Of a DNA stretch of 64,000 nt, positions 1-64,000 are shown in pieces. The position numbers and the translations under genes are program-made. The notes beneath the pieces were generated by a model. It was not told where the DNA came from. It did not search any database and saw only the letters and a program-made list of their open reading frames with translations. Every line of letters begins with the position of its first letter. Position 1 is the stretch's first letter. Source of the DNA: Hyphococcus luteus (GTDB lineage: Bacteria > Pseudomonadota > Alphaproteobacteria > Caulobacterales > Parvularculaceae); assembly GCF_002943565.1 (NCBI RefSeq), contig NZ_PJCH01000015.1, positions 496,001-560,000 on the forward strand, read 5' to 3'.

Positions 1-1664
1 GCAACTCCTCCCGCTTCCTTCAGTTCTTTGATTTTTTCGACCTTGTCTTGCGGCATGAGGTCGCCGAACGCCTGATCGAGGCCGACCTGGCGTGCAATTG
101 CGTCCGCCACATTTTGATTGTCGCCCGAAATCATCATCATTTTCGAGACGCCGACATCGCGCAGGTGTTGGATAACCCGTCTGGCAGCGGATCGCGGCGT
201 GTCCATCAACCCCAGAGCGCCGAGATACGAATTGCCACGCCGGACAATCATCGTCGTCCGCCCCCGCGCCGACATGCTCTTGACGATCGCCCGCAGATCA
301 TCAGGCAACGGCGTTCCATCTGACTCAGTGAACAGAGCGGTTTTTCCGATATGGACAAGCTCCCCGTCCAGTCTTGCTGACACGCCCCGACCCGTGATGC
401 TTTTGAATTCAGTCGCATTGCGTTCAACGGTTCCCATTCGCTCTTTAACGTCGCGAACGATGGCCTCGGCGAGCGGATGGTCGCTTAACGCTTCAACAGC
501 CGCGGCGACGCGAAGAAGCTCCGTTTCTGTGACGCCGGCAGAGGGCGTGATTTCAACGAGCTTCGGCTCTCCCGATGTCAGCGTGCCAGTCTTGTCAAAT
601 GCAATTGAATCGAGACGCCCCAGAGCTTCCAGCGGCGCGCCTCCTTTGATTAACACGCCGCCGCGCGCGGCGCGGGCAACACCGCTCAGAATCGCGCTGG
701 GCGTTGCAATCGCGAGGGCGCAGGGGCTGGCCGCGACCAGCACCGCCATCGACCGGTAGAAACTCTGCGCCGGGTCCTCGTCGAGAACGAGCCACGACAA
801 AGCCGTTATGAAGGCGAGCATGACGACACATGGAACAAATATTTTCTCAAACTTTTTTGTGAAACTTTGCGTCGGCGACTGCCGGGTCTCGGCGGCGCTG
901 ACCATGTCGATTACGCGTGCGAGGGTCGATTCCGAGGCGCGCCGGGTCACCTGTATTTCGAGACTCCCGGCGCCGTTGATGGAACCGGCGAAGACCTTAT
1001 GCGCCGGCTTGACGCCTTCGGGTTTTTCCGCGGCGGCGGCGGCATCTTTCACTGGCGATTTATCAACCGGGACGCTCTCGCCGGTGATGGGCGCCTGATC
1101 GATGCTACTCTCGCCTTTGATAACAAACCCGTCTGCAGGAACGCGCTCATTGGACCTTATGACGACGATATCGCCATCCTTCAACTCTTCGACTGGGATT
1201 GTAACTTCCTCGCCAGCGCGCCGGACCAGCGCTTCCTCCGGCGCGAGGTCCGCTAGCGCAGCGATCGCATTGCGCGCCCGCGCCATTGCGTAATTTTCGA
1301 GGGCGTGTCCGATGCTGAACAGGAACAGGAGAAACGCGCCTTCCGCCCATTCTCCCAGGATCGCGGCTCCGCCGGCGGCGACGAGCATCAGGAAATCTAT
1401 CTCGAATTTGCCCTGCGAGATTTTGCCCAGCGCCTCCTTCAGCGTGAAATACCCGCCGAAAAAGTATGCAGCTAGGAACAGCCCAAATGCCGCGGATTCT
1501 GGCATCGCCGATATCTTCGGCCCAAGCCAGCCAGCAAGAAGCGCAGCGCCGCACAGCAATGAAAAGGCGAGTTCCGCCCGGCCATGCAACAACCTGTTTA
1601 GCCAGTCACCGTGCTGATGCTCGTCTTTTGCGGTGTTGTCGGTTGGCTGATTTTCTTCGTTCAC
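1..1664 (-). CDS. P1B-type heavy-metal ATPase, SPC type (C-terminus outside window)
   Basis: Heavy-metal-exporting P-type ATPase of the inner membrane, 554 codons visible, still open at the left edge. I read it from a GTG at 1664 with GAGGA upstream. Visible motifs are S313-P-C315 (followed by ALAIATPSAI) in the transport helix and the phosphorylation site D357-K-T-G-T-L-T. The HP-type motif (SDHPLAEAIV) and the nucleotide-domain sequence SGDNQNVADAI also appear. There is no N-terminal HMA or CxxC domain: after a short polar, His-containing tail the protein goes straight into membrane helices. Within P1B ATPases, SPC plus a missing HMA is the P1B-4 pattern (Co/Zn/Fe-type export), unlike the CPC copper pump at 24.7-26.9 kb. 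It lies downstream of the czc operon but behind a strong hairpin. The P-type family is certain; the metal is inferred. Confidence 0.93.
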   Translation of the reverse strand, partial: MNEENQPTDNTAKDEHQHGDWLNRLLHGRAELAFSLLCGAALLAGWLGPKISAMPESAAFGLFLAAYFFGGYFTLKEALGKISQGKFEIDFLMLVAAGGAAILGEWAEGAFLLFLFSIGHALENYAMARARNAIAALADLAPEEALVRRAGEEVTIPVEELKDGDIVVIRSNERVPADGFVIKGESSIDQAPITGESVPVDKSPVKDAAAAAEKPEGVKPAHKVFAGSINGAGSLEIQVTRRASESTLARVIDMVSAAETRQSPTQSFTKKFEKIFVPCVVMLAFITALSWLVLDEDPAQSFYRSMAVLVAASPCALAIATPSAILSGVARAARGGVLIKGGAPLEALGRLDSIAFDKTGTLTSGEPKLVEITPSAGVTETELLRVAAAVEALSDHPLAEAIVRDVKERMGTVERNATEFKSITGRGVSARLDGELVHIGKTALFTESDGTPLPDDLRAIVKSMSARGRTTMIVRRGNSYLGALGLMDTPRSAARRVIQHLRDVGVSKMMMISGDNQNVADAIARQVGLDQAFGDLMPQDKVEKIKELKEAGGV

Positions 1665-1758
1665 GGTAGGAATTCCTCGAAGAGGCTATTGAGTTGGTGC
1701 AATAAGAGTAACGATGCTGACATTTGCGTACTGATTACAGTTGTCAAAAAGTTCAGGC

Positions 1759-1795
1759 GGAGCCGCCGGGTTAGGGGGACGAACCCGGCGGCTCC
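1759..1795 (-). terminator. Strong hairpin after the czc/PII operon
   Basis: A perfect 14-bp stem (1759-1772 pairs with 1782-1795) with a 9-nt loop, very GC-rich. It lies between the stop of the PII-like gene (1896) and the start of the ATPase (1664). On the minus strand a T5 run follows about 8 nt after the stem, so it could end czc transcription. The short stem-to-T gap is not ideal, and it could also be a partial terminator or mRNA-stabilising stem. A TTGACA at 1742-1747 (minus strand) just beyond could be the -35 of a separate ATPase promoter, but I see no clear -10. Confidence 0.6.
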
Positions 1796-1895
1796 TTCTG
1801 GCTACGTAGGGCGATCGCACGCGCAGGAAGTAAGCGCTTTCGCCCGCTCGCAAATCAAAACAAGTCAACGAATTGCGAGACCAGAAGCAAGTGAC

Positions 1896-2204
1896 TTAGA
1901 ACGGAATTGCCGCCGTGATATTGCTCACATAAATGAATCCCGATTCCTCCATATCGGTTTTCCCATTTGCGCGAATGAGTTCGGTCGCCTCGGAAAGGCG
2001 GTCGTCTTCGCAAACCAGCTCCAGCTTCACCTCCGTGATCACTCGGTCGCCGAGCTCCGTTGAATATTGCTGTTCTTTTTCGTCGAGCGCCTTGACCATG
2101 CCCTTGACGTCGACTGCCGTCATGTTGGCGAAGCCGCCTTTGCGCAAGGCGCGAACGACGCTCGCGGCCCGGCTGCGGTGAACAAATGCTTTAATCTCAA
2201 TCAT
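1896..2204 (-). CDS. PII-like protein of a heavy-metal efflux operon (PII-NG type)
   Basis: A 102-residue protein beginning MIEIKAFVHRSRAASVVRAL. It has the ferredoxin-like layout of PII signalling proteins: a first beta strand, a helix, a loop where the T-loop lies (around QYSTELGD), then VKLELVCEDD and a C-terminal strand GFIYVSNI. It is shorter than GlnB/GlnK (about 112 residues), and I do not see the canonical uridylylation-site sequence. A group of PII proteins (PII-NG) is known to sit beside CzcA/CusA-type pumps, and this one starts 13 bp after the czcA stop. The start is fixed by AAAGGAGT ahead of ATG 2204; longer readings run into czcA. It is probably a small-molecule or metal-responsive modulator of the pump. 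Its ligand is unknown. Confidence 0.85.
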   Translation of the reverse strand: MIEIKAFVHRSRAASVVRALRKGGFANMTAVDVKGMVKALDEKEQQYSTELGDRVITEVKLELVCEDDRLSEATELIRANGKTDMEESGFIYVSNITAAIPF

Positions 2205-2217
2205 TTTCGTACTCCTT

Positions 2218-5200
2218 TCATTCGGCTGCTTTCGCGTGCGCCTCGGCGAGTTCGAGATCGCCGCGAGACGGCGGCGCCTGCGATTTTCGCCCGCGTGTTT
2301 CCATCCACTCATAAATCACCGGCAACAGGATCAATGTGAGTGCGGTCGAGGTCAGCAATCCACCGACAACAACCGAAGCCAGAGGCCGCTGTGTCTCGGC
2401 GCCGACGCCTGTCGAAAGCAGCATGGGGACAAGGCCCAGTATCGCTACGCTTGCGGTCATCAGCACTGGGCGAAGTCTCAATTCAACGCCGCGCCTGACG
2501 GCATCGCGGACATTGTATCCGGCGTCCCGCTGTTCATTGATGAAACTGACGAGGACGATGCCATTGAGCATGGCGACTCCGAAGACCGCGATAAACCCGA
2601 TCGCTGACGGCACCGATAGATATTGTCCAGTGATGAAGAGTGCGAACAATCCTCCGCTCGCTGCAAAAGGCACGTTGGCGATAATTAACGCGGCGTATTT
2701 AACCGAGTTGAACGCCGTGTAGAGCAACACGAAAATAAAGAAGATCGTCGCCGGAACGATGAGCGATAACTTCGCCAGCGCGCGTTGCTGGTTCTCAAAG
2801 GCGCCGCCCCATTCGATCCAGTAGCCGGGCGGCAATTCCACATTCGCCGCAATGACGTCATTGGCGTCTTTCACGAACCCATCGACGTCTCGGCCGCGCA
2901 CATCCATCTGGATCACGGCGTAACGCTGCAATTGTTCGCGGCGGACAAAGGAATAGCCCTCCGCGGACGTAACATTCGCCACGCGGCCGAGGGGAATAAT
3001 CGCGCCGTCCGCGGTCTGCAGCGGAATATTGCGGATCGATTCCATGGACGCTTTCGACGCGTCCTGCAGACGGGCGGTGATATCGAACCGCCTGACGCCA
3101 TCGATAAGCGTGCCCACGGGCTCCGCGCCGATGCCGGTCCGCACGACGTTCAGAACATCGTCGGCGTTCATGCCGTATCGCGCGAGTTCGGCGCGGTCGA
3201 CCTGAATGCGGATTTGCGGCTTGCCGATATTGGCTTCGAGCGAAAGATCAGCGGCGCCCGGCACGCCGGAAATCGCTTCCTTGATTTCCTGGCTGAGCCT
3301 GTCCAGTTCGCCAAGATCCTGACCATAGATTTTCGCGGCAAGCGTTGCGCGAACGCCCGAGATCAGCTCTTCAACGCGCATCTGGATTGGTTGCGTGAAG
3401 GCGATGACCGAGGTCGGCACGGTTTCTTCAAGCTTTTCGCGCATGTCGTCGGCAAGCGAAGCGACCGAACGCTTACGGGGCCACTCGCTTTGCGGTTTTA
3501 GCGCCGTGTAGATTTCCATGTAGTTGACATCTGCGGTCTCGCCTTTTTCGGCGCGCCCGATCATGGCGATTGTCGTTTCCACTTCGGGAAACTCAGACAG
3601 CGTGTTTTCAATTTCCTTGGAAATCTCAATCGACTGATCCAGCGAAGTCGAAGGGATCGACGTGACCCGCCACATGATCGACCCTTCCTGTAATTGAGGC
3701 ATGAACTCCTTGCCGAGGAAGGGAAAGAGCGCGAGGCTGGCGACCAGAAGACCGCCGGCCGCGAGGCCCACCTTGCGCTTGTTATCGAGACTCCAGGCGA
3801 TCAGAGGCAGATAGCCGCGCTTGACGATCCGCATCAGCATCGTGTCGCGCTCTTCCTTCGGCTTCAGGATCATCGCCGCCAGGACGGGAATGATCGTCAG
3901 CGTCAGAATCAGCGAGCCCGCCATGGCGAAGCTGATATTGAAGGCCATGGGCTTGAAGAGTTTGCCTTCTAAGCCCTCAAGACTGAAGAGCGGCAGAAAG
4001 ACGACGATGATGATCATAATCGCAAATGCGATGGGATTGGCGACTTCCCTCGCAGCCTGCAGAACGGCGGCTGTCCGATTGACCTCGCCGCCTTCCTCCT
4101 TGCGCTCGGCCATGATGCGGAACGAGTTTTCGACTATGACGACGGCGCCGTCGACCATCATGCCGATGCCGATGGCGAGACCCGCGAGCGACATCAGATT
4201 GGCGGAAAGACCCATCTGGCCCATAAAAATGAAGGCGATGAGCATGGCGAGCGGCAATGCAGTAATGACCACCAGCGCCGATCGGATTTCGCCGAGAAAC
4301 AGAAACAGCACGATGGCGACCAGGATCGACCCTTCTATGAGGGCTTTCTCCGCCGTGCCGACCGCTTTTTCGACCAGCTCGGTGCGGTCATAGATGGGCT
4401 TGACAATGACGCCATCCGGTAACGCGCTTTCGACAGTCTTAACTTTCTCTTTAACCGCGTCGACGACGTTCTTGGCGTTCTCGTTAATACGCGCAAGCGC
4501 CATGCCGAGAACCACTTCCTCGCCGTCGCGGGTGACGGCGCCGAACCGCAAGGCGGGCGCCTGTTCGACGTTCGCGACATCGCGCACATAAACCGGGGCT
4601 CCGTCCTTTACCTTGACGACGATGTTGCCAATATCGGTTTCGTCCCGCACAAGGCCGAGGCCGCGCACGAGATATTGCTCCGGTCCCTGATCGATATATT
4701 GCCCGCCGACCTGGCGGTTATTCGCCTCAAGCGCTTCGACGACATCGGAAAACCCCAATTCGTATTTGATAAGTTGCAAGGGATCGATCTGGACCTGGAA
4801 CTGGCGTTCCTGCCCGCCCCAGGACATGACGTCATCGACGCCGGCGGCTGTGCGCAGAATGAGCCGCACGTTCCAGTCCTGAAGGGTCCGTAGATCCATG
4901 TCGCTGATGTCGCCCTTGAGGGATTCATCAGCGCGTTCGAGCGTGTACCAGAAGACCTGGCCGAGACCCGACGCATTTGGGCCCATTTCTGGCGATCCAT
5001 ATCCTTCGGGAATGCGGTCGCGGACTTCCGCAAGCCGCTCCATAACAAGGCGCCGCGCGAAATAGATATCGACGCTGTCCTTGAAATAAACAGCGACATA
5101 GGAAAGACCGAAGAGGCTCACCGAACGGATTTCCGACACGTCGGGAAGCCCCGCCATCGCCGACTCTACCGGGAACGTCAGCAATTGCTCGACGTCTTCC

Positions 5201-5373
5201 GCGGCAAGGCCCGGCGATTCCGTATAGATATTGACCTGAACGGGCGTCACGTCCGGGAAAGCGTCGATCGGAACCGTCGTCACGGCGCGCCAGCCGAGAA
5301 AGCCGACGACGGCGAAGATGATGAGCACCAGAACTTTATACTGGAGCGAGAGTTCAACGAGTTTATTCAACAT
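2218..5373 (-). CDS. czcA: CzcA-type heavy-metal efflux RND pump
   Basis: Inner-membrane proton/metal antiporter of the HME-RND class, 1051 residues, the usual length. It has the internally duplicated RND layout: TM1 near residues 10-30, a first periplasmic domain (30-330), TM2-6, a second periplasmic domain (570-860) and a C-terminal helix bundle. The helix-4 region reads IGIGMMVDGAVVIVEN, with the Asp/Glu pair used for proton relay in HME pumps. It clearly differs from the CusA paralogue at 10975-14145 (IAIGAMVDATIVMIEN). It works with the adaptor (5385-6554) and outer-membrane channel (6554-7789) as a tripartite pump for divalent ions. Zn/Cd/Co is inferred from the operon partners (CDF, CzcN-like protein, divalent-type MerR). 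Confidence 0.95.
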   Translation of the reverse strand: MLNKLVELSLQYKVLVLIIFAVVGFLGWRAVTTVPIDAFPDVTPVQVNIYTESPGLAAEDVEQLLTFPVESAMAGLPDVSEIRSVSLFGLSYVAVYFKDSVDIYFARRLVMERLAEVRDRIPEGYGSPEMGPNASGLGQVFWYTLERADESLKGDISDMDLRTLQDWNVRLILRTAAGVDDVMSWGGQERQFQVQIDPLQLIKYELGFSDVVEALEANNRQVGGQYIDQGPEQYLVRGLGLVRDETDIGNIVVKVKDGAPVYVRDVANVEQAPALRFGAVTRDGEEVVLGMALARINENAKNVVDAVKEKVKTVESALPDGVIVKPIYDRTELVEKAVGTAEKALIEGSILVAIVLFLFLGEIRSALVVITALPLAMLIAFIFMGQMGLSANLMSLAGLAIGIGMMVDGAVVIVENSFRIMAERKEEGGEVNRTAAVLQAAREVANPIAFAIMIIIVVFLPLFSLEGLEGKLFKPMAFNISFAMAGSLILTLTIIPVLAAMILKPKEERDTMLMRIVKRGYLPLIAWSLDNKRKVGLAAGGLLVASLALFPFLGKEFMPQLQEGSIMWRVTSIPSTSLDQSIEISKEIENTLSEFPEVETTIAMIGRAEKGETADVNYMEIYTALKPQSEWPRKRSVASLADDMREKLEETVPTSVIAFTQPIQMRVEELISGVRATLAAKIYGQDLGELDRLSQEIKEAISGVPGAADLSLEANIGKPQIRIQVDRAELARYGMNADDVLNVVRTGIGAEPVGTLIDGVRRFDITARLQDASKASMESIRNIPLQTADGAIIPLGRVANVTSAEGYSFVRREQLQRYAVIQMDVRGRDVDGFVKDANDVIAANVELPPGYWIEWGGAFENQQRALAKLSLIVPATIFFIFVLLYTAFNSVKYAALIIANVPFAASGGLFALFITGQYLSVPSAIGFIAVFGVAMLNGIVLVSFINEQRDAGYNVRDAVRRGVELRLRPVLMTASVAILGLVPMLLSTGVGAETQRPLASVVVGGLLTSTALTLILLPVIYEWMETRGRKSQAPPSRGDLELAEAHAKAAE

Positions 5374-5384
5374 ATCATCAATTC

Positions 5385-6554
5385 CTAATGCCCGTGGCCT
5401 TCGCCCATTTTTGTTTTCTGAATGAGCGATTTGAGGAGAAAGGTTTTTTCGGTGACGATTTCATCGCCTTCCGCGACGCCGGAATTGACTACAATCCAGC
5501 CGCCGCTCGCGGCACCGGTCTCTATACTCACCGGTTCGATTTCATCGCCTTCGATGCGGAAGACTGTGGGCGCGCCGTCCATCAGGACGACAGCGCTTTC
5601 CGGCAGCGCCAGCGCTTCGTCGCTGGCGCCGACGGCAATCACTGCATCAACGAATTGGCCAGCATGGAAGTCGTCATCGTCATTGCTGATCTCGATGCGC
5701 GCCATTAATGTACGCGTCGTTTCATCGAGTGCGTGCTGGAGTTGAATAACCTCTCCTTCCTCCCAGTGATCCGCGTTTGACTTCACGCGCGCGGGCGCGC
5801 CGATAGAAATCCGCCCAGCCTGCTCGGCCGTCAATCGCGCCTCGACCCAAACCGTCGATTCATCACTGATTTCGACCAGCACCCTTCCCGGATCGACAAA
5901 TTCGCCCAGTGTAAACTCATCGCGGACAACGGTTCCCGCTTGCGGCGCAAACAAAATAAAACGACCTGTGGCCTTGCTTGCGTCGCCGGTTTTCAACAAC
6001 GCGGCGACTTCCTGTTCCGCCATGCCGAAGGACAAAAGCTTTGCGTGGGCCTGCTGGCGCGCCACTTCCGCTTCCACGTAACGCTTTTCGGAAACGACGT
6101 CCCGGCCGAGGTTGCGGACCCGGCGCCATTCCTTATCGCCGATGATGAGCGCGCCTTGCGCTTCGGCCATATCGACGCTGGACAAAGTGACCAGCGGCGC
6201 GCCTTCGCCGACTTCCTCACCGCGCACGACATGACGTTCGATAATTTGCGCGCTGATGCGCGGCGCAACTTGCGCAGTCTTGTAGCGGTTCGCCGTCACC
6301 TCGCCCGGCGCGATAAACTCGCCCGACAGTTTTCTCATGCCGAGCGTTACAGATTTTATCCCTTTTTCGCCGCGTTCGGCCGCCGTCATCTCGATATGAC
6401 CGCCGCCTTCCTCTTCGCCGTGCTCATCTTCGGCTTGGGCGGCCGGGACAGTTTTTTCCTCAGCGTCCGACGCGCCGCAAGCGGCGATTGTCAGCGTACC
6501 AAATGCAATGATCGCCAATCCGATGCCTGAATTCAGTTTTCGATAATTACGCAT
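5385..6554 (-). CDS. czcB: CzcB-type periplasmic adaptor lipoprotein
   Basis: Membrane-fusion subunit linking CzcA to CzcC, 389 residues. I chose ATG 6554 rather than an upstream ATG because it overlaps the czcC stop as TAATG, a translational-coupling arrangement. The N-terminus is a lipoprotein signal with a TIAAC lipobox. An acidic/His stretch (EDEHGEEEGGGHIEM) follows before the lipoyl/barrel-sandwich halves (about 95-230), the beta-barrel and the membrane-proximal domain. The C-terminus ends KMGEGHGH, which together with the N-terminal His residues could bind metal. It lies 11 bp upstream of czcA. Confidence 0.93.
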   Translation of the reverse strand: MRNYRKLNSGIGLAIIAFGTLTIAACGASDAEEKTVPAAQAEDEHGEEEGGGHIEMTAAERGEKGIKSVTLGMRKLSGEFIAPGEVTANRYKTAQVAPRISAQIIERHVVRGEEVGEGAPLVTLSSVDMAEAQGALIIGDKEWRRVRNLGRDVVSEKRYVEAEVARQQAHAKLLSFGMAEQEVAALLKTGDASKATGRFILFAPQAGTVVRDEFTLGEFVDPGRVLVEISDESTVWVEARLTAEQAGRISIGAPARVKSNADHWEEGEVIQLQHALDETTRTLMARIEISNDDDDFHAGQFVDAVIAVGASDEALALPESAVVLMDGAPTVFRIEGDEIEPVSIETGAASGGWIVVNSGVAEGDEIVTEKTFLLKSLIQKTKMGEGHGH

Positions 6555-7789
6555 TACAGTGTCTCCATCCATTCATTGAGAGTGCCGGACGCATCGAGCC
6601 AATCGATCCAGGCGCGCCATAGCGACCCTTGAAGTTCAATTCCCGCACGCTCGGCGCTATAAGTTTGATCAAGTTGCACCAGATACTCGACGGCGGTGAT
6701 GTCGCCCGATCGCCATAATTGATCGAGCACCCCGCGTTGTTCTCCGAGCACGTCTGATCCGTCCCGCATCCAGACGCGCCATGTCCCGGCCGCGACGGCG
6801 TAGCGTCCGCTGGCTTCGATGAGCCGCGCTTCGGCGTTGCGCAACTGATTGCGGATAGATTGCTGGGCAGCAATGCGTTCGGCGCGAGCTTCATCCACTT
6901 CGGCCTGGCCAGACGCAAAAACGGGGATTGGTACGGACAATCGAACGCCGGCGAAATCGGCGTCTCCATCGCGCCCATAGGCCGCGCCGATCGTCGGATC
7001 GGGAATGCGCGATTTTTTAGCGAACCGGATTTCAGCTGCGAGCGCGTCGGCGAGCGCTTCCGCCGCGCGAAGTTCCGGCAATCGGCGAACCAGCGTCATG
7101 TCGAGCGGCGCCGCCGCCGCCGGCGGATCCGGGAGAACGGGCCATGCGGGCATCACTTCGCCGACGAGTGCAGTTAAGGCCTGCCTCGCTTCGGAGAAAT
7201 CGCTCCGGGCGGTCGTTTGTTCCGCGATAGCCTGGGAAAGACTTAATTGCGCAGCAAGACGTTCCGACTTTGAAAGATCGCCGGCCTCAGCGCGCCTGCC
7301 GGCGATTGAAGAGAATTCACGTGCGACTTCAGCCCGTTGCGCCGCCAGTTCCGACAGGCGCTTGCGCGCCTGGTAATCCGCCAGCGCCGTCAGGAGATCG
7401 GCGAACAGCGAGCGCTTCTCCGCTTCATACGTAAACCTTGCGGCGTCCACGGCGCTGCGTGCGCCTTTGGCCCGCGTGGCGCGTTTGTTGGTGATGTCGA
7501 ACGCTTTCGACAGGCCGATGGAACGGCTGTCATCCGCGTCGTCCTCACTGTCGGAGAATTCGCCTTCGAATTCAGGGTTATAGAGCGGCCGCGAATTCGC
7601 CCGTCCGCGCGCTTCGGCTGCATCAAGTTCTGCGCGCGCTTCTTCAAGCCGCGGGTGATTGCGCGCCGCGTCTTCAAGAAACTGCCCTAACGTCAAGCCC
7701 GGGTCAGCGGTATTCTCCTGCGCGGACGCAGCGCCGAGCCCCCACGCCGCAAAAGCGGCGAGCGCGAGCCCGCATATTCTGATGATCAT
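6554..7789 (-). CDS. czcC: CzcC-type outer-membrane efflux channel
   Basis: TolC-family outer-membrane factor, 411 residues. It has a signal peptide ending near ASA-QE, then two repeated alpha-helical hairpin units typical of OEP proteins (TLGQFLEDAARNHPRLEEARAEL; later KSRIPDPTIGAAYGRDGD). It forms the exit duct of the tripartite metal pump. Its start lies 58 bp after the His-rich gene and its stop overlaps the czcB start. Low conservation is normal for this subunit; the assignment rests on the OEP pattern and operon order C-B-A. Confidence 0.92.
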   Translation of the reverse strand: MIIRICGLALAAFAAWGLGAASAQENTADPGLTLGQFLEDAARNHPRLEEARAELDAAEARGRANSRPLYNPEFEGEFSDSEDDADDSRSIGLSKAFDITNKRATRAKGARSAVDAARFTYEAEKRSLFADLLTALADYQARKRLSELAAQRAEVAREFSSIAGRRAEAGDLSKSERLAAQLSLSQAIAEQTTARSDFSEARQALTALVGEVMPAWPVLPDPPAAAAPLDMTLVRRLPELRAAEALADALAAEIRFAKKSRIPDPTIGAAYGRDGDADFAGVRLSVPIPVFASGQAEVDEARAERIAAQQSIRNQLRNAEARLIEASGRYAVAAGTWRVWMRDGSDVLGEQRGVLDQLWRSGDITAVEYLVQLDQTYSAERAGIELQGSLWRAWIDWLDASGTLNEWMETL

Positions 7790-7847
7790 TGGTCATTGTC
7801 CTCTTGGAATCAAAATTACTGATGGGCGCGCAACCGCGCGCGATCAG

Positions 7848-8204
7848 TCAGATTCGCGGAGGACGGAATAATGAAGAAAGAGAGGTTTGGGGAACCACGC
7901 CGTTTTGCGACGCGATGATCTTGCTTGCAAAGAGTAGTACGGACGCCGGATCGACAGAGGCGCGCGATAGCGCATGAAAATGGCACGCACCGGAATGACA
8001 ATGCGCAGCGTGTTCCGGGTGAACAGAACCTTCGTCGGCAGGCTCGCCCTGCGCAGCTGCGCGTTCTTCACCAACATCGTGTTGGGCGGCATGATGAATG
8101 TCTTCTTCCGCGGCATGAGCGGGCGCGACAATGCCGACCGCGCCCCATAGCGCAACCATCAATACCGCGATGACGCGGTGCATATGTCGAATGGCTGACA
8201 TCAT
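7848..8204 (-). CDS. Small exported His-rich protein in the czc operon
   Basis: A 118-residue protein with a signal peptide (hydrophobic to about residue 31, cleavage near AHA-AE). A His-rich segment follows, containing EEDIHHAAQHD, HPEHAAHCHSGACHFHAL and two Cys residues. Small proteins of this kind often precede czcCBA in alphaproteobacteria and are usually annotated only as hypothetical. It probably binds metal in the periplasm and passes it to or buffers the pump; that is inference. Two adjacent ATGs (8204 and 8201) are possible; AGGA lies a little far upstream. It sits between the CzcN-like gene and czcC with short gaps. Confidence 0.72.
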   Translation of the reverse strand: MMSAIRHMHRVIAVLMVALWGAVGIVAPAHAAEEDIHHAAQHDVGEERAAAQGEPADEGSVHPEHAAHCHSGACHFHALSRASVDPASVLLFASKIIASQNGVVPQTSLSSLFRPPRI

Positions 8205-8241
8205 CTCAAATGCGTCCTACTGCAAAACTCCTGACAAATCA

Positions 8242-8832
8242 TTATAATTTTTCGTTTATGTCGATGTGTCGCCGCCCGGAGGGCAGCCCGAAATATCGCG
8301 CTGTCCTAACGACATACGCCTCATAGGCTTTTCCAAAAGCCGCCCGAAGATGCGGCTCTTCGACCGCTACAATATAACAGTGAATGAAGAGCGCGAATAA
8401 CAGGGCCAGCGAAAACGCCCATATCGACATCGCGATGAGCGACACGCCGCCCAGAAACAAGGCGTATCCGACATATTGCCGGTTGCGCGACCAGCGATAA
8501 ACGCCCCGTTCAATGAGTTCGTCTTCCTTGAGTCCATAGACTCTCGAAAAATCCGCATAGGCGCTTCGGCCAAGATAAATCAGCATCGCTCCGGCAAAGG
8601 CGAATAATCCGCCGGCCGCAACTGTGAATTCGCCTAGGTCGCCAAGCGACCCCCGATCGAACCAGGCGATTGCAAACAGCAACAAAGCATTGCCGTGCAT
8701 GGCGGCGCCAGTCCAGACCGCCATTGATAAGCTGACACGGCCGCGTTCTGCAAAATCCCGTTTGACCAGCATCGCCATCGGAATGGAAAGCACTGCATTG
8801 ACCGCCGCCAATATGAGTAACGCTCGAACCAT
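8242..8832 (-). CDS. CzcN/NccN-like ICMT-family membrane methyltransferase
   Basis: A 196-residue integral membrane protein with five or six hydrophobic segments. It has the C-terminal signature of isoprenylcysteine carboxyl methyltransferase-like proteins: GVYRWSRNRQYVGYALFLGG and later VEEPHLRAAFGKAYEAYVVR. CzcN and NccN from nickel/zinc resistance operons belong to this family; their role in resistance is not established. ATG 8832 is 2 bp beyond the CDF stop at 8835, implying coupling. A longer reading upstream of this ATG would overlap the CDF gene in another frame and is rejected. Confidence 0.85.
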   Translation of the reverse strand: MVRALLILAAVNAVLSIPMAMLVKRDFAERGRVSLSMAVWTGAAMHGNALLLFAIAWFDRGSLGDLGEFTVAAGGLFAFAGAMLIYLGRSAYADFSRVYGLKEDELIERGVYRWSRNRQYVGYALFLGGVSLIAMSIWAFSLALLFALFIHCYIVAVEEPHLRAAFGKAYEAYVVRTARYFGLPSGRRHIDINEKL

Positions 8833-8834
8833 GT

Positions 8835-9482
8835 TTAAATACGCCCGTCTGCGAAGTTCAACGAAGCGCGGCGTTCTTTCATCGCCTGCGCTATAATCGA
8901 GTACGATGACTTTGCAAACAGGCTGGCGAGCAGCGCGGCGACAATCAAGTCGGGCCAGAAGGATCCTGTAAGCCACACGGCGCCGCCGGCGGCGATCACC
9001 GCAATGTTTCCAATGGCGTCGTTGCGCGAGCACAGCCAGACGGAGCGGACATTGGAATCGCCGTCGCGCCAGCGCAGCAAAATGAAAATGCTTGCGACAT
9101 TGGCCCCGAGCGCCAGCAGACCGACGCCGCTCATGACTGGTGCGGCCGGGGAAACGTCGCCAAACGCGCTCGCGATTGTCGTTATCAGGACGAACACCGC
9201 CATCAAAGCAAGACTGGCGCCTTTGATCAGCGCCGCTGTCGCGCGCGTATGCAGCGCGGCGCCAATGACTGCAAGGCTCAAGGCGTACGTCGCCGTATCG
9301 CCTGCAAAGTCGAGAGCGTCGGCTTTCAAGGCCTGAGAGCCCCCGAGGAATCCCGCCGACATTTCGACGAAAAACATCACGGCGTTAATTGCGATGACGG
9401 CAATCAGCGCCCGCTTGTAGGAAGGGGATTGCCCGTCAAACTGATCGTTATCGCAGGCGCAACCGGCCACTCTCGTCTCCAT
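8835..9482 (-). CDS. Short CDF-family cation exporter
   Basis: A 215-residue cation-diffusion-facilitator protein with six predicted helices and no C-terminal cytoplasmic domain, so shorter than CzcD/FieF (about 300). The N-terminus carries CACDND, a possible metal-binding patch. Metal-site candidates are the Asp residues in ALKADALDFAGD (TM2) and NDAIGN (TM5). It is the first gene behind the MerR-type promoter at 9501-9531 and is divergent from the merR gene. It probably exports Zn2+/Cd2+ or a similar ion to the periplasm, where the RND pump takes over. Confidence 0.9.
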   Translation of the reverse strand: METRVAGCACDNDQFDGQSPSYKRALIAVIAINAVMFFVEMSAGFLGGSQALKADALDFAGDTATYALSLAVIGAALHTRATAALIKGASLALMAVFVLITTIASAFGDVSPAAPVMSGVGLLALGANVASIFILLRWRDGDSNVRSVWLCSRNDAIGNIAVIAAGGAVWLTGSFWPDLIVAALLASLFAKSSYSIIAQAMKERRASLNFADGRI

Positions 9483-9500
9483 TGAAAAGCTCGCAAGCCT

Positions 9501-9531
9501 AATCTAATGTCTACAGCAACTGTAGGTTCAA
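9501..9531 (-). promoter_or_regulatory. MerR-type promoter/operator for the czc operon
   Basis: On the minus strand: -35 TTGAAC (9526-9531), a 19-bp spacer, -10 TAGATT (9501-9506). The spacer holds the dyad CTACAG-CAA-CTGTAG (9511-9525). A 19-bp spacer with a centred dyad is the hallmark of promoters activated by MerR-family DNA distortion. The merR gene is adjacent and divergent. The mRNA leader to ATG 9482 would be only about 12 nt. Confidence 0.85.
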
Positions 9532-9539
9532 GAGGAAAA

Positions 9540-9977
9540 ATGCGGAAACTCGAAAAAAAGCCGGTCACCATCGGACGGTTGGCCAAAGCATCCGACGTCA
9601 AAGTCACGACAATCCGCTATTATGAAAGCATTGGCCTCATCGATCCGCCCGACCGGTCAGAAGGCGGCCAACGCATCTACGACCAGAAAGCCGTCGAGCG
9701 CATGCGTTTCATCCGCCATGCCCGCGATCTCGGCTTTCCGCTGGAGGCGATCCGCGAGCTGATAGCCCTTTCCAGAAATGAAGACCGTTCCTGTGCGGAA
9801 GTCGATGAAATCGCGCGCCGCCATGCCGAAGACATCAAACAACGTATCAAGAGATTGAAATCGCTCGAACGCGAGCTCAATCGCATGATCATGGAATGCA
9901 GCGTCGATCGGATTTCAGATTGCCGCGTAATTGAAATCCTATCCAATCATGAGCTTTGCGCCACCGGACATCAATAA
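9540..9977 (+). CDS. MerR-family metal-responsive regulator
   Basis: A 145-residue MerR activator: winged helix (TIGRLAKASDVKVTTIRYYE, residues 10-29), a second motif (GLIDPPDRSEGGQRIYD), a long dimerisation helix and a C-terminal metal loop. Cysteines are C85 (DRSC), C120 and C128 (C-x7-C), and C140. A Cys at the C85 position occurs in divalent-ion sensors (ZntR/CadR/PbrR) and is Ser in copper-sensing CueR, so a divalent metal is favoured even though the x7 loop resembles CueR. I prefer ATG 9540 (AGAGGA just upstream) over ATG 9507, because 9507 lies inside the operator. It should activate the divergent CDF-czc operon. Confidence 0.9.
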   Translation: MRKLEKKPVTIGRLAKASDVKVTTIRYYESIGLIDPPDRSEGGQRIYDQKAVERMRFIRHARDLGFPLEAIRELIALSRNEDRSCAEVDEIARRHAEDIKQRIKRLKSLERELNRMIMECSVDRISDCRVIEILSNHELCATGHQ

Positions 9978-10086
9978 TCATAACTCTGGCACAAAGGCCT
10001 CACTAATCGTCCAGCCTGAGGAAGGTATAAAAAAGATTGGCAGCAGCTCCAAAATCTTTCACACAACGTACATCAAGCGCTGTCTT

Positions 10087-10212
10087 TTATTTTCTGTGAA
10101 AGAAAAGATATTTCACAAACGCCGCAATGCCCAAAAGAAGAAACAGGACGATTAACAACATTATCACTGCGCCGCCTGCACCCATCATCATTCCGCCTTC
10201 CATCATCTTCAT
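10087..10212 (-). CDS. Small one-helix membrane protein (41 aa)
   Basis: A short reading frame of 41 codons starting MKMMEGGMMMGAGGAVIM. It continues into a single hydrophobic helix and ends in a basic tail (FFHRK). Met-rich start plus one helix resembles the tiny membrane proteins often found beside copper genes, but I do not recognise a family. It lies 92 bp downstream of cusF on the same strand. The ribosome site for ATG 10212 is poor; an internal Met cluster preceded by GGAAGGCGGA is an alternative start. Coding status is likely but unproven. Confidence 0.5.
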   Translation of the reverse strand: MKMMEGGMMMGAGGAVIMLLIVLFLLLGIAAFVKYLFFHRK

Positions 10213-10304
10213 TCTCTTTACCGATGATAACGAGTATGCTGACCACGGCTGAGCGAAAGCCGCCCGGACTCTAAAAGTCTTCTAGTTTTGCTTCCCGCCG
10301 GTCG

Positions 10305-10799
10305 TCAATTCTGGTCCTTCTCGGAGCCCTGTTGCATGCCGTCCATCATACCATCACCCATCTTCATTCCTTCGCACATCATGCCGCCGCCCATCATCGA
10401 TTTCATCGCTGCTTTGAATTCTTCCGGATCACCGCCGATAGGCATCATCATCGACACGTCGTAGGCGCCGTCGTCATTCTTCGTCAGCATGAAATGCACG
10501 TTGTCGCCTTTCTGGAACTTCTGAAGCGCGACCATGTCGCTGACTGCGAAGTCCATCGTCATCTTGCCCCATCCGATTTTTTTGATGGGATCGTGCGAGA
10601 GATTGACCGTCCTCGCATCCAGATCGACGGAGTTGACGACGCCGAAGCCGGGCGCCATGTCATTGCAGCAGGACATGCCGTCCATCTGTATGCGTTTCAT
10701 TTCGCCCATTTTCATGTCTCCGCTCTGGCTGAGCGCCGGAACGGAAATGAGCGCGATGGCGACGCCAGCGGCGATCGTGGAGAGTTTCATAGATTTCAT
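10305..10799 (-). CDS. cusF: CusF-like periplasmic copper-binding protein
   Basis: A 164-residue exported protein: signal peptide to about residue 24, then a CusF domain. The Cu(I)-site spacing is exactly that of CusF: H69, W77, M80, M82 (SHDPIKKIGWGKMTM). Unlike the about 110-residue E. coli CusF, it has Met/Cys-rich extensions at both ends (MDGMSCCNDM before the domain; MKSMMGGGMMCEGMKMGDGM after), so it may bind several Cu ions. It lies 175 bp downstream of cusA; AAAGGA precedes ATG 10799. Role: carry periplasmic Cu+/Ag+ to the Cus pump. Confidence 0.92.
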   Translation of the reverse strand: MKSMKLSTIAAGVAIALISVPALSQSGDMKMGEMKRIQMDGMSCCNDMAPGFGVVNSVDLDARTVNLSHDPIKKIGWGKMTMDFAVSDMVALQKFQKGDNVHFMLTKNDDGAYDVSMMMPIGGDPEEFKAAMKSMMGGGMMCEGMKMGDGMMDGMQQGSEKDQN

Positions 10800-10974
10800 T
10801 GCAGTTTCCTTTCGATGTTATGCGCACTGAGAGACGGCTGACCTCGTCGCGCATGAAACGAGGCCGCCCACAAGAGTCGGCTGGAGCAATTCGTTCGTTT
10901 CCTCAATTTACATGCTCCCTATACGTATTTCTGACTGCAGCGAGCAAATGCCCGTGACGCCGCTTACTCCGATC

Positions 10975-13900
10975 CTATTCTGCCGGCGCCAGATTTGGAT
11001 CGACGGGGTCATATTGTTCAACATGCTGAAGCGCCCGGCGGTTCCACAGGAAGTAGACCGCCGGAATCACGACAAGCGCGAGCACGGTCGCACTGACGAT
11101 GCCGCCGATCATTGGCGCGGCGATGCGGCGCATGACCTCGCCGCCGGCGCCATGGCCGTACATGATCGGCAATAGCCCTGCGAAGATAACCGCAAAAGTC
11201 ATCATGATCGGGCGCAGCCGGCGCAGCGCGCCTTTGGCGATGGCGTCGGCGAAATGCGGTTCGTCGAGAGGCGAGCCCTCCTCTCTCGCTGTTGCATTCG
11301 CCGCGGCGATTTCCTGTTTCAGATACATGATCATCAGGACGCCGATTTCGACGGCGACGCCAGCAAGCGCTATGAACCCGACCGCGGCGGCAACAGACAA
11401 ATTAAAGCCGAGGAGGAACATCAGCCATAACCCGCCGACAAGCGCGAAGGGCAAGGTGCCGAGGATAATCAAGACATCGGACACGCGCCTGAAATTCAGG
11501 AACAGGAGCAACATGATGATCAGCAACATGCCGGGTCCGACATAGGCGAACCGCTCCTTGGCGCGTTGCATGTATTCATACTGTCCCGACCAGGCGATCG
11601 AATAACCCGCCGGCAAATCGACATTTTCAGCAACCACACGCCGCGCTTCGTCGACATAAGAGCCTATGTCGCGACCGGCGATGTCCACATAAATCCAGCC
11701 ATTGAGCCGCGCATTCTCGCTGCGGATGATCGCCGGACCTTCATTGATGCGGATGTCAGCGATCCGGCCGAGCGGAATCTCGGCGCCCGATGCCGTAACG
11801 ATCGGCAATTCGCGAAGACGCGCTGGAGAATCGCGCACTTCGCGCGGATAGCGCAGATTGATCGGGTAGCGCTCAAGTCCTTCAACGCTTTGGCTGATCG
11901 TCATGCCGCCAATCGCCGTCTTCACGATGTCATGGACGTCGGCGATATTGAGGCCAAAACGCGCCGCGGCTTCGCGATTGATATCGACATCAATAAACCG
12001 CCCGCCGGTCACGCGCTCCGCATAGACGGAAGCCGTGCCGTCAACGTCTTGCAAGACGTTCTCTATGTCGCGGCCGACTTCGGCGATGACGTTGAGATCG
12101 GGCCCGGCGACCTTGACCCCAACCGGGGTCTTGATGCCTGTCGCCAGCATGTCGAGCCGGTTCTTGATCGGCATGATCCAGACATTGGTGAGGCTCGGCA
12201 CATTGACGAGCGCATTGAGTTCGGCTTTCAAGGATTCCATCGTGACGCCGGGACGCCATTCATCGCGCGGCTTCAACTGGATTGTTGTTTCGATCATCGG
12301 AAGCGGCGCCGGGTCCGTCGCGGTCTCTGCGCGGCCCGCCTTGCCGTAGACCGTCTCGACTTCGGGAATGGTCATGATCAGCTTGTTCGTCTGCTGAACG
12401 ACCTGTGCGACCTTGCCGGCGGAGATCCCCGGATATGCGCTCGGCATGTAGAGAAGATCGCCCTCGTCGAGATCGGGCATGAACTCGCCGCCGATGAGAC
12501 TCGCGGGGATCGCCATGCTCGCCATCAATATTCCTGCCGCAGCAAGCGTGATCCATGGCCGGCGCAAGGCCAGGCCAATGACCGGCTTGTACCCACGCAT
12601 AAAAAGCCGATTAATCGGGTTTGCATGTTCCGGCGCGATGCGCCCGCGCACGAGCAATCCGATCAGTACCGGAACCAGCGTCACCGACAGGATGGTCGCA
12701 GCCGCCATAGCGTAGGTCTTGGTAAAAGCGAGCGGCGAGAACAGCCGCCCTTCCTGCGCCTGCAGCGCGAAGATCGGCGTGAAGCTGAGCGTGATAATCA
12801 GCAGTGAGAAAAACAGCGGCGGTCCGACTTCGACGCAGGCGTCGGCGATCAACCGCCAGCGTCCGGAACCTTGAACCTCACTATTTTCTTCAAGTTTTTT
12901 ATGCACGTTCTCGATCATCACGATGGTGGCGTCGACCATGGCGCCGATGGCGATGGCGATGCCGCCGAGCGACATGATGTTGGCGGTGATGCCTTGCGCG
13001 TTCATGACAATAAACGCTGCAAGAACGCCCAGCGGCAAACTGATGACAACGACAAGCGCGGATCGCAGATGAAAAAGAAACAGCGCGCAGACCAGCGCGA
13101 CGATAATGAACTCTTCCAGCAGTTTTCCTTGTAGAGTCTCAACCGCGCGTTCGATGAGCTTGGAGCGGTCATAGGTCGTGACGAGTTCGACTCCTTCCGG
13201 CAGACCCGCCTTTAGGGTTTCGAGTTTCTTTTTGACGCGTTTGATTGTCGCCTCGGCGTTGCCGCCGGCGCGCATGATAATAACGCCGCCAACGGCTTCA
13301 CCCTCGCCGTTGAGTTCGCCGACGCCGCGGCGAAGCTCCGGGCCGAGCCTGATGTCCGCCACGTCGCGCAACAGGATCGGCGTTCCCGCATCGCTGACGC
13401 GCAAGGGAATCTGCTCCAGGTCTTCGATGGACTCCACATAGCCGCCGGCGCGGACGATATATTCCGCCTCCGCCATTTCAACGACGCGCCCGCCCGATTC
13501 CATATTGCCGCGCTCTATGGCGCGCCGGACATCAACAAGCGGAATGCCGAAGGACCGCAATCGGTTCGGATCGACGACAATTTGATACTGCTTGACCATG
13601 CCGCCAATCGCGGCAACTTCCGAAACGCCTTCGACAGTCTGAAGCTCGTATTTCAGAAACCAGTCCTGGAGCGAGCGGAGATCGGCGAGATTATGGCGGC
13701 CGGTCTTGTCAATCAGCGCATATTGATAGACCCAACCGACGCCGGTAGCGTCGGGACCGAGCGCGGGTTTCGCCGCTTCAGGGAGTTGCGGCGCAACCTG
13801 ACTTAAATATTCGAGCACGCGCGAGCGCGCCCAGTAAAGATCGGTCCCGTCTTCGAAAATGATGTAGACGTAGGAATCGTTGAAGAAGGAATAGCCGCGC

Positions 13901-14145
13901 ACGGTTTTTGCGCCGGGCACAGCGAGCATCGCCGTCGCCAGCGGATAGGTGACCTGATCCTCGACCACCTGCGGCGCCTGTCCCGGGTAGCTGGTTTTGA
14001 TGATCACCTGTACATCGGAAAGGTCAGGGATGGCGTCGAGCGGTGTCGACCGAAGCGAGACGACGCCCGCGACGGCGAGAAAAATCGCGCCGACAATAAT
14101 GAGAAAGCGGTTTTCGATCGAACCGCGGATAATTTGGGAGATCAT
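10975..14145 (-). CDS. cusA: CusA-type Cu+/Ag+ efflux RND pump
   Basis: HME-RND transporter of 1056 residues with a duplicated TM/periplasmic architecture. The helix-4 stretch GGIAIAIGAMVDATIVMIEN matches the monovalent (Cu/Ag) HME-RND pattern and differs from the CzcA copy. The periplasmic cleft has Met residues as in CusA (for example MPSAYPGISAGK, PSLTNVWIMPIKNRLDM). The start ATG overlaps the cusB stop (ATGA). It exports Cu+ through CusB and CusC. The neighbouring CusF proteins and copper genes support copper. Confidence 0.95.
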   Translation of the reverse strand: MISQIIRGSIENRFLIIVGAIFLAVAGVVSLRSTPLDAIPDLSDVQVIIKTSYPGQAPQVVEDQVTYPLATAMLAVPGAKTVRGYSFFNDSYVYIIFEDGTDLYWARSRVLEYLSQVAPQLPEAAKPALGPDATGVGWVYQYALIDKTGRHNLADLRSLQDWFLKYELQTVEGVSEVAAIGGMVKQYQIVVDPNRLRSFGIPLVDVRRAIERGNMESGGRVVEMAEAEYIVRAGGYVESIEDLEQIPLRVSDAGTPILLRDVADIRLGPELRRGVGELNGEGEAVGGVIIMRAGGNAEATIKRVKKKLETLKAGLPEGVELVTTYDRSKLIERAVETLQGKLLEEFIIVALVCALFLFHLRSALVVVISLPLGVLAAFIVMNAQGITANIMSLGGIAIAIGAMVDATIVMIENVHKKLEENSEVQGSGRWRLIADACVEVGPPLFFSLLIITLSFTPIFALQAQEGRLFSPLAFTKTYAMAAATILSVTLVPVLIGLLVRGRIAPEHANPINRLFMRGYKPVIGLALRRPWITLAAAGILMASMAIPASLIGGEFMPDLDEGDLLYMPSAYPGISAGKVAQVVQQTNKLIMTIPEVETVYGKAGRAETATDPAPLPMIETTIQLKPRDEWRPGVTMESLKAELNALVNVPSLTNVWIMPIKNRLDMLATGIKTPVGVKVAGPDLNVIAEVGRDIENVLQDVDGTASVYAERVTGGRFIDVDINREAAARFGLNIADVHDIVKTAIGGMTISQSVEGLERYPINLRYPREVRDSPARLRELPIVTASGAEIPLGRIADIRINEGPAIIRSENARLNGWIYVDIAGRDIGSYVDEARRVVAENVDLPAGYSIAWSGQYEYMQRAKERFAYVGPGMLLIIMLLLFLNFRRVSDVLIILGTLPFALVGGLWLMFLLGFNLSVAAAVGFIALAGVAVEIGVLMIMYLKQEIAAANATAREEGSPLDEPHFADAIAKGALRRLRPIMMTFAVIFAGLLPIMYGHGAGGEVMRRIAAPMIGGIVSATVLALVVIPAVYFLWNRRALQHVEQYDPVDPNLAPAE

Positions 14146-15692
14146 TGCTCATCTCCCGCTTCACCGTCTTCCGGCATCGATTCAATCATATCGAGTTCAT
14201 AACCGGTCTCCGTCTCCCTAAACGCGAAGCGCACAGGCTCGCCGGCTTTGACGCTCATCAAGTCGATTTCAGACGGCGCCTTGAACGCCATCACCATCGC
14301 CGGCCAGCCGATTTCAGGGACGGGTTTATGATCGATGGTGACGCTATTTGCGTCCATATCGACGGAGACGACGCGGCCTTCCGCGCTGACCGCGTCCGCT
14401 TCCATTTGGTTCATGCCTTCCGCAGGCATATCCATCTCCGGCATGGACATGCCGTCCATATCCATCTTTGCATCTTCCTCGTTTTCAGGCGAAGCCATGC
14501 GCAGCAATCCGGGTGTAAGGCTCGCTTCGGAATCGATCAGGAACTGGCTCTCAACAACAACGCGCTCGCCGTCCGCAAGACCGCCGAGCACTTCGACCTT
14601 GCCGCCGCTTTCCATGCCGGTTTTGATTTCCGCCGGGCGAAATCGCCCTTCGCCCAGCGCTAGAATGACGCGGTCGCCCTTGCTTGACCGGATGACTGCC
14701 GATTGCGGAACGGTCAGCACGTCTTCCTTCGGCTCGGCGCCGATCATCACATTGGCGAACATGTTCGGCCGCAAACGGTCGCCGGGATTGGGAAATCGCA
14801 AACGAACCTGTACGGTTCGCGTCATCATTTCCGCCGTCGGATAAACATAATCGACCGTCCCTTCCCAACTTTCGCCGGGAAAGGCTGGCAAGGTCATAAC
14901 GGCGTTGTCGTCCACCGTTACCCACGCTGCCTCGGTGTCAAATACGTCGGCGATGATCCAGACGTCGGAGAGATCGGCGAGTCGCATAGCCATATCGCCG
15001 GGCTTGAGAAACATCCCCTCACGCGCATTCAGCATAGTGACGACGCCTGACTGCGGCGCCTTCACCGCAACGCGGCGCATAGGCTTCTGCGTACGCTTCA
15101 ATTCCGCAATCTGATCGGCGTTCATGCCGAGCGCGGTCAGCCGTTCGCTCGCCGCCGCAATTAACGGCGCGCGGCCAATCTTCAGCGCTTGAATGAATTC
15201 AGACTGCGCAGCAACCAGCGCCGGCGCGTAGATTTCGAATAGGACATCGCCAGCATCAACTTTCTCGCCGACCGCTTCTACATGAAGTTTTTCGACCCAG
15301 CCTTCGGCGCGAACGTGAATGTCTGACCGCGCTTCTTCATTGATCACGATCGCGCCGACAGTATCGATGTCGCGCGCCAACTCCTCGCGCGTGACCGTTT
15401 GTGTTTTGACTCCGATATTGTTGACGACGGCGGGATCAATCGTGAGGGCCGGTTCTCCGCCAGCGTTCTCTCCGTCTTCATAAACCGGGATCAGGTCCAT
15501 CCCCATGGGAGATTTGCCGGGTTCATCGCGGCGATAATTCGGGTCCATGGGCGCGACCCAATAGGCGATTTTGCGTTCGCCGCCGGACGCATGTTCACCG
15601 CCCGTTTCATTATCGCTTGAACGCAGGAACAGGAAGGCGCCGGCAGCGCCGACAATAATCAGTAAAATGAATATAATACGCAAATTAGTCAT
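14142..15692 (-). CDS. cusB: CusB adaptor with N-terminal metal domain and fused CusF domain
   Basis: A 516-residue membrane-fusion protein anchored by a helix at about residues 4-23. A short heavy-metal-binding domain follows (about 41-72: YWVAPMDPNYRRDEPGKSPM, then GMDLIPVYE), then the adaptor core. A Met/acidic linker (DMDGMSMPEMDMPAEGMN) leads to a complete CusF domain from about 438, with H455, W463, M466 and M468 in CusF spacing. E. coli CusB (about 400 residues) lacks this fusion. ATG 15692 overlaps the cusC stop as ATGA, so the upstream ATG is rejected. The fused CusF would deliver Cu+ directly to the pump. Confidence 0.94.
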   Translation of the reverse strand: MTNLRIIFILLIIVGAAGAFLFLRSSDNETGGEHASGGERKIAYWVAPMDPNYRRDEPGKSPMGMDLIPVYEDGENAGGEPALTIDPAVVNNIGVKTQTVTREELARDIDTVGAIVINEEARSDIHVRAEGWVEKLHVEAVGEKVDAGDVLFEIYAPALVAAQSEFIQALKIGRAPLIAAASERLTALGMNADQIAELKRTQKPMRRVAVKAPQSGVVTMLNAREGMFLKPGDMAMRLADLSDVWIIADVFDTEAAWVTVDDNAVMTLPAFPGESWEGTVDYVYPTAEMMTRTVQVRLRFPNPGDRLRPNMFANVMIGAEPKEDVLTVPQSAVIRSSKGDRVILALGEGRFRPAEIKTGMESGGKVEVLGGLADGERVVVESQFLIDSEASLTPGLLRMASPENEEDAKMDMDGMSMPEMDMPAEGMNQMEADAVSAEGRVVSVDMDANSVTIDHKPVPEIGWPAMVMAFKAPSEIDLMSVKAGEPVRFAFRETETGYELDMIESMPEDGEAGDEQ

Positions 15693-16933
15693 TGTTCGTC
15701 TCCTGCGAGATAGGAAAGCCGCGCCCACGCCTTGGCGCGCTCGATGCGCAATTCGAGACGTTTGAGTTCTGCATCGAGTTCAGCGAGCTGGCTGCGGATG
15801 AGTTCAGGGAAGTCGGCGAGGCCGCCGCCATAGGCGGAAATGGATGCGTCAGCGGTCTCATTGGCACGCTTGATGACGGCATCGTCATAAAGGCTGACGC
15901 GCCGCTCTAATTGCGTCCAGTCGGCGTAAGCGCGAATAAGATCGCGCCTCAAATCGAGCAATGTCGCTGCGCGATCAAGTTCTGCGGCAGACTTGTCCTT
16001 GCGCGCTGCCGACAACGCGCGGTCCTGGCGCTTGCCAGTGAAAAGCGGAATTGTCAGACTGACGCCGACGCTGGCGAAGTCGGACCGGTCGGCGCCCCTC
16101 GCGCCGTAACCGCCCTCGATCGCCCATGCAGGCTTGTACGCCTGCTTCGCCAGTTCAATGTCGGTTTCTTCGACATCGATCATGGCGTCGCTCACGCGCA
16201 CGACCGGATGACGCGCGAGCCGCTGTTCTATCTCTTCAACAGATCCGGGTGATGAAAGCGGCGGCAATTGATCCGGGGCCGGGCGCGAGGCGTTTGCGCC
16301 GATAAACCTCGACAGTTCGGCTTCGGCGAGGGCTTGGCGCTGCTGCAACTCCGCCAGCCTGTCATCAAGCAGCGACAGTTCCAGTTCAGCACGCAACACA
16401 TCCTGACTTGTCAGCTTGCCTTGCGCATAGGAAGCGGCGAGCGCATCGATCAACTCACTGACGGCTGACCGGCTTTTTTCAACGACCGTTTGCGCGTTCG
16501 CCGCGTAATATTTATCAAACCATGCGAGCCGCACGGCGAGTTCGACATTGCGTACCGTCGTCTCCCGTCGCATGCGCTCGATCTCGGCTTCGCCCTCGCG
16601 CTTATATCGATTGAGCCGCAAAGTGCTCCCCCGCGGAATTTCCTGACGCAGACCGATCTGCGCTTGCGTCATGGGTTCCTGGCCGAATGCGAAAGTGTCT
16701 GTCGGAACATTCGCGATCGCGGTCCGCAAAGTCGGATCGGGCAGTTGCGAATCTGAAACCGCACGATCTTCCTGTGCGGCGGCGCGCGCATCGAACCGGG
16801 CGTATGCCGGGTCTTCCGCCGTGACCGCGATCTCCACGGCCTCATTTAATTCCAGCGGCTCATCAGCGGCGTATGTAACGCCCGACGCCAGCCCCGCGAA
16901 GGCCGCAGCCATCGCGCCTATAATTTTAAGCAT
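15689..16933 (-). CDS. cusC: CusC-type outer-membrane efflux channel
   Basis: TolC-family outer-membrane factor, 414 residues, signal peptide to about residue 22 (YAADEP). Two OEP repeats are seen, including SQLPDPTLRTAIANVPTDTF and RQDRALSAARKDKSAAELD. It is a distant paralogue of the czc channel at 6554-7789. First of the three overlapping cus pump genes, 89 bp after the small Met/Cys protein at 17023-17385. Confidence 0.92.
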   Translation of the reverse strand: MLKIIGAMAAAFAGLASGVTYAADEPLELNEAVEIAVTAEDPAYARFDARAAAQEDRAVSDSQLPDPTLRTAIANVPTDTFAFGQEPMTQAQIGLRQEIPRGSTLRLNRYKREGEAEIERMRRETTVRNVELAVRLAWFDKYYAANAQTVVEKSRSAVSELIDALAASYAQGKLTSQDVLRAELELSLLDDRLAELQQRQALAEAELSRFIGANASRPAPDQLPPLSSPGSVEEIEQRLARHPVVRVSDAMIDVEETDIELAKQAYKPAWAIEGGYGARGADRSDFASVGVSLTIPLFTGKRQDRALSAARKDKSAAELDRAATLLDLRRDLIRAYADWTQLERRVSLYDDAVIKRANETADASISAYGGGLADFPELIRSQLAELDAELKRLELRIERAKAWARLSYLAGDEQ

Positions 16934-17022
16934 GATAAATCTCGAAAATTGAGCACGTGCAACAAACGCCGTGCGAACACGCGCAGCGCTATGACGAAGC
17001 CCGCTTTAGGAAGCGGATTTGC

Positions 17023-17385
17023 TCAGAATCGAGGAGGAGGCGGATCGAGATGCGATGGCGTCGCCTGGCCTGGCTCAACCGGCGGGATCGCATACTGAAC
17101 TAACTGAAAGGCCAGACCATTATCCGCCGTTGGTTCAGGGCCTGAATAAAAACCCGGGCAGATGAGCGCGCAGGCTGCAGCGCATCCAGCGTCATGACTT
17201 TGAGACTTTTCGCCTTTCATGCTGTCACAATCGTCAGCGCCCATGGCGCCCATCGACATCTGCGGACCGGCATCCGTCATTTCCACCATCCCCGCCTCGT
17301 CGCCCATGGAGGCGCAGGACGCCAGCGCCACGGCTGGCGAAACCGCCATGGAGAAAATCAAGGCTATGAAAACAAAGATACGCAT
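17023..17385 (-). CDS. Small exported Met/Cys/His protein ahead of cusCBA
   Basis: A 120-residue protein with a signal peptide (cleavage near ALA-SC). The mature part is rich in potential Cu ligands: SCASMGDEAGM, MSMGAMGADDCDSMKG, SHDAGCAAACALIC. The tail is Pro-rich. Family not recognised; proteins of this type frequently head copper efflux operons. GAGGCGG lies about 13 nt before ATG 17385, rather far. Periplasmic copper binding is inferred from composition and position. Confidence 0.65.
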   Translation of the reverse strand: MRIFVFIALIFSMAVSPAVALASCASMGDEAGMVEMTDAGPQMSMGAMGADDCDSMKGEKSQSHDAGCAAACALICPGFYSGPEPTADNGLAFQLVQYAIPPVEPGQATPSHLDPPPPRF

Positions 17386-17490
17386 TAAGCCAATTATCCG
17401 CCTCGAACGGCTTCGATGTCAATCAACGATACAGTGAACGGGTTTCCTAAATGTTCTTTTAACTTCCGCCAAAGGCAACTCCGTTGGAGG

Positions 17491-17760
17491 CTAACGCTTC
17501 GTCCTTTCGAATAAATCCACCAGTTCCGAAAACTTCTCCCTCTGCGCTTTGGCGCTGCCAGCAGTAATCGCCTCCTCCACGCAATGGTGGGCATGGTTTT
17601 TGAGGATTTCACTTTCTGCCCGTGATAAAGCGGATTTGATCGCCTGCACTTGATGCAAAATATCGATGCAGTACCGATCCTCCTCGATCATGCGGGCGAC
17701 GCCGCGGACCTGCCCTTCGATACGGCTGAGGCGTTTGATAATCGCTGAATTGTCCGACAC
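17491..17760 (-). CDS. csoR: CsoR-family copper-sensing repressor
   Basis: An 89-residue all-helical repressor. The ligand set C31, H56 and C60 has the spacing of the CsoR Cu(I) site (Cys, His 25 residues on, Cys 4 more on), in RYCIDIL and NHAHHC. That separates it from FrmR and RcnR types. I choose GTG 17760 because AGGA lies six bases upstream. The in-frame ATGs at 17781/17775 lie in or at the operator and have no ribosome site. It should bind the dyads at 17781-17799 and 24324-24340 and release on Cu+. Divergent from the cop operon. Confidence 0.88.
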   Translation of the reverse strand: MSDNSAIIKRLSRIEGQVRGVARMIEEDRYCIDILHQVQAIKSALSRAESEILKNHAHHCVEEAITAGSAKAQREKFSELVDLFERTKR

Positions 17761-17766
17761 GAGATT

Positions 17767-17770
17767 TCCT
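17767..17770 (-). promoter_or_regulatory. Ribosome site deciding the csoR GTG start
   Basis: AGGA on the minus strand, 6 nt ahead of GTG 17760. It supports the GTG over the upstream ATGs that overlap the operator. Confidence 0.6.
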
Positions 17771-17774
17771 GACA

Positions 17775-17803
17775 TTGACATATACCCTACAAGGGTATAG
17801 ATA
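17775..17803 (+). promoter_or_regulatory. CsoR-type operator within the cop promoter
   Basis: TTGACA (17775-17780) is followed by the dyad TATACCC-TACAA-GGGTATA (17781-17799) and an AT-rich -10 candidate (TAGATA 17798-17803, or TATAGA 17796-17801). The dyad fills the promoter spacer, so a bound repressor would block RNA polymerase. The sequence closely resembles the second dyad at 24324-24340 and known CsoR boxes. csoR starts just to the left on the other strand. Confidence 0.8.
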
Positions 17804-18270
17804 TGCAGCTTGAAGAGGATGGTCAAGGCGTGTTTGCAGGCTCGTTAAAAACAGTTGTCTTTGCACTGTTTGCGCTCATTTTAAGCGTGGGTCACAGTGT
17901 TTGTGCGGAAGTGTTGGCCTCTTCCGCGTCAGCCTCGACGCCGGTCCATGAATCGCACGCATTAGATGCCGGCAACGACCATCACGCGAACCATAAAACC
18001 GCACAAAAGTTTTCCGGGGAGCATGAGGCTCCCTGTGGAACGGGCGATTCAGACTGCCAACACTGCAACGCTGCGCAATTTTATAAAACCGCGTCCGTCG
18101 CCGAACTCGCCAGCCCGCTTCCTGCGTCGGCTGCGTTTTTTGTCATCCTTCATGATGACGCACTTGCATCAATCAGCCGCGTCGGCGCCGTCTCATTTCA
18201 GGTTGCCTTGCGTAGGCGCGGCCCGCCCGGCGAAACGCCAGTTTCTTTGAAAACTAAACTTCTGAACTAG
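17803..18270 (+). CDS. Exported His/Cys-rich protein, first gene of the cop operon
   Basis: Up to 155 residues. The predicted promoter at 17775-17803 would start transcription near 17810. The real start is therefore probably GTG 17830, which gives a clean signal peptide (VFAGSLKTVVFALFALILSV, cleaved near VCA). The mature part has HESHALDAGNDHHANHK, and CGTGDSDCQHC, a plausible metal site. No family recognised. Position under the CsoR operator suggests a copper-induced periplasmic or membrane protein. The coordinates give the longest reading. Confidence 0.65.
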   Translation: MQLEEDGQGVFAGSLKTVVFALFALILSVGHSVCAEVLASSASASTPVHESHALDAGNDHHANHKTAQKFSGEHEAPCGTGDSDCQHCNAAQFYKTASVAELASPLPASAAFFVILHDDALASISRVGAVSFQVALRRRGPPGETPVSLKTKLLN

Positions 18271-18282
18271 GTTGGTCCTGAC

Positions 18283-18304
18283 GCGCACTCATTCGCGAGT
18301 GCGC
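18283..18304. other. Hairpin in the gap before the cusF-like gene
   Basis: Eight-bp inverted repeat GCGCACTC-(ATTCGC)-GAGTGCGC without a following T-run. It could be an attenuating or mRNA-processing stem between the first two cop genes. The remainder of 18271-18459 shows no gene. Confidence 0.4.
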
Positions 18305-18459
18305 CGATCGCGTGCGGCATAAAGATATTTGTGCCGCGCGTACAGCGACGTCAGTTCACACATTTTCCCCACTGACGTCTGACGTCGCCCCGAGGCAATC
18401 GCCCACCAAACGCGGACCCGAAATTCGCGCCAAATAAGCAATCAATAAGGACAAGCCCG

Positions 18460-19005
18460 ATGAAAAATACGCTGACAGTTTCAACTTTAGCCATCCTCGC
18501 TTTCCTCGCTGCGCCCGCACTTGCCGCGCTGGATCAATCAGACATGGACCCAGCCGCCAAAATAGCTGGCGAGACCATGGATCATGGCGACCATTGCGGC
18601 ATGCCGACCGGCGAAGGCGTGATCAACGCCCTTGATGTCAAAAAGTCGAAAATCGATCTCACTCATGAACCGATTGAATCGATCGGTTGGCCGGAGATGA
18701 AAATGCAGTTCTCCATTTTGAAACCGGTCGATCTCTCCGCCTTCGCGGTCGGCGAGCGCGTCCACTTCATGCTGAAGGCCGAAAAAGACAAGTCCTACTC
18801 TATTGCAATGATGTGTTCGCTCGACGCCGACGAAGGAACGCATGAAGCCTGCATGGCGAAAATGCACGATGTCGCCATGAAGTCGGCGTCCGAGGAGGGC
18901 GTCGCCTGCCCGATGGGCGAAATGGACGGCATGAAGGGCATGGACCATGGCGACATGGGCAAGTCCGGCGACGCCGCGAAATCCGACCACAAAGGCCATC
19001 ACTAA
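18460..19005 (+). CDS. CusF-like periplasmic copper-binding protein (second copy)
   Basis: A 181-residue exported protein with a signal peptide ending near LAA-LD. The CusF site H69, W77, M80, M82 (THEPIESIGWPEMKM) has the same spacing and numbering as the copy at 10305-10799. A long C-terminal tail is rich in Met, His and Cys (CPMGEMDGMKGMDHGDMG, ending HKGHH). AAGGA precedes ATG 18460. It lies 74 bp upstream of copA and may feed Cu(I) to that oxidase rather than to the Cus pump. Confidence 0.9.
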   Translation: MKNTLTVSTLAILAFLAAPALAALDQSDMDPAAKIAGETMDHGDHCGMPTGEGVINALDVKKSKIDLTHEPIESIGWPEMKMQFSILKPVDLSAFAVGERVHFMLKAEKDKSYSIAMMCSLDADEGTHEACMAKMHDVAMKSASEEGVACPMGEMDGMKGMDHGDMGKSGDAAKSDHKGHH

Positions 19006-19079
19006 CAATAATGGCGGCGCGCCCTGGCGCGCCGCGCCGTCGCAGCCGCGGCAAGAGTAATTCTGATTGGAGACTTAGA

Positions 19080-21110
19080 ATGTATTCGCGAAGACGATTT
19101 ATGCAGGCAGGCGCCGCGGGCGGCGTCATCGCCTCCGCAACCGGTTTGCTGCCCGCTTGGGCGAAAAGCGCCAGCGCCGGCAATACCGGCATTTTTGAGC
19201 TTGCCGGCAATTCGTTCGACCTGACCGTCGGCCATAGCGCCGTTGAAATTGGCAAGCGCCGCGGCCACGCGATTACGGTCAACGGGACCGTTCCGGGCCC
19301 GCTCCTGCGTTTTCGCGAGGGCGAGAAGCTGACGCTCCGCGTCAAGAATATGCTGGACGAGGACACATCGATCCACTGGCATGGGCTTCTGGTGCCGTTC
19401 TATATGGACGGCGTTCCCGGCGTCTCCTTCCCCGGCATCAAGCCGGGCGAAACTTTCACCTATGAATATGCCGTCCCGCAATACGGCACATACTGGTATC
19501 ACTCCCATTCGGGACTGCAGGAGCAAGCGGGCCATTACGGACCGATCATCATCGATCCCGCCAGCGCCGATCCCGTCACATCAGACCGCGAATATGTGCT
19601 GGTGCTATCGGACTGGTCTTTCGAGCATCCGCACAAGGTCTTCGCCAGAGTCAAAAAGGATATGGAGGTCTACAACTTCCAGCAGCGGACAATTGGCGAC
19701 TTTGTCAGCGACGTTGGAAAGAACGGGCTCGGCGCAACCCTCGAAGATCGCGCGATGTGGGGCCAGATGCGCATGTCCCCAACGGACATCTCGGACGTTA
19801 CGGCGGCCGCTTACACCTACCTGATCAACGGCCATGCGACCGCTGACAACTGGACGGGCATATTCAACCCTGGCGAACGGGTGCGTCTGCGGATCATCAA
19901 CGCGTCGGCGATGACGATCTTCAATTTCCGGATTCCCGGCTTGCCAATGACAGTCGTCGCCGCCGACGGCCTCAATGTGCGGCCGGTCGAGACCGACGAG
20001 TTCCAGATCGGCGTTGCGGAGACCTATGACGTGATTGTCGAGCCAAAACGCGCGCGGGCCTTTCCAATCGTCGCGGAATCGATCGACCGCTCCGGTCAGG
20101 TCGTCGCCACTTTCGCGCCCGAACCGGACATGCGCGCGACGGCGCCGCTGCTACGCGACCGCCCGACCCTGACCCACAAGGACATGGGCATGGCCGCAAT
20201 GGCCGGCATGAATCATGGCGGCATGGATCACGGGGCCATGGCAAGCGGCTCGAAGGCGCCGGGACCGAATGTTCAAGGGTCAATGGATCATGCGGCCATG
20301 GGGCACGGAACCAGTGCGGACACAAACGACGGCGCGGTCAAACCGGACATGGCGAGCATGCCCGGGATGTCTGAAGACAAGTCAGGAATGTCTTCCATGT
20401 CGCACGACATGTCCGGCGGTGCGATGCAGGAACACAATCACAAGACCGACGCCGGCGTCGACAATGTCGCCATGGCGCCGACCAATCGTCTCGATGAACC
20501 CGGCCTCGGTCTCGAAGATGTGCCGCATCGCGCGTTACGCTATTCGCAACTTCGAAGCCTTGATCCGAATCCGGACACGCGCGCGCCGGAACGGGAAATG
20601 GAAATCCATCTCACCGGCAATATGGAGCGGTACATGTGGTCGTTCGACGGCGTGAAGTTTTCCGCCGTTGAAAAACCAATCATCTTTCATGAAGGCGAAC
20701 GCCTCCGCGTCACACTCGTCAACGATACAATGATGACGCACCCGATCCATCTACATGGCATGTTTTTCGATCTTGTTGTCGATGAAGGCGATCACAAGCC
20801 GCGCAAGCATACAGTGAACGTCAAGCCGGGCGACAAATTGTCATTCGATGTCTCGGCGGAACATGTCGGGGACTGGGCGTTCCATTGCCATCTGTTATTT
20901 CACATGCATGCCGGGATGATGCAGGTCGTGTCACTGTTACCACGCGACGGCGCCGCGCCAATCGCGCCTGACGAGATGAAAATGGACCACAAGGCGATGG
21001 GCCACGAAGGCATGGATCACGGCTCCATGAAGATGTCCGACGAGACCATGAAACCGAGAGAGATTTCATCTCCCGACCACTCGAAAATGACACATGGGAG
21101 CGAGCACTGA
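19080..21110 (+). CDS. copA: CopA periplasmic multicopper oxidase
   Basis: Copper-resistance oxidase, 676 residues, which oxidises Cu(I) to Cu(II) in the periplasm and binds extra copper. Twin-arginine signal SRRRFMQAGAAGG at the N-terminus. Copper ligand motifs: H99-W-H101, H141-S-H143, H554-PIHLHG and H602-C603-H604 with LLFHMHAGM. A Met/His-rich insert (MAAMAGMNHGGMDHGAM and further MDHAAMGHG-type repeats, roughly residues 360-460) is typical of CopA/PcoA. ATG 19080 follows GGAG at a good distance; the upstream ATG at 19011 has no support. The stop overlaps the copB start. Confidence 0.96.
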   Translation: MYSRRRFMQAGAAGGVIASATGLLPAWAKSASAGNTGIFELAGNSFDLTVGHSAVEIGKRRGHAITVNGTVPGPLLRFREGEKLTLRVKNMLDEDTSIHWHGLLVPFYMDGVPGVSFPGIKPGETFTYEYAVPQYGTYWYHSHSGLQEQAGHYGPIIIDPASADPVTSDREYVLVLSDWSFEHPHKVFARVKKDMEVYNFQQRTIGDFVSDVGKNGLGATLEDRAMWGQMRMSPTDISDVTAAAYTYLINGHATADNWTGIFNPGERVRLRIINASAMTIFNFRIPGLPMTVVAADGLNVRPVETDEFQIGVAETYDVIVEPKRARAFPIVAESIDRSGQVVATFAPEPDMRATAPLLRDRPTLTHKDMGMAAMAGMNHGGMDHGAMASGSKAPGPNVQGSMDHAAMGHGTSADTNDGAVKPDMASMPGMSEDKSGMSSMSHDMSGGAMQEHNHKTDAGVDNVAMAPTNRLDEPGLGLEDVPHRALRYSQLRSLDPNPDTRAPEREMEIHLTGNMERYMWSFDGVKFSAVEKPIIFHEGERLRVTLVNDTMMTHPIHLHGMFFDLVVDEGDHKPRKHTVNVKPGDKLSFDVSAEHVGDWAFHCHLLFHMHAGMMQVVSLLPRDGAAPIAPDEMKMDHKAMGHEGMDHGSMKMSDETMKPREISSPDHSKMTHGSEH

Positions 21111-21916
21111 TGGCGAAGGCAACATATTTCTCGGCCGCCGGCGGCGCCTGTTTCATTCTTGCGTTGGCGATTGCGCCTGCGAAAGCGGAGGATCCGACCC
21201 AACCCTGGTCGCAGGCCGACAGCTATTACGGTCCGACAGAAATGGCGGAAGCACGACGCGCCGTCCAGAAAGAGCATGGCGGCAATACCATGTATTACGT
21301 GCTCGCCGACCGGCTGGAATACCAAACCAATGACGGCGATCCGTTGCTGCTGTTTGACGGCCAGGGCTGGTGGGGCGGAGACCGGAATAAACTGACCCTC
21401 AAGTCCGAGCTCGAATATGACCTGACGGCTGATCGTTTCGAAGAGGCTGAGATTCAGGCGTTGTGGACACGGCCGATCGCCCGCTACTTCGATCTACAGG
21501 CAGGCGTGCGCCATGACTTTACAGCCGGCGCCGATCGAACCTTCGGCGTTCTCGGCGTGCAAGGCCTTGCGCCCTACTGGTTCGAAATCGACGCCGCCGC
21601 CTTTGTCAGCGGCGACGGTGATGTCTCAGCCCGGGTCGAACTTGAATATGAACTGTTGCTGACGCAGCGACTCATTCTTCAACCGCGTACGGAGTTGAAT
21701 TTCGCCATTCAGTCCGTTGAGGAGGTCGGCGTTGGCAGCGGCTTATCCACAGCCGAAGTCGGGGCGCGCCTCCGCTACGAAATCAGGCGGCAGTTTGCGC
21801 CCTATGTAGGCGTCTCGTGGACGCGCTCGGTCGGGGAAACAGCTGACTTTGCGCGCGCTGACGGCGAAGACCCCGGCGGCGTTTCATTCGTCGCCGGATT
21901 GCGGCTTTGGTTCTAG
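21110..21916 (+). CDS. copB: CopB outer-membrane copper-resistance protein
   Basis: A 268-residue beta-barrel protein with a signal peptide (cleaved near AKA-ED). The body has CopB features: VLADRLEYQTNDGDPLLLFD, GQGWWGGDRNKL, alternating strands, and C-terminal Phe (GLRLWF) for outer-membrane assembly. It lacks the long Met-rich N-terminal region seen in many CopB proteins; only a short spacer precedes the barrel. Start overlaps the copA stop (TGATG). Normally paired with CopA. Confidence 0.94.
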   Translation: MAKATYFSAAGGACFILALAIAPAKAEDPTQPWSQADSYYGPTEMAEARRAVQKEHGGNTMYYVLADRLEYQTNDGDPLLLFDGQGWWGGDRNKLTLKSELEYDLTADRFEEAEIQALWTRPIARYFDLQAGVRHDFTAGADRTFGVLGVQGLAPYWFEIDAAAFVSGDGDVSARVELEYELLLTQRLILQPRTELNFAIQSVEEVGVGSGLSTAEVGARLRYEIRRQFAPYVGVSWTRSVGETADFARADGEDPGGVSFVAGLRLWF

Positions 21917-21928
21917 GGAGGAACACCA

Positions 21929-22972
21929 ATGGAAAATATGATTGAACCGAATATTCATCCGATCCTTGTTCATTTTGCTTATGCGCTGTCGATAACAGCT
22001 TTTGTCTCGTACACGCTGGCGTCATTGGCGCCGTCGGGGAAATGGCGTGAATCGCTCCGTCCGGCTGCGGACTGGATGCTCGCATTTGGCGCCCTTTCAA
22101 TCGTCGCGACGATTGCGGCGGGATTTCAGGCTTACTACTCGGTTGCACACGACGGACCGTCGCATGCGGCAATGACAGTTCATCGCAATTGGGCAGTCCC
22201 TTCGGGCGCCGCGATCTTGTTATTGGCGCTCTGGCGCTGGCGGGCGCGCACGAAAGCGGCCTCACCGATATTCGTTGCGCTCCTCGCCGTCGCAGCTCTC
22301 TCCTTGTCGGTCACGGCATGGTGGGGTGGAAAGATCGTCTATGGCTACGGTCTCGGTGTGAAAAGCATGCCCACCGTCACCGGCGAAGGCCATGACCACG
22401 AGCATGCGCCAGGCCAGGAGCATGGCGGCACAGCAACAACTTCTGAGTCCGAAGAACACGACAATATAGACGGCCATCATGACAAGGACCCGGAAAACGC
22501 CGCCGAGAATGCGGAGCACGACGATAGCGATGGTCACCATGATGACGATGCAGGACTGTCGACGCCAGCGCGCGCCGTCGAGGCTGGTTCTCCGGAAGCC
22601 GTCGTCAACGCCTATGGCGCCGCATTAAAAGCAAAAGATGAAGCCGCCCTGCGCGCACTATTGGCGCCTGATGTCATCATCGCCGAGGGCGGCGGCGCCG
22701 AGCGCTCAGTCGAAGAATATGCCGGTCACCACATGCCGGCCGACATGGCGTTTACGGCGGCGGTCGAGTTTTCACTGAAGAAGCGTGATGTGATCGAAAA
22801 CGCCGATCTCGCAACAGTCATTTCCGAGTCGCAGGTTCATGGAACATACAAGGGCGAAAACGTGCATTCGAGAATGATGGAAACGATGGTCTTGCGCCGC
22901 GAGGGCGGCCAATGGCGCATTGTTCACATCCATTGGTCGTCTGCGCCGATCACGGGTGAACATGAACACTGA
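21929..22972 (+). CDS. DUF2231 membrane domain - His-rich linker - NTF2-like domain fusion
   Basis: A 347-residue protein in three parts. Residues 1-150 are a membrane domain with four helices of DUF2231 type (IHPILVHFAYALSITAF). Residues about 152-212 form a His/Asp/Glu-rich linker (GHDHEHAPGQEHGG, HDDSDGHHDDD). Residues 221-347 form an NTF2/SnoaL-like domain (SPEAVVNAYGAALKAKD to WRIVHIHWSSAP). In copper operons these modules are usually separate, so the fusion is notable. Role unknown; the linker could bind Cu or Zn on the periplasmic face. Overlaps the next gene start. Confidence 0.8.
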   Translation: MENMIEPNIHPILVHFAYALSITAFVSYTLASLAPSGKWRESLRPAADWMLAFGALSIVATIAAGFQAYYSVAHDGPSHAAMTVHRNWAVPSGAAILLLALWRWRARTKAASPIFVALLAVAALSLSVTAWWGGKIVYGYGLGVKSMPTVTGEGHDHEHAPGQEHGGTATTSESEEHDNIDGHHDKDPENAAENAEHDDSDGHHDDDAGLSTPARAVEAGSPEAVVNAYGAALKAKDEAALRALLAPDVIIAEGGGAERSVEEYAGHHMPADMAFTAAVEFSLKKRDVIENADLATVISESQVHGTYKGENVHSRMMETMVLRREGGQWRIVHIHWSSAPITGEHEH

Positions 22973-24321
22973 TGTCCGATGAGCACCGTAAAAGCGAATA
23001 CAAGAAAGGCAGCCTGACGCTTTTCGGCACGGTCGCCATGGGAACCGGCGTCATGATCGGCGCCGGCATATTCGCCCTCACCGGTCAGGTGGCGGAGTAT
23101 GCCGGTCCTTGGTTCCCTGCGGCGTTCCTGCTCGCCTCCATCATCAGCGCGTTTAGCGCCTACACTTACATCAAGATGTCGAACAAATATCCGTCGGCCG
23201 GCGGCATCGCGATGATTTTGCACAAGGCCTATGGGCAGTCGGCTGTTAGCGGGGCGTGCGCCCTGTTGATGGCGTTTTCAATGGTCATCAACGAAAGCCT
23301 GGTTGCCCGCACCTTCGGAACCTACACGCTGCAGCTTTTCGACGTTGAAAATAGCACAACGCTGGTTCCGGTCCTCGCTGTCGGGCTCATTGTCTTTGCA
23401 TTTCTGATCAATCTGGCCGGCAATAAATACATTGGAGCGGTTTCGAAAATCACGGCCGTCCTCAAAGTCGGCGGCATATTGGCCTTCGCCGGCGCCGCGC
23501 TTTGGGCGTCGGGATTTTCGTTCGAGGCGGCGAGCGCTTCCCAGAATTCTGACTCTTCTTTCACCGGGTTCCTGGCCGGCGTCGCGTTGGCGATCCTCGC
23601 CTACAAGGGCTTCACGACGATAACAAACAGCGGCGATGAGGTAAAAAACCCGAACCGCAATGTCGGGCGCGCAATCATGATCTCGCTGGGAATTTGTCTC
23701 GCTGTTTACATGGCGGTTGCTTTCGCCGTGGGCTCGTCGTTGACCATCGATGAATTGGTCGCCGCAAAAGATTATTCGCTCGCCGAGGCGGCGCGCCCGG
23801 CGCTCGGGCAATATGGCGTCATTTTCACCGTGGCGATTGCGATTATCGCAACATCGTCAGGGTTGCTAGCCAGCGTGTTCGCCGTGTCGCGCATGCTCGC
23901 CATGCTGACGGAAATGAATCTTATCCCGCACAGCCATTTCGGCATGCCGGGACGCATTCAGAAACACACGCTGGTCTACACCGTCGTGCTCGCAGCGTTT
24001 CTTGCTGTCTTCTTTGATCTGAGCCGGATCGCCTCGCTCGGTGCGATATTTTATCTTGTCATGGACATCGCTATTCACTGGGGCGTCTACCGACATCTTC
24101 GTCATGACGTCGATGCAAAGGCGTGGATTCTTCTATCGGCGATTGCGCTGGATGCGGTCGCGCTGGGGGCGTTTCTGGCGATCAAATCGGCCGCCGATCT
24201 ACCGATCGTCATAATCGGAATTGCTGCTATCGCGTTCATTTTCGCTTTTGAGCTCTTCTACCTTCGCGGACTGAGGGGCGAAGACGGCGTCAGGGCGTCG
24301 CATCATCAACACGACGCTTGA
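22972..24321 (+). CDS. APC-family amino-acid permease in the copper operon
   Basis: A 449-residue inner-membrane transporter with about 12 helices. The APC substrate loop GTGVMIGAGIFALTG lies in TM1, with conserved NRNVGRAI after TM6. Substrate not predictable. Its start is coupled to the preceding gene (TGATG), so it is co-transcribed with copA-copB. APC permeases recur in proteobacterial copper clusters but I know of no proven role. The C-terminal tail has HHQHDA. Confidence 0.85.
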   Translation: MSDEHRKSEYKKGSLTLFGTVAMGTGVMIGAGIFALTGQVAEYAGPWFPAAFLLASIISAFSAYTYIKMSNKYPSAGGIAMILHKAYGQSAVSGACALLMAFSMVINESLVARTFGTYTLQLFDVENSTTLVPVLAVGLIVFAFLINLAGNKYIGAVSKITAVLKVGGILAFAGAALWASGFSFEAASASQNSDSSFTGFLAGVALAILAYKGFTTITNSGDEVKNPNRNVGRAIMISLGICLAVYMAVAFAVGSSLTIDELVAAKDYSLAEAARPALGQYGVIFTVAIAIIATSSGLLASVFAVSRMLAMLTEMNLIPHSHFGMPGRIQKHTLVYTVVLAAFLAVFFDLSRIASLGAIFYLVMDIAIHWGVYRHLRHDVDAKAWILLSAIALDAVALGAFLAIKSAADLPIVIIGIAAIAFIFAFELFYLRGLRGEDGVRASHHQHDA

Positions 24322-24346
24322 CTATACCCCATAGGGGTATTATGTA
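24318..24346 (+). promoter_or_regulatory. Second CsoR-type operator inside a promoter
   Basis: TTGACT (24318-24323), then a 17-bp spacer that is itself the palindrome ATACCCC-ATA-GGGGTAT (24324-24340), then TATGTA (24341-24346). It overlaps the stop of the APC gene and precedes the DUF5676/copper-ATPase genes. This gives them a separate copper-inducible promoter. Its G-tract dyad matches the first box (17781-17799). Confidence 0.8.
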
Positions 24347-24432
24347 TAAGCGCATCAGCAGCTGGGACGCCTTGTGCGACCGGCTGGAATTCGACAGCGC
24401 CAACTCAATGCTGACGCTGCCTGCGATGAAAC

Positions 24433-24437
24433 GGAGG
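24433..24437 (+). promoter_or_regulatory. Ribosome site deciding the DUF5676 start
   Basis: GGAGG 6 nt ahead of ATG 24444. It favours this start over ATG 24342, which lies within the promoter just described. Confidence 0.6.
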
Positions 24438-24443
24438 CAAATC

Positions 24444-24701
24444 ATGCGTATCGTTCCTGTCGGACATGCTCTGTCCATCTTCTTTGTAATCACATTCGCC
24501 ATTTGCATCGGCTGGGGTCTAGTGACGCCTCCCGCCATGCATATGCATGAAGCGTGGGAAATGATGATGCCGGGCTTTCACTGGGTTTCATTTCCAGCTT
24601 TTCTGATCGGACTCGTCTGGGCCTATGTCTATGGCTGGTACACGACGATCGTATTCGTTCCCCTCTATAACTTGTTCAACAAGCGCGGAGCCGCTGAATA
24701 A
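24444..24701 (+). CDS. DUF5676 small membrane protein
   Basis: An 85-residue protein with two helices ([20 protein letters not shown] and [19 protein letters not shown]), a short Met/His loop between ([15 protein letters not shown]), and a C-terminal [10 protein letters not shown]. The family is common next to copper ATPases; function unknown. Start chosen from GGAGG at 24433-24437. A longer in-frame reading back to 24342 is unlikely because the promoter overlaps it. Two bp before the ATPase. Confidence 0.8.
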
Positions 24702-24703
24702 TT

Positions 24704-26911
24704 ATGGATACACATATTCACTGTCACGCCACTCCGGGCGCCGCGGACGCCGCGCCCGGAAAATATGACAATGTCCCTGCCGGTTACACCGGAACGGTCT
24801 GGACCTGCCCCATGCACAGCCAAGTGCGCGAAACCAGCAACACCGGTTGTCCAATCTGCGGCATGGCGCTGGAGCCAGAGACCGTTTCCTTGAGCGCCGA
24901 AGAAGACATGTCGGAACTCGATTCCATGACGCGGCGATTCTGGGTCGGCACCGTCTTGAGCATCCCCCTTTTCATCTACGCTATGGGCGATCTCATTCCC
25001 GGCCAACCGTTTGAAGGCCTGCTTCCCGGCGCCTGGCCGCAATGGATCCAGTTCGCCATGGCGACGCCCGTTGTCCTTTGGGGCGGCTGGCCATTTTTTG
25101 TCCGCGGCGTTCAGTCCGTTCGCACCATGAATCTGAATATGTTTACGCTGATCGCCCTTGGCGTCGGCGTCGCTTATGTTTTCAGCGTGGTCGCAACAGT
25201 CGCGCCTGGTGTTTTCCCGGACGCCTTCCGCGGCATGCATGGCAATGTCGCCGTTTATTTTGAAGCGGCGGCCGTCATCACTACCCTTGTGCTGCTTGGT
25301 CAGGTGCTTGAATTGCGCGCCCGCAGCCAAACCTCCGGCGCCATTCGCGCGCTCCTGGAATTGGCACCGCCAACGGCCCATCGCATCAACGACGACGGCT
25401 CCGAAGAAGAAGTTTCTATCGACCATTTGCGCGAAGGAGATCGTCTACGCGTTCGGCCGGGCGAGAAGGTTCCGGTCGACGGAGAAATCATCGAGGGCAG
25501 AAGTTCGGTCGATGAATCGATGGTCACAGGCGAACCGATCCCGGTCGAAAAGAATGCCGGCGACAAGGTCACGGGCGGCACGGTCAACGGAACCGGCGGC
25601 TTTATTATGAAGGCGACCCACGTCGGCGAAGACACAATGCTCTCGCAGATCGTTAAAATGGTGTCGGAAGCGCAGCGCAGCCGTGCGCCCATTCAGCGCC
25701 TTGCGGATACGGTTTCGGGCTGGTTCGTGCCTGCGGTCGTCGTCATTTCGATCATCACGTTTATTGTCTGGAGTCTTTTTGGCCCCGAGCCGGCCATGGC
25801 GTTCGCGACCGTCAACGCAGTCGCGGTGCTGATCATCGCCTGCCCTTGCGCGCTCGGTCTGGCCACGCCAATGTCGATCATGGTCGGGACTGGCAAGGGC
25901 GCGCAGAACGGCATCCTCATCAAGAACGCCGAAGCCCTCGAAACCCTGGAAAAGGTCGATACGATTGTCGTCGACAAGACTGGCACCCTGACAGAGGGCC
26001 GCCCGAAACTTGTCCTCGTCGAGCCGCAATCTCCATTTACAGAAGGCGAACTCCTGTCCCTGGCGGCGTCTGTCGAAAGAGGCAGCGAACACCCGCTGGC
26101 GGCGGCCATCGTCGAAGGGGCTGAAGAACGCGGCGCCCAAATCAGTTCGGCGTCGGAATTCTCCTCGGTCACCGGAGAAGGCGTTGAGGCGATGGTCGAC
26201 GGCCGCAAGGTCGCGCTTGGCAACGCGAAGATGATGAAACGCGTCGGCGCCTACGACGAAAGTATGGCGGCGAACGCTGAGGATCATCGGCGCGAAGGCC
26301 AGACAGTCATGTTCGTCGCCGTCGATGGAAAACCGGCCGGCCTCATCGGCGTTGCCGATCCGATTAAGGTGACAACGCCGGACGCCATCAAGGCGCTGCA
26401 TGACGCCGGCGTCAAAGTCGTGATGCTCACCGGCGACAACCGCGCGACTGCGGAAGCTGTCGGCGCCAAAATCGGTATCGATGAGATTCACGCCGACGTT
26501 TCGCCGGAAGACAAAAACCGAATCGTGCGCGAATTGCAGGAAACCGGCGCAAAAGTCGCCATGGCAGGCGACGGCATCAACGACGCCCCCGCGCTCGCCC
26601 AGGCCGATGTTGGCATTGCAATGGGTACAGGCACGGACGTCGCCATGGAAAGCGCCGGCGTTACGCTCGTTAAAGGCGATCTGCGCGGCGTTGCCCGCGC
26701 GCGTCGCCTCAGCCAAGCGACTATGCGCAACATTCGGCAGAATCTCTTTTTCGCCTTCATCTACAACGCCCTCGGCGTGCCAGTGGCTGCCGGCGTCCTC
26801 TATCCGGTTTTCGGGTTGCTCCTGAGTCCGATGATTGCGGCGGCGGCGATGAGCTTTTCATCTGTCTCCGTCATCGGCAACGCGCTCCGGCTTCGAGGCG
26901 CTAAACTGTGA
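24704..26911 (+). CDS. copA: Cu+-exporting P1B-1 ATPase
   Basis: A 735-residue inner-membrane Cu(I) pump. Instead of N-terminal HMA (CxxC ferredoxin-like) domains it has a His-rich start (MDTHIHCHA) and a short heavy-metal-binding domain (TCPMHSQV to GCPICGM; C35, C49, C52). The transport motif is C380-P-C382, the phosphorylation site D424-KTGTLTEG, and it has [10 protein letters not shown] and [17 protein letters not shown] identifies the monovalent-copper class. Shares the name copA with the oxidase by convention; the two are unrelated. Stop overlaps the GTG of the methyltransferase. Confidence 0.96.
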
Positions 26912-27588
26912 GCGGCGCCGTAACACCCGGCGGCGGCAACGCCCAGCATACGCCGCCGCTGGGCCATCGTGCTCTGACACCTCTTTACGATTTTGCGATT
27001 GCATCGTTAACCCGGGAGAAAGCTTGGAGAAAAGCGCTCGTTGCAGCCATATCACCGCAGCCGGACGACCGCATCCTCGATATCGGCTCAGGCACCGGCA
27101 GTCTCGCGCTCGCAATTCATCAAACATGTCCGGGGGCTCGCTATGTTGGAATTGATCCAGACGAAGAAGCCGTCAAACGCGCTATCAACAAAACCGCTAA
27201 ACTGAAGGGAGACATCCTGTTTCGCTGCGGGTATTTTTCAGCCGAGGAGGATTATTTCGCCGACCCGCCAACCATCATTGTGAGCAGCCTCGTCTTGCAT
27301 CAGGTACCGCTCACGGAAAAGCGGCGAATCATATCGGAAGCGAATAAAGCGTTATCGCCGGACGGCGCCTTACTCATTGCAGACTACGGCTTGCAAACTG
27401 GTCTTATGCGGTTTCTCTTTCGGAAAACCGTGCAGGCGCTCGATGGGGTGCAAAACACCCAAGCAAACGCTGACGGCGCTATTCCAAAGCTATTGGGTGA
27501 CGCCGGCTTTTTCCCGGTCGAAGAGATAGAAAAACTCGACACGGTGACGGGGTCAATATCCATCCTTCGCGCGCATCCAAAGCGATGA
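26908..27588 (+). CDS. Class I SAM-dependent methyltransferase
   Basis: A 226-residue methyltransferase: motif [19 protein letters not shown] (about residues 52-69), acidic motif [12 protein letters not shown], and post-motif [16 protein letters not shown] 26908 overlaps the ATPase stop, so it is last in the copper operon. No Cys triad like that of arsenite methyltransferase, and substrate unknown. Methyltransferases of this class often end copper-ATPase operons. Confidence 0.82.
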
Positions 27589-28317
27589 CCCGCGTTCCGT
27601 TCCAAAACCAGTTATCATTCATTGCCGCGGATAGCCGAAGTGAACGCATCCTCATGAGCTTCCGACGCGAACAAACCAGAAAAATTGTCCCCAGTTTATG
27701 GCCGCAAAGTTTGGTACCCCGGTGGTACCCCGAACCATAATTCGTGAGATCTGAAAAATCGAAAAACTGATAAGGCGTTCATTTCCTTGAAGAAAATGGC
27801 GCGAGTGACGGGACTCGAACCCGCGACCTCCGGCGTGACAGGAAATTAAACGGAAATGGGCCGACCCGGTAAAAAAGAATGGCTTCTCACAGAGCCGCTC
27901 AAGCAGTCTGTCCGTTCGAACCCTGGGAAAATTCCGTCTAGATGAGTTCTGCTAAGGATCCGAAATAAAGCATACTCCGCAATGGACTGATATATAAGGG
28001 TATTTCGGTCTATCTAATGGCCAATTTCCTGTAAAAGCGCTCGAAAATCTGCCTTCGGAGCCTGACATAAAGTTCGATATGTGTTCACGAAGGGGAGCCA
28101 TTCAAATCAAACAATTCAACGGCTTTCTAGACCTGAAAAATTTTGGGCAACAGCTTTTCTCCCGATTAAGCCCGCTTGGGTAATATTTTGGGGAACGCCT
28201 GAATACTTGGGAAGGACGCTTGAAGATCGTCCGAGTCACAGCCGGTCAGCTTGACTAAAAATGATTCAGTCTCTGCAAGCGCGCACCCAAGTGCAAAAAC
28301 ACAAGCACCCGCTCCGC
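27589..28317. other. Gene-free junction between metal and catabolic blocks
   Basis: No convincing gene in 729 bases. It contains a duplicated GGTACCCC (around 27713-27730), the tRNA-Asp 3' fragment (27797-27842), and AT-richer sequence up to the first sialidase-fold gene. No integrase or repeat array is visible. It fits an old integration or deletion scar. Confidence 0.6.
27797..27842 (-). other. 3' fragment of tRNA-Asp (GTC), probable att site
   Basis: On the minus strand the 46 nt run from the anticodon loop (CCTGTCACG, with anticodon GTC) through the variable loop and T-arm (GGGTTCGAGTCCC) to an encoded CCA end (CACTCGCGCCA). The 5' half (acceptor, D-arm, 5' anticodon stem) is absent; homology stops at the anticodon loop, where tyrosine recombinases often cross over. 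It cannot make a tRNA. It is best read as an attachment-site remnant of an integrated element. No complete tRNA-Asp lies in the window. Confidence 0.85.
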
Positions 28318-29469
28318 CTATGGCCGGAACATGGTCCAGGCTATGTGACGGACGCCGCCATTCATCTGCATGGGATCGTTCTTGCGGTTGATATAATAGA
28401 CGGTCAGCAATTTGCCCGGCTCGGTCTCGATGACGCGCGGATAACCCACATCCCAACTGCCGCCGTCATCGCGCAGGATTATTTCCGGGCCCCATGTGCG
28501 CCCGTCATCCTCGCTCACCTTGTAGCGAACGCCCGACGGCATGGTGCGGTAGCCGTATACGCAAACGACGCGGCCGTCGCGCATGGGGACGAGATCGCCC
28601 GGCGCACCTATATCGTTGACGCGGGATGAAAATCCCCAGCTCCGGCCGCCGTCGAGGCTTTCGTAAATCTCCGTCCAGATGACGCTGCGCGCATCGCGTT
28701 GATAACGCAGCGAGGCGATGACCTTGCCGTTCGGCAGGACGACGATGCGCGGATAGAAATGCGGTAGGGGCGAGTAAGGCGATTTCGACACATAAAAGGG
28801 CGACGGCGGACGGTCCTCCGTCATGAAAGAAAGATAAAGCCAGTCCACGCCGTTCGGCGATCCATAGACCAGCGGGCGCGGCGACAAGACGTCCGGCGAA
28901 ACGGTCTGACAACCGAGGAGATGCACGCCGTCCTCGCGCGTCGCATACATGGGCGAGCCGAAATTGGTGAGCGACGGCAGGCTGTATTGTGGCAGCATCA
29001 TGGGATCGCGCCAAGTCGCGCCGCCATCGGTCGAAGCGCGCAGCCAGCTATTCGCCTCGCGCCCGAAAAGCGAGGGCACGCCGCCGCCCATGATCAGCGT
29101 GTCTCGGCTTTTGAAATCGAGCGGCGGCAGGTCCGACCAGTCGGCGGCTTCTCCTTGCGGAAAGTCCGCCGGGTTTTTCCACGCCATGTCGAACACTTCC
29201 CGGACGCTCGACGCGTCCCAGCTTCGTCCGCCATTTTTCGAGCGAATGGTGATGAGATGCGCGGGCTTTTCCTGAATCTGGCCATGATCGACGTCATCGG
29301 CGCCGGCGTAATTATTCCGCACCCGTTTGAAACTGGCGACTATATCGCCATTCTCGGTTTGCCAAAGCCCGCAATAAAACGGCCAGCCGCAATATTCGTT
29401 CTCATTGCGGTAAACGACGCCATGTTCGGCTCGGGGCGCGCGTTGCGGCGGTTTGAAACTGTCGGTCAT
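28318..29469 (-). CDS. Sialidase-fold (BNR/Asp-box) protein, no signal peptide
   Basis: A 383-residue six-bladed-propeller-type protein of the sialidase superfamily. Asp boxes (SxDxGxxW type) at about 77-84 (SKNGGRSW), 146-153 (STDGGATW), 271-278 (SLDGGRSW) and 319-326 (SEDDGRTW). The C-terminal superfamily signature is GSWDVGYP with TVYYIN. A stop codon 9 bases before the ATG shows there is no lost signal peptide, so it is probably cytoplasmic, unlike its two exported paralogues. 31 bp after the next copy. Sialic acid as substrate is not implied; the catalytic residues cannot be confirmed by eye. Confidence 0.85.
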   Translation of the reverse strand: MTDSFKPPQRAPRAEHGVVYRNENEYCGWPFYCGLWQTENGDIVASFKRVRNNYAGADDVDHGQIQEKPAHLITIRSKNGGRSWDASSVREVFDMAWKNPADFPQGEAADWSDLPPLDFKSRDTLIMGGGVPSLFGREANSWLRASTDGGATWRDPMMLPQYSLPSLTNFGSPMYATREDGVHLLGCQTVSPDVLSPRPLVYGSPNGVDWLYLSFMTEDRPPSPFYVSKSPYSPLPHFYPRIVVLPNGKVIASLRYQRDARSVIWTEIYESLDGGRSWGFSSRVNDIGAPGDLVPMRDGRVVCVYGYRTMPSGVRYKVSEDDGRTWGPEIILRDDGGSWDVGYPRVIETEPGKLLTVYYINRKNDPMQMNGGVRHIAWTMFRP

Positions 29470-29500
29470 CGGGAATTATCCGTCTTAAAAAGCATCGGCG

Positions 29501-30748
29501 TTACGGGTGGAATTTCGTCCAGGCGATGTGGCGCACGCCGCCATTGACCTGCACCGGATCGCTTTTCAGATTCATGTAATAGATGGTCATCAGCTCGCCC
29601 GGCTCGACTTCGATGACGCGCGGATAACCGAGGTCCCAACTGCCGCCGTCGTCGCGCAGGATCATTTCCGGGCCCCATGTTTTGCCCTTGTCCTCGCTCA
29701 CCCGGTAGCGAATGCCCTGCGGCGCGATGCGATAGCCGTAAACGCAGACGACGCGCCCGTCACGCATGGGGACGAGATCGCCCGGCGCGCCCCAGTCATT
29801 GACGCGGGAAAGATAATTCCATGTGCGCCCGCCATCTTTGCTTTCGTGAATCTCCGTCCAGATCACATTGCGCGGATCGCGCTGATAGCGCAGCGAAGCC
29901 AGCATGTGCCCGCCTTCGAGGATCGTTACGCGCGGATAAAAATGCGGCGCCGGGGCGAAGGGCGAGCCGCCCGGATAAAAGGGCGACGGCGGGCGCTCTT
30001 CGGTGACGAAGGAAAGGAAGCGCCAGTTCTTGCCGTCGCTCGAGTGATAAACAAGCGGACGCGGCGACAGGGCTTCCGGCGCGCCGGTGTTGAGCCCCAG
30101 AATATGAACGCCATCCTCGCGCGTTGCATACATGGACGAGCCGAAAGCCGTCAGCGAGGGCAAATCGTATTTCGGGATCAGCATGGGCCGGCGCCATGTG
30201 CGCCCGCCATCGGTCGATGCGCGCATCCACGCCTCTCCGCCGGGCGAGAATAGGCGTGGAATGCCCCCGCCCATAATGAGCGTGTCCCTGCTGAAAAAAT
30301 CGAGCGGCGCTTCGTCCGACCGGTCCGCCGCGCCGCCGCCGGGCAAATCGTTTTCCTCACGGATATTCATATCGAACACCGCCTGGAAGGTTGACGGGTC
30401 CCAGCTCTCGCCATTGTCGCGCGACCGGATGGTCCAGAGCTTGCCGCGGTTCTTCGTCAGATTGTTGTGATCGACATCGTCGTAAGCATTGTACTCGGTC
30501 GGGATGCGCTTGAAGCTCGCCAGCAAGGACCCGTCTGCTGTCTTCCAGAAACCGCAATAAAACGGCCAGCCGCAAAACTCGTTTTCGTTACGGTAAACAA
30601 CGCCATGCTTCACAGTCGTGTCTTCGCGCGGCGCTGAAAATCGTTCATTAATGGATGCGTCCCGGCGCACCGCAGGCGCCCGCGTGGCGCAGGAGGCGAG
30701 CGCCGTCGCTCCCAGCCCTGAGATGAGCACGTCGCGGCGTTCTATCAT
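29501..30748 (-). CDS. Sialidase-fold (BNR/Asp-box) protein, Tat lipoprotein signal
   Basis: A 415-residue paralogue of the preceding gene. N-terminus MIERRDVLISGLGATALASC: a twin-arginine motif and an LASC lipobox (C20), predicting a Tat-exported lipoprotein. Mature part begins with the shared block HGVVYRNENEFCGWPFYCGF. Asp boxes SRDNGESW, STDGGRTW, SKDGGRTW and SEDKGKTW, then GSWDLGYP and IYYMN. First of a two-gene minus-strand unit. Probably acts on a sugar or related substrate in the periplasm; specificity unknown. Confidence 0.87.
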   Translation of the reverse strand: MIERRDVLISGLGATALASCATRAPAVRRDASINERFSAPREDTTVKHGVVYRNENEFCGWPFYCGFWKTADGSLLASFKRIPTEYNAYDDVDHNNLTKNRGKLWTIRSRDNGESWDPSTFQAVFDMNIREENDLPGGGAADRSDEAPLDFFSRDTLIMGGGIPRLFSPGGEAWMRASTDGGRTWRRPMLIPKYDLPSLTAFGSSMYATREDGVHILGLNTGAPEALSPRPLVYHSSDGKNWRFLSFVTEERPPSPFYPGGSPFAPAPHFYPRVTILEGGHMLASLRYQRDPRNVIWTEIHESKDGGRTWNYLSRVNDWGAPGDLVPMRDGRVVCVYGYRIAPQGIRYRVSEDKGKTWGPEMILRDDGGSWDLGYPRVIEVEPGELMTIYYMNLKSDPVQVNGGVRHIAWTKFHP

Positions 30749-30988
30749 GGCGTTTCCATTTGCTTCTTGTGGTCGTGATTTTATGGGGCGTCTTTAACCA
30801 TTCCTTGCCCGAAAAGGACCCAAAAATTGTAGAGCCGGGACAGTTTTTCATTGCTGCGGCGCGGTATTTGACCGGGCGGGCGCTGATTTTGGATGAAACC
30901 GGCCTTCGCTTGATCTCCTTATTGCAAGGGCGCGGTCCATCGCCCAAAGCTATCTGCAACCAAGCGTAACAACTACGGGAGACACATC
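30749..30988. promoter_or_regulatory. Divergent intergenic region between two sialidase-fold genes
   Basis: 240 bp separating the minus-strand pair from the plus-strand copy, so it must hold promoters in both directions. No defined operator seen. GGGAG precedes ATG 30989. Confidence 0.4.
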
Positions 30989-32230
30989 ATGATCCAGCGC
31001 CGTAACGTGCTGATATCCGGCCTTGTCGGAGGCGCTCTTGCGACGACAAGCGCAGCCGCCCGCAAACCGGCGCTGATCAGGGAGTATAAAGCGCCGCGTC
31101 CCGCGAAAGATGTGGATCATTCCGTGGTCTATCGCCGCGAAGACGAATTTTGCTCCTGGCCTTACACGATGGGTTTCTGGGAGACGGGTGATGGCGATTT
31201 CCTACAGAGCTTTTTGTCTTTAACCGTCGTTTATAACGATCCGGACAACATCAATCATGACAATCTCGCCAGCCGCGCCACGGACCGGCGCATGATCACC
31301 GTGCGTTCGAAAGACCGGGGCCGGACCTGGAACGGCGACGAGCCGATCATCAATATGCTGGACCGAGGCAATGACGGCGGAACCGGGTCGCTCGAGGGTC
31401 TAGGCCCTGTCGACTATCTCGACAAAAACGTGCTGATCAGCAATTTCGGCCAGAATTTCGGCAAGCCGGACGCGCGCACCTATGTCCAGATTTCAAAGAA
31501 CTCGGGCGAAACCTGGTCGCCCAAATCGTTTCTGCCGCTCGACGGCTTGAGCTCGCTCACGGGGCTCAACTCCTCTCTCGTGCGTCCGGACGGGCGCTGC
31601 CTGCTTTTCCTTTTCGAGTCCGCCGAAGACGGCTGGAACCGCCGGCCGCTGGTCTATGGCAGCCTCGACGGCGGGACCGAGTTCCGTTTCATGTCCTTCA
31701 TCACGGCGCAGCACGACCCGAAAGCGCAAGCCTCCGGCGACTGGAAGACCAGCCACGCCTTTGGCGGCCATCGCTGGTTCTATCCGCGCGCCAGCATGCT
31801 GCCGAACGGCCGCATCCTCTGCACGCTGCGCTCCCAGCGCGATCCGCGCGGCACGATGTGGACCGAAGTCTACAAAAGCGACGATGGCGGACGGACCTGG
31901 GGCTTCCTGTCGCGCGTCAATGACTGGGGCGCCCCTGGCAGCCTGGTCGTCATGGAAGACGGCCGCCTCGTCATCGTTTACGGCTACCGCCTGCCGCCTT
32001 TCGGCATCCGCGCCGTCGTCAGCGAAGACGGCGGCAAGACATGGGGCGGCGAAATCATCATCCGGGATGACGGCGGCAGTTGGGATGTGGGGTATCCCAA
32101 CGCCTTCGAAGTCGAGCCGGGCAAGATCGGCGCGATCTATTATTTCAACAGCAAGGACGACCCGATGCAGGTTGTCGGCGGCAGCAAGGGCGGCGTGCGC
32201 CATATTGCGCGCAGCATCTTCAAGGTCTGA
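30989..32230 (+). CDS. Sialidase-fold (BNR/Asp-box) protein, Tat signal
   Basis: A 413-residue third paralogue, more diverged. Signal MIQRRNVLISGLVGGALATT has the twin-arginine motif but no lipobox Cys, predicting a soluble periplasmic protein. Shared blocks: HSVVYRREDEFCSWPY near the start, Asp boxes SKDRGRTW, SKNSGETW, SDDGGRTW and SEDGGKTW, and GSWDVGYP with IYYFN. Transcribed away from the other two copies and followed by its own terminator (32262-32298). Confidence 0.87.
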   Translation: MIQRRNVLISGLVGGALATTSAAARKPALIREYKAPRPAKDVDHSVVYRREDEFCSWPYTMGFWETGDGDFLQSFLSLTVVYNDPDNINHDNLASRATDRRMITVRSKDRGRTWNGDEPIINMLDRGNDGGTGSLEGLGPVDYLDKNVLISNFGQNFGKPDARTYVQISKNSGETWSPKSFLPLDGLSSLTGLNSSLVRPDGRCLLFLFESAEDGWNRRPLVYGSLDGGTEFRFMSFITAQHDPKAQASGDWKTSHAFGGHRWFYPRASMLPNGRILCTLRSQRDPRGTMWTEVYKSDDGGRTWGFLSRVNDWGAPGSLVVMEDGRLVIVYGYRLPPFGIRAVVSEDGGKTWGGEIIIRDDGGSWDVGYPNAFEVEPGKIGAIYYFNSKDDPMQVVGGSKGGVRHIARSIFKV

Positions 32231-32261
32231 CCGAAACCGGCGACAGCTTCCTCAACCTTTG

Positions 32262-32298
32262 AAACCCCACATCGTCATCTAAGCGATGCGGGGTTTTC
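32262..32298 (+). terminator. Rho-independent terminator of the plus-strand sialidase-fold gene
   Basis: Stem AAACCCCACATCG (32262-32274) against CGATGCGGGGTTT (32284-32296), one A-C mismatch, 9-nt loop, then TTC. Begins 32 bp after the stop. Confidence 0.8.
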
Positions 32299-32340
32299 TG
32301 TGTCCGGCGAGACGTTCTATGATCTTCCGTCACCCGAACA

Positions 32341-32378
32341 GAAAAAGCCGGCGAACCGTTTCAGCGGCTCGCCGGCTC
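32341..32378 (-). terminator. Rho-independent terminator of the amidohydrolase gene
   Basis: On the minus strand AGCCGGCGAGCCG (32365-32377) pairs with CGGTTCGCCGGCT (32346-32358, one G-T pair) and is followed by T5. It lies 40 bp after the stop at 32418. With the preceding terminator it insulates two converging genes. Confidence 0.82.
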
Positions 32379-32417
32379 AAGTAAGCTGAATGCGTTGCTC
32401 TCAGCTTGGGAAGACCG

Positions 32418-33404
32418 TTACGCGCCGCCGCGGCCGCCGGGAATAAAAAGACCGCTTGCCGTATCGTAGAAGAGAGCTTTTTGCTGCTCCACGGGGAGGC
32501 CTTTCGCGGAATCAAGCGCATGTTGCACAAAGGCCAGTTCGTCGACTTCGCTGTTGCCGATGTCCGAGCCCCAGATCATGTGATCGGCGCCGTAAACGCC
32601 GACGGTGTATTCCAGAAACTCCTTGAGCGGCGTGTCGTCATTGAGCAGCATATCGATCAGGAAAGTCGTGTATTTGTAATAGATGTTTTTGTGCTCGGCG
32701 AGCGCCAGATGTTCGGGCAGATAGCCGAAACTGTCGGGCCTCTCCCCATATCTCGGGAAGCCGATGTGATCCATGACAACACCCACATTGGGGTACATCT
32801 CAGCCATCTCGGCGACGCGTCGGATCGGCGCGCCCGGATTGTCGAAGGCGAGCGGCATGAGCGTGATGGTCAGCCCAAGCTCGTTGGCCATCTCCCATGA
32901 CGGGTAGGCCGCCTCGCTCATGAACGGGAAAACGCCGTCATCGCCCGGGCGGCCCATGAAACGCACGCCGGCGATGCCGTGCTCCTTGGCGTATTTCTTC
33001 AGCGTTCCCGGCGTTTCTTCCGCGGTCGCATCGAGAATGACAACCGGGATGATCCGGTCATACTTATCGGCGATATCCAGAAGATAGCGATTGTCGGTGT
33101 AATAGGTGCTCGAATATTGCACCCCGAGCCCTTTTGCGACTCCCGCTTTGTCCCAGAACTTCATAACCTTTTCCGCGGTCATGGGGTTCTCCATGGCCTT
33201 GGCGACCATGCGTTCCGGACCATAACGCGCCGTATGCGCATCGAACGGGTATTTTCTCCAGTCATTCGTATAGAAATGGCCGTGGCAGTCGAAAAGCTTG
33301 AAAGGCGCCGACTTCGAAGCCATGGCGGCGCCCGCCGTTTTGGTCAGGGATCCGAAGGCCGTCGCCGCCAAGGCGGATGCGAGCACTGTGCGGCGTTCAA
33401 TCAT
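32418..33404 (-). CDS. Tat-exported amidohydrolase (amidohydrolase_2 type)
   Basis: A 328-residue metal-dependent TIM-barrel hydrolase or decarboxylase. Signal MIERRTVLASALAATAFGS is a twin-arginine leader. The barrel opens with D39-C-H41-G-H43, continues with VVMDHIGFPRYGE (metal or catalytic His) and ends with WGSDIGNS (catalytic Asp). This family includes ACMSD/gamma-resorcylate-type decarboxylases and LigI-type lactonases; which one applies is not clear. AGGAGGAA precedes the ATG. Export suggests the reaction occurs in the periplasm. Confidence 0.87.
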   Translation of the reverse strand: MIERRTVLASALAATAFGSLTKTAGAAMASKSAPFKLFDCHGHFYTNDWRKYPFDAHTARYGPERMVAKAMENPMTAEKVMKFWDKAGVAKGLGVQYSSTYYTDNRYLLDIADKYDRIIPVVILDATAEETPGTLKKYAKEHGIAGVRFMGRPGDDGVFPFMSEAAYPSWEMANELGLTITLMPLAFDNPGAPIRRVAEMAEMYPNVGVVMDHIGFPRYGERPDSFGYLPEHLALAEHKNIYYKYTTFLIDMLLNDDTPLKEFLEYTVGVYGADHMIWGSDIGNSEVDELAFVQHALDSAKGLPVEQQKALFYDTASGLFIPGGRGGA

Positions 33405-33478
33405 GAAATTCCTCCTGTCTTCATTAAGACGGCCTTTCTAATGCGCCGCCCTCAAGAGTAACCCTATTATCAACAAAT

Positions 33479-33535
33479 GAGGCGCCGGAGAAGTTCAGAG
33501 CCAAGCTCCGCGATCCGCCGGACGCCTCTCAGTTC
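33479..33535 (-). terminator. Possible terminator after the first TonB receptor
   Basis: On the minus strand GAGGCGTCCGG pairs with CCGGCGCCTC across a long loop and is followed by ATTTGTTG. It lies about 50 bp after the receptor stop at 33584. The loop is long, so confidence is modest. Confidence 0.45.
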
Positions 33536-33583
33536 ATTCGCCGCGGGCCTGTTCTTCGCAAAGGGCTCCGCGGCAAAGCTATG

Positions 33584-36142
33584 TTAGAACCGCTTCTTGA
33601 CGCTCACATACCATTCGCGCGGCGGCGCAGGCTGGCCAAGATTAGTGGGCAGGCCGAACGCCTGGAAGGCGATCTTGTTGCGGTAATAGAACTTGTCGAA
33701 AAGATTGGTGGCGCCGACCGCAATGTCAAAATCATGTTCTTCATTGTGGTAGGTGAGCCGCGCGTTGACCAGGCTGTAAGCCAACTGGTCGAATTCCGGC
33801 AGGTTCGCATTATAGGCCGTGCGTCCCGTGTAGTACCAGTCGAGACGCGGCGTGACAGTGCCGCCAAGCACATCAAGGAAATCGTAAGAGACGCCGGCGC
33901 TCGCCGTCCAGTCCGGAACGCGCACCACGCGCGTGATGTCGTCGGCTTTCCACTTCACATAGCCCATGGAGCCGGTGATATGGAGATTGTCGATGGGCTC
34001 GGCTTCGACTTCGGCTTCGATGCCTTTCACCTTGCCGGCCACGCTGTAGTAATAGCTGCGCGCGACGCAGTTGACGCCGACGCCCGCCGCCGGATCTCTC
34101 GCCCCGTCCAGAGCCATGTCGTAATCGCGGCAGGTGAAGAAGGCGTCGGAATAGCCCGTGCCGTCCGGACCGCCGGGAACCACTGTCGAGTCGCCGGGCA
34201 CGTTGCCGGAAAGGTCGTCCGTCAGTTGCGCTTCCTGTCCCGCATAAGTACCGGGACGTTCCGTGAAGTCCATCAGAAACGCGGCTACATTAAGTTTCAG
34301 CCGGTCGTCAAACAGCTCGGATTTGACGCCCACTTCATAACTGCGCAATGCCTCGCCAGGCGTCTGGCCTTCCTGCCCCGGCTGTGAAGGACGAACGTTA
34401 AAGCCTGGCAGACGGTAGCCCGTGCCGGCCGAGGCATAGGCCATCAACGCATCGGTGAACCTGTAGTCGATTCCGGCTTTCCAGTCCCAGCGCTCCGTAG
34501 CGATGGTCACGTCGAAAACGGTGCTCGCCGTAGAGGGAACGAACTCTGTTTGGCCCGGAGGCGTTGCATCGGTCAGGCTGTTGAAGTCGACGAACTTCTG
34601 GTCATCTGACCTGCGAATGCCGCCCGTAAGATTAAGACGGTCTTCCATCAGGTGAATGACGACATTGCCGTAGCCGGCCCACGCCTTGGGTTCATAGCTG
34701 TCGACCTGGAAACGCTGAGTGCCGGCGCGCACGCCCTGGGGCTGGCCGAGATGCTCGGCGTCCCCCTTATAGTAGAAGAAGCCGGCGACCCAATCGATCC
34801 AGTCATGCTGGCCCGTAAGGCGCACTTCGGTGTTCCAGTGCTTTTCATGGAACTCGTGATAGATAATCGAGTCGTTCAGCGGCGTGCCGTCGGAGGCGGC
34901 GCCGAAGCTCATATCCAGCTTGCGGTAACCGCCGATCAGGGACAGATCGATGTCATCGGTCAGGCCGACAATGAGCTTGCCTTGCATGCCGCGATTCTTC
35001 AGCGGCACGGTGTTGCCGTAGCATTTTCCGCCCTTGAAGATCGACCCGTTGTAATAGGTGTTCCCGGGAATCAGCGTGCCCGCCGGAAACGGATCGCAGA
35101 AATTGTCGAATGTTTTGTAGGGATCATTCGTCTCAAACCGGTCGTCCCATTGGAAAGGCGGGTCGCCGGCGACGGAGAACTGATCGAACGCCGTCACGAA
35201 GTTCGGGCGCGTCGTTGTTTGCGCATAGTCCGTGCCGATAATGTAGGAGGCCGGGATATCGTCGTTTTGGTCATTGTAATCGGCGCTGATATTGAGCTCG
35301 ACCCGATCCGACGGAACCCAATAGACCGAACCGCGAATGGCGCGAGTGTCTTCACCGCCGAGATGATCGATCACACAGCTGTCCGGATCGCGGAAACCGC
35401 CATAAGACGTGTCAGGCGTTTGAAACGGAAACGATCCGGCAAGTTCCGGCGTTCCGTTCTTGTACATCTGACAGGTGAAGTCGAGCATCTCCTGATAGCC
35501 TTCACGCTTCTTCGAGATCATTGAACCGCCAACTGCCAACGTATCGGTCACGGGCACGCTGAAGCTTGCGCGGAAATCGCGGCGGCTATAGGCGCCAAGC
35601 GTCGCCTCGATCGAGGCGCTTGCTTCCGTCAGGCTCGGTTTTTTACTGACCAGGTTGATTGCGCCGGCGATAGAGTTTCGCCCGAAGAGCGTGCCCTGGG
35701 GCCCGCGCAACACTTCCACATGATCGAGCTCGAGAAGATCGAACTGCGAACCGAAAAGATGCGGGTAATAAACGTCGTCAATGTAATAAGCGACCGCCGG
35801 CTCGCCGTTGAGCTGCGGGTCATGCTGGCCGACGCCGCGCAGGAAGACGGTGACAGCGGGACCATAGATGCCTTGCGCTTTTTGAAAATCCGCGTTCGGG
35901 ACGATCTTCCCGAGATCGGCGGTTGTCGTCAGGCCCCGCGTCGCAAGCGTCTCGGACGTAACCGCCGTAATCGCAATCGGCGTTTCTTGAAGATTGGTCT
36001 CAACCTTCGTCGCCGTGACGACGATCGTATCCCTTTCGCGACGGCTGTCGTTGCCGTCTGAGTCTCCCGTTTGCGCGTAGGCGCTCTGGGCCGTCATCAA
36101 GGCCGCCGTCGAAATGGAAGCCATCGCAAGAGTCTTAAGCAT
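33584..36142 (-). CDS. TonB-dependent outer-membrane receptor (852 aa)
   Basis: Energy-coupled outer-membrane receptor. Signal peptide MLKTLAMASISTAALMTAQ (cleaved near AYA-QT). TonB box RDTIVVTATK at about 38-47. Plug domain with VEVLRGPQGTLFGRNSIAGA, then the 22-strand barrel ending in Phe (VSVKKRF). Resembles the FhuA/FyuA-like receptors that many alphaproteobacteria use for small organic substrates. AGGAGG precedes the ATG. It sits between two amidohydrolases, so it probably imports their substrate. Substrate unknown. Confidence 0.93.
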   Translation of the reverse strand: MLKTLAMASISTAALMTAQSAYAQTGDSDGNDSRRERDTIVVTATKVETNLQETPIAITAVTSETLATRGLTTTADLGKIVPNADFQKAQGIYGPAVTVFLRGVGQHDPQLNGEPAVAYYIDDVYYPHLFGSQFDLLELDHVEVLRGPQGTLFGRNSIAGAINLVSKKPSLTEASASIEATLGAYSRRDFRASFSVPVTDTLAVGGSMISKKREGYQEMLDFTCQMYKNGTPELAGSFPFQTPDTSYGGFRDPDSCVIDHLGGEDTRAIRGSVYWVPSDRVELNISADYNDQNDDIPASYIIGTDYAQTTTRPNFVTAFDQFSVAGDPPFQWDDRFETNDPYKTFDNFCDPFPAGTLIPGNTYYNGSIFKGGKCYGNTVPLKNRGMQGKLIVGLTDDIDLSLIGGYRKLDMSFGAASDGTPLNDSIIYHEFHEKHWNTEVRLTGQHDWIDWVAGFFYYKGDAEHLGQPQGVRAGTQRFQVDSYEPKAWAGYGNVVIHLMEDRLNLTGGIRRSDDQKFVDFNSLTDATPPGQTEFVPSTASTVFDVTIATERWDWKAGIDYRFTDALMAYASAGTGYRLPGFNVRPSQPGQEGQTPGEALRSYEVGVKSELFDDRLKLNVAAFLMDFTERPGTYAGQEAQLTDDLSGNVPGDSTVVPGGPDGTGYSDAFFTCRDYDMALDGARDPAAGVGVNCVARSYYYSVAGKVKGIEAEVEAEPIDNLHITGSMGYVKWKADDITRVVRVPDWTASAGVSYDFLDVLGGTVTPRLDWYYTGRTAYNANLPEFDQLAYSLVNARLTYHNEEHDFDIAVGATNLFDKFYYRNKIAFQAFGLPTNLGQPAPPREWYVSVKKRF

Positions 36143-36197
36143 TTCCTACCCCTCCTACTGAGAATTCTATTATTGTGATTGCCAACACGCCTAGCGG

Positions 36198-36232
36198 AGC
36201 CGCGGCGCCGCGGCTTGATCCAATCGGATCAA
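36198..36232. promoter_or_regulatory. Two adjacent palindromes upstream of the TonB receptor
   Basis: A perfect 18-bp palindrome AGCCGCGGCGCCGCGGCT (36198-36215) abuts a dyad TTGATCC-AATC-GGATCAA (36215-36232). They lie about 60-90 bp upstream of the receptor start and about 200 bp after the upstream amidohydrolase stop. The second has the form of a repressor operator; the first could be a stem-loop. The rest of 36143-36429 shows no gene. Confidence 0.5.
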
Positions 36233-36429
36233 AATTTTGTGGTGGATTTCCTCGCCGCGTGGAAAATTCAACATTTTGATGAACGACCGGCCGGCCTCGC
36301 CGTTCACACGCCGCAACCGCCGCCGCCACAGACCAGGCCGCTCCCCCGCTGCGGCGCGTGATTGCCGCAGCTGGCATAGGTGATTCCGGGCGCTGACCAT
36401 TAAACATTCCATACGGATGAAAAGAGCTC

Positions 36430-37353
36430 TCAACATGCGTTGCTGTAGATTCGCGCGGCGTTGTCGTGAAGGAACTTCACCGCCTCTTCTTCGGTCAGAA
36501 AGTCCGCAGCCTTGCGCGCCATTTCCGTTTTTTCCTTGTATGACCACAGCATGCTCTGGCCGATATCCGACCCCCAGACCAGCCGGTCGGGTCCAAAACC
36601 ATCGACCAAACGTCGAACGATATGCGCTGGCCTGATTTTCTCTGCGGCAAGGCGCTCGATATTGATTTCCGTGAACTTGAAGTAAACGTTGGGAACATCT
36701 TCGAATATCTTAATCGTTTCGTTAATGCCGAAATCGGGCGGCGGAGGCATGATAACCTCTTCGCCGTCTTCCTCCGCATAGCCAACCTCAACCTGGGTCA
36801 TGCCGTAAGGCATGCCGCCATGATCGATAATGATGGGAAGGTCGGGGAATTGCTTCGCAATGATTTTCAGGAGCGGCAAGTTGTAGGAGAGATGCTTTTG
36901 ATAAAAGATGATCGTCATCGGCGTGCCGAGATCGGCGCAGGCTTTCCAGATTTCCATGGCGGCCGGCGAACTCATCCACGCAGTGTCCCACAACCAGGGG
37001 CGCGCCGCCGCCATGCGAAAGCCGCACACGCTGTCATTTTTCACCATATGGCGGTATTTGGCCGGCGTTTCCGGGTCCTGCGCATCCAGGATCACCACCG
37101 GATGCAGGCGGCCCGGAAATTTCGCCGCTGAGTCGATGATGTAGCTGTTGTCAAAACCATAGACATGACCGCGCTGAACGAGACAAGCCCGTTCGACATT
37201 ATGCGAATCCATCATCTCAATCAGCGATTCGACCGTCACCGTATAGTTAGGCCTGTCTGGCGTCGGCAAACCCGGCGTCAGCGCCCTTGCCGGATATTTA
37301 TCCCAGTCATCGGAAATCAGATGCGCATGCGTATCAAACAAAGAAGCGACCAT
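36430..37353 (-). CDS. Amidohydrolase (amidohydrolase_2 type), cytoplasmic
   Basis: A 307-residue TIM-barrel hydrolase or decarboxylase: D7-T-H9-A-H11 near the N-terminus, IIIDHGGMPYG, and LVWGSDIGQS with the catalytic Asp. No signal peptide. I choose ATG 37353 (AAGGG at good spacing) over ATG 37371. A distant relative of the genes at 32418 and 57258, so three of this family act in the cluster, possibly on successive intermediates. Confidence 0.88.
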   Translation of the reverse strand: MVASLFDTHAHLISDDWDKYPARALTPGLPTPDRPNYTVTVESLIEMMDSHNVERACLVQRGHVYGFDNSYIIDSAAKFPGRLHPVVILDAQDPETPAKYRHMVKNDSVCGFRMAAARPWLWDTAWMSSPAAMEIWKACADLGTPMTIIFYQKHLSYNLPLLKIIAKQFPDLPIIIDHGGMPYGMTQVEVGYAEEDGEEVIMPPPPDFGINETIKIFEDVPNVYFKFTEINIERLAAEKIRPAHIVRRLVDGFGPDRLVWGSDIGQSMLWSYKEKTEMARKAADFLTEEEAVKFLHDNAARIYSNAC

Positions 37354-37922
37354 CACCGCGCCCTTTCGCATATTCTTGTTTTTTCATACTCACTCTTGTC
37401 CGCCACGCCTGTCTGTCGGGCTTTTGCATGATTTTCAGATGCGTACTGATTAGGTATGGGTACGCCTTTTGATCATTGAGCAGCCCTGATTGATCATTGA
37501 GCAGCCCTGAGGCCCCGCACGCCTGCTTGAAAAATACGTCATCCCAGACCGGACCAAGCAGCGAAAATTTCGTGCTCGACCCGGCTGGGGCGACGGCCGG
37601 CCATGTCCAGGGAGGACCCGGGCCGGCAAAAATCAAAGTCTTTCCCACACGTCAGCACGTGCATCTGCTCAGCGCGCGCTTGGCGAATCCGTTTTACAGA
37701 TTGCGAAGAATCTCATGAAAATAATGTCTATCTTCACCTCCCCTTGCTCGATTTCTTTTAGGTTTTTACAAAGCCTATTCAGGAGCGTTTTTGAGGTCTT
37801 GCCTGAAACGGAGCCACAACTTGCCGCAATGACGGTCGCGCCCATTCAGCATCCGCCGTCTCGGCTCAACCGTCATTCTGGTTGTTTTGAAATTAGACGC
37901 CTTAACGCAATCGCGCTTTTGG
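37354..37922. other. Gene-free spacer between amidohydrolase and SDR genes
   Basis: About 570 bases without a convincing gene. It holds the tandem 21-bp repeat at 37469-37510 and a degenerate GTCATCCC-type sequence around 37538-37580 resembling a worn dispersed repeat. No promoter motif stands out. Confidence 0.5.
37469..37510. repeat. Perfect tandem duplication of a 21-bp unit
   Basis: TTGATCATTGAGCAGCCCTGA occurs twice head to tail (37469-37489 and 37490-37510). Each copy contains the dyad TGATCA. Only two copies, so not a satellite. Confidence 0.9.
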
Positions 37923-38702
37923 TTAGAGGGCCGCGATATAGCCGCCGTCGAGCGGAATCGTCGATCCATTGACATAGGCGCCGGCCCGCGATGCGAGAAA
38001 GACCACCAGTCCTTCGACGTCTTCCGGCTCGCCCGGCCGCCCGAGCGGCACATAAGTCTCGATACTCTTTTTCACTGCATCCAAGCTCGTATCGGTGAGT
38101 CGCGAGGGGAAAGGCCCCGGCGCGATGGCGTTCACCGTGATGCGGCTTGAACCGAGCCGTTTCGTCAGCGCGCGGGTCAAGTGATGGATCGCCGCCTTTG
38201 ACGCGCCATAGGGGAACGCATCCCAATTCGGAATATGCAACCCGCCAATAGACCCGAGATTGATCACGCGCGCCGGATCGCTCGCGCTGGCCGCTTTTTC
38301 CAGAAGCGGCAGGAGTTTTTGCACCAGGAAAAACGGCGCCCGCAGATTGACGTTCATCACCATGTCCCAGTCGGCCACCGAGACGTCAGGCAGCGGAGCG
38401 GCCTCGCCCGCGCCGGCGTTATTGATCAGAATATGGAGCGCAGTCTCGCGTTCGGCGAGCGCTTCGGCGAGATGCCGGGGCCCGTCCTCGCCCGCAAGGT
38501 CGGCGCCCAGACCGATGCAGCCGCCGTTTTCCTCGGCCGAGAGCGTTTCGGCGAGTTCCGCCGTCGCTTTTTCATCGCGCCCGGTAATGTAAGTTTTGAC
38601 GCCGCGGCGTGTCAGCCCGCGAGCGATCATCAGGCCAATGCCGCTGGTTCCGCCCGTGACGAGGGCGATCTTGCCGTCAATGGAAAAAAGCGGGTCGGTC
38701 AT
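37923..38702 (-). CDS. Short-chain dehydrogenase/reductase
   Basis: A 259-residue classical SDR: cofactor motif TGGTSGIG, NNAG, catalytic Ser in NLGSIGG, Y-x3-K in YGASK, and PG motif IAPGPF. Cytoplasmic NAD(P)-dependent oxidoreductase; substrate unknown. ATG 38702 follows GAAAGGAA; a longer reading to 38765 is unsupported. Monocistronic on the minus strand, divergent from the Fe-ADH. Confidence 0.9.
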   Translation of the reverse strand: MTDPLFSIDGKIALVTGGTSGIGLMIARGLTRRGVKTYITGRDEKATAELAETLSAEENGGCIGLGADLAGEDGPRHLAEALAERETALHILINNAGAGEAAPLPDVSVADWDMVMNVNLRAPFFLVQKLLPLLEKAASASDPARVINLGSIGGLHIPNWDAFPYGASKAAIHHLTRALTKRLGSSRITVNAIAPGPFPSRLTDTSLDAVKKSIETYVPLGRPGEPEDVEGLVVFLASRAGAYVNGSTIPLDGGYIAAL

Positions 38703-38913
38703 GGCGCTTCCTTTCGTCTCAAGGCGATATTCTTGAAAGACCTCTAAGGGGGCGGGAAGCCGCATGGCAAGCGGGATCCGGAGGTCTCTGCAAAAATAGC
38801 CGATTGCTCAAATCCTGGCGCCGAAAGGATCAAACCCAAGCCTGGAAAGTATCATAAAGTGCGGCAAACAGTATTTAAGAACCGGGCCCTCCCCCGGGCC
38901 GGAGTAACGGCGC

Positions 38914-40074
38914 ATGACGCAGCCGAACGAACGTCTTCTCACGCTTTTCAACGTCGGAACCCTGACCTTCGGAAGCGGGGCGGCAAAATGCTGCGCCGAA
39001 GATCTGATGGACCGCGGGGTGAAGCATGTGTTCATCGTGACGACGCCGCCGACAAGGTCTCTTTGCGATCCGCTGCTCGCTGTCATCGATAAACGCGGCG
39101 GCGCGGCGAAGATCTGGGACAATCTCAAAGGCGAGCCGACCCTAGATGAATTCGCCGAAGCGCTCGAAAAAGCACGGGATTTCAGTGCGGACGCCGTCAT
39201 CGGCCTCGGGGGCGGCAGCAGCATGGATGTCGCCAAGCTTGTCGCCGCGCTCTATGATGGCGCGCAGACCATCGACGAGGTGATCGGCGTCGATTTCCTC
39301 AAAGGCCGGTCCTTGCCGCTCGCCTGCATCCCGACGACCGCCGGCACCGGCAGCGAAGTGACGCCCATCGCCATTCTCGCCGACGAGGCGGAAGACCTCA
39401 AAAAAGGCGCCGTCAGCCGCCATCTCGTCCCGGACGCCGCCTATCTCGACCCGTTAATGACTGTGAGCATGCCCCCCGCCGTGACCGCGGCGACGGGATT
39501 CGACGCCCTCACACACTGCATCGAGGCTTATACGAACAAATTCGCTCATCCGATTGCGGATATTTACGCGCTGGCCGGCGTCAGGCTGATCGCGGATAAT
39601 CTGGAGCGCGCCTGCAAACAGGGCGACGACTTGGCTGCCCGTGAGGCGATGCTGCTCGCAAGCCTTTATGGCGGCATGTGCCTGGGACCGGTCAACACCG
39701 CCGCCGTGCATGCGCTCGCCTATCCCTTGGGCGGCGAATTTCATATCGAGCATGGCGTCGCCAACGCCCTTCTTCTGCCGCATGTCCTGGAGTTTAATCT
39801 CGAAGCTGAACCGGCGCGTTATGCAGCCATCGCCCGCGCTCTCGGCGCAAGCGATGCAGGCGACGATGTTACAACCGCTAGGCGAGGCGTGGAGAAAATC
39901 ATCGACCTTGCAGAATGCTGTAATATTGAACAGCGCCTGTCTTCTTTCGGAATCAGCGCAGAAGCCATCCCGCGCATGGCCGAAGCCGCAATGACAGTCA
40001 CGCGCCTTCTCGAACGCAATCCGCGCATCGTCACTGAGCGGGACGCGGTTGGAATTTACAAAGCCGCCCTTTGA
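38914..40074 (+). CDS. Iron-type alcohol dehydrogenase / maleylacetate-reductase family
   Basis: A 386-residue group III dehydrogenase: nucleotide motif GLGGGSSMDVAK, TTAGTGSE, and metal-site region GFDALTHCIEAYTN with the later AVHALAYPLGGEFHIEHG holding further His ligands. The family covers Fe-alcohol dehydrogenases and maleylacetate reductases. The full metal-ligand set suggests the alcohol-dehydrogenase branch, but this is not certain. GGAG precedes ATG 38914. Followed by the AraC gene and then the aldehyde dehydrogenase/BKACE operon. Confidence 0.88.
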   Translation: MTQPNERLLTLFNVGTLTFGSGAAKCCAEDLMDRGVKHVFIVTTPPTRSLCDPLLAVIDKRGGAAKIWDNLKGEPTLDEFAEALEKARDFSADAVIGLGGGSSMDVAKLVAALYDGAQTIDEVIGVDFLKGRSLPLACIPTTAGTGSEVTPIAILADEAEDLKKGAVSRHLVPDAAYLDPLMTVSMPPAVTAATGFDALTHCIEAYTNKFAHPIADIYALAGVRLIADNLERACKQGDDLAAREAMLLASLYGGMCLGPVNTAAVHALAYPLGGEFHIEHGVANALLLPHVLEFNLEAEPARYAAIARALGASDAGDDVTTARRGVEKIIDLAECCNIEQRLSSFGISAEAIPRMAEAAMTVTRLLERNPRIVTERDAVGIYKAAL

Positions 40075-40308
40075 ACCAAAGGTTCAAAGCGAGCGCGGTT
40101 AGCGTTAACGCTGCACGGCCTGTCCGCATTTTGCGTCGACAGGAAAAGAGGCGATTGTTCGCAAATTTCAGCGTTCTTTTCACCCATCCGCATGCCCGCT
40201 TCGCTCAGCTTGACGCCGCTCAAGGTCGGTGCAAAAGTCTGTTATTGGTGGTAAAAAGCCGCTTATGACACCGGCGTCCATAAGCCGGGCCGAGTGGGAG
40301 GAGTGCAG

Positions 40309-41265
40309 ATGGAGAAGTTCAGCACGATCGGCTTGCCGACAAACGGCCGGACCGCAGCTTGGAATGCTCTCTACGCGACAAGGATGAGTCAAGTCGAATT
40401 CACGCCGGCCGATAAACAAGGCTTTGGCGCCGAACTCAGCATTGGAACGCTTGGCCCCGTTAAACTCGCAAAACTTACCATGGATCGTTATTGCGTAGAA
40501 CGCAGCAAGGATCACATCAACGATAACAGGCCGCGAATTTATTCACTCCTCCTGCAGGCAAAAGGCAGCAGCACCATTCACCATTGCGGACATGAGTCGA
40601 ATCTCGACGCCGGCGATTTCGTTCTCGTCGACACCGGCCTCCCGCATTTCTTCGACACGAAAGATTTCTCCGTCACCATTATGGTGCGCGTCCTGCCCTC
40701 GCTGCTTCGCGAATATCTTCCGACACCAGAGCAATTCAGCGGCCTGCGCCTCGGCCACGCCGTCGGTCTCGCCGGCACGCTCGGGGCGATGGTGGCGTCG
40801 CTGAGCGAGGGCGTCGGCAGAGGGATCAGCCGCGATCATGAAGAACGCGTCGCGCGTCATTTGCTTGAGATGATTTCCATGTCGTACACGGCCGGATTCG
40901 ACATTTCCGGAGAGTCCGCCATTTTGTGGCGGCGGCGCAATGACGTCATCTCCTTCATCGAGGACAATCTGCGCGATCCCGAACTCTCTTCCGCGTCGAT
41001 TGCGCAGAGTCTCAATCTTTCGCCGCGTTATCTCCGGGCGGTGTTTTCCGTGTCGGGTGAAAAAATTTCGGCTTTCATCCTGCGCCGGCGCCTCGAGGAA
41101 TGCGCCCGCCAGATGAAAAACCCCGCCTGGAACGGTCATACGCTGACCGAGATCGCCTTTTCCTGGGGGTTTAACAGCGCCGCGCATTTCACACGCTGTT
41201 TCCGCGACAAGTTCGGCATGGCGCCGCGGGAGTATCGCAGCGCCTTCACCGGCGCGCATAACTGA
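40309..41265 (+). CDS. AraC-family transcriptional regulator
   Basis: A 318-residue regulator with an N-terminal ligand-binding half of the AraC-binding-2 type (SKDHINDNRPRIYSLLLQ; DAGDFVLVDTG). The C-terminal AraC HTH pair contains SPRYLRAVF, SAFILRRRLEECARQM and FSWGFNSAAHFTRCFR. Closely related to the regulator at 56171-57127. ATG 40309 follows GGAGG; a GTG at 40294 is less likely. Positioned to control the plus-strand operon just downstream. Confidence 0.92.
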   Translation: MEKFSTIGLPTNGRTAAWNALYATRMSQVEFTPADKQGFGAELSIGTLGPVKLAKLTMDRYCVERSKDHINDNRPRIYSLLLQAKGSSTIHHCGHESNLDAGDFVLVDTGLPHFFDTKDFSVTIMVRVLPSLLREYLPTPEQFSGLRLGHAVGLAGTLGAMVASLSEGVGRGISRDHEERVARHLLEMISMSYTAGFDISGESAILWRRRNDVISFIEDNLRDPELSSASIAQSLNLSPRYLRAVFSVSGEKISAFILRRRLEECARQMKNPAWNGHTLTEIAFSWGFNSAAHFTRCFRDKFGMAPREYRSAFTGAHN

Positions 41266-41377
41266 TCGGGACCGCTCCGCTCAAGTCTTTTTTCCCCTCC
41301 GAACAAGACGCCGGGGGAAGACATCGCGATGCTTCACCGCGGCCTGTGCCGCGGAATAATAATGAAGGAGCGCGGCG

Positions 41378-41842
41378 GTGTATCAGGATGACGTCCTCAA
41401 GCTGAATGCAGAACTTTCCTTACTTCTGGCGGAGTACTGGCACGAAATCGACACGAACGGAGGACGCAACGCCTCTGACTACTACACCGACGACGCCGAG
41501 TTTCATGGCCAGTTCGCATCTTATTACGGCAAGGCGAAAATTCAGGAATTTTACGACTGGCGCGTGAAACAAGGCCCGCGCCTTTCGGTTCATTCTTTCA
41601 CCAATTTCCGCGCCCGCTTCACCGGGCCCGACACGGCGGAAGCGACGAACTTTCTTTTTCTCTATGCCGAGAATGGCGAGAAAGTGCTGCCGACGCAGCC
41701 GCCGACAACCATCTCGCTTGCGACCGACCGTTTCAAACGCGCCGAAGACGGACGCTGGCTTTGCACCTATCGCCGCTTTGAGCACTGGTATGAAGGAGGC
41801 ACGCCGGTGACCAACCCCAATCTGGACGACGACAATGGCTGA
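41378..41842 (+). CDS. SnoaL/NTF2-like protein (single domain)
   Basis: A 154-residue alpha+beta-barrel protein. LLAEYWHEIDTNGGRNASDYYTDDAEF gives the helical start and DGRWLCTYRRFEHWYEGG the closing strands. The family contains isomerases, hydroxylase partners and ring-hydroxylating small-subunit-like proteins, often without cofactors. GTG start at 41378 with AAGGAG seven bases ahead. Overlaps the aldehyde dehydrogenase by 8 bp. A possible small version of the triple-domain lipoproteins elsewhere in the cluster. Confidence 0.82.
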   Translation: MYQDDVLKLNAELSLLLAEYWHEIDTNGGRNASDYYTDDAEFHGQFASYYGKAKIQEFYDWRVKQGPRLSVHSFTNFRARFTGPDTAEATNFLFLYAENGEKVLPTQPPTTISLATDRFKRAEDGRWLCTYRRFEHWYEGGTPVTNPNLDDDNG

Positions 41843-43325
41843 TGCTGGGGCGAATGCTGAAAACGGCGCGCTCGCGCGCGGCGCGCTTTCCCGCGCCGAC
41901 CTGATCCGCGACAAAGCCTATATCGACGGGAAATGGCTCGAGGCCGATGGCGGCGCCTCTATCGACGTCGATGATCCGTTCACCGGCGAGATCATCGGGC
42001 GGGCGCCCTCCGTTTCCGAAGACCAGGCAAAGGCCGCGATCTCATCGGCGGAGAAAGCCTTTCCCGGATGGGCGAAAGAGCTGACCCGTCATCGCGGCGC
42101 GATCCTGAGGCGCTGGTTCGAGCTCGTCATGGACCATCAGGAAGATCTTGCGCGGCTGATCACGCTCGAAAACGGCAAGCCGCTGAAGGAAGCGCGCGCC
42201 GAAGTCGCTTACGGCGCCGGCTTCATCGAGTTCTACGCCGACGAAGCGGGCCGCATTTTCGGAGAGACCATCCCCTCGCCCGTCGAGGGGCGCCGTCTCC
42301 TGCTGGAGCCCGAACCCATCGGCGTTTGCGCCGCCATCACGCCCTGGAACTTCCCCCTCGCCATGCTGACGCGCAAAGCCGCGCCGGCGCTCGCCGCGGG
42401 CTGCACCATGGTCGCCAAACCGGCGAGCCAAACGCCGCTTTCGGCTTACGCCCTCGCCGTCCTCGCAGAAGAGGCGGGACTGCCGCCGGGGGTTCTCAAT
42501 GTCGTCACCGGCAAGGCCGGCATGATCGGCGGTCTTCTGACCGCATCGTCGGCAGTGCGCAAAATCAGCTTCACCGGCTCCACCGAAATCGGCGCCAAGC
42601 TGATGGAAGCCTCGGCGCCCTCTATCAAGCGCCTGTCGCTGGAGCTCGGCGGCAACGCGCCGCTTTTGATCTTCGACGACGCCGACCTCGAGACAGCTGT
42701 CGAAACCGCGCTCGTGGCGAAATTCCGCAATAGCGGCCAGAGCTGCATCGCCGCCAACCGCATCTACGCCCAAAAGGGCATTTACGAAAAATTCCTCGCG
42801 GCGTTCGCGGCGCGGGTCGATGGGCTCGTCCTCGGCGACGGCTTTGATGAAAAATCCGATATCGGCCCGCTGATCGACGAGCCTGGCGTCGCCAAGGTGC
42901 GCGAGCATCTCGACGAAGCGGTCGAAGGCGGCGCGAAAGTCCTCGCCGGCGCCGGCGCATCCGATGGCCGCCTGATGCCGCCAACGCTTCTGCGCGACGT
43001 CGCGCCGGACGCGCTTTTGACGCGCGAGGAAACCTTTGGCCCCCTCGCCGGGGTCATTCCCTTCGAGACGGCGGAAGACGGCGTCCGGCTCGCCAATGAC
43101 ACGCCCTTCGGCCTCGCCGCTTATCTGTGTTCGGAAGACCCGGCGACCATCGCCCGGGTCGGCCGCGCCATTGAAAGCGGCATGGTGGGGATCAACACCG
43201 GGCTTATCTCCACCGCGGTCGTTCCCTTTGGCGGGGTTAAAATGTCCGGCCTCGGCCGCGAAGGCTCGTCGCACGGCCTCATGGAATATCTCAATCTCAA
43301 ATATCTCTGCCACGCCGGCCTTTAG
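41835..43325 (+). CDS. Aldehyde dehydrogenase, succinate-semialdehyde-dehydrogenase-like
   Basis: A 496-residue NAD(P)-dependent aldehyde dehydrogenase: ITPWNFPLAMLTRKAAPALA, cofactor loop SFTGSTEIGAKL, catalytic Glu in LELGGNAPL, catalytic Cys in NSGQSCIAANR, and ETFGPLAGV. Best match by motif is the GabD/SSADH group. It could oxidise the semialdehyde released by the HpcH/HpaI aldolase at 45215-45976. Middle gene of the plus-strand operon. Confidence 0.92.
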   Translation: MADAGANAENGALARGALSRADLIRDKAYIDGKWLEADGGASIDVDDPFTGEIIGRAPSVSEDQAKAAISSAEKAFPGWAKELTRHRGAILRRWFELVMDHQEDLARLITLENGKPLKEARAEVAYGAGFIEFYADEAGRIFGETIPSPVEGRRLLLEPEPIGVCAAITPWNFPLAMLTRKAAPALAAGCTMVAKPASQTPLSAYALAVLAEEAGLPPGVLNVVTGKAGMIGGLLTASSAVRKISFTGSTEIGAKLMEASAPSIKRLSLELGGNAPLLIFDDADLETAVETALVAKFRNSGQSCIAANRIYAQKGIYEKFLAAFAARVDGLVLGDGFDEKSDIGPLIDEPGVAKVREHLDEAVEGGAKVLAGAGASDGRLMPPTLLRDVAPDALLTREETFGPLAGVIPFETAEDGVRLANDTPFGLAAYLCSEDPATIARVGRAIESGMVGINTGLISTAVVPFGGVKMSGLGREGSSHGLMEYLNLKYLCHAGL

Positions 43326-43336
43326 GAAAGTCTGAT

Positions 43337-44272
43337 ATGCGCAAAAGCAAAAAGGTCATCATCACCTGCGCGCCGACGGGCTCAATCCACACGCCCTCCA
43401 TGTCGCCCTACCTGCCGGTGACGCCCGACGAGATCGCACAGGCCTCTGTCGAGGCGGCGGAGGCCGGTGCCGCGATCCTGCATCTTCACGCCCGCAATCC
43501 GGAAGACGGACGCCCGAGCCCCGCGGCGAAGGATTTCATGGCCTTCCTGCCGCGCATCAAGCAGGCGAGCGACGCGGTCATCAACATCTCCACCGGCGGC
43601 AGCGCCAACATGTCCCTCGATGACCGGCTCGAAGGGGCCCATGCGGCGCAGCCGGAAATCTGCTCGCTCAATATGGGCCCCCTCATTTTCGACTTCAGCG
43701 CCGCCGGCGCCAAGGTCGAGACCTGGGCGCATGAGTGGGAGCGCGACTATGTGGAAACCTCCAACGACCGCATCATGTATAATTCGAACAGCTTCATCGA
43801 ACGCATCATGCGCGAAGTCGGCGAGGCTTACGGCACCCGTTTCGAATTCGAATGCTACGATATCGGCCATCTCTACACCCTGGCGCATTTCGCCGACAAA
43901 GGCCTCATCAAACCGCCCTTTCTCATTCAGGGGATTTTCGGCATTCTCGGCGGCATCGGCGCGGACCCGCGCAATCTCTCCCACATGGTCACCATCGCCG
44001 ACAGCCTCTTCGGCGAGGACTATGTGTTTTCGGCCTTCGCGGCGGGGCGCGCCCAGATGACCTTCTGCAATCAGTCGGCGCTACTCGGCGGCAATGTCCG
44101 GGTCGGGCTCGAGGACAGCCTTTATATCGGACGCGGCGAGCTGGCGAAGAGCAACGCCGAACAAGTGCGCAAGGTGCGGACGATCATCGAAGAGCTGGGG
44201 CTTGAAATCGCAACGCCCGATGAGGCCCGCCAATTGCTGGACCTCAAGGGCGCAGATCGCACGGCGTTTTAG
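43337..44272 (+). CDS. BKACE-family beta-keto acid cleavage enzyme
   Basis: A 311-residue DUF849/BKACE protein. The family condenses a beta-keto acid with acetyl-CoA and cleaves it to acetoacetate plus a CoA ester, with a Zn ion. Signature pieces: ITCAPTGSIHTPSMSPYLPV, HLHAR (Zn-binding), INISTGGS, CSLNMG and GGNVRVGLEDSLY. Family members differ in substrate (dehydrocarnitine, 3-keto-5-aminohexanoate and others); this one cannot be assigned. Last gene of its operon; converges with the cupin gene 6 bp on. Confidence 0.92.
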   Translation: MRKSKKVIITCAPTGSIHTPSMSPYLPVTPDEIAQASVEAAEAGAAILHLHARNPEDGRPSPAAKDFMAFLPRIKQASDAVINISTGGSANMSLDDRLEGAHAAQPEICSLNMGPLIFDFSAAGAKVETWAHEWERDYVETSNDRIMYNSNSFIERIMREVGEAYGTRFEFECYDIGHLYTLAHFADKGLIKPPFLIQGIFGILGGIGADPRNLSHMVTIADSLFGEDYVFSAFAAGRAQMTFCNQSALLGGNVRVGLEDSLYIGRGELAKSNAEQVRKVRTIIEELGLEIATPDEARQLLDLKGADRTAF

Positions 44273-44278
44273 ACGAGC

Positions 44279-45196
44279 CTAGTCTTTGAGCTCCGGCGGC
44301 ATCGGATACTCCTCGGCGTTCAGCACCCAGCCTTCCATTTTCGAGAAATCCTCGCGCGGCGGCGAAAAGATGTCGATCAGGAGATTGACGCCCGGATCGA
44401 TCGCCGCCGAGGTGTGAATGGCTTTGGGCGGAATCACCGTCACCGACGGCGCGCCGCATTTTTCATGATCGTCATCGCGCCATTCGGCAATATTCGCCGT
44501 CCACGGCCAGCGCAAATGGTGTTCATATTCCCCGCCAATGACGAGCGAGCATTGCTCGAACTCGTCATGATGGTGCGGGGAGAGTTTCGACGGATCGCGC
44601 GGCCCGTTTTGCGGCGGGAACACATTCACCATGAAAGTCGTGCAGCGCCAGATCTTGCCGAAACGCCCTTCCTCATCGGGCACGTCGAGGCTGTAGCTGC
44701 GGATCTTGTAGCCTTCCGGCGGTTCGGGCCACGGCTTGAACGGCGGAATATGCGGATGCGGCTCGCGATAGCCGTCCGCATTCGCGGTTTTGTCCGCAAG
44801 GTCCTGAGACTGGCTCGTGAACAGGCGGATAACCTGCCCGCCGCCGGTCACCTCGATCGTACTGTCACCCGGCGGCACGATGGTGATGGTGAAGCCGTCA
44901 ATGTCCTTCGTCTCGCCGCCGGCGGTGACCCGCGCGCTGGTTTCCGCATCGGGCAAGATCAGGACATATTCGTCGGGCTGATTTTTGCGCTCGAAAACCG
45001 CGCCGGCCTCAGCTTCGGAAACCGCGACGATGGGGTTCTGGCCGCGCGCCATCCAGGTCTTCGCCTTGTCCGTCTCTTCCTGCGGAGCCATGTCGTAAAA
45101 CCGCGCATAGACGCCGGGGGAAAAGGGCTGGCCGCTCGCCGACGCAGGCGCGCCGCTAGTGGAAAGACGGGAACGGGGATCCGCGGACTGGCTCAT
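44279..45196 (-). CDS. Cupin-domain protein (two-domain)
   Basis: A 305-residue protein with two cupin halves. The C-terminal half has a complete metal motif: H-x-H-x3-E-x6-G in SPHHHDEFEQCSLVIGGEY and a second His in PPKAIHTS. The N-terminal half lacks an obvious metal motif. Candidates are a dioxygenase, isomerase or epimerase; none can be assigned. It follows the aldolase gene after 18 bp and is likely co-transcribed with it. Confidence 0.78.
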   Translation of the reverse strand: MSQSADPRSRLSTSGAPASASGQPFSPGVYARFYDMAPQEETDKAKTWMARGQNPIVAVSEAEAGAVFERKNQPDEYVLILPDAETSARVTAGGETKDIDGFTITIVPPGDSTIEVTGGGQVIRLFTSQSQDLADKTANADGYREPHPHIPPFKPWPEPPEGYKIRSYSLDVPDEEGRFGKIWRCTTFMVNVFPPQNGPRDPSKLSPHHHDEFEQCSLVIGGEYEHHLRWPWTANIAEWRDDDHEKCGAPSVTVIPPKAIHTSAAIDPGVNLLIDIFSPPREDFSKMEGWVLNAEEYPMPPELKD

Positions 45197-45214
45197 CTCA
45201 ACCTCGTTTCGTTA

Positions 45215-45976
45215 TTATGAACTGGACTTGCTTTGCGCGACCGCATCCGCGGCCGCCTTTGCGAAAAGGGTCGCGTCATTGCTCACCATGACGAGCGAAT
45301 AACCCATCTCGCGATAAATTCTGGCGTCTTCCGGCGTTGCAGCGGCGGCGCCGCACAGCTTGCCGGCTTTGCGCGCCGCATCGCAAACGCGCTGCGTCAA
45401 TTGACGGACCTCGGGATCGGAAGCCGGCTTGCCGCTGGAAAGATAGAGATCGCCATGGCCCACAAAAACGCCGTTGACGCCGGGAACCGCCAGATAATCC
45501 TCGACGGCGTTCAGCGTCTCCCAGTTTTCAAGCTGCACCATGCGCAAGCATTCTTCGTCGCCGCGCTTCAGATAATCCTCCATGGGCGCAAGCCCCCAAC
45601 GCCCGGCGCGCGACGTCGTCCCAAGACCGCGTTCGCCTTTGGGGCTGAACAGCATCTGGTTCGTCAGGCGCTCGGCGGTTTCGACGCTGGTCATGCGCGG
45701 CGCCAGAAGCCCGTCGGCGCCGGAATCGAGCAGGCGCTGAATGTCCGAGCCGTTATGATCGGGCAGACGCACGAGCGCGGCCATGCCCGAGGCCTGCGTT
45801 GCGAAAATGAACTGGTAGACCTGATCGAGGCTGTGCGGGGCGTGCTCCATGTCGATGACAAGGAAGTCGAAGCCCGCATGGCCCATCATTTCCACCGTAG
45901 CCAGGCTCGGGATTTTGAGCCATGTGCCAAGAAGGCTTCCGCCGCGTTCGGCGCAAAACTGGTGGAACTGTTTCAT
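45215..45976 (-). CDS. HpcH/HpaI-family class II aldolase
   Basis: A 253-residue metal-dependent pyruvate aldolase: FDFLVIDMEHAPHS (His and Glu of the active site), ADGLLAPRMTSVETA, VQLENWETLNAVEDYL (Glu ligand) and GVFVGHGDLY (Asp ligand). The family splits 4-hydroxy-2-oxoacids into pyruvate plus an aldehyde. HpaI itself gives succinate semialdehyde, which would suit the aldehyde dehydrogenase at 41835. First gene of a pair with the cupin. Confidence 0.9.
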   Translation of the reverse strand: MKQFHQFCAERGGSLLGTWLKIPSLATVEMMGHAGFDFLVIDMEHAPHSLDQVYQFIFATQASGMAALVRLPDHNGSDIQRLLDSGADGLLAPRMTSVETAERLTNQMLFSPKGERGLGTTSRAGRWGLAPMEDYLKRGDEECLRMVQLENWETLNAVEDYLAVPGVNGVFVGHGDLYLSSGKPASDPEVRQLTQRVCDAARKAGKLCGAAAATPEDARIYREMGYSLVMVSNDATLFAKAAADAVAQSKSSS

Positions 45977-46103
45977 GCTGATGACCTGTCCATAATCATA
46001 CCGGCCCGCCCGTCAGCGGAGCTTTATCGAACCGGATCAATCTCTTGACGCCTGCGGCAGGCAGGCCGTGAGCTCCGCCATACCACCGCGGCGCAGCAAG
46101 TTT

Positions 46104-47405
46104 TTACGCCCGTTTTTCGTCGAGCTCGTTGAGATCCCGGCCCACCGTCTCCGGCAGGAGCACCGTCGCCACGAGGGCGCACAGAACCCCGATGCTGCCC
46201 ATCACCGTCATGGAGACGTTGAGCGCCAGGCCCGCCGCGAAAATCGCCACGCCCTGAATGAAGATGCCGCTGACCGCCCGCCCGAAATTATAGGCGAAAG
46301 CCTGGCCCGAGGCGCGGATTTCCGTCGGAAAAAGCTCCGTGAAATAAGGGCCGAAGGAGCCGTAAAGACCGAACTGGCAGAAACTCTGGACAATGCCGGC
46401 GGGGATCAGCAGATAGGCTGAACTGCCGAGCGGCGCGCAAAGATAAATCGACGTCGCAATAATGAAACCGAGACCGAAAAGACGGAAAGCCATGCGCCGC
46501 CCGAAGCGGTCGCTGAAATAGGCGTTGGTGATCAGCCCGAAAAAGGCGCCGACGCTATTCAGAAGAACGAAGATGCCCGCCGTCGACGCTGAAATGCCGC
46601 GCTCATTCTGCAGGAACGTCGTCAGATAACTCGAGACCGAATAGCCCGCCCCTTGCGCGCCGACCGCAAGGAGCGCGGCGAGCGCTGTGACGCGCAGATA
46701 TTTCAGGCGGAAGATCTCGAGCGGCGTCACCGAGCGTTTTTCCGCCTCGCGCTGCGCCTTGTTCTTTTTGAAGACTTCCGAATCGTCGTCACCGCGGCGC
46801 ACGAAAAAGATCAGGATCGCCGGCAGAAGACCGACCCAGAACACCACGCGCCAGCCGAGCTCGAGCGGGAACATGGCGACGAACGGGCCGGCCAGAAGCG
46901 CGGCGAGACCTGAACCCACAGCGACGCCGCTCTGCACCGAGCCGATCGCCTTGCCGCGGTCCTTGCGCGCGACAATCTCGCCGAGAAGCACGGCCCCCAC
47001 CGCCCATTCGGCGCCGAAGCCAAGGCCCTGCAACACGCGAAGGACCAGAAGCTGTTCGTAAGTCTGCGCGAAACCGGACAGGAAAGAGAACAGCGAGAAC
47101 CACAAAATGGTGATCTGCAGGATGCGCACGCGCCCGAATTTGTCGGCGAGCCAGCCGCCCATCCATCCGCCCACGGCGGAGGCGAAATAGCTGGCGCTGG
47201 CGATGGCCGCAGCTTGCGCAAGGCTGATGCCGAAGGCGGCGATAACGATCGGAATGAGATACTGATAAACGAGCGCATCCATCGCATCGAGCGTCCATGC
47301 GACCGAGCATGTCCAGAAAACCCGGCGGACCTTTTTATTCGCTGCCTGATACCAGGCGAACGGCCCGCCCCGCGCGGGTTCTTCAACACTGTCTGTCATG
47401 CTCAT
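46104..47405 (-). CDS. MFS transporter, organic-acid/sialate:H+ symporter-like
   Basis: A 433-residue inner-membrane transporter with 12 helices. MFS motif A occurs twice (GGWLADKFGRVR; SDRFGRRMAF), with LDAMDALVYQYLIP in TM1 and RVLQGLGFGAEWAVGAVLLGE in TM4. The pattern resembles SHS/AAHS organic-acid importers (lactate, sialate, aromatic acids). It probably takes a cluster intermediate from periplasm to cytoplasm. Two closely spaced Met codons at the start. Confidence 0.88.
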   Translation of the reverse strand: MSMTDSVEEPARGGPFAWYQAANKKVRRVFWTCSVAWTLDAMDALVYQYLIPIVIAAFGISLAQAAAIASASYFASAVGGWMGGWLADKFGRVRILQITILWFSLFSFLSGFAQTYEQLLVLRVLQGLGFGAEWAVGAVLLGEIVARKDRGKAIGSVQSGVAVGSGLAALLAGPFVAMFPLELGWRVVFWVGLLPAILIFFVRRGDDDSEVFKKNKAQREAEKRSVTPLEIFRLKYLRVTALAALLAVGAQGAGYSVSSYLTTFLQNERGISASTAGIFVLLNSVGAFFGLITNAYFSDRFGRRMAFRLFGLGFIIATSIYLCAPLGSSAYLLIPAGIVQSFCQFGLYGSFGPYFTELFPTEIRASGQAFAYNFGRAVSGIFIQGVAIFAAGLALNVSMTVMGSIGVLCALVATVLLPETVGRDLNELDEKRA

Positions 47406-47440
47406 TGATTATGCCTGTTTTTTGTGTCGTTGCGCTGCGG

Positions 47441-48394
47441 CTATTGATCCGAGGCTTCTTCGGCGAGGCGTTTTTCAAGCCGGCCGGTTCCGGCCTCGGC
47501 ATAGGCGCGGCAAGCATCCGGATCGATGAAAGGATTGGTCTCAGGATCTTCCTCGCGGGCTTTTAGTTTCGCCTCCACGTCAATGGAAAGCGGCGACGGC
47601 GCAAGCAGTATGTCGCAAGGCAGACCCGCGACTTTCGCAATGGAATTGCGGAATGTCTCAACCCGCTCCGGATCATCGGTAAAGCGGAAACCGGGCGCGG
47701 AACGCGTTGAGAACGTATCTGCAAAGACCACGTCGAGACAGCGGTCCTCTTCGCAGGAGCGCCAGGTCCAGGCCGCGCTGCCGGGCGTGTGGCCGGGCAT
47801 GTAACGGGCCGTGATTTTGACATCGCCGACCGCAAGGGCCTCGCCGTCTTTGACAGCGCGCACGTCTGGAACGGCCGGAAAGACATTGTCTTCAATGCCG
47901 CGCTGGGGATCGTCTTCCGTGGGATGGCCCATCTCCAACGCCTTTGCGCTTTCAATGCTTGCGGCGACCTCGGCGCCGGTCGCGCGCTCCAGCGCGGCGA
48001 TCCCGCCGGCGTGATCGAAGTGAGGATGGCTGTTAAAAATCAGCTTGAGGTCAGCGAGCGAAAAGCCGAGCGCTTCGATATTGTCGACGATACGGGGCGC
48101 AGTCTGGGTCATGCCGCCATTGATGAGGACAAGGCCGTCATCGGACGCGATCAAAACCGAAGAGATCATCGCCGTGCCGACATAATAAGTGTTCCCGTAA
48201 ACCTGAAACGGCGCCATGGGCTCATTCAGTCGCTCACAGAAATCGCAAACGTGAGGCGGGTCGGGCTCAAACACCGCTTGTGCGGGAGATGAAGTCTCGT
48301 TTTTCGCGGATGGCGTGCAGGCGATCACCGCCGCCGCGCCCAGAAATGCCAGGACCAGTCGCCCCAAAAGGGAAATAACGCTTTTCAGATTCAT
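47441..48394 (-). CDS. Subclass-B3-like metallo-beta-lactamase-fold lipoprotein with one ligand replaced
   Basis: A 317-residue MBL-fold protein. ATG 48394 gives a lipoprotein signal (LAFLGAAAVIAC, C26). Zn ligands H123-x-H125-x-D127-H128 (NSHPHFDH) and H202 (GHTPGS) are present. At the position of the B3 ligand H263 (usually in a PHP-type segment) it has Ser (LLAPSPLS, S267). INGG replaces the usual IDGG. The likely role is a lactonase or other hydrolase in the cluster rather than antibiotic resistance. The longer reading to 48499 lacks a signal and a ribosome site. Confidence 0.85.
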   Translation of the reverse strand: MNLKSVISLLGRLVLAFLGAAAVIACTPSAKNETSSPAQAVFEPDPPHVCDFCERLNEPMAPFQVYGNTYYVGTAMISSVLIASDDGLVLINGGMTQTAPRIVDNIEALGFSLADLKLIFNSHPHFDHAGGIAALERATGAEVAASIESAKALEMGHPTEDDPQRGIEDNVFPAVPDVRAVKDGEALAVGDVKITARYMPGHTPGSAAWTWRSCEEDRCLDVVFADTFSTRSAPGFRFTDDPERVETFRNSIAKVAGLPCDILLAPSPLSIDVEAKLKAREEDPETNPFIDPDACRAYAEAGTGRLEKRLAEEASDQ

Positions 48395-48559
48395 GCTTTC
48401 ACGCTTAAGCGGCGCGCCGCCCTTTCCTCCCGTTAAGTCCGGTTTTTTTCCACTTTTTAACAGAGGCCGACCCACTCGATCTTGCCCCGGAAGGCGCATA
48501 AATTTGCACCTGCCTCATGGCGGGTCGCCGCAAGCCGTCCTTCTGTCGCGTGGACCGCA

Positions 48560-50671
48560 TCAGCGTAGCTCGACGCCGTCGATCTCCGGTCCAGTGGGCG
48601 GCATTTCATAGCCGTGCTCGGTCAGGCGCGCTTCGGAAAGTTTCTCGCAGGGCACGCAGTCAGGCCAATAATGCTCAGGCGTGCGCCCGCTCACCGGATT
48701 TCGATAGTGGAACCACATGGGCAAAATGCCCGGCCAATCGACGGTTTCGCCTGTGCCGCCGCGAAAACCTTCCTGGCGTTCGCCGAGTTCGGTTAAGAGA
48801 ATGTCAGGCGGATATTTGTCGAGCAGCGGACTGCGATAAGGCTCGGCCTCCGCCTCCGGCTCTTCCGCGCCGGACCATCCGTCTTCCCAATTCGGCATTG
48901 CGAAATAATGTTCGTCGATAGTGAGGCTCCAGAACCGCCAGACGCCGTTTTCCAGCACCAGCTGATCGTTGGGATACATGCCTCCATGAAGCCCGCCCAT
49001 GTAAAACCGGGACGGCGCATCCGGGTCTTTCGAGGTGCGCGGCTGGAAAAGCCGCGTGCGCAGATTGGCCGAGCGCCCGTCATGGGAGACATGGATGACC
49101 GGCTGGGTGCGCCAGTGGAACGACACCGCCGGGCGCATTTCGCGCGGCGGCCCCCACATGGCGTTCGCCGCGCCCATGATGCGGTCCTGGCCCAGATAAA
49201 AGCCGGCGAAGGGCGATTGCTTGTTGCCGTCTTCGGCGAAGATCGAGGAAAGCTTCGTCCACTGAAAATCATCGAGATAATAACCATAAGCGGCTGAGAC
49301 ATTCACTACCGCATCATAGGCCTCAGACCGTTTCAGCCGCCGGCGCAAATCGACGAGACGGTCTTCTGGCGCTTGCGCCGTTTCTTCACCACTGTCCGAT
49401 TGGTCGACCGTGCCAGTCAGGTCGTCTTTTGCAACCACCATAAAATCGGCCACATCCACAGGACTTCCTGTACCCGGATTGGGGCTGAGAAAGGCCGGAA
49501 ACCTGTGCTCGACGCCCTCGCCCGAGCCCCAGCCTTCGTCATAATCGGCCTTCATCATGGGATAAAGGCGCATCTCCTTGAACTTCCAGATGCCGCCTTC
49601 CTTGACGAACCGGTTGCGGTAAACGCTGATTTTCCATGAAGCTGCATCCTCGTCAGCATCGCCCAGCATGGCGAGCTCGATGCCGCGGGTTTCCGCCTCG
49701 TTCCCGTCCGGCACGACTCTGACGAGTGTGTCGAAAAGCGGGTGCTCGTTAAGCTCGCCGTGACCGAGCCCCGCCGGGCCCATAAGCTCCATGGCTTCGC
49801 GCACGCCTTCCGGTCCCTTAAAAACGCCGGCGCCCGCGATTTCCACCGCACTGTCTTCGGCGAAAAGATCGACCACATCGTCCCACATCTTGCGGTCCAC
49901 ATAATAGCCATAGGCGTTTTGCAGATTGCGCACGTCGTCTTCGTCGTTCATGGCCGCAATGCGCTGTTCGAGACTGTCGAGCGATGCATCGCTCTCAGGC
50001 GCATCGCCTTCCGGCTCGGGGATCGGCACACCGGTTTCATCGATCGTGAAATGATAGGGAATGATCGGAATATCTTCGCCGCCGACATTCTTCCAGCCTT
50101 CAGCGTAATCGCCTTCATACTGCGGATAGTACCGCATGACGGCGATTTTCCAGACGCCGTCCTCGCGCACATAATCGTTTTCGTAAAGGCCGCCCTCAAA
50201 CCAGGCCCGGCCTTGCCCGTCGCCCTTAAAGGCGAGGCTCATCCAGCGGCCCTTGGCGCTATCACCGTCGACGGAAAGATTGACCAGCGGCTCGTCGATG
50301 AATTCGGTATTGAGCGCGCCGGGCGCGAGATCGCCGCCCTCATTCAGCCAGTCTGAAATCGCATCACGCCCGTCGATTTTCTCATCGCCCCATTCGACCC
50401 GCGCGTCCTTCGCAAAAAGGGCCGCCATGTCGCCCCACAGGGAATATTGTTCATATTGCGCGTAATGGCGCTGAAGATCCTTGACCGCGCGCAGAGATTC
50501 GAGTCGTTCCACACTGCGCGCCAGATTGTCCAAGCCCTCCACCCGCCGCTCTTTTCCGCCGGACTTTAGGGCCGGTTCAACGCTTTCCCCCTTTGACGTG
50601 TCATTGCAGCCCGTAAAAAACAGAACGAGCAACAAAACAACGAACGCTCTGCCCAGCTTTCCGGCCGTCAT
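48560..50671 (-). CDS. Triple NTF2/SnoaL-domain lipoprotein (703 aa)
   Basis: A large lipoprotein (FFTGC lipobox, C22) with three tandem NTF2-like domains at about 52-185, 232-372 and 437-595. Each opens with an LQxxYGYYxDxxxWDxxxxLFAED-type helix (LQNAYGYYVDRKMWDDVVDL in domain 2) and closes with DGVWKI-type strands. A C-terminal segment holds FHYRNPVSGRTPE and a Cys pair (DCVPCEK). Same architecture as 58138-60177. NTF2 chains this long on a lipid anchor are unusual. Presumably periplasmic or outer-membrane facing. GGAGG precedes the ATG. Function unknown. Confidence 0.88.
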   Translation of the reverse strand: MTAGKLGRAFVVLLLVLFFTGCNDTSKGESVEPALKSGGKERRVEGLDNLARSVERLESLRAVKDLQRHYAQYEQYSLWGDMAALFAKDARVEWGDEKIDGRDAISDWLNEGGDLAPGALNTEFIDEPLVNLSVDGDSAKGRWMSLAFKGDGQGRAWFEGGLYENDYVREDGVWKIAVMRYYPQYEGDYAEGWKNVGGEDIPIIPYHFTIDETGVPIPEPEGDAPESDASLDSLEQRIAAMNDEDDVRNLQNAYGYYVDRKMWDDVVDLFAEDSAVEIAGAGVFKGPEGVREAMELMGPAGLGHGELNEHPLFDTLVRVVPDGNEAETRGIELAMLGDADEDAASWKISVYRNRFVKEGGIWKFKEMRLYPMMKADYDEGWGSGEGVEHRFPAFLSPNPGTGSPVDVADFMVVAKDDLTGTVDQSDSGEETAQAPEDRLVDLRRRLKRSEAYDAVVNVSAAYGYYLDDFQWTKLSSIFAEDGNKQSPFAGFYLGQDRIMGAANAMWGPPREMRPAVSFHWRTQPVIHVSHDGRSANLRTRLFQPRTSKDPDAPSRFYMGGLHGGMYPNDQLVLENGVWRFWSLTIDEHYFAMPNWEDGWSGAEEPEAEAEPYRSPLLDKYPPDILLTELGERQEGFRGGTGETVDWPGILPMWFHYRNPVSGRTPEHYWPDCVPCEKLSEARLTEHGYEMPPTGPEIDGVELR

Positions 50672-50932
50672 TGCAATCCTCCCATATCATTTAGCCGCTT
50701 GCCTGCAGCTTCAGGCGCATGACCGCTCGTTGCAAGCACAGGCGCCGGCAGCGTCCGCGATGATCCAAAATTAACGCCTGTTCGATCAAATACGCAGCCG
50801 GCCCGGAAAGCCCCGGAAACCAGCTGGCCGGATAGTCGTTCCCCGAAAGTCCGGACCGGAGCTGGCAGGCGGGCCTGGGTGAGATGGCCGCTTGATGCAG
50901 TCATGATTGAAGCCATGCCCATAAAAAACGCC

Positions 50933-51682
50933 TCAAGCGGCGCCGGATACGTTCAAAATCGCGCCAGATGTAAACGAGGCTTTTTCCGATAAGAGAAACA
51001 TCACCGCTTCGGCCACCTCGTCCGGCGTTCCCGCGCGACCGAAAGGAAAGCGCTCGATCGCCGCTTCAAGCCGGCCGGGCCGGTGCATGTCCGTTGCAAT
51101 GGGGCCTGGCGAAACCGCGTTGACGCGAACGCCTTCGCGCGCGACCTCGCGCGCAAGCCCGATAGTCAGGCTGTCGACGCCGCCTTTTGAAGCTGCATAC
51201 CAGACATATTCGCCCGCTGATCCGTAATCCGACGCACGCGACGAGATGAAGACGATCGAGCCGCCCCGCCCCCCATGTTTCGTCGAAAGACGTTTCACCG
51301 CCTCGCGCCCCACCATTAGCGCGCCAAGAAGATTGACCTCGACAACTTCGCGCAGGGTTTCGTTCCGCGCGTCTGCGAGCGTGGAGTTCTCTCCAGTGAC
51401 GGCGCTGTTGTAGACAACCGCCTTCAGCCCGCCAGCGGCGTCGACTTCAGCGAACATCTTCTCAATATCGCTTTCAACGCCCATGTCCGCCTTGATGATC
51501 ACGGCGCGGCGCCCGAGTGCACGAATTTCATCCGCGACCTTTTCGGCCGCCGCCTGATTGGCGACATAGGTGAGCGCGACGTCGTAGCCCGCGCACGCCG
51601 CGGCGAGCGCCGTTGCTGCGCCAATGCCGCGACTGCCGCCGGTGACGAGAAGAAGAGGAGAATCCGAAATTTCAACAGCCAT
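50933..51682 (-). CDS. Short-chain dehydrogenase/reductase
   Basis: A 249-residue SDR: TGGSRGIG cofactor motif, NSAVTG in place of NNAG, Ser in FISSRAS, Y-x3-K in YAASK, and VSPGPI. FabG-like. ATG 51682 follows GAGGCG; the upstream ATG at 51736 is unsupported. Between the ABC binding protein and the triple-domain lipoprotein on the same strand. Distinct from the SDR at 37923. Confidence 0.9.
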   Translation of the reverse strand: MAVEISDSPLLLVTGGSRGIGAATALAAACAGYDVALTYVANQAAAEKVADEIRALGRRAVIIKADMGVESDIEKMFAEVDAAGGLKAVVYNSAVTGENSTLADARNETLREVVEVNLLGALMVGREAVKRLSTKHGGRGGSIVFISSRASDYGSAGEYVWYAASKGGVDSLTIGLAREVAREGVRVNAVSPGPIATDMHRPGRLEAAIERFPFGRAGTPDEVAEAVMFLLSEKASFTSGAILNVSGAA

Positions 51683-51795
51683 GCTTCGCCTCGTTACATT
51701 CGCGTCCTGTCGGAAAACAGGACGCCGCCAGCTCAACTGTGAGCCGCCGGCTGCCCTGACCCGATTTGTCCGGCCTTATCGCGAATAGAAACACA

Positions 51796-52800
51796 TCATT
51801 CGCCGCTAAGCGCCAGAGCTTCTTCATAGACGCTCCTGTCGATAAGCGTCGACAATTCTTCGCGGCTGCGCGGCACACGATCATTCCGCTCAGCCAGCCA
51901 CTGTTCTTCCTTGACCAGAATATCCAGCAGGTTGTCTGGATAACTCGCCGTATAATCATGGTGACTCCAGGAACGTTCGATTTCCTCCATCGTGAAGCCG
52001 CCCTTTTCGTTGACCAGCGCCTTGGCGGCTGAAGGGTCTTGCTTCATCGCTTCAACGGCGTCCATCGTGGCGCGCACGAAAGCGACCACCTTCGCGCGCT
52101 GCTCCGGGTCGGCGAGGTTCTCCGCCGTGGTGTTGAGATCGAAATGCTCGGAATAGATTTCCTTGCCGGAAAACTCGATCAGATCGTCGCCCAACACGTC
52201 CGCCGAGCTGCCGCTATAGGGCTCCCAGATGACGACCGCGTCAACCTCGCCATTGGCAAGCGCTTTGGTCATGCCGGCCAGCGGCACGATGGATTTCGGC
52301 TCGATATCGTCGAAACTGAGGCCCGCATTGTCGAGCATGCAGAAGAGAAAATAGCCGGACGATGTCGGCGGGATGGTGGCGACAGTCTTGCCCTTGAGGT
52401 CGGCGACCGTTTCAATGCCCGCTGAGCGGCGGGCGACAATGCGGTAAAGCCCGCGCGTCACGGTCAGCACAATACGTATGTTCGGATGCTCCACCGAGTA
52501 ACGCAGAGCCTGAGTTTCCGCATGGGTGGCCACGTCGGCCACGCCTTCCTCGCCAAATCCCTGAATGCTCGGAGCGCCTACCAGATTCGGAATCCCGCCC
52601 ATCTTGACCGTCGCCTCGTCGGAATAAAACTCTTCGGCCGCGAGCAACACGGGCGCGATTTCGAAAGTCTGCACGTTACCGTGAATTGCAATCGGCCCGG
52701 GTTCAAAGACCGCCTCCGGCGCTTGCGACACACAGCCGCCCGCCAGCGCGGCTGCGCCGAATAGGACTACAGTGCTTAAGGTTTTAAATCTATGTCGCAT
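51796..52800 (-). CDS. ABC solute-binding lipoprotein, NitT/TauT (SsuA) type
   Basis: A 334-residue periplasmic-binding protein of the SsuA/THI5/NMT1 fold with lipobox LAGGC. Typical pieces: DVATHAETQALRYSVEHPN, LKGKTVATIPPTSSGYFLF and NGEVDAVVIWEPY. No permease or ATPase genes are next to it. It either borrows another transporter or acts as a periplasmic carrier behind the TonB receptor upstream. ATG 52800 has GGAGAGG ahead and is preferred to 52815. Ligand unknown. Confidence 0.88.
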   Translation of the reverse strand: MRHRFKTLSTVVLFGAAALAGGCVSQAPEAVFEPGPIAIHGNVQTFEIAPVLLAAEEFYSDEATVKMGGIPNLVGAPSIQGFGEEGVADVATHAETQALRYSVEHPNIRIVLTVTRGLYRIVARRSAGIETVADLKGKTVATIPPTSSGYFLFCMLDNAGLSFDDIEPKSIVPLAGMTKALANGEVDAVVIWEPYSGSSADVLGDDLIEFSGKEIYSEHFDLNTTAENLADPEQRAKVVAFVRATMDAVEAMKQDPSAAKALVNEKGGFTMEEIERSWSHHDYTASYPDNLLDILVKEEQWLAERNDRVPRSREELSTLIDRSVYEEALALSGE

Positions 52801-52870
52801 AATCAGCCTCTCCAAGCTTAAACTTCTTCTTCCACCATAGGTTTTTCACCTCAAGCATTCCTTTGCATAC

Positions 52871-52906
52871 AAAGAGGAGCCGGGCGCACAAACCCGGCTC
52901 CCGCGT
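52871..52906 (-). terminator. Terminator after the second TonB receptor
   Basis: Perfect 9-bp stem GGAGCCGGG (52876-52884) against CCCGGCTCC (52893-52901), 8-nt loop; on the minus strand followed by TCTTTGT. It lies 40 bp after the receptor stop (52942). Confidence 0.65.
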
Positions 52907-52941
52907 TGCTAGGGAGATTTGCATATTGGGAAGGAACATCC

Positions 52942-55929
52942 CTAGAAACGAATGCGGACCCCGGTTTTAAACCTCATGCCGAAAGTATCGAAGTAAACCG
53001 GATTGGTCGGATAGTTGGATCCGCCAAGACCGCCGCCGCCTGGCGCCACCGGCGGTTTCTTATCGAAGAGGTTGTCGATGGCCCCGAAGACTTCGACATT
53101 CTGCCCGCCGGATCCCGTCTTAATTTCATACGACATGGCGAGGTTGACATAAGTCGCCGCGTCGACGCGGTTGGTGCTGATGCTGTTCGGCAGGCTCGGA
53201 TCGTAGCCTGCGTCTTCGGGACCGGTATATTCAACGCCGTAAATTCCGGATCCGATACGCCGCACGGTGACAGTCGTGTTGAAACCGCCATAATTATAAG
53301 AAATGAAGCCGTTCCAGATCCATTTCGGCGACGGGTTGAAGTCGCCGCCATCGCGGATCGGCCCCGATTGCCCCGCATAGTCAATAGCGTCCACAGTGGG
53401 ATCCGGCAAAACCACAAAGTCATATTGATGATTTGCAAGCACCCGGAAGTTGAGATCGCCGGCAAGACCGTCATGCAGGTTTTCGAGCGGCAGATTGTAA
53501 TCCAGCTCGAAATCGAAACCGCGCACAGTAAGCTGGCCGAGATTGACCTGCCGCGCATCGACAAAGGTAATGTCTGTCGGCGAAGCGTAAGTGATGCGGC
53601 CGCAGAAGAGATTATAATCTTCGCAGAAATTGACGATGCCCTGGCCTGTGAGCGTCGAGACCACGTCCTTGATCTTGATCTGATACCAATCGGCCGAGAA
53701 GGTCAGCCCGGGGACGAAGCCCGGCGAGACGACGAAGCCGGCCGTCGTGGTGTCCGCCTTTTCCGGCGTCAGGGAGAAGGCGCCGCCGCCGAGAATCGGC
53801 GTCGGATCGTCGCCGCCGCCGCCGGGCGAGCCCGGGATGGCCGGATTGTCGACGATGCCCTGGGACGAGCCCTCTTCGGTCGGCACGTTTTTCAAATAAA
53901 GCTCGCGGAACCCGGCGGCGCGAATGTCGCGCGAGCGCGAGGCGCGGAACCGAAGCCCTTCAGTGATGTCGTAAATGGTGGAGACTTTCCAGCTCGTGGC
54001 GTTGCTGGTTTTCTCCTCCTTGGTGAGCCGGTCCGTGGCGTGGTTGCGCGTCTGGCGCACCGCGCCGTTGATTTCGAGGTAATCGGCCAACGCCACATCG
54101 CGCAACACCGGAATGTTCATCTCGAAAAAACCTTCGAGCACGCTGATGTCGCCGGCATAGTCGAGACCGAAAGTAAAGGCGTAATCGTTATAGTTCGGGA
54201 TGTCGCCATGGGTGACGTCGCCGCCCTCGTCGCGATATTCGCCGCCTGCAGCAACGCCGATGGGCCCGGCGCCCCAGCCGTCGTAGACAACGCCCTGAAT
54301 GCTGCCGGCAATCACATGCTGGTCGTATTTGAAGTCCTCGACGACAGGACGATAAGCATAGGCCACCGCCGCCGGGTCGAGATTGTCGAGACCGAACAGA
54401 TTAAGCGGCACGCAGCCCTCAGCCACCGGATCCGGATCGGCCTCAAGCAGTTCGGCGCAGACGATTTCGTTTGTCATCGGGTCGACGACCGCGTCCAGCG
54501 CATAAACGAAAGGCGTGTTGACCCGCGAATTGGTGCGGCTCTGGTGCCGGTCGTTCTTGCCGTATTGATAGTAGACGTCCCACGACCAGCTGTCGCCGAA
54601 CTCGCCATTGGCGCCGATCACGCCGCGGAAGACTTCCGTCGTTGCTTCGTTGTAGGACGGCACCTGCGCGTCGATGTCCTTGCCGAGACTGAAAGACGTG
54701 CCGTCGAGCAGCGTTACAAGCTCCGCCGGAAGATAGGCGTTGGTCGGCTTGACGAAAAAGGTCGAACGCGGCCCCGCCGTTACGCCGGTGTTGCTCGCCT
54801 GGCGGTTGGCGTAGGTGAATTCGCCGACAAGATTAAGGCTGTCCGTCAATTCATATTCGCTGTAGAGATACCCCACATAGCGCTCGGTCGGCGTCTGCAG
54901 ATCGGAGTCGGCGTAAGTCGATGCGCCGTCGCCGCCTTGGCGCGGGCCAAAAGTCGACGTTGAAACAAACCGGCCCGGATCGAATTCGATAATCCCTGTG
55001 CCGTCATCGTTGAAACGATGATTGCGCGCATCGGGGTCGGCTGGGTCGCGGTTGCGCACGACGCCATGAGGATCGTTAAAGGCCTGCCTGGAATCCGGTC
55101 CGATGACGAAATTCGGCAGACCATAGTCCGGCGTGCCCGGCAGATTGTAGCCGGACACCGTGCCGTCGAGGAGAATATTGCTGGCGTTGGTGAAGCGGTC
55201 CCAGCCTTCGGCGCACCACAGACGGGATTCGTAACAGTCGCCGATGCCTTCCTTTTTCTCGAATTCACCGCCAATGACCACATGGCCGCGCCCTCCAGCG
55301 AAGCCGGAGCCAAAGGTCAGCGCCGCGTGATAGGTTTCGCCATCGCCGCGCGCTGTCTGGCCGTAATCGACCTGGCCGCGGAAACCCTCAAAGTCCGTAT
55401 CGAGAATGATGTTGACTACGCCGGCGACCGCGTCCGACCCGTAAGCCGCCGAGGCGCCGCCGGTCACTGTTTCGACCCGTTCGATCATTGACGAAGGAAT
55501 GATGTTGAGATCGACCGCGCCGCCGTCCGAGGTCGGAATGAAGCGGCGGGTGTTGACGAGCGTCAGCGTGCGCGTGCCGTTATAAGGGTTTAGACCGCGC
55601 AGGTTCGCATAAAACGCACCGACATTTGCGCCCGCCGTAATCCCCGCCGTCGAATCCGACTGGAACAGGGAAATCTGCGGAATGAGACGCAAAGTCTCCG
55701 AGACATTGGTCTGGCCGAGACCCTGAATGAGATCGGCCGACATGACCGTCGCCGGCGTCGGAGAATCAAAGCCGTCTCGCTTGATGCGCGACCCGGTCAC
55801 GATGATCTGGTCGGACGAAGCGCCCTCATCCTGCCCCACCGCCGGCGCAGAACCGACTGCGAGCATAGCCGCCGATGCGCCGGTGAGCAAAGCGGATTTC
55901 GACATGCGGTTAAAAATAGAATTTCGCAA
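52942..55929 (-). CDS. TonB-dependent outer-membrane receptor (about 995 aa), TTG start
   Basis: Large receptor with a signal peptide around MSKSALLTGASAAMLAVGSA (cleaved after AVG or thereabouts). TonB box DQIIVTGSRIKRDG, plug domain with RVETVTGGASAAYGSDAVAGVVNII, and a barrel ending in Phe (VRIRF). This plug signature marks the large Caulobacter/sphingomonad receptors used for complex organic nutrients. Start: GGAGGG at 55937-55942 lies seven bases before TTG 55929. ATG 55905 is the alternative and the upstream reading to 56016 is unlikely. Different subfamily from the 852-residue receptor. Confidence 0.92.
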   Translation of the reverse strand: MRNSIFNRMSKSALLTGASAAMLAVGSAPAVGQDEGASSDQIIVTGSRIKRDGFDSPTPATVMSADLIQGLGQTNVSETLRLIPQISLFQSDSTAGITAGANVGAFYANLRGLNPYNGTRTLTLVNTRRFIPTSDGGAVDLNIIPSSMIERVETVTGGASAAYGSDAVAGVVNIILDTDFEGFRGQVDYGQTARGDGETYHAALTFGSGFAGGRGHVVIGGEFEKKEGIGDCYESRLWCAEGWDRFTNASNILLDGTVSGYNLPGTPDYGLPNFVIGPDSRQAFNDPHGVVRNRDPADPDARNHRFNDDGTGIIEFDPGRFVSTSTFGPRQGGDGASTYADSDLQTPTERYVGYLYSEYELTDSLNLVGEFTYANRQASNTGVTAGPRSTFFVKPTNAYLPAELVTLLDGTSFSLGKDIDAQVPSYNEATTEVFRGVIGANGEFGDSWSWDVYYQYGKNDRHQSRTNSRVNTPFVYALDAVVDPMTNEIVCAELLEADPDPVAEGCVPLNLFGLDNLDPAAVAYAYRPVVEDFKYDQHVIAGSIQGVVYDGWGAGPIGVAAGGEYRDEGGDVTHGDIPNYNDYAFTFGLDYAGDISVLEGFFEMNIPVLRDVALADYLEINGAVRQTRNHATDRLTKEEKTSNATSWKVSTIYDITEGLRFRASRSRDIRAAGFRELYLKNVPTEEGSSQGIVDNPAIPGSPGGGGDDPTPILGGGAFSLTPEKADTTTAGFVVSPGFVPGLTFSADWYQIKIKDVVSTLTGQGIVNFCEDYNLFCGRITYASPTDITFVDARQVNLGQLTVRGFDFELDYNLPLENLHDGLAGDLNFRVLANHQYDFVVLPDPTVDAIDYAGQSGPIRDGGDFNPSPKWIWNGFISYNYGGFNTTVTVRRIGSGIYGVEYTGPEDAGYDPSLPNSISTNRVDAATYVNLAMSYEIKTGSGGQNVEVFGAIDNLFDKKPPVAPGGGGLGGSNYPTNPVYFDTFGMRFKTGVRIRF

Positions 55930-55936
55930 TGGAATA

Positions 55937-55942
55937 CCCTCC
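55937..55942 (-). promoter_or_regulatory. Ribosome site pointing to a TTG start
   Basis: GGAGGG seven bases ahead of TTG 55929. No equally good site precedes ATG 55905, so the receptor probably starts at TTG. Confidence 0.6.
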
Positions 55943-56170
55943 CTGGCGTTTTTGTTTCGCGCCGCCGCCAGCCCGCTTCGCAGGTCCGGAACGGAGCGTT
56001 TTTGCCATGAAGGCAAGCTCGCACAGTTGCGTCATGTCAGCTTGCACCGGAAGGCATATCGGTTTGCGCTTGACGGCACAGGAGAAAGAAGGAATGCGCA
56101 GGTGAAAAACAGCCTCGCTTTGCTGCGTCGCAACGTCGACAGCGAAGCAAGCCGGAGCCGAACCGAGCCC

Positions 56171-57127
56171 TTAATGCGGACGCAGCTGCAATCGTCTGTA
56201 TTCGGACGGGGCCATACCGTATTTGGCGCGAAACGCGCGGGCGAAATGGGCCGCACTGTTAAAGCCCCAGGAGAAGGCGACTTCTGAAACGGTGAGACTG
56301 CGCCACGCCGAATTGGCGATTTGCGAAGCGCATTCTTCCAGACGCCGCCGCAGGATATAAGCGGACGTCGTCTCATTGTCTTCGGCGAATAGGACGCGCA
56401 GATAACGCGGCGAGATGCGCATGGCGTCGGCGACCGCGCCCGGCGTCAGATCCGGATCGCTGAGATTGGCTTCGATATATTGTTTCGCCTGCGCTTTCCT
56501 GAGGCCGACCACGGTCGAATTGGTCATTTTGTGGCCGAGGCTGATGGAATAGGCCGTGCCGAGAACATCGAGCAAATGCCCGGCGATGCGGTCGCCGAAT
56601 TCGAGCGGCAACCCCTCTTCCGCCTTGCGCCACAGGCTGTGCGCCATGGCGGAGGCGGTGCTCGTCAGTCCGAGCTCGGCCGGCAGGCGAAGGCCGCAAA
56701 GCTGCTCCGGACAAGGCAAATGCGTCTTCAGCATTTTCGGCGAAGCGCGCAGGATCAAAAAACGCGCATTCGGATCAAGTTCGATGCGGTGCGGCGCGGC
56801 GTTGTCGCACAGCGTGAAATCACCAGCGTCAAGACGCGTCTCATTCCCGTAATGAGAGAAACGGGCGCCGCCTTCCGCCATCAAAAGAAAAGAAAAAACA
56901 TGCGCTTTCGATTCACTGATGTGGGCGGCGGTGCGCTCAATGCTGGCGCCGCTGGTGCGCACATCGGCGAAACCAAGAAAACCGAGCGAGGTGACGCGCA
57001 GCTCCGCATCGAAAACATCTTCACGCGAAGGCTGGAAGGTCACCTGCGCAAAGCGGCTCGAATAGGTGCTGTTCCAGGAAGCGGCGCGCCGTGCAACCGG
57101 ATAATCCGCACTCCGATAATACTCCAT
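56171..57127 (-). CDS. AraC-family transcriptional regulator (second copy)
   Basis: A 318-residue paralogue of 40309-41265. N-terminal ligand domain with THxISESKAHVFSFLLMAEG-like spacing and LDAGDFTLCDN. HTH region SPRYLRVLF, SAYILRRRLEECASQI and FSWGFNSAAHFARAFR is almost the same as in the first copy, so both may read similar DNA sites. GGAGGGG precedes the ATG. It sits just upstream of the second TonB receptor on the same strand and likely controls it. Confidence 0.92.
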   Translation of the reverse strand: MEYYRSADYPVARRAASWNSTYSSRFAQVTFQPSREDVFDAELRVTSLGFLGFADVRTSGASIERTAAHISESKAHVFSFLLMAEGGARFSHYGNETRLDAGDFTLCDNAAPHRIELDPNARFLILRASPKMLKTHLPCPEQLCGLRLPAELGLTSTASAMAHSLWRKAEEGLPLEFGDRIAGHLLDVLGTAYSISLGHKMTNSTVVGLRKAQAKQYIEANLSDPDLTPGAVADAMRISPRYLRVLFAEDNETTSAYILRRRLEECASQIANSAWRSLTVSEVAFSWGFNSAAHFARAFRAKYGMAPSEYRRLQLRPH

Positions 57128-57257
57128 ACATCCCCTCCCAGGAGACCGTTTTTATTGGCCATGCACCCGCTTAAGCAGATGTTTTCTTTTTATTTTATAC
57201 GCCCTTACGGCGGCCTGCAATGTCGATCCGCATCGCGCGGGCGCGAAAGCCGGACGT

Positions 57258-58148
57258 TTAGCCGAAATAAAGCTTCAGCGCGGTCTGAGAGATACGCCAG
57301 CGCACCATGGGATCAGGCGCCCAGCGGCGGAAACGTTCAAGCGCGTAGTCGAATGTGATGCGATTTTCATAACCAACAAACGGACAGTCGCTTCCCCACA
57401 ACAATCGCTCCGGTCCTGCATTGGCAAGGAGGGATTGCGCCAGCGCCGATGCGATCTCATCCGCATCCCCTTCCGGATTGGTGCGCCAAGCCGCCGTCCC
57501 GAGAAGACGAAACCCGCCCGACAGCTTGACCCAGGTATTGCCGCGCTCGACGGCGGTGAGAATCGCCTGATGCCCGGGACATCGAACGCTGAGCTTAGGA
57601 TCGGGATGACCGAAATGGTCGATCACGACCTTTACGCCGCTTTCCTCCAGCGCCTCTAACACTGGCGGCAGGAGAGGACCTTCGATCGCCACATGCACAT
57701 GCCAGTCGAGATCACGCACGCGGCGGAAAAGAAGCTTATATTCTTCGCTCCTAAAATCCGGCAGTTCCGTCATGCGCGCAAGCTGCAGGCGAATGCCGAT
57801 AATCCCGTCTTCGCGCATACGCTCAAGCGAATATCGGTCTGTCGTCGGCGCGACAATCGCCGTGCCGCGCAGGCGGCGATGCTTGCGGAGTTCGGAAATC
57901 ATATAATCGTTATAAAAGCCGGAAATGCTGAGGCCGGAAATGATCCCGAAATGGACGCCATATTTGTCAAGCAGCGCAAGATAATCATCGGCGGTGAAGG
58001 AATAATTCGTTTTCGTCCAGGCGTTGCTGCTGAGCGGCATGTCCGCCTGGAATATATGGGCGTGACAATCGACCACCGGAGGGATGTTGTCCTGATCGTC
58101 GCTCACGGTTTTGCTCTCCGCCCTTTCTGCCGCCATTTCAATGTTCAT
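57258..58148 (-). CDS. Amidohydrolase, LigI-like (amidohydrolase_2)
   Basis: A 296-residue barrel hydrolase: D27-C-H29-A-H31 (VVDCHAHIF), VVIDHFGHPDP, and LLWGSDCPFVGYE with the catalytic Asp. The set resembles 2-pyrone-4,6-dicarboxylate lactonase-like proteins more than the other two amidohydrolases here, but the substrate is not assignable. No signal peptide. Overlaps the end of the triple-domain lipoprotein gene by 11 bp if it starts at 58148; ATG 58136 is an alternative. Confidence 0.88.
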   Translation of the reverse strand: MNIEMAAERAESKTVSDDQDNIPPVVDCHAHIFQADMPLSSNAWTKTNYSFTADDYLALLDKYGVHFGIISGLSISGFYNDYMISELRKHRRLRGTAIVAPTTDRYSLERMREDGIIGIRLQLARMTELPDFRSEEYKLLFRRVRDLDWHVHVAIEGPLLPPVLEALEESGVKVVIDHFGHPDPKLSVRCPGHQAILTAVERGNTWVKLSGGFRLLGTAAWRTNPEGDADEIASALAQSLLANAGPERLLWGSDCPFVGYENRITFDYALERFRRWAPDPMVRWRISQTALKLYFG

Positions 58149-60177
58149 CGGGCGCCGATCCTGATGATGCGCCCGCGTTTTTCTCGCCCGGGCGCGCCGA
58201 GATCGACCAGTCGAGTTTCAATTCCGGCGCACGCCCGCTCACTGGATTGTTGAAATGAAACCCCATGGGCGCGATTGCCGGAAACGGCGCAAAAACAACG
58301 CCGCGCAAAGGTCCGTCAGGCGGATATTCAGCGATGCTTTCCGGCGTCGGCGCAAAGCGTTTTGCAGAGCCTTCTTCGACCGCTGCCCAGCCACCGGCAT
58401 AACTGGCGAGAAAAACGTAATCGAGATCCATCCCGGCGATCTTCCAGACGCCGTCTTCGAGCTTCGCCTGGTTTTCGTAAACGCCGGCAATATAAGATCC
58501 GTCGCCGTCGAGCTGGCTGTTGAACTGAAACAAACGCAAACGGATCTGCGCGCTTTTTCCGTCCGGCGCGACCGTAACGTAAGGCTGCGTTTTCTGGTGG
58601 ATCGCCATGAAATTCGGCCGACGCCCGCGGTCGCCATAACGCGAGAACAGCGATCCCCTCACCCGTTCGCGGCCGTAATAGGCGCCGATATAGGAAAGCT
58701 CTTTCCATCCGTCTTCAGCGAAGAGATCCGCCGTATCGTCCCAGCGAAATTCGTCAATGTAATAGCCATAAGCGTCAGAGACATTCTCGGCGCCGTCATA
58801 GGCTTTCGCCATGGCGATCTTGCGTTCAATCTCGTCGAGCGCGGCGGGCTTGTCCTCCGCCTCAGGCGCAGGGGCCTTTTCCGGAAACCCTATATGGGGG
58901 CTCTCATGTTCCGGATAGTCGGCGCTTGCGAGCGTCGACGCCTCATGCGGCGCATCGACAGGCGGCGCCGTAGGCAACAGATCACGCGCCCAGCCGATAT
59001 TATAATCGGCGGCGAAGCGCGGATAGATCTTCACCGACTGGATTTTCCAGACACCGTCTTCTTTGACATAAGAATTGTCAAAGACGCCAAAGCCCCACGC
59101 GGAGGCGCCGCTATGCCGTCCGGTCATCTGCAATTCAAAACCGCGGATTGTCGCCGTCTCGCCATTTGGCGACAGTGTGACAACGGGATCGAGCTGCAAA
59201 TGGTCGTTAAGCTCGCCTTCCTTAAGGCCGGGCTCGCCAAGGCCGAAAAACCGTTCGCGAATAGCGTCGCGGCCGCGATAGAGCCCCTCGCCTGCGACTT
59301 CATAAGTCGCGTCCTCGGCGAAAAGATCGGCAACGTCCTCCCACATTTTGCGGTCGACATAATAGCCATAGGCGGCCTGGAGATTTTGCACTGCGCTTTC
59401 GTCGAGCAAAGCGTCTGCTGTTGCCTCTGCGTTTCTCATCAGCGTGTCGGTTTCGCCCGCGTCAAGCGCCGAGATCTCGACATCCGGCGTCTGCGGCGCC
59501 GGCGCCCCCGCCTCATCAGGCGTGTAATGATAAGGCGTCAGCGGCACCACATCGGCGACATTGCGCCAGCCCTTATCATAGGATCCCGCATATTGCGGAT
59601 AATAATGCAGCGTTTCGATTTTCCAGACGCCGCCTTCCCTGACGTAATCGTTTTCATAGATGCCGCCTTTCCAGGAAGCCCCCTCGCCGTAACGGCCGAG
59701 CATGGCGACCTCATGCCAACGCCCTTGCGCAGTTTTTCCGTCGCCGGAAAGCGTCAACACCGGCGAAAGGAAAAGGCGAATATTGAGCCGGTCGGGTAAA
59801 AGCCCGTCTTCGCCAGCGCCCATTTCATCGCGAAAATGCGTGTAAAGCGCATCGGCCCCGCTTACTTTTACATCGCCAGACACATATTTTCCGTTTTCAG
59901 CGAAAAGCGACGCCATTGCCCGCCAGTCACCCGCTTCGGCATACTGCGCGAAAGCGTGCTGCAGCCTTTTGACGTCGCGAACCGATTGCGCATTGACGGC
60001 GTCGGCGCCAATCCGCGCAATCCTGGCGGCCTTTTCTGTACTGAGTGTCTTTTCTCCCGGCGCCAAGGCGTTTTCCCTGCTGCAGCCGGCAAGAAAGAAG
60101 ACTGTTGCGAACATGACCGCCGCCCCAAAAAACACGCTGCGCAGGGCTGCAATATAGGAAACAGGCAAGCTTCGCAT
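58138..60177 (-). CDS. Triple NTF2/SnoaL-domain lipoprotein (679 aa, second copy)
   Basis: Paralogue of 48560-50671. Lipobox FLAGC (C32). NTF2-like domains at about 52-190, 235-390 and 445-600. Domain openings are LQHAFAQYAEAGDWRAMASL, LQAAYGYYVDRKMWEDVADL and VSDAYGYYIDEFRWDDTADL. The C-terminal FHFNNPVSGRAPE segment matches the other copy, but the Cys pair there is missing. It is translationally linked to the amidohydrolase that follows. Ribosome site weak. Function unknown. Confidence 0.88.
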   Translation of the reverse strand: MRSLPVSYIAALRSVFFGAAVMFATVFFLAGCSRENALAPGEKTLSTEKAARIARIGADAVNAQSVRDVKRLQHAFAQYAEAGDWRAMASLFAENGKYVSGDVKVSGADALYTHFRDEMGAGEDGLLPDRLNIRLFLSPVLTLSGDGKTAQGRWHEVAMLGRYGEGASWKGGIYENDYVREGGVWKIETLHYYPQYAGSYDKGWRNVADVVPLTPYHYTPDEAGAPAPQTPDVEISALDAGETDTLMRNAEATADALLDESAVQNLQAAYGYYVDRKMWEDVADLFAEDATYEVAGEGLYRGRDAIRERFFGLGEPGLKEGELNDHLQLDPVVTLSPNGETATIRGFELQMTGRHSGASAWGFGVFDNSYVKEDGVWKIQSVKIYPRFAADYNIGWARDLLPTAPPVDAPHEASTLASADYPEHESPHIGFPEKAPAPEAEDKPAALDEIERKIAMAKAYDGAENVSDAYGYYIDEFRWDDTADLFAEDGWKELSYIGAYYGRERVRGSLFSRYGDRGRRPNFMAIHQKTQPYVTVAPDGKSAQIRLRLFQFNSQLDGDGSYIAGVYENQAKLEDGVWKIAGMDLDYVFLASYAGGWAAVEEGSAKRFAPTPESIAEYPPDGPLRGVVFAPFPAIAPMGFHFNNPVSGRAPELKLDWSISARPGEKNAGASSGSAPDEH

Positions 60178-61131
60178 GACCGATTACAGCCCCGCCGGCG
60201 CTTCGGAACAAGGCCAGACCGGAGCGACACGATTCTGCGTGGAAGACACGTAAGCGCCGAGCATTTTAAGCCCTGCCGCCATCAAAGCGCGCCAGTTCAT
60301 ATCCGCGGCTCTTCGATGCATCGCGTTCGCTCCCATTGATCCGAACTCTCAAGCCGTTAGGACCTGTGTCGTTCTTTTTTTGATTGCCGCCACCGTTTGA
60401 GACTTCCGGCCCATCAGTCAACTGAAATGAGAAGAAGTGCCGGACAGGTAAACTTCCGGCGCCGTGGAGGTCAAACGCCGCATTGCAGCATAAGCAGGAC
60501 ACCGGCGCGGGCATAAATACCGGGCAAGCGAGAGATATGACCGCCGCGCATCAGTACAGCCTGCTGAATATGCGCTGTAGTCTTCGATCCCCGACGCCGC
60601 CCGTCTGTGGTCGCGAACCGTCGTTATATCGACTTGATGCGCCCAATTGGCGGTTAATCCCAGATCCACAAACGTTTCGAACGACACATCTCATACGCCT
60701 TGCTCCGCCCAGCGGTGAAAGCGAATATAGACCGAGTTCCATTTGCCGTTCAGCAAAACTCTCTCTTATGTAACCGTTTTACTCTCAGCAAACCGTACTC
60801 AAATGGGTCGGGTCACCGGTTCGAAACAAATGCCGTCACAGGCGTCTTTGAAAACTGGCATTGACGCCATTTTGTGCGCCGCAAAAAAAATCTATTGACC
60901 TCCTATTGAAAATCTGTTTTCCTTTAATCCGCTCAAGGAAGAGCAGTAGTCGGACCAGCGAAGGGCCGACGCCGCAGCAAATTTCATACTTATTGAAAGC
61001 GCTGTGGGGCCATCGTCTCTGGCGAAAGAGGCATCTCCAACATCCATTAGGGCGACCTTGGCGCTGCCTTTGCGCGCGTCTTTACGCCCGCCTTTCGTTC
61101 AAACAGGAAAGCACGGGGGATCCATTCAGGC
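60178..61131. other. Long intergenic region with a decayed transposase
   Basis: 954 bases without an intact convincing gene. A minus-strand frame of about 45-50 codons ends just before the lipoprotein start (60196-60340), but has no good ribosome site. The IS5-type remnant is at 60589-60750. The 250 bases ahead of 61132 must carry the promoter and leader of the nitrate-type transporter; I saw no clear RpoN or NtrC site. Confidence 0.6.
60589..60750 (-). pseudogene. IS5-family transposase remnant
   Basis: Minus-strand reading NGKWNSVYIRFHRWAEQGV, then a TGA where the family has Trp, then DVSFETFVDLGLTANWAHQV and DITTVRDHRRAASG. These match the N-terminal GKWNSVYxRFxRW and the D-x-TTVRxH catalytic block of IS5-type transposases. 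The stop at 60691-60693 and loss of homology after the Gly show decay. No terminal inverted repeats found. Confidence 0.85.
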
Positions 61132-62595
61132 ATGACCATTCTTCGCAAATCCGGTCTTCGCAATACCCGCCTCGGTAAAGTCGCTTCCTTCCTCGCCGCC
61201 GGCGCGCTTTTGGCCGGCTGCGGCGGCGAAACCGAAACGCCCGAAACGACAGTCACGGAAGACGCGGCCGCTGCGCCCAATCTTGAAAACATGCTGGCGC
61301 TGGAAAAGGACGAACTGACCTTCGGCTTCATCAAACTCACAGACATGGCCCCGCTGGCCATCGCCTATGAGAAGGGGTATTTCGAGGACGAAGGGCTTTT
61401 CGTCACGCTGGAGCCCCAGGCGAACTGGAAAGTGCTGCTCGACCGCGTCATCGACGGCGAGCTTGACGGAGCGCACATGCTGGCGGGCCAGCCGCTCGGC
61501 GCCACTATCGGTTTCGGCACCAAGGCCGACATCATCACCGCCTTTTCCATGGACCTTAACGGCAATGGCATCACCGTTTCCAACGAAATCTGGGAACAGA
61601 TGAAGCCGCACATTCCCATGCGCGAAGACGGCAAGCCGGTTCATCCGATCAAGGCCGATTACCTCAAACCCGTGGTCACGAAATTCAAGAATGAAGGCAA
61701 GCCTTTCAAGATGGGCATGGTGTTCCCGGTCTCGACGCATAATTACGAGCTGCGCTACTGGCTCGCCGCGGGCGGCATTCATCCCGGCTATTACGGCGCG
61801 GACGACACGTCGGGCCAGATCCAGGCTGACGCGCTGCTCTCCGTCACGCCGCCGCCGCAAATGCCGTCAACGCTCGAAGCCGGCACGATCTACGGCTATT
61901 GCGTCGGCGAACCGTGGAACCAGCAAGCGGTGTTCAAAGGCATCGGCGTTCCCGTCATTACCGATTATGAAATCTGGAAAGATAATCCGGAAAAAGTATT
62001 CGGCGTTTCAGCCGAATGGGCGGAGGAAAACCCCAACACGCACATCGCCGTCGTCAAGGCGCTGATCCGCGCGGCGATCTGGCTCGATGAAAACGACAAC
62101 GCCAACCGGCCGGAGGCGGTAGAGATTCTTTCCCGCTCCGATTATGTCGGCGCGGATGCGGAAGTCATCGCAGCCTCGATGACCGGCACGTTCGAATATG
62201 AAAAAGGCGACAAACGCGCCGTGCCGGACTTCAACGTCTTCTTCCGCTATTTCGCAACATACCCATATTATTCCGACGCCATCTGGTATCTGACGCAGAT
62301 GCGCCGCTGGGGACAAATTCCCGAATCGAAACCGGACGGCTGGTATATGGATGTGGCGAAGAAAGTCTATCGACCTGACATTTACATGAAAGCCGCGCAG
62401 GCGCTCATCGACGAGGGCAAGGCGCAAAAGCAAGACTTTCCCTTCGGCACGGACGGTTTCAAATCGCCGCAGACGGAATTCATCGACAGCATCGTCTTCG
62501 ACGGCCGCAAGCCGAACGACTATCTTTCAAAATTTTCTATCGGTCTCAAGGAAGGCGAAAAGGTCACCGAAACCGGTGAAGTGCTGACCCAGTAG
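61132..62595 (+). CDS. nrtA: NrtA-type nitrate/nitrite ABC substrate-binding lipoprotein
   Basis: A 487-residue binding protein with lipobox LLAGC. NrtA/CmpA-like sequence: [60 protein letters not shown] and [14 protein letters not shown]. Larger than SsuA-type proteins, as expected for NrtA. Captures nitrate or nitrite in the periplasm for the permease and ATPase that follow. Substrate inferred from family and gene order. Confidence 0.9.
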
Positions 62596-62688
62596 GACAA
62601 GCTCTGGCGGCGGCGCACGAGCGGCGCCGCCTTGGCTAAACGCAATTTGCAGACTCAATCGTTCACGGAACGCCCGGAGGATCGCAGG

Positions 62689-63822
62689 ATGAGCGCGACC
62701 ATGTTAAAAGAAGCCAGTGATGAGGAGAGCGGTCCCGCCCCGGCGAACGAAGAGTCTCCAGACGGCGAAAAACAGGCCTCTTCCAAACCACGCAGCGGCG
62801 CCGGCGTGATGCTGCAAAAAGCTATGAATGTTTTCGCCGTGCTCGGGCTCGGTTTCATCAATCCGTTCATCCGTCTCGTCATAGGCGATAATCCGAAAAC
62901 GCAGGCCGCCGAACTCTGGAAGATGCTGGGCGTGCCGCTCCTGGCGATTGGACTGTTTCTCGGCGCATGGTCGCTGGGCGCGTCGCAGGTCGAAACCAGC
63001 CTCGGTCAGATTCCGGGGCCCGCCGCCGTGTGGGAGCAGTTCGATGCGCTGATGGAAGATCACAAAACCATGCGTGCAAAAGAGGCGGCGTTTAACCAGC
63101 GCGTCGCCGAACGCAACGCCCAATATATCGCGGCGGGCCAACCCGACATGGTCAAGGACCGGGCCTTCACCGGCAAACCGACCTATATCGACCAGATTGT
63201 CACTTCACTGAAGACTGTATTCTTCGGCTTCGTCATCGCAACGCTGATCGCCGTGCCGCTCGGGATTTTCTGCGGCCTGAGCCCGACCGTCAACGCCGCA
63301 TTCAACCCGCTGATCCAGATCTTCAAACCGGTCTCGCCGCTGGCCTGGCTGCCTATCGTCACCATGCTCGTTTCCGCCCTCTATGTGAATACAACGGAAG
63401 CGATGCCAAAATCCTTTCTGATTTCCGCGATCACGGTGACCTTGTGTTCGTTGTGGCCAACACTGATCAACACGGCGCTTGGCGTCTCGTCCATCGACAA
63501 GGATCTCTTGAACGTCTCGAAAGTGCTGCAGCTCAAACCCGCCGACAAAATTTTCAAACTTGTCATCCCTTCGTCCCTGCCCCTGATCTTCACCGGCCTT
63601 CGCCTCTCGCTCGGCGTCGGCTGGATGGTGCTGATCGCGGCTGAAATGCTGGCGCAAAATCCCGGGCTCGGGAAATTCGTCTGGGACGAGTTCCAGAACG
63701 GGTCTTCCACGTCCTTGGCGCGGATCATGGTCGCCGTCCTGACCATCGGCGTCATCGGCTTCCTGCTCGACCGCATCATGTACGCGCTGCAGGCGATGTT
63801 CACCTTCTCGGACAAAAGATAG
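62689..63822 (+). CDS. nrtB: NrtB-type ABC transporter permease
   Basis: A 377-residue permease with a polar N-terminus, a first helix (about 90-110) and a long periplasmic insertion containing ERNAQYIAAGQPD and FTGKPTYIDQI. The five-helix core follows, with the EAA loop (LNVSKVLQLKPADKIFKLVIPSSLP). ATG 62689 follows GGAGG at eight bases; a TTG at 62632 is less likely. The insertion is typical of proteobacterial NrtB. Between nrtA and the ATPase gene. Confidence 0.9.
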   Translation: MSATMLKEASDEESGPAPANEESPDGEKQASSKPRSGAGVMLQKAMNVFAVLGLGFINPFIRLVIGDNPKTQAAELWKMLGVPLLAIGLFLGAWSLGASQVETSLGQIPGPAAVWEQFDALMEDHKTMRAKEAAFNQRVAERNAQYIAAGQPDMVKDRAFTGKPTYIDQIVTSLKTVFFGFVIATLIAVPLGIFCGLSPTVNAAFNPLIQIFKPVSPLAWLPIVTMLVSALYVNTTEAMPKSFLISAITVTLCSLWPTLINTALGVSSIDKDLLNVSKVLQLKPADKIFKLVIPSSLPLIFTGLRLSLGVGWMVLIAAEMLAQNPGLGKFVWDEFQNGSSTSLARIMVAVLTIGVIGFLLDRIMYALQAMFTFSDKR

Positions 63823-63834
63823 GCGGGCCCCATC

Positions 63835-64000
63835 ATGCCGATTTTCAGCCTCAATAATGTCTCGAAGTCCTATGGCGGCGAAGCCGTTCTCAGCGACATC
63901 AATCTCGATGTCGAGGAAAATGAGTTCGTCGCGATTGTCGGCTTTTCCGGGAGCGGCAAGACGACGCTGATCTCGCTTATCGCCGGTCTCATCGGGGCGG
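63835..64000 (+). CDS. ABC transporter ATPase, NrtC/NrtD type (partial)
   Basis: First 55 residues visible: [19 protein letters not shown], then the Walker A motif [12 protein letters not shown]-binding subunit of the nitrate-type transporter, cut by the right edge. Starts 12 bp after nrtB, same operon. Confidence 0.9.

Follow-up and report, generated by a model that had tools for sequence, protein, structure and literature searches.

What could two genes of one cluster be doing that each encode three tandem NTF2-type domains in a single chain? The question arises in a 64,000-nucleotide stretch of Hyphococcus luteus DNA (NZ_PJCH01000015.1, positions 496,001-560,000; hereafter the window, within which all coordinates are counted), where an earlier note had drawn attention to two open reading frames. 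Both are present on the minus strand: P0001 (703 aa; 48560..50671; ORF, Pfam and lipobox pattern) and P0002 (679 aa; 58138..60177; ORF, Pfam and AlphaFold2) are predicted triple-SnoaL lipoproteins and paralogues within one cluster, 39% identical over 680 alignment columns. On balance we favour the reading that they are exported, fused enzymes of the LdpA type, in which catalysis falls mainly to one domain and the partner domains have diverged, and that they would act on lignin-like aromatic dimers. LdpA (PDB 8ABT, 8ABU, 8ABV and 8ABW) is the erythro-DGPD gamma-formaldehyde lyase, which needs no cofactor and acts on beta-1 dimers of lignin. Our literature search for a description of a triple-SnoaL architecture found none, in keeping with the suggestion of the note that the family may be undescribed.

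Three NTF2-type folds in one chain

The Pfam model SnoaL_4 (PF13577) matched three separate stretches in each protein, with whole-protein E-values of 2.1e-76 for P0001 and 1.3e-74 for P0002 (254 and 249 bits, cut-off 24). The three domains, all on the minus strand, span residues 46-218 (50018..50536), 231-398 (49478..49981) and 437-608 (48848..49363) of P0001, and residues 52-228 (59494..60024), 247-413 (58939..59439) and 445-606 (58360..58845) of P0002. An AlphaFold2 model of P0002, built on an alignment of 37 sequences, contained three NTF2 folds (pLDDT 87.0, pTM 0.88), every unit showing the NTF2 alpha+beta order of a long helix, a short helix, strands, a helix and four long strands, and the pTM suggests that the domains probably hold a defined mutual arrangement. 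The P0001 model was poor, being made from only two sequences (pLDDT 35.7), so its NTF2 folds rest on homology. The three NTF2 domains per chain claimed from the DNA were thereby borne out, by the model for P0002 and by homology for P0001.

Kinship with LdpA and origin of the fusion

When the P0002 model was compared with the PDB using Foldseek, ranks 1-7 were all LdpA (TM 0.67-0.73 by target length), and LdpA is also the nearest solved relative of P0001 and P0002 by sequence. BaiE, scytalone dehydratase and LinA share the NTF2 fold and likewise matched the model; they differ in being single short domains, and are far less similar than LdpA. All three are homotrimers. It is fairly unlikely that P0001 and P0002 are instead exported enzymes of this scytalone dehydratase/BaiE/LinA kind, whose substrate is unrelated, such as a plant terpenoid, steroid or flavonoid, and whose kinship to LdpA is merely historical: the His-Asp acid-base dyad of the superfamily serves varied reactions, according to passages of PMC11476836, and BaiE and a putative scytalone dehydratase match by sequence as well as by fold, but these sequence matches are weak (E 3e-3 to 7e-6), whilst those to LdpA are much closer (E 5e-20 to 1e-22).

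Domains 1, 2 and 3 of P0002 are 31-34% identical to LdpA of Sphingobium SYK-6, and an identity of about one third is too low for transfer of activity. The alignment of domain 3 takes in the C-terminal tail, and here the earlier description has to be revised: the NPVSGRxPE segment does lie near the C-terminus of both proteins, but it is the tail of an LdpA-type unit and not a module of its own. In P0002 this tail (58213..58359, minus strand; ..FNNPVSGRAPE) aligns with ..FAHPVLGKA of LdpA, and from it the homology was read across to the P0001 tail (48674..48847, minus strand), which ends in NPVSGRTPE. LdpA resembles the units of the triple proteins, as we call homologues of this architecture, in combining a SnoaL_4 domain with a C-terminal F-x-x-PV-x-G tail, but it is a single unit of ~250 aa in which no export signal was seen by eye, whereas the triple proteins are three fused units with predicted export. 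PcfL, a phenylcoumaran gamma-formaldehyde lyase of Novosphingobium, is described as being 44% identical to LdpA and as acting on a beta-5 dimer (PMC11323797), which shows that the family is able to change substrate among lignin dimers. The main text of PMC11323797 makes no mention of SnoaL, tandem, signal peptide or paralog.

A domain tree was calculated from 34 triple proteins, a set without the further P0001-like proteins (L026, the first triple of L027, L029, L032, L033 and L037), the overlong ORF L035 and the partial or broken L030, L036, L038 and L047. The first, second and third domains (D1, D2 and D3) each grouped together in clades of their own, outside the clade that holds LdpA, a pattern compatible with one ancient fusion. 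A chance or artefactual fusion, through mis-joined genes or mis-assembly, has next to no probability and is refuted by full-length homologues in many genomes, nine triple proteins being encoded on the complete SYK-6 chromosome alone; the grouping of each domain position in the tree also speaks against it. A trio of exported single-domain genes in SYK-6 (L090:10432-12739) was considered as the direct unfused ancestor and rejected, its members falling outside the D1, D2 and D3 clades.

LdpA active-site residues by domain

In PDB 8abu, NaLdpA carrying H97Q is seen with substrate, and the altered His corresponds to the His of domain 3 in the triple proteins, where it was present in 34/34 (the set used for the tree). 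The Asp-His dyad of LdpA was kept in domain 3 of 33/34, in domain 2 of 15/34 and in domain 1 of 0/34; among the first domains a single His (in L046) and a single Asp were counted, each in a different protein. The fuller set of D45, H102, Q106 and R123 (SYK-6 ORF numbering), that is, the dyad with its neighbouring Gln and Arg, occurred in domain 3 of 31/34 and in 0/34 for each of domains 1 and 2, and in 20 of the 24 single-domain rows. Family-wide, the full LdpA-type signature is kept only by the third domain, a feature which, like the LdpA-like nature of the units, the earlier note overlooked. Both window proteins have the Asp and His in domain 2 as well as in domain 3 (Asp467/His519 in domain 3 of P0001, Asp475/His527 in that of P0002), whilst in domain 1 their place is taken by Q/E in P0001 and E/R in P0002.

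These counts bear on the idea that the proteins are non-catalytic periplasmic binding or shuttle proteins, whose three NTF2 pockets pass hydrophobic aromatics on to a substrate-binding protein or transporter. The loss of the dyad from domain 1, and often from domain 2, would suit such a role; its retention in domain 3, together with the Gln and Arg, is what a working active site predicts, and we regard the shuttle as unlikely. Against our favoured reading of one catalytic domain with diverged partners, loss of the His need not equal loss of activity, since His-lacking SnoaL-like proteins of fungal xanthone pathways are discussed as isomerases in parts of PMC9890505; the phrase 'three SnoaL-like' in that source refers to three separate fungal proteins and was discarded as an instance of the triple architecture. 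Also counting against that favoured reading, the domain 2 stretch YVDRKMWDDV is highly conserved, more so than a mere scaffold would require.

Lsd19 and the MonBI/MonBII epoxide hydrolases have an NTF2-type fold. Lsd19 (PDB 3RGA) and MonBI/MonBII matched the P0002 model in Foldseek, with an rmsd near 17 over ~350 columns, indicating a domain arrangement unlike theirs. Lsd19 resembles the triple proteins in having several NTF2-type domains in one chain; it differs in having two, both catalytic according to extracts of PMC8827043, and in serving polyether biosynthesis, whereas the triple proteins have three, the first without the dyad. The generalisation that NTF2/SnoaL proteins are normally single-domain needs qualifying for this already known chain. 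The same extracts describe MonBI as inactive alone but boosting MonBII.

Export and gene neighbourhood

Lipobox patterns follow a hydrophobic core in both window proteins, ending at C22 in P0001 (residues 1-22, ..FFTGC; 50606..50671, minus strand) and at C32 in P0002 (residues 1-32, ..FLAGC; 60082..60177, minus strand). The lipid anchor proposed earlier holds for these two but is not a family trait: by pattern a lipobox was found in 5/39 triple proteins, whilst an export-type hydrophobic core, by the crude measure of a mean Kyte-Doolittle value over 12 residues > 1.6, was found in 37/39. These 39 are without L030, L035, L036, L038, L041 and L047, in which the N-terminus is lacking, too long or disrupted; in L043 and L045 the signal belongs to a fused binding protein.

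The surrounding genes comprise, on the plus strand, an aldehyde dehydrogenase (41835..43325) and a beta-keto acid cleavage enzyme (BKACE; 43337..44272), and, on the minus strand, a protein that matches no Pfam family, resembles cupins weakly at best and is conserved in the cluster (44279..45196), an HpcH/HpaI aldolase (45215..45976), an MFS transporter (46104..47405), a metallo-beta-lactamase-fold protein that scores over the NCBIfam cut-off for subclass B3 and lies 60 nt behind the gene for P0001 (47441..48499), an SDR oxidoreductase (50933..51736), an NMT1-type substrate-binding protein (51796..52815), a TonB-dependent receptor (52942..56016), an AraC-type regulator (56171..57127) and an Amidohydro_2 protein overlapping the P0002 gene (57258..58148). 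The recurrent amidohydrolase linkage suggested earlier is found (14/31 triple loci vs 0/9 single-domain loci); that to TonB receptors recurs too (13/31) but is not distinctive, since they also lie near single-domain genes (3/9). Seven of the 31 triple loci, some on short contigs, had no window-type neighbour at the cut used.

For the shuttle, a homologue of the NMT1-type protein forms one chain with the triple protein in L043 and L045 and adjoins the triple gene in L025, L027 and L044, and ABC_sub_bind genes lie near two SYK-6 triples; in the window, however, the NMT1 gene stands within the gene run but not beside P0002. Such fused or neighbouring binding proteins also fit our favoured reading. 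A profile built from the NMT1 proteins recovered only the sequences that went into it. For an unrelated substrate, the BKACE, the HpaI-type aldolase, the BNR proteins and the amidohydrolases of the cluster are not known to make up a lignin route. Passages of syringate and bile-salt papers held no helpful parallel to the cluster, and literature on SYK-6 locus tags near the cluster (tags estimated from position) yielded nothing relevant.

Proposed mode of action

From the three folds, the kinship with LdpA, a tree compatible with one fusion, the retained residues, the export signals, the cluster linkage and the co-occurrence with LdpA described below, we infer catalysis, the acting domain, domain packing, substrate class and step order as follows. 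Three LdpA-type units, each a SnoaL_4 domain with tail, would form one exported chain and a covalent pseudo-oligomer, in which domain 3 would be a cofactor-free acid-base lyase or dehydratase working through the same Asp-His pair as LdpA. The diverged domains 1 and 2 would serve as its partner subunits, completing the pocket, binding substrate or stabilising the fold, and domain 2 may itself be active in some members, both window proteins among them. Lignin- or lignan-like aromatic dimers may be delivered by the cluster's TonB receptors to the periplasm or outer membrane, the putative site of action, and the product would pass to the binding protein, the MFS carrier and cytoplasmic enzymes.

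The lignin-dimer deformylases described in the literature consulted are the single-domain LdpA and PcfL. We tentatively raise the possibility that dimer catabolism in lignin degraders includes a hitherto undescribed stage outside the cytoplasm. Exported LdpA-type pseudo-trimers, covalently fused and combining an active domain with diverged partners, might cleave aromatic dimers in the periplasm or at the outer membrane, so that the product, or formaldehyde, would be set free there and only then taken up; the paralogues would have diversified according to linkage type. Encoded nine times over in the model degrader SYK-6, these exported three-domain relatives of LdpA would add an unstudied stage and a source of candidate enzymes for dimers still without one. 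They also offer a naturally occurring example of enzyme units joined three to a chain, with an apparent division of labour.

Genome distribution

LdpA-like genes (E <= 1e-40) were found in 21/25 triple-bearing genomes, the remaining 4/25 having no such match, in a comparison covering 25 of the 31 triple loci (without L030, L035, L036, L038, L044, which is from the genome of L017, and L047, from the same MAG as L041). Such co-occurrence argues against an unrelated substrate. In a background draw of 196 genomes from one order, 16/196 carried an LdpA-like gene, and the 4 genomes in which a triple was found, a lower bound, were all among these 16 (Fisher p 3e-5, uncorrected for kinship); kinship may explain much of this value, as all 4 triple genomes and 15/16 LdpA genomes came from one family (f15). 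No triple was found in 12/16 LdpA-bearing genomes, with at most five candidates scored per genome. Counts from these surveys, which scored at most five or two candidates per genome, are lower bounds: for G457, which has the SYK-6 coordinates, the survey gave 5 matches vs the nine triples found in SYK-6.

The RPE65 family is broader than the lignostilbene dioxygenases. The genome of H. luteus itself encodes an LdpA orthologue (62% identity over 225 columns) and four full RPE65-family genes, whilst any RPE65-family gene was found in 2/14 control genomes.

Domain architecture and kinship with LdpA

The window proteins P0001 (48560–50671, minus strand, ORF of 703 aa) and P0002 (58138–60177, minus strand, ORF of 679 aa) share 39% identity across an alignment of 680 columns, and Pfam SnoaL_4 matched three stretches in each. 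The AlphaFold2 model of P0002, built from 37 aligned sequences (mean pLDDT 87.0, pTM 0.88, pLDDT < 50 confined to residues 1–35 and 663–679), comprised three NTF2-type units, bearing out the earlier note's assignment of three NTF2/SnoaL domains per chain, and the high pTM suggests a defined mutual arrangement of the modelled domains. The six domains of these two proteins, hereafter triples, are among 24 SnoaL_4 matches in the host genome (E ≤ 0.001), where a whole-genome search with P0002 as query found no third triple-length frame.

Foldseek comparison of the P0002 model with the PDB placed chains of LdpA, the cofactor-free gamma-formaldehyde lyase of lignin beta-1 dimers, at ranks 1–7, followed at ranks 8–14 by polyether epoxide hydrolases (Lsd19 3RGA, MonBI-MonBII; rmsd near 17) and, lower down, by single-domain types, e.g. 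a putative scytalone dehydratase, BaiE and LinA. The best PDB sequence matches of the triples, 8abt, 8abu and 8abv, also bear LdpA titles, the last being likewise called LdpA in PMC11476836 (excerpt). LdpA is described as an NTF2-family enzyme converting erythro-DGPD to lignostilbene with loss of formaldehyde, and its homologue PcfL as acting on a beta-5 dimer (excerpts of PMC12997858 and PMC11323797). The LdpA of Sphingobium sp. SYK-6 (gene at L092:18005–18757; product matching the 8abv chain exactly from Met10 onward) is 31–34% identical to each of the three P0002 domains. Since the domain-3 alignment continues through the tail, with FNNPVSGRA opposite LdpA FAHPVLGKA, the C-terminal NPVSGRxPE segment of the earlier note is this LdpA-type tail; FAHPV was also read in the L043 protein, in the linker following domain 2.

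Among the matches listed, open-access literature on tandem, triple or exported SnoaL/NTF2 proteins held no description of the triple architecture. The 'three SnoaL-like' of PMC9890505 (excerpt) are three separate fungal proteins, and PMC12997858, which counts 62 NTF2 homologues in SYK-6 with the substrates of most uncharacterised, makes no mention of triples in the portion available.

Domain phylogeny and active-site residues

A maximum-likelihood tree was built from 124 domain sequences (34 for each domain position plus 22 single-domain). Domain 2 formed one clade (100/97), and domains 1 and 3 one clade each, save for one single-domain row in each: L005, on a very long branch, and a SYK-6 protein that is a domain 3 standing alone (L040:4742–5530). 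The simplest reading of this topology is one fusion event, with positions retaining their identity since. This free-standing SYK-6 protein, whose gene (L040:4739–5530, minus strand) is flanked by an ABC_sub_bind gene on one side and a triple gene on the other, consists of domain 3 plus tail behind a signal-like N-terminus.

The Asp-His dyad of the LdpA active site, whose His is the residue mutated in the H97Q LdpA crystal with substrate, was present by alignment to LdpA in 33/34 domain 3, 15/34 domain 2 and 0/34 domain 1 sequences, with Arg at the His position of domain 2 in 16/34 triples. The dyad together with Gln106 and Arg123 (SYK-6 LdpA ORF numbering), which we infer to be pocket-lining, was found in 31/34 domain 3 sequences and in none of the 34 at either other position. 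The dyad was kept by 23 of the 24 single-domain rows (22 distinct), and the full set by 20.

We favour the triple being an exported enzyme in which domain 3 is predicted to perform LdpA-like acid-base chemistry and domains 1 and 2 would be its diverged partners, an arrangement with a precedent in MonBI/MonBII, where an inactive partner boosts the active one (PMC8827043, excerpt). A missing His is not proof of inactivity in a domain and, since P0001 and P0002 each keep the dyad in domain 2 as well as in domain 3, domain 2 could be active there.

Association with LdpA-like genes

Across 25 triple-bearing genomes, chosen through presence of the triple, 21 carried an LdpA-like gene (E ≤ 1e-40), 17 at ≥ 60% identity. 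None of the accepted matches lay in a triple-length frame (largest 564 aa), the triple's own domains scoring ~90 bits vs 142 bits for the weakest accepted match; two of the best matches (G831, G851) contained an in-frame stop. In a draw of 196 genomes from one order, 16 had an LdpA-like gene and all four triple-bearing genomes were among these 16 (Fisher p 3e-5, uncorrected for kinship), a single family holding 4/4 triple and 15/16 LdpA genomes. The two comparisons overlap: G457 has the coordinates of SYK-6, and G409 and G245 match G834 and G844 in coordinates. Support is thinner outside that order, where both genes occur together in the window's genome, a Parvularcula MAG and several further MAGs whose labels read Acidobacteria, Steroidobacteraceae, Proteobacteria or Deltaproteobacteria, with LdpA-like identities of 46–62%. 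The host LdpA orthologue is 62% identical to SYK-6 LdpA, and one of four full RPE65-family genes in the host genome lies ~9 kb from it. The RPE65 family includes lignostilbene dioxygenases. Given this co-occurrence, action of the triples on an unrelated substrate is the less likely reading.

Elsewhere in the host genome (L100–L103) RPE65-family genes have single-domain SnoaL genes close by, e.g. C3:267460–268812 beside C3:268902, possibly further lyase/dioxygenase pairs.

Export and distribution

Of the 39 triples whose N-terminus could be used, 37 showed, by a crude measure, a signal-peptide-type hydrophobic N-terminal core; LdpA, unlike most triples, has no signal-like core by eye. The lipid anchor of the earlier note is predicted for P0001 and P0002, both of which have a lipobox pattern, but not family-wide: the pattern occurs in 5/39 triples (also L017, L034 and L045, the last within the binding protein fused to it), and LGAC is visible by eye in L044. 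Judged from these N-termini, predicted export is a trait of the triple family and the putative lipid anchor a local one.

A scan of genome contigs gave 40 homologue loci, of which 31 (L017–L047) hold full, partial or broken triples and nine hold proteins with one recognised domain; two genomes appear twice among the triple loci (L017 and L044; L041 and L047). SYK-6 has 58 SnoaL_4 matches and nine triple proteins, several adjoining one another. Triples are patchy, occurring in at least 4/196 genomes of the one-order draw, at least 3/398 of a phylum draw and 2/289 of a class draw; the last two counts include the genome of the window itself. On a 1-Mb Nonomuraea (Actinomycetota) contig, L021 encodes a triple 61% identical to P0001, in which no signal peptide was apparent when read from the chosen start, reflecting either recent transfer or contamination. 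Three consecutive overlapping single-domain SnoaL genes with signal-like N-termini lie at SYK-6 1330432–1332742 (L090:10432–12742), ~12 kb from two triple genes.

Gene neighbourhood

Both window triple genes are the first of a same-strand run: P0002, an overlapping amidohydrolase, an AraC regulator, a TonB receptor, an NMT1 binding protein and an SDR; and P0001, a metallo-beta-lactamase-fold protein, an MFS carrier, an HpaI-type aldolase and a weakly cupin-like protein. Both runs recur, order largely kept, on one contig of the Parvularcula MAG (L017, L044), with orthologues 75% (P0001) and 72% (P0002) identical. SYK-6 1312892–1327395 contains a triple, MFS (63%), a second triple, SDR (58%), the cupin-like protein (57%), an HpaI-type aldolase (31%), an aldehyde dehydrogenase (67%) and a beta-keto acid cleavage enzyme (BKACE; 75%).

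Counted at E 1e-15 and 60% coverage, window-neighbour homologues across the 31 triple loci were amidohydrolase 14, SDR 13, TonB 13, AraC 11, HpaI 10, MFS 9, BNR 9, cupin-like 8, BKACE 7, small SnoaL 7, NMT1 6, aldehyde dehydrogenase 5, iron-type alcohol dehydrogenase 5 and metallo-beta-lactamase fold 2, seven loci having none at these thresholds; the nine single-domain loci gave TonB 3, SDR 2 and aldehyde dehydrogenase 1. The recurrent linkage proposed earlier thus stands for amidohydrolases (14/31), whereas that to TonB receptors (13/31 vs 3/9) is not distinctive.

An NMT1-type substrate-binding protein and a triple form a single ORF in L043:8990–11890 (966 aa) and L045:9050–11941 (964 aa), and the NMT1 gene abuts the triple gene in L025, L027 and L044, though not in the window; ABC_sub_bind, another binding-protein family, lies near two SYK-6 triples. 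With these associations on one side and the domain-3 dyad on the other, a purely binding role for the triple itself is the less likely reading.

The metallo-beta-lactamase-fold gene (47441–48499, minus strand; 303 bits vs the NCBIfam subclass B3 cut-off of 240) immediately follows the triple gene, an arrangement shared by its homologues in L017 and L030; within a catabolic run, it may encode a hydrolase of the pathway and not one for resistance. The protein at 44279–45196 (minus strand) matched nothing in Pfam or NCBIfam at E 0.001 and is weakly cupin-like at most; homologues occur in 8/31 triple loci, and the host genome carries another copy (52%) at a different site. The stretch 28318–32230 encodes three BNR_2 (sialidase-like propeller) proteins, with homologues in 9/31 triple loci, and upstream of the cluster, at 19011–27588, lie copper-resistance-type genes (multicopper oxidase, CopB and a P-type ATPase).
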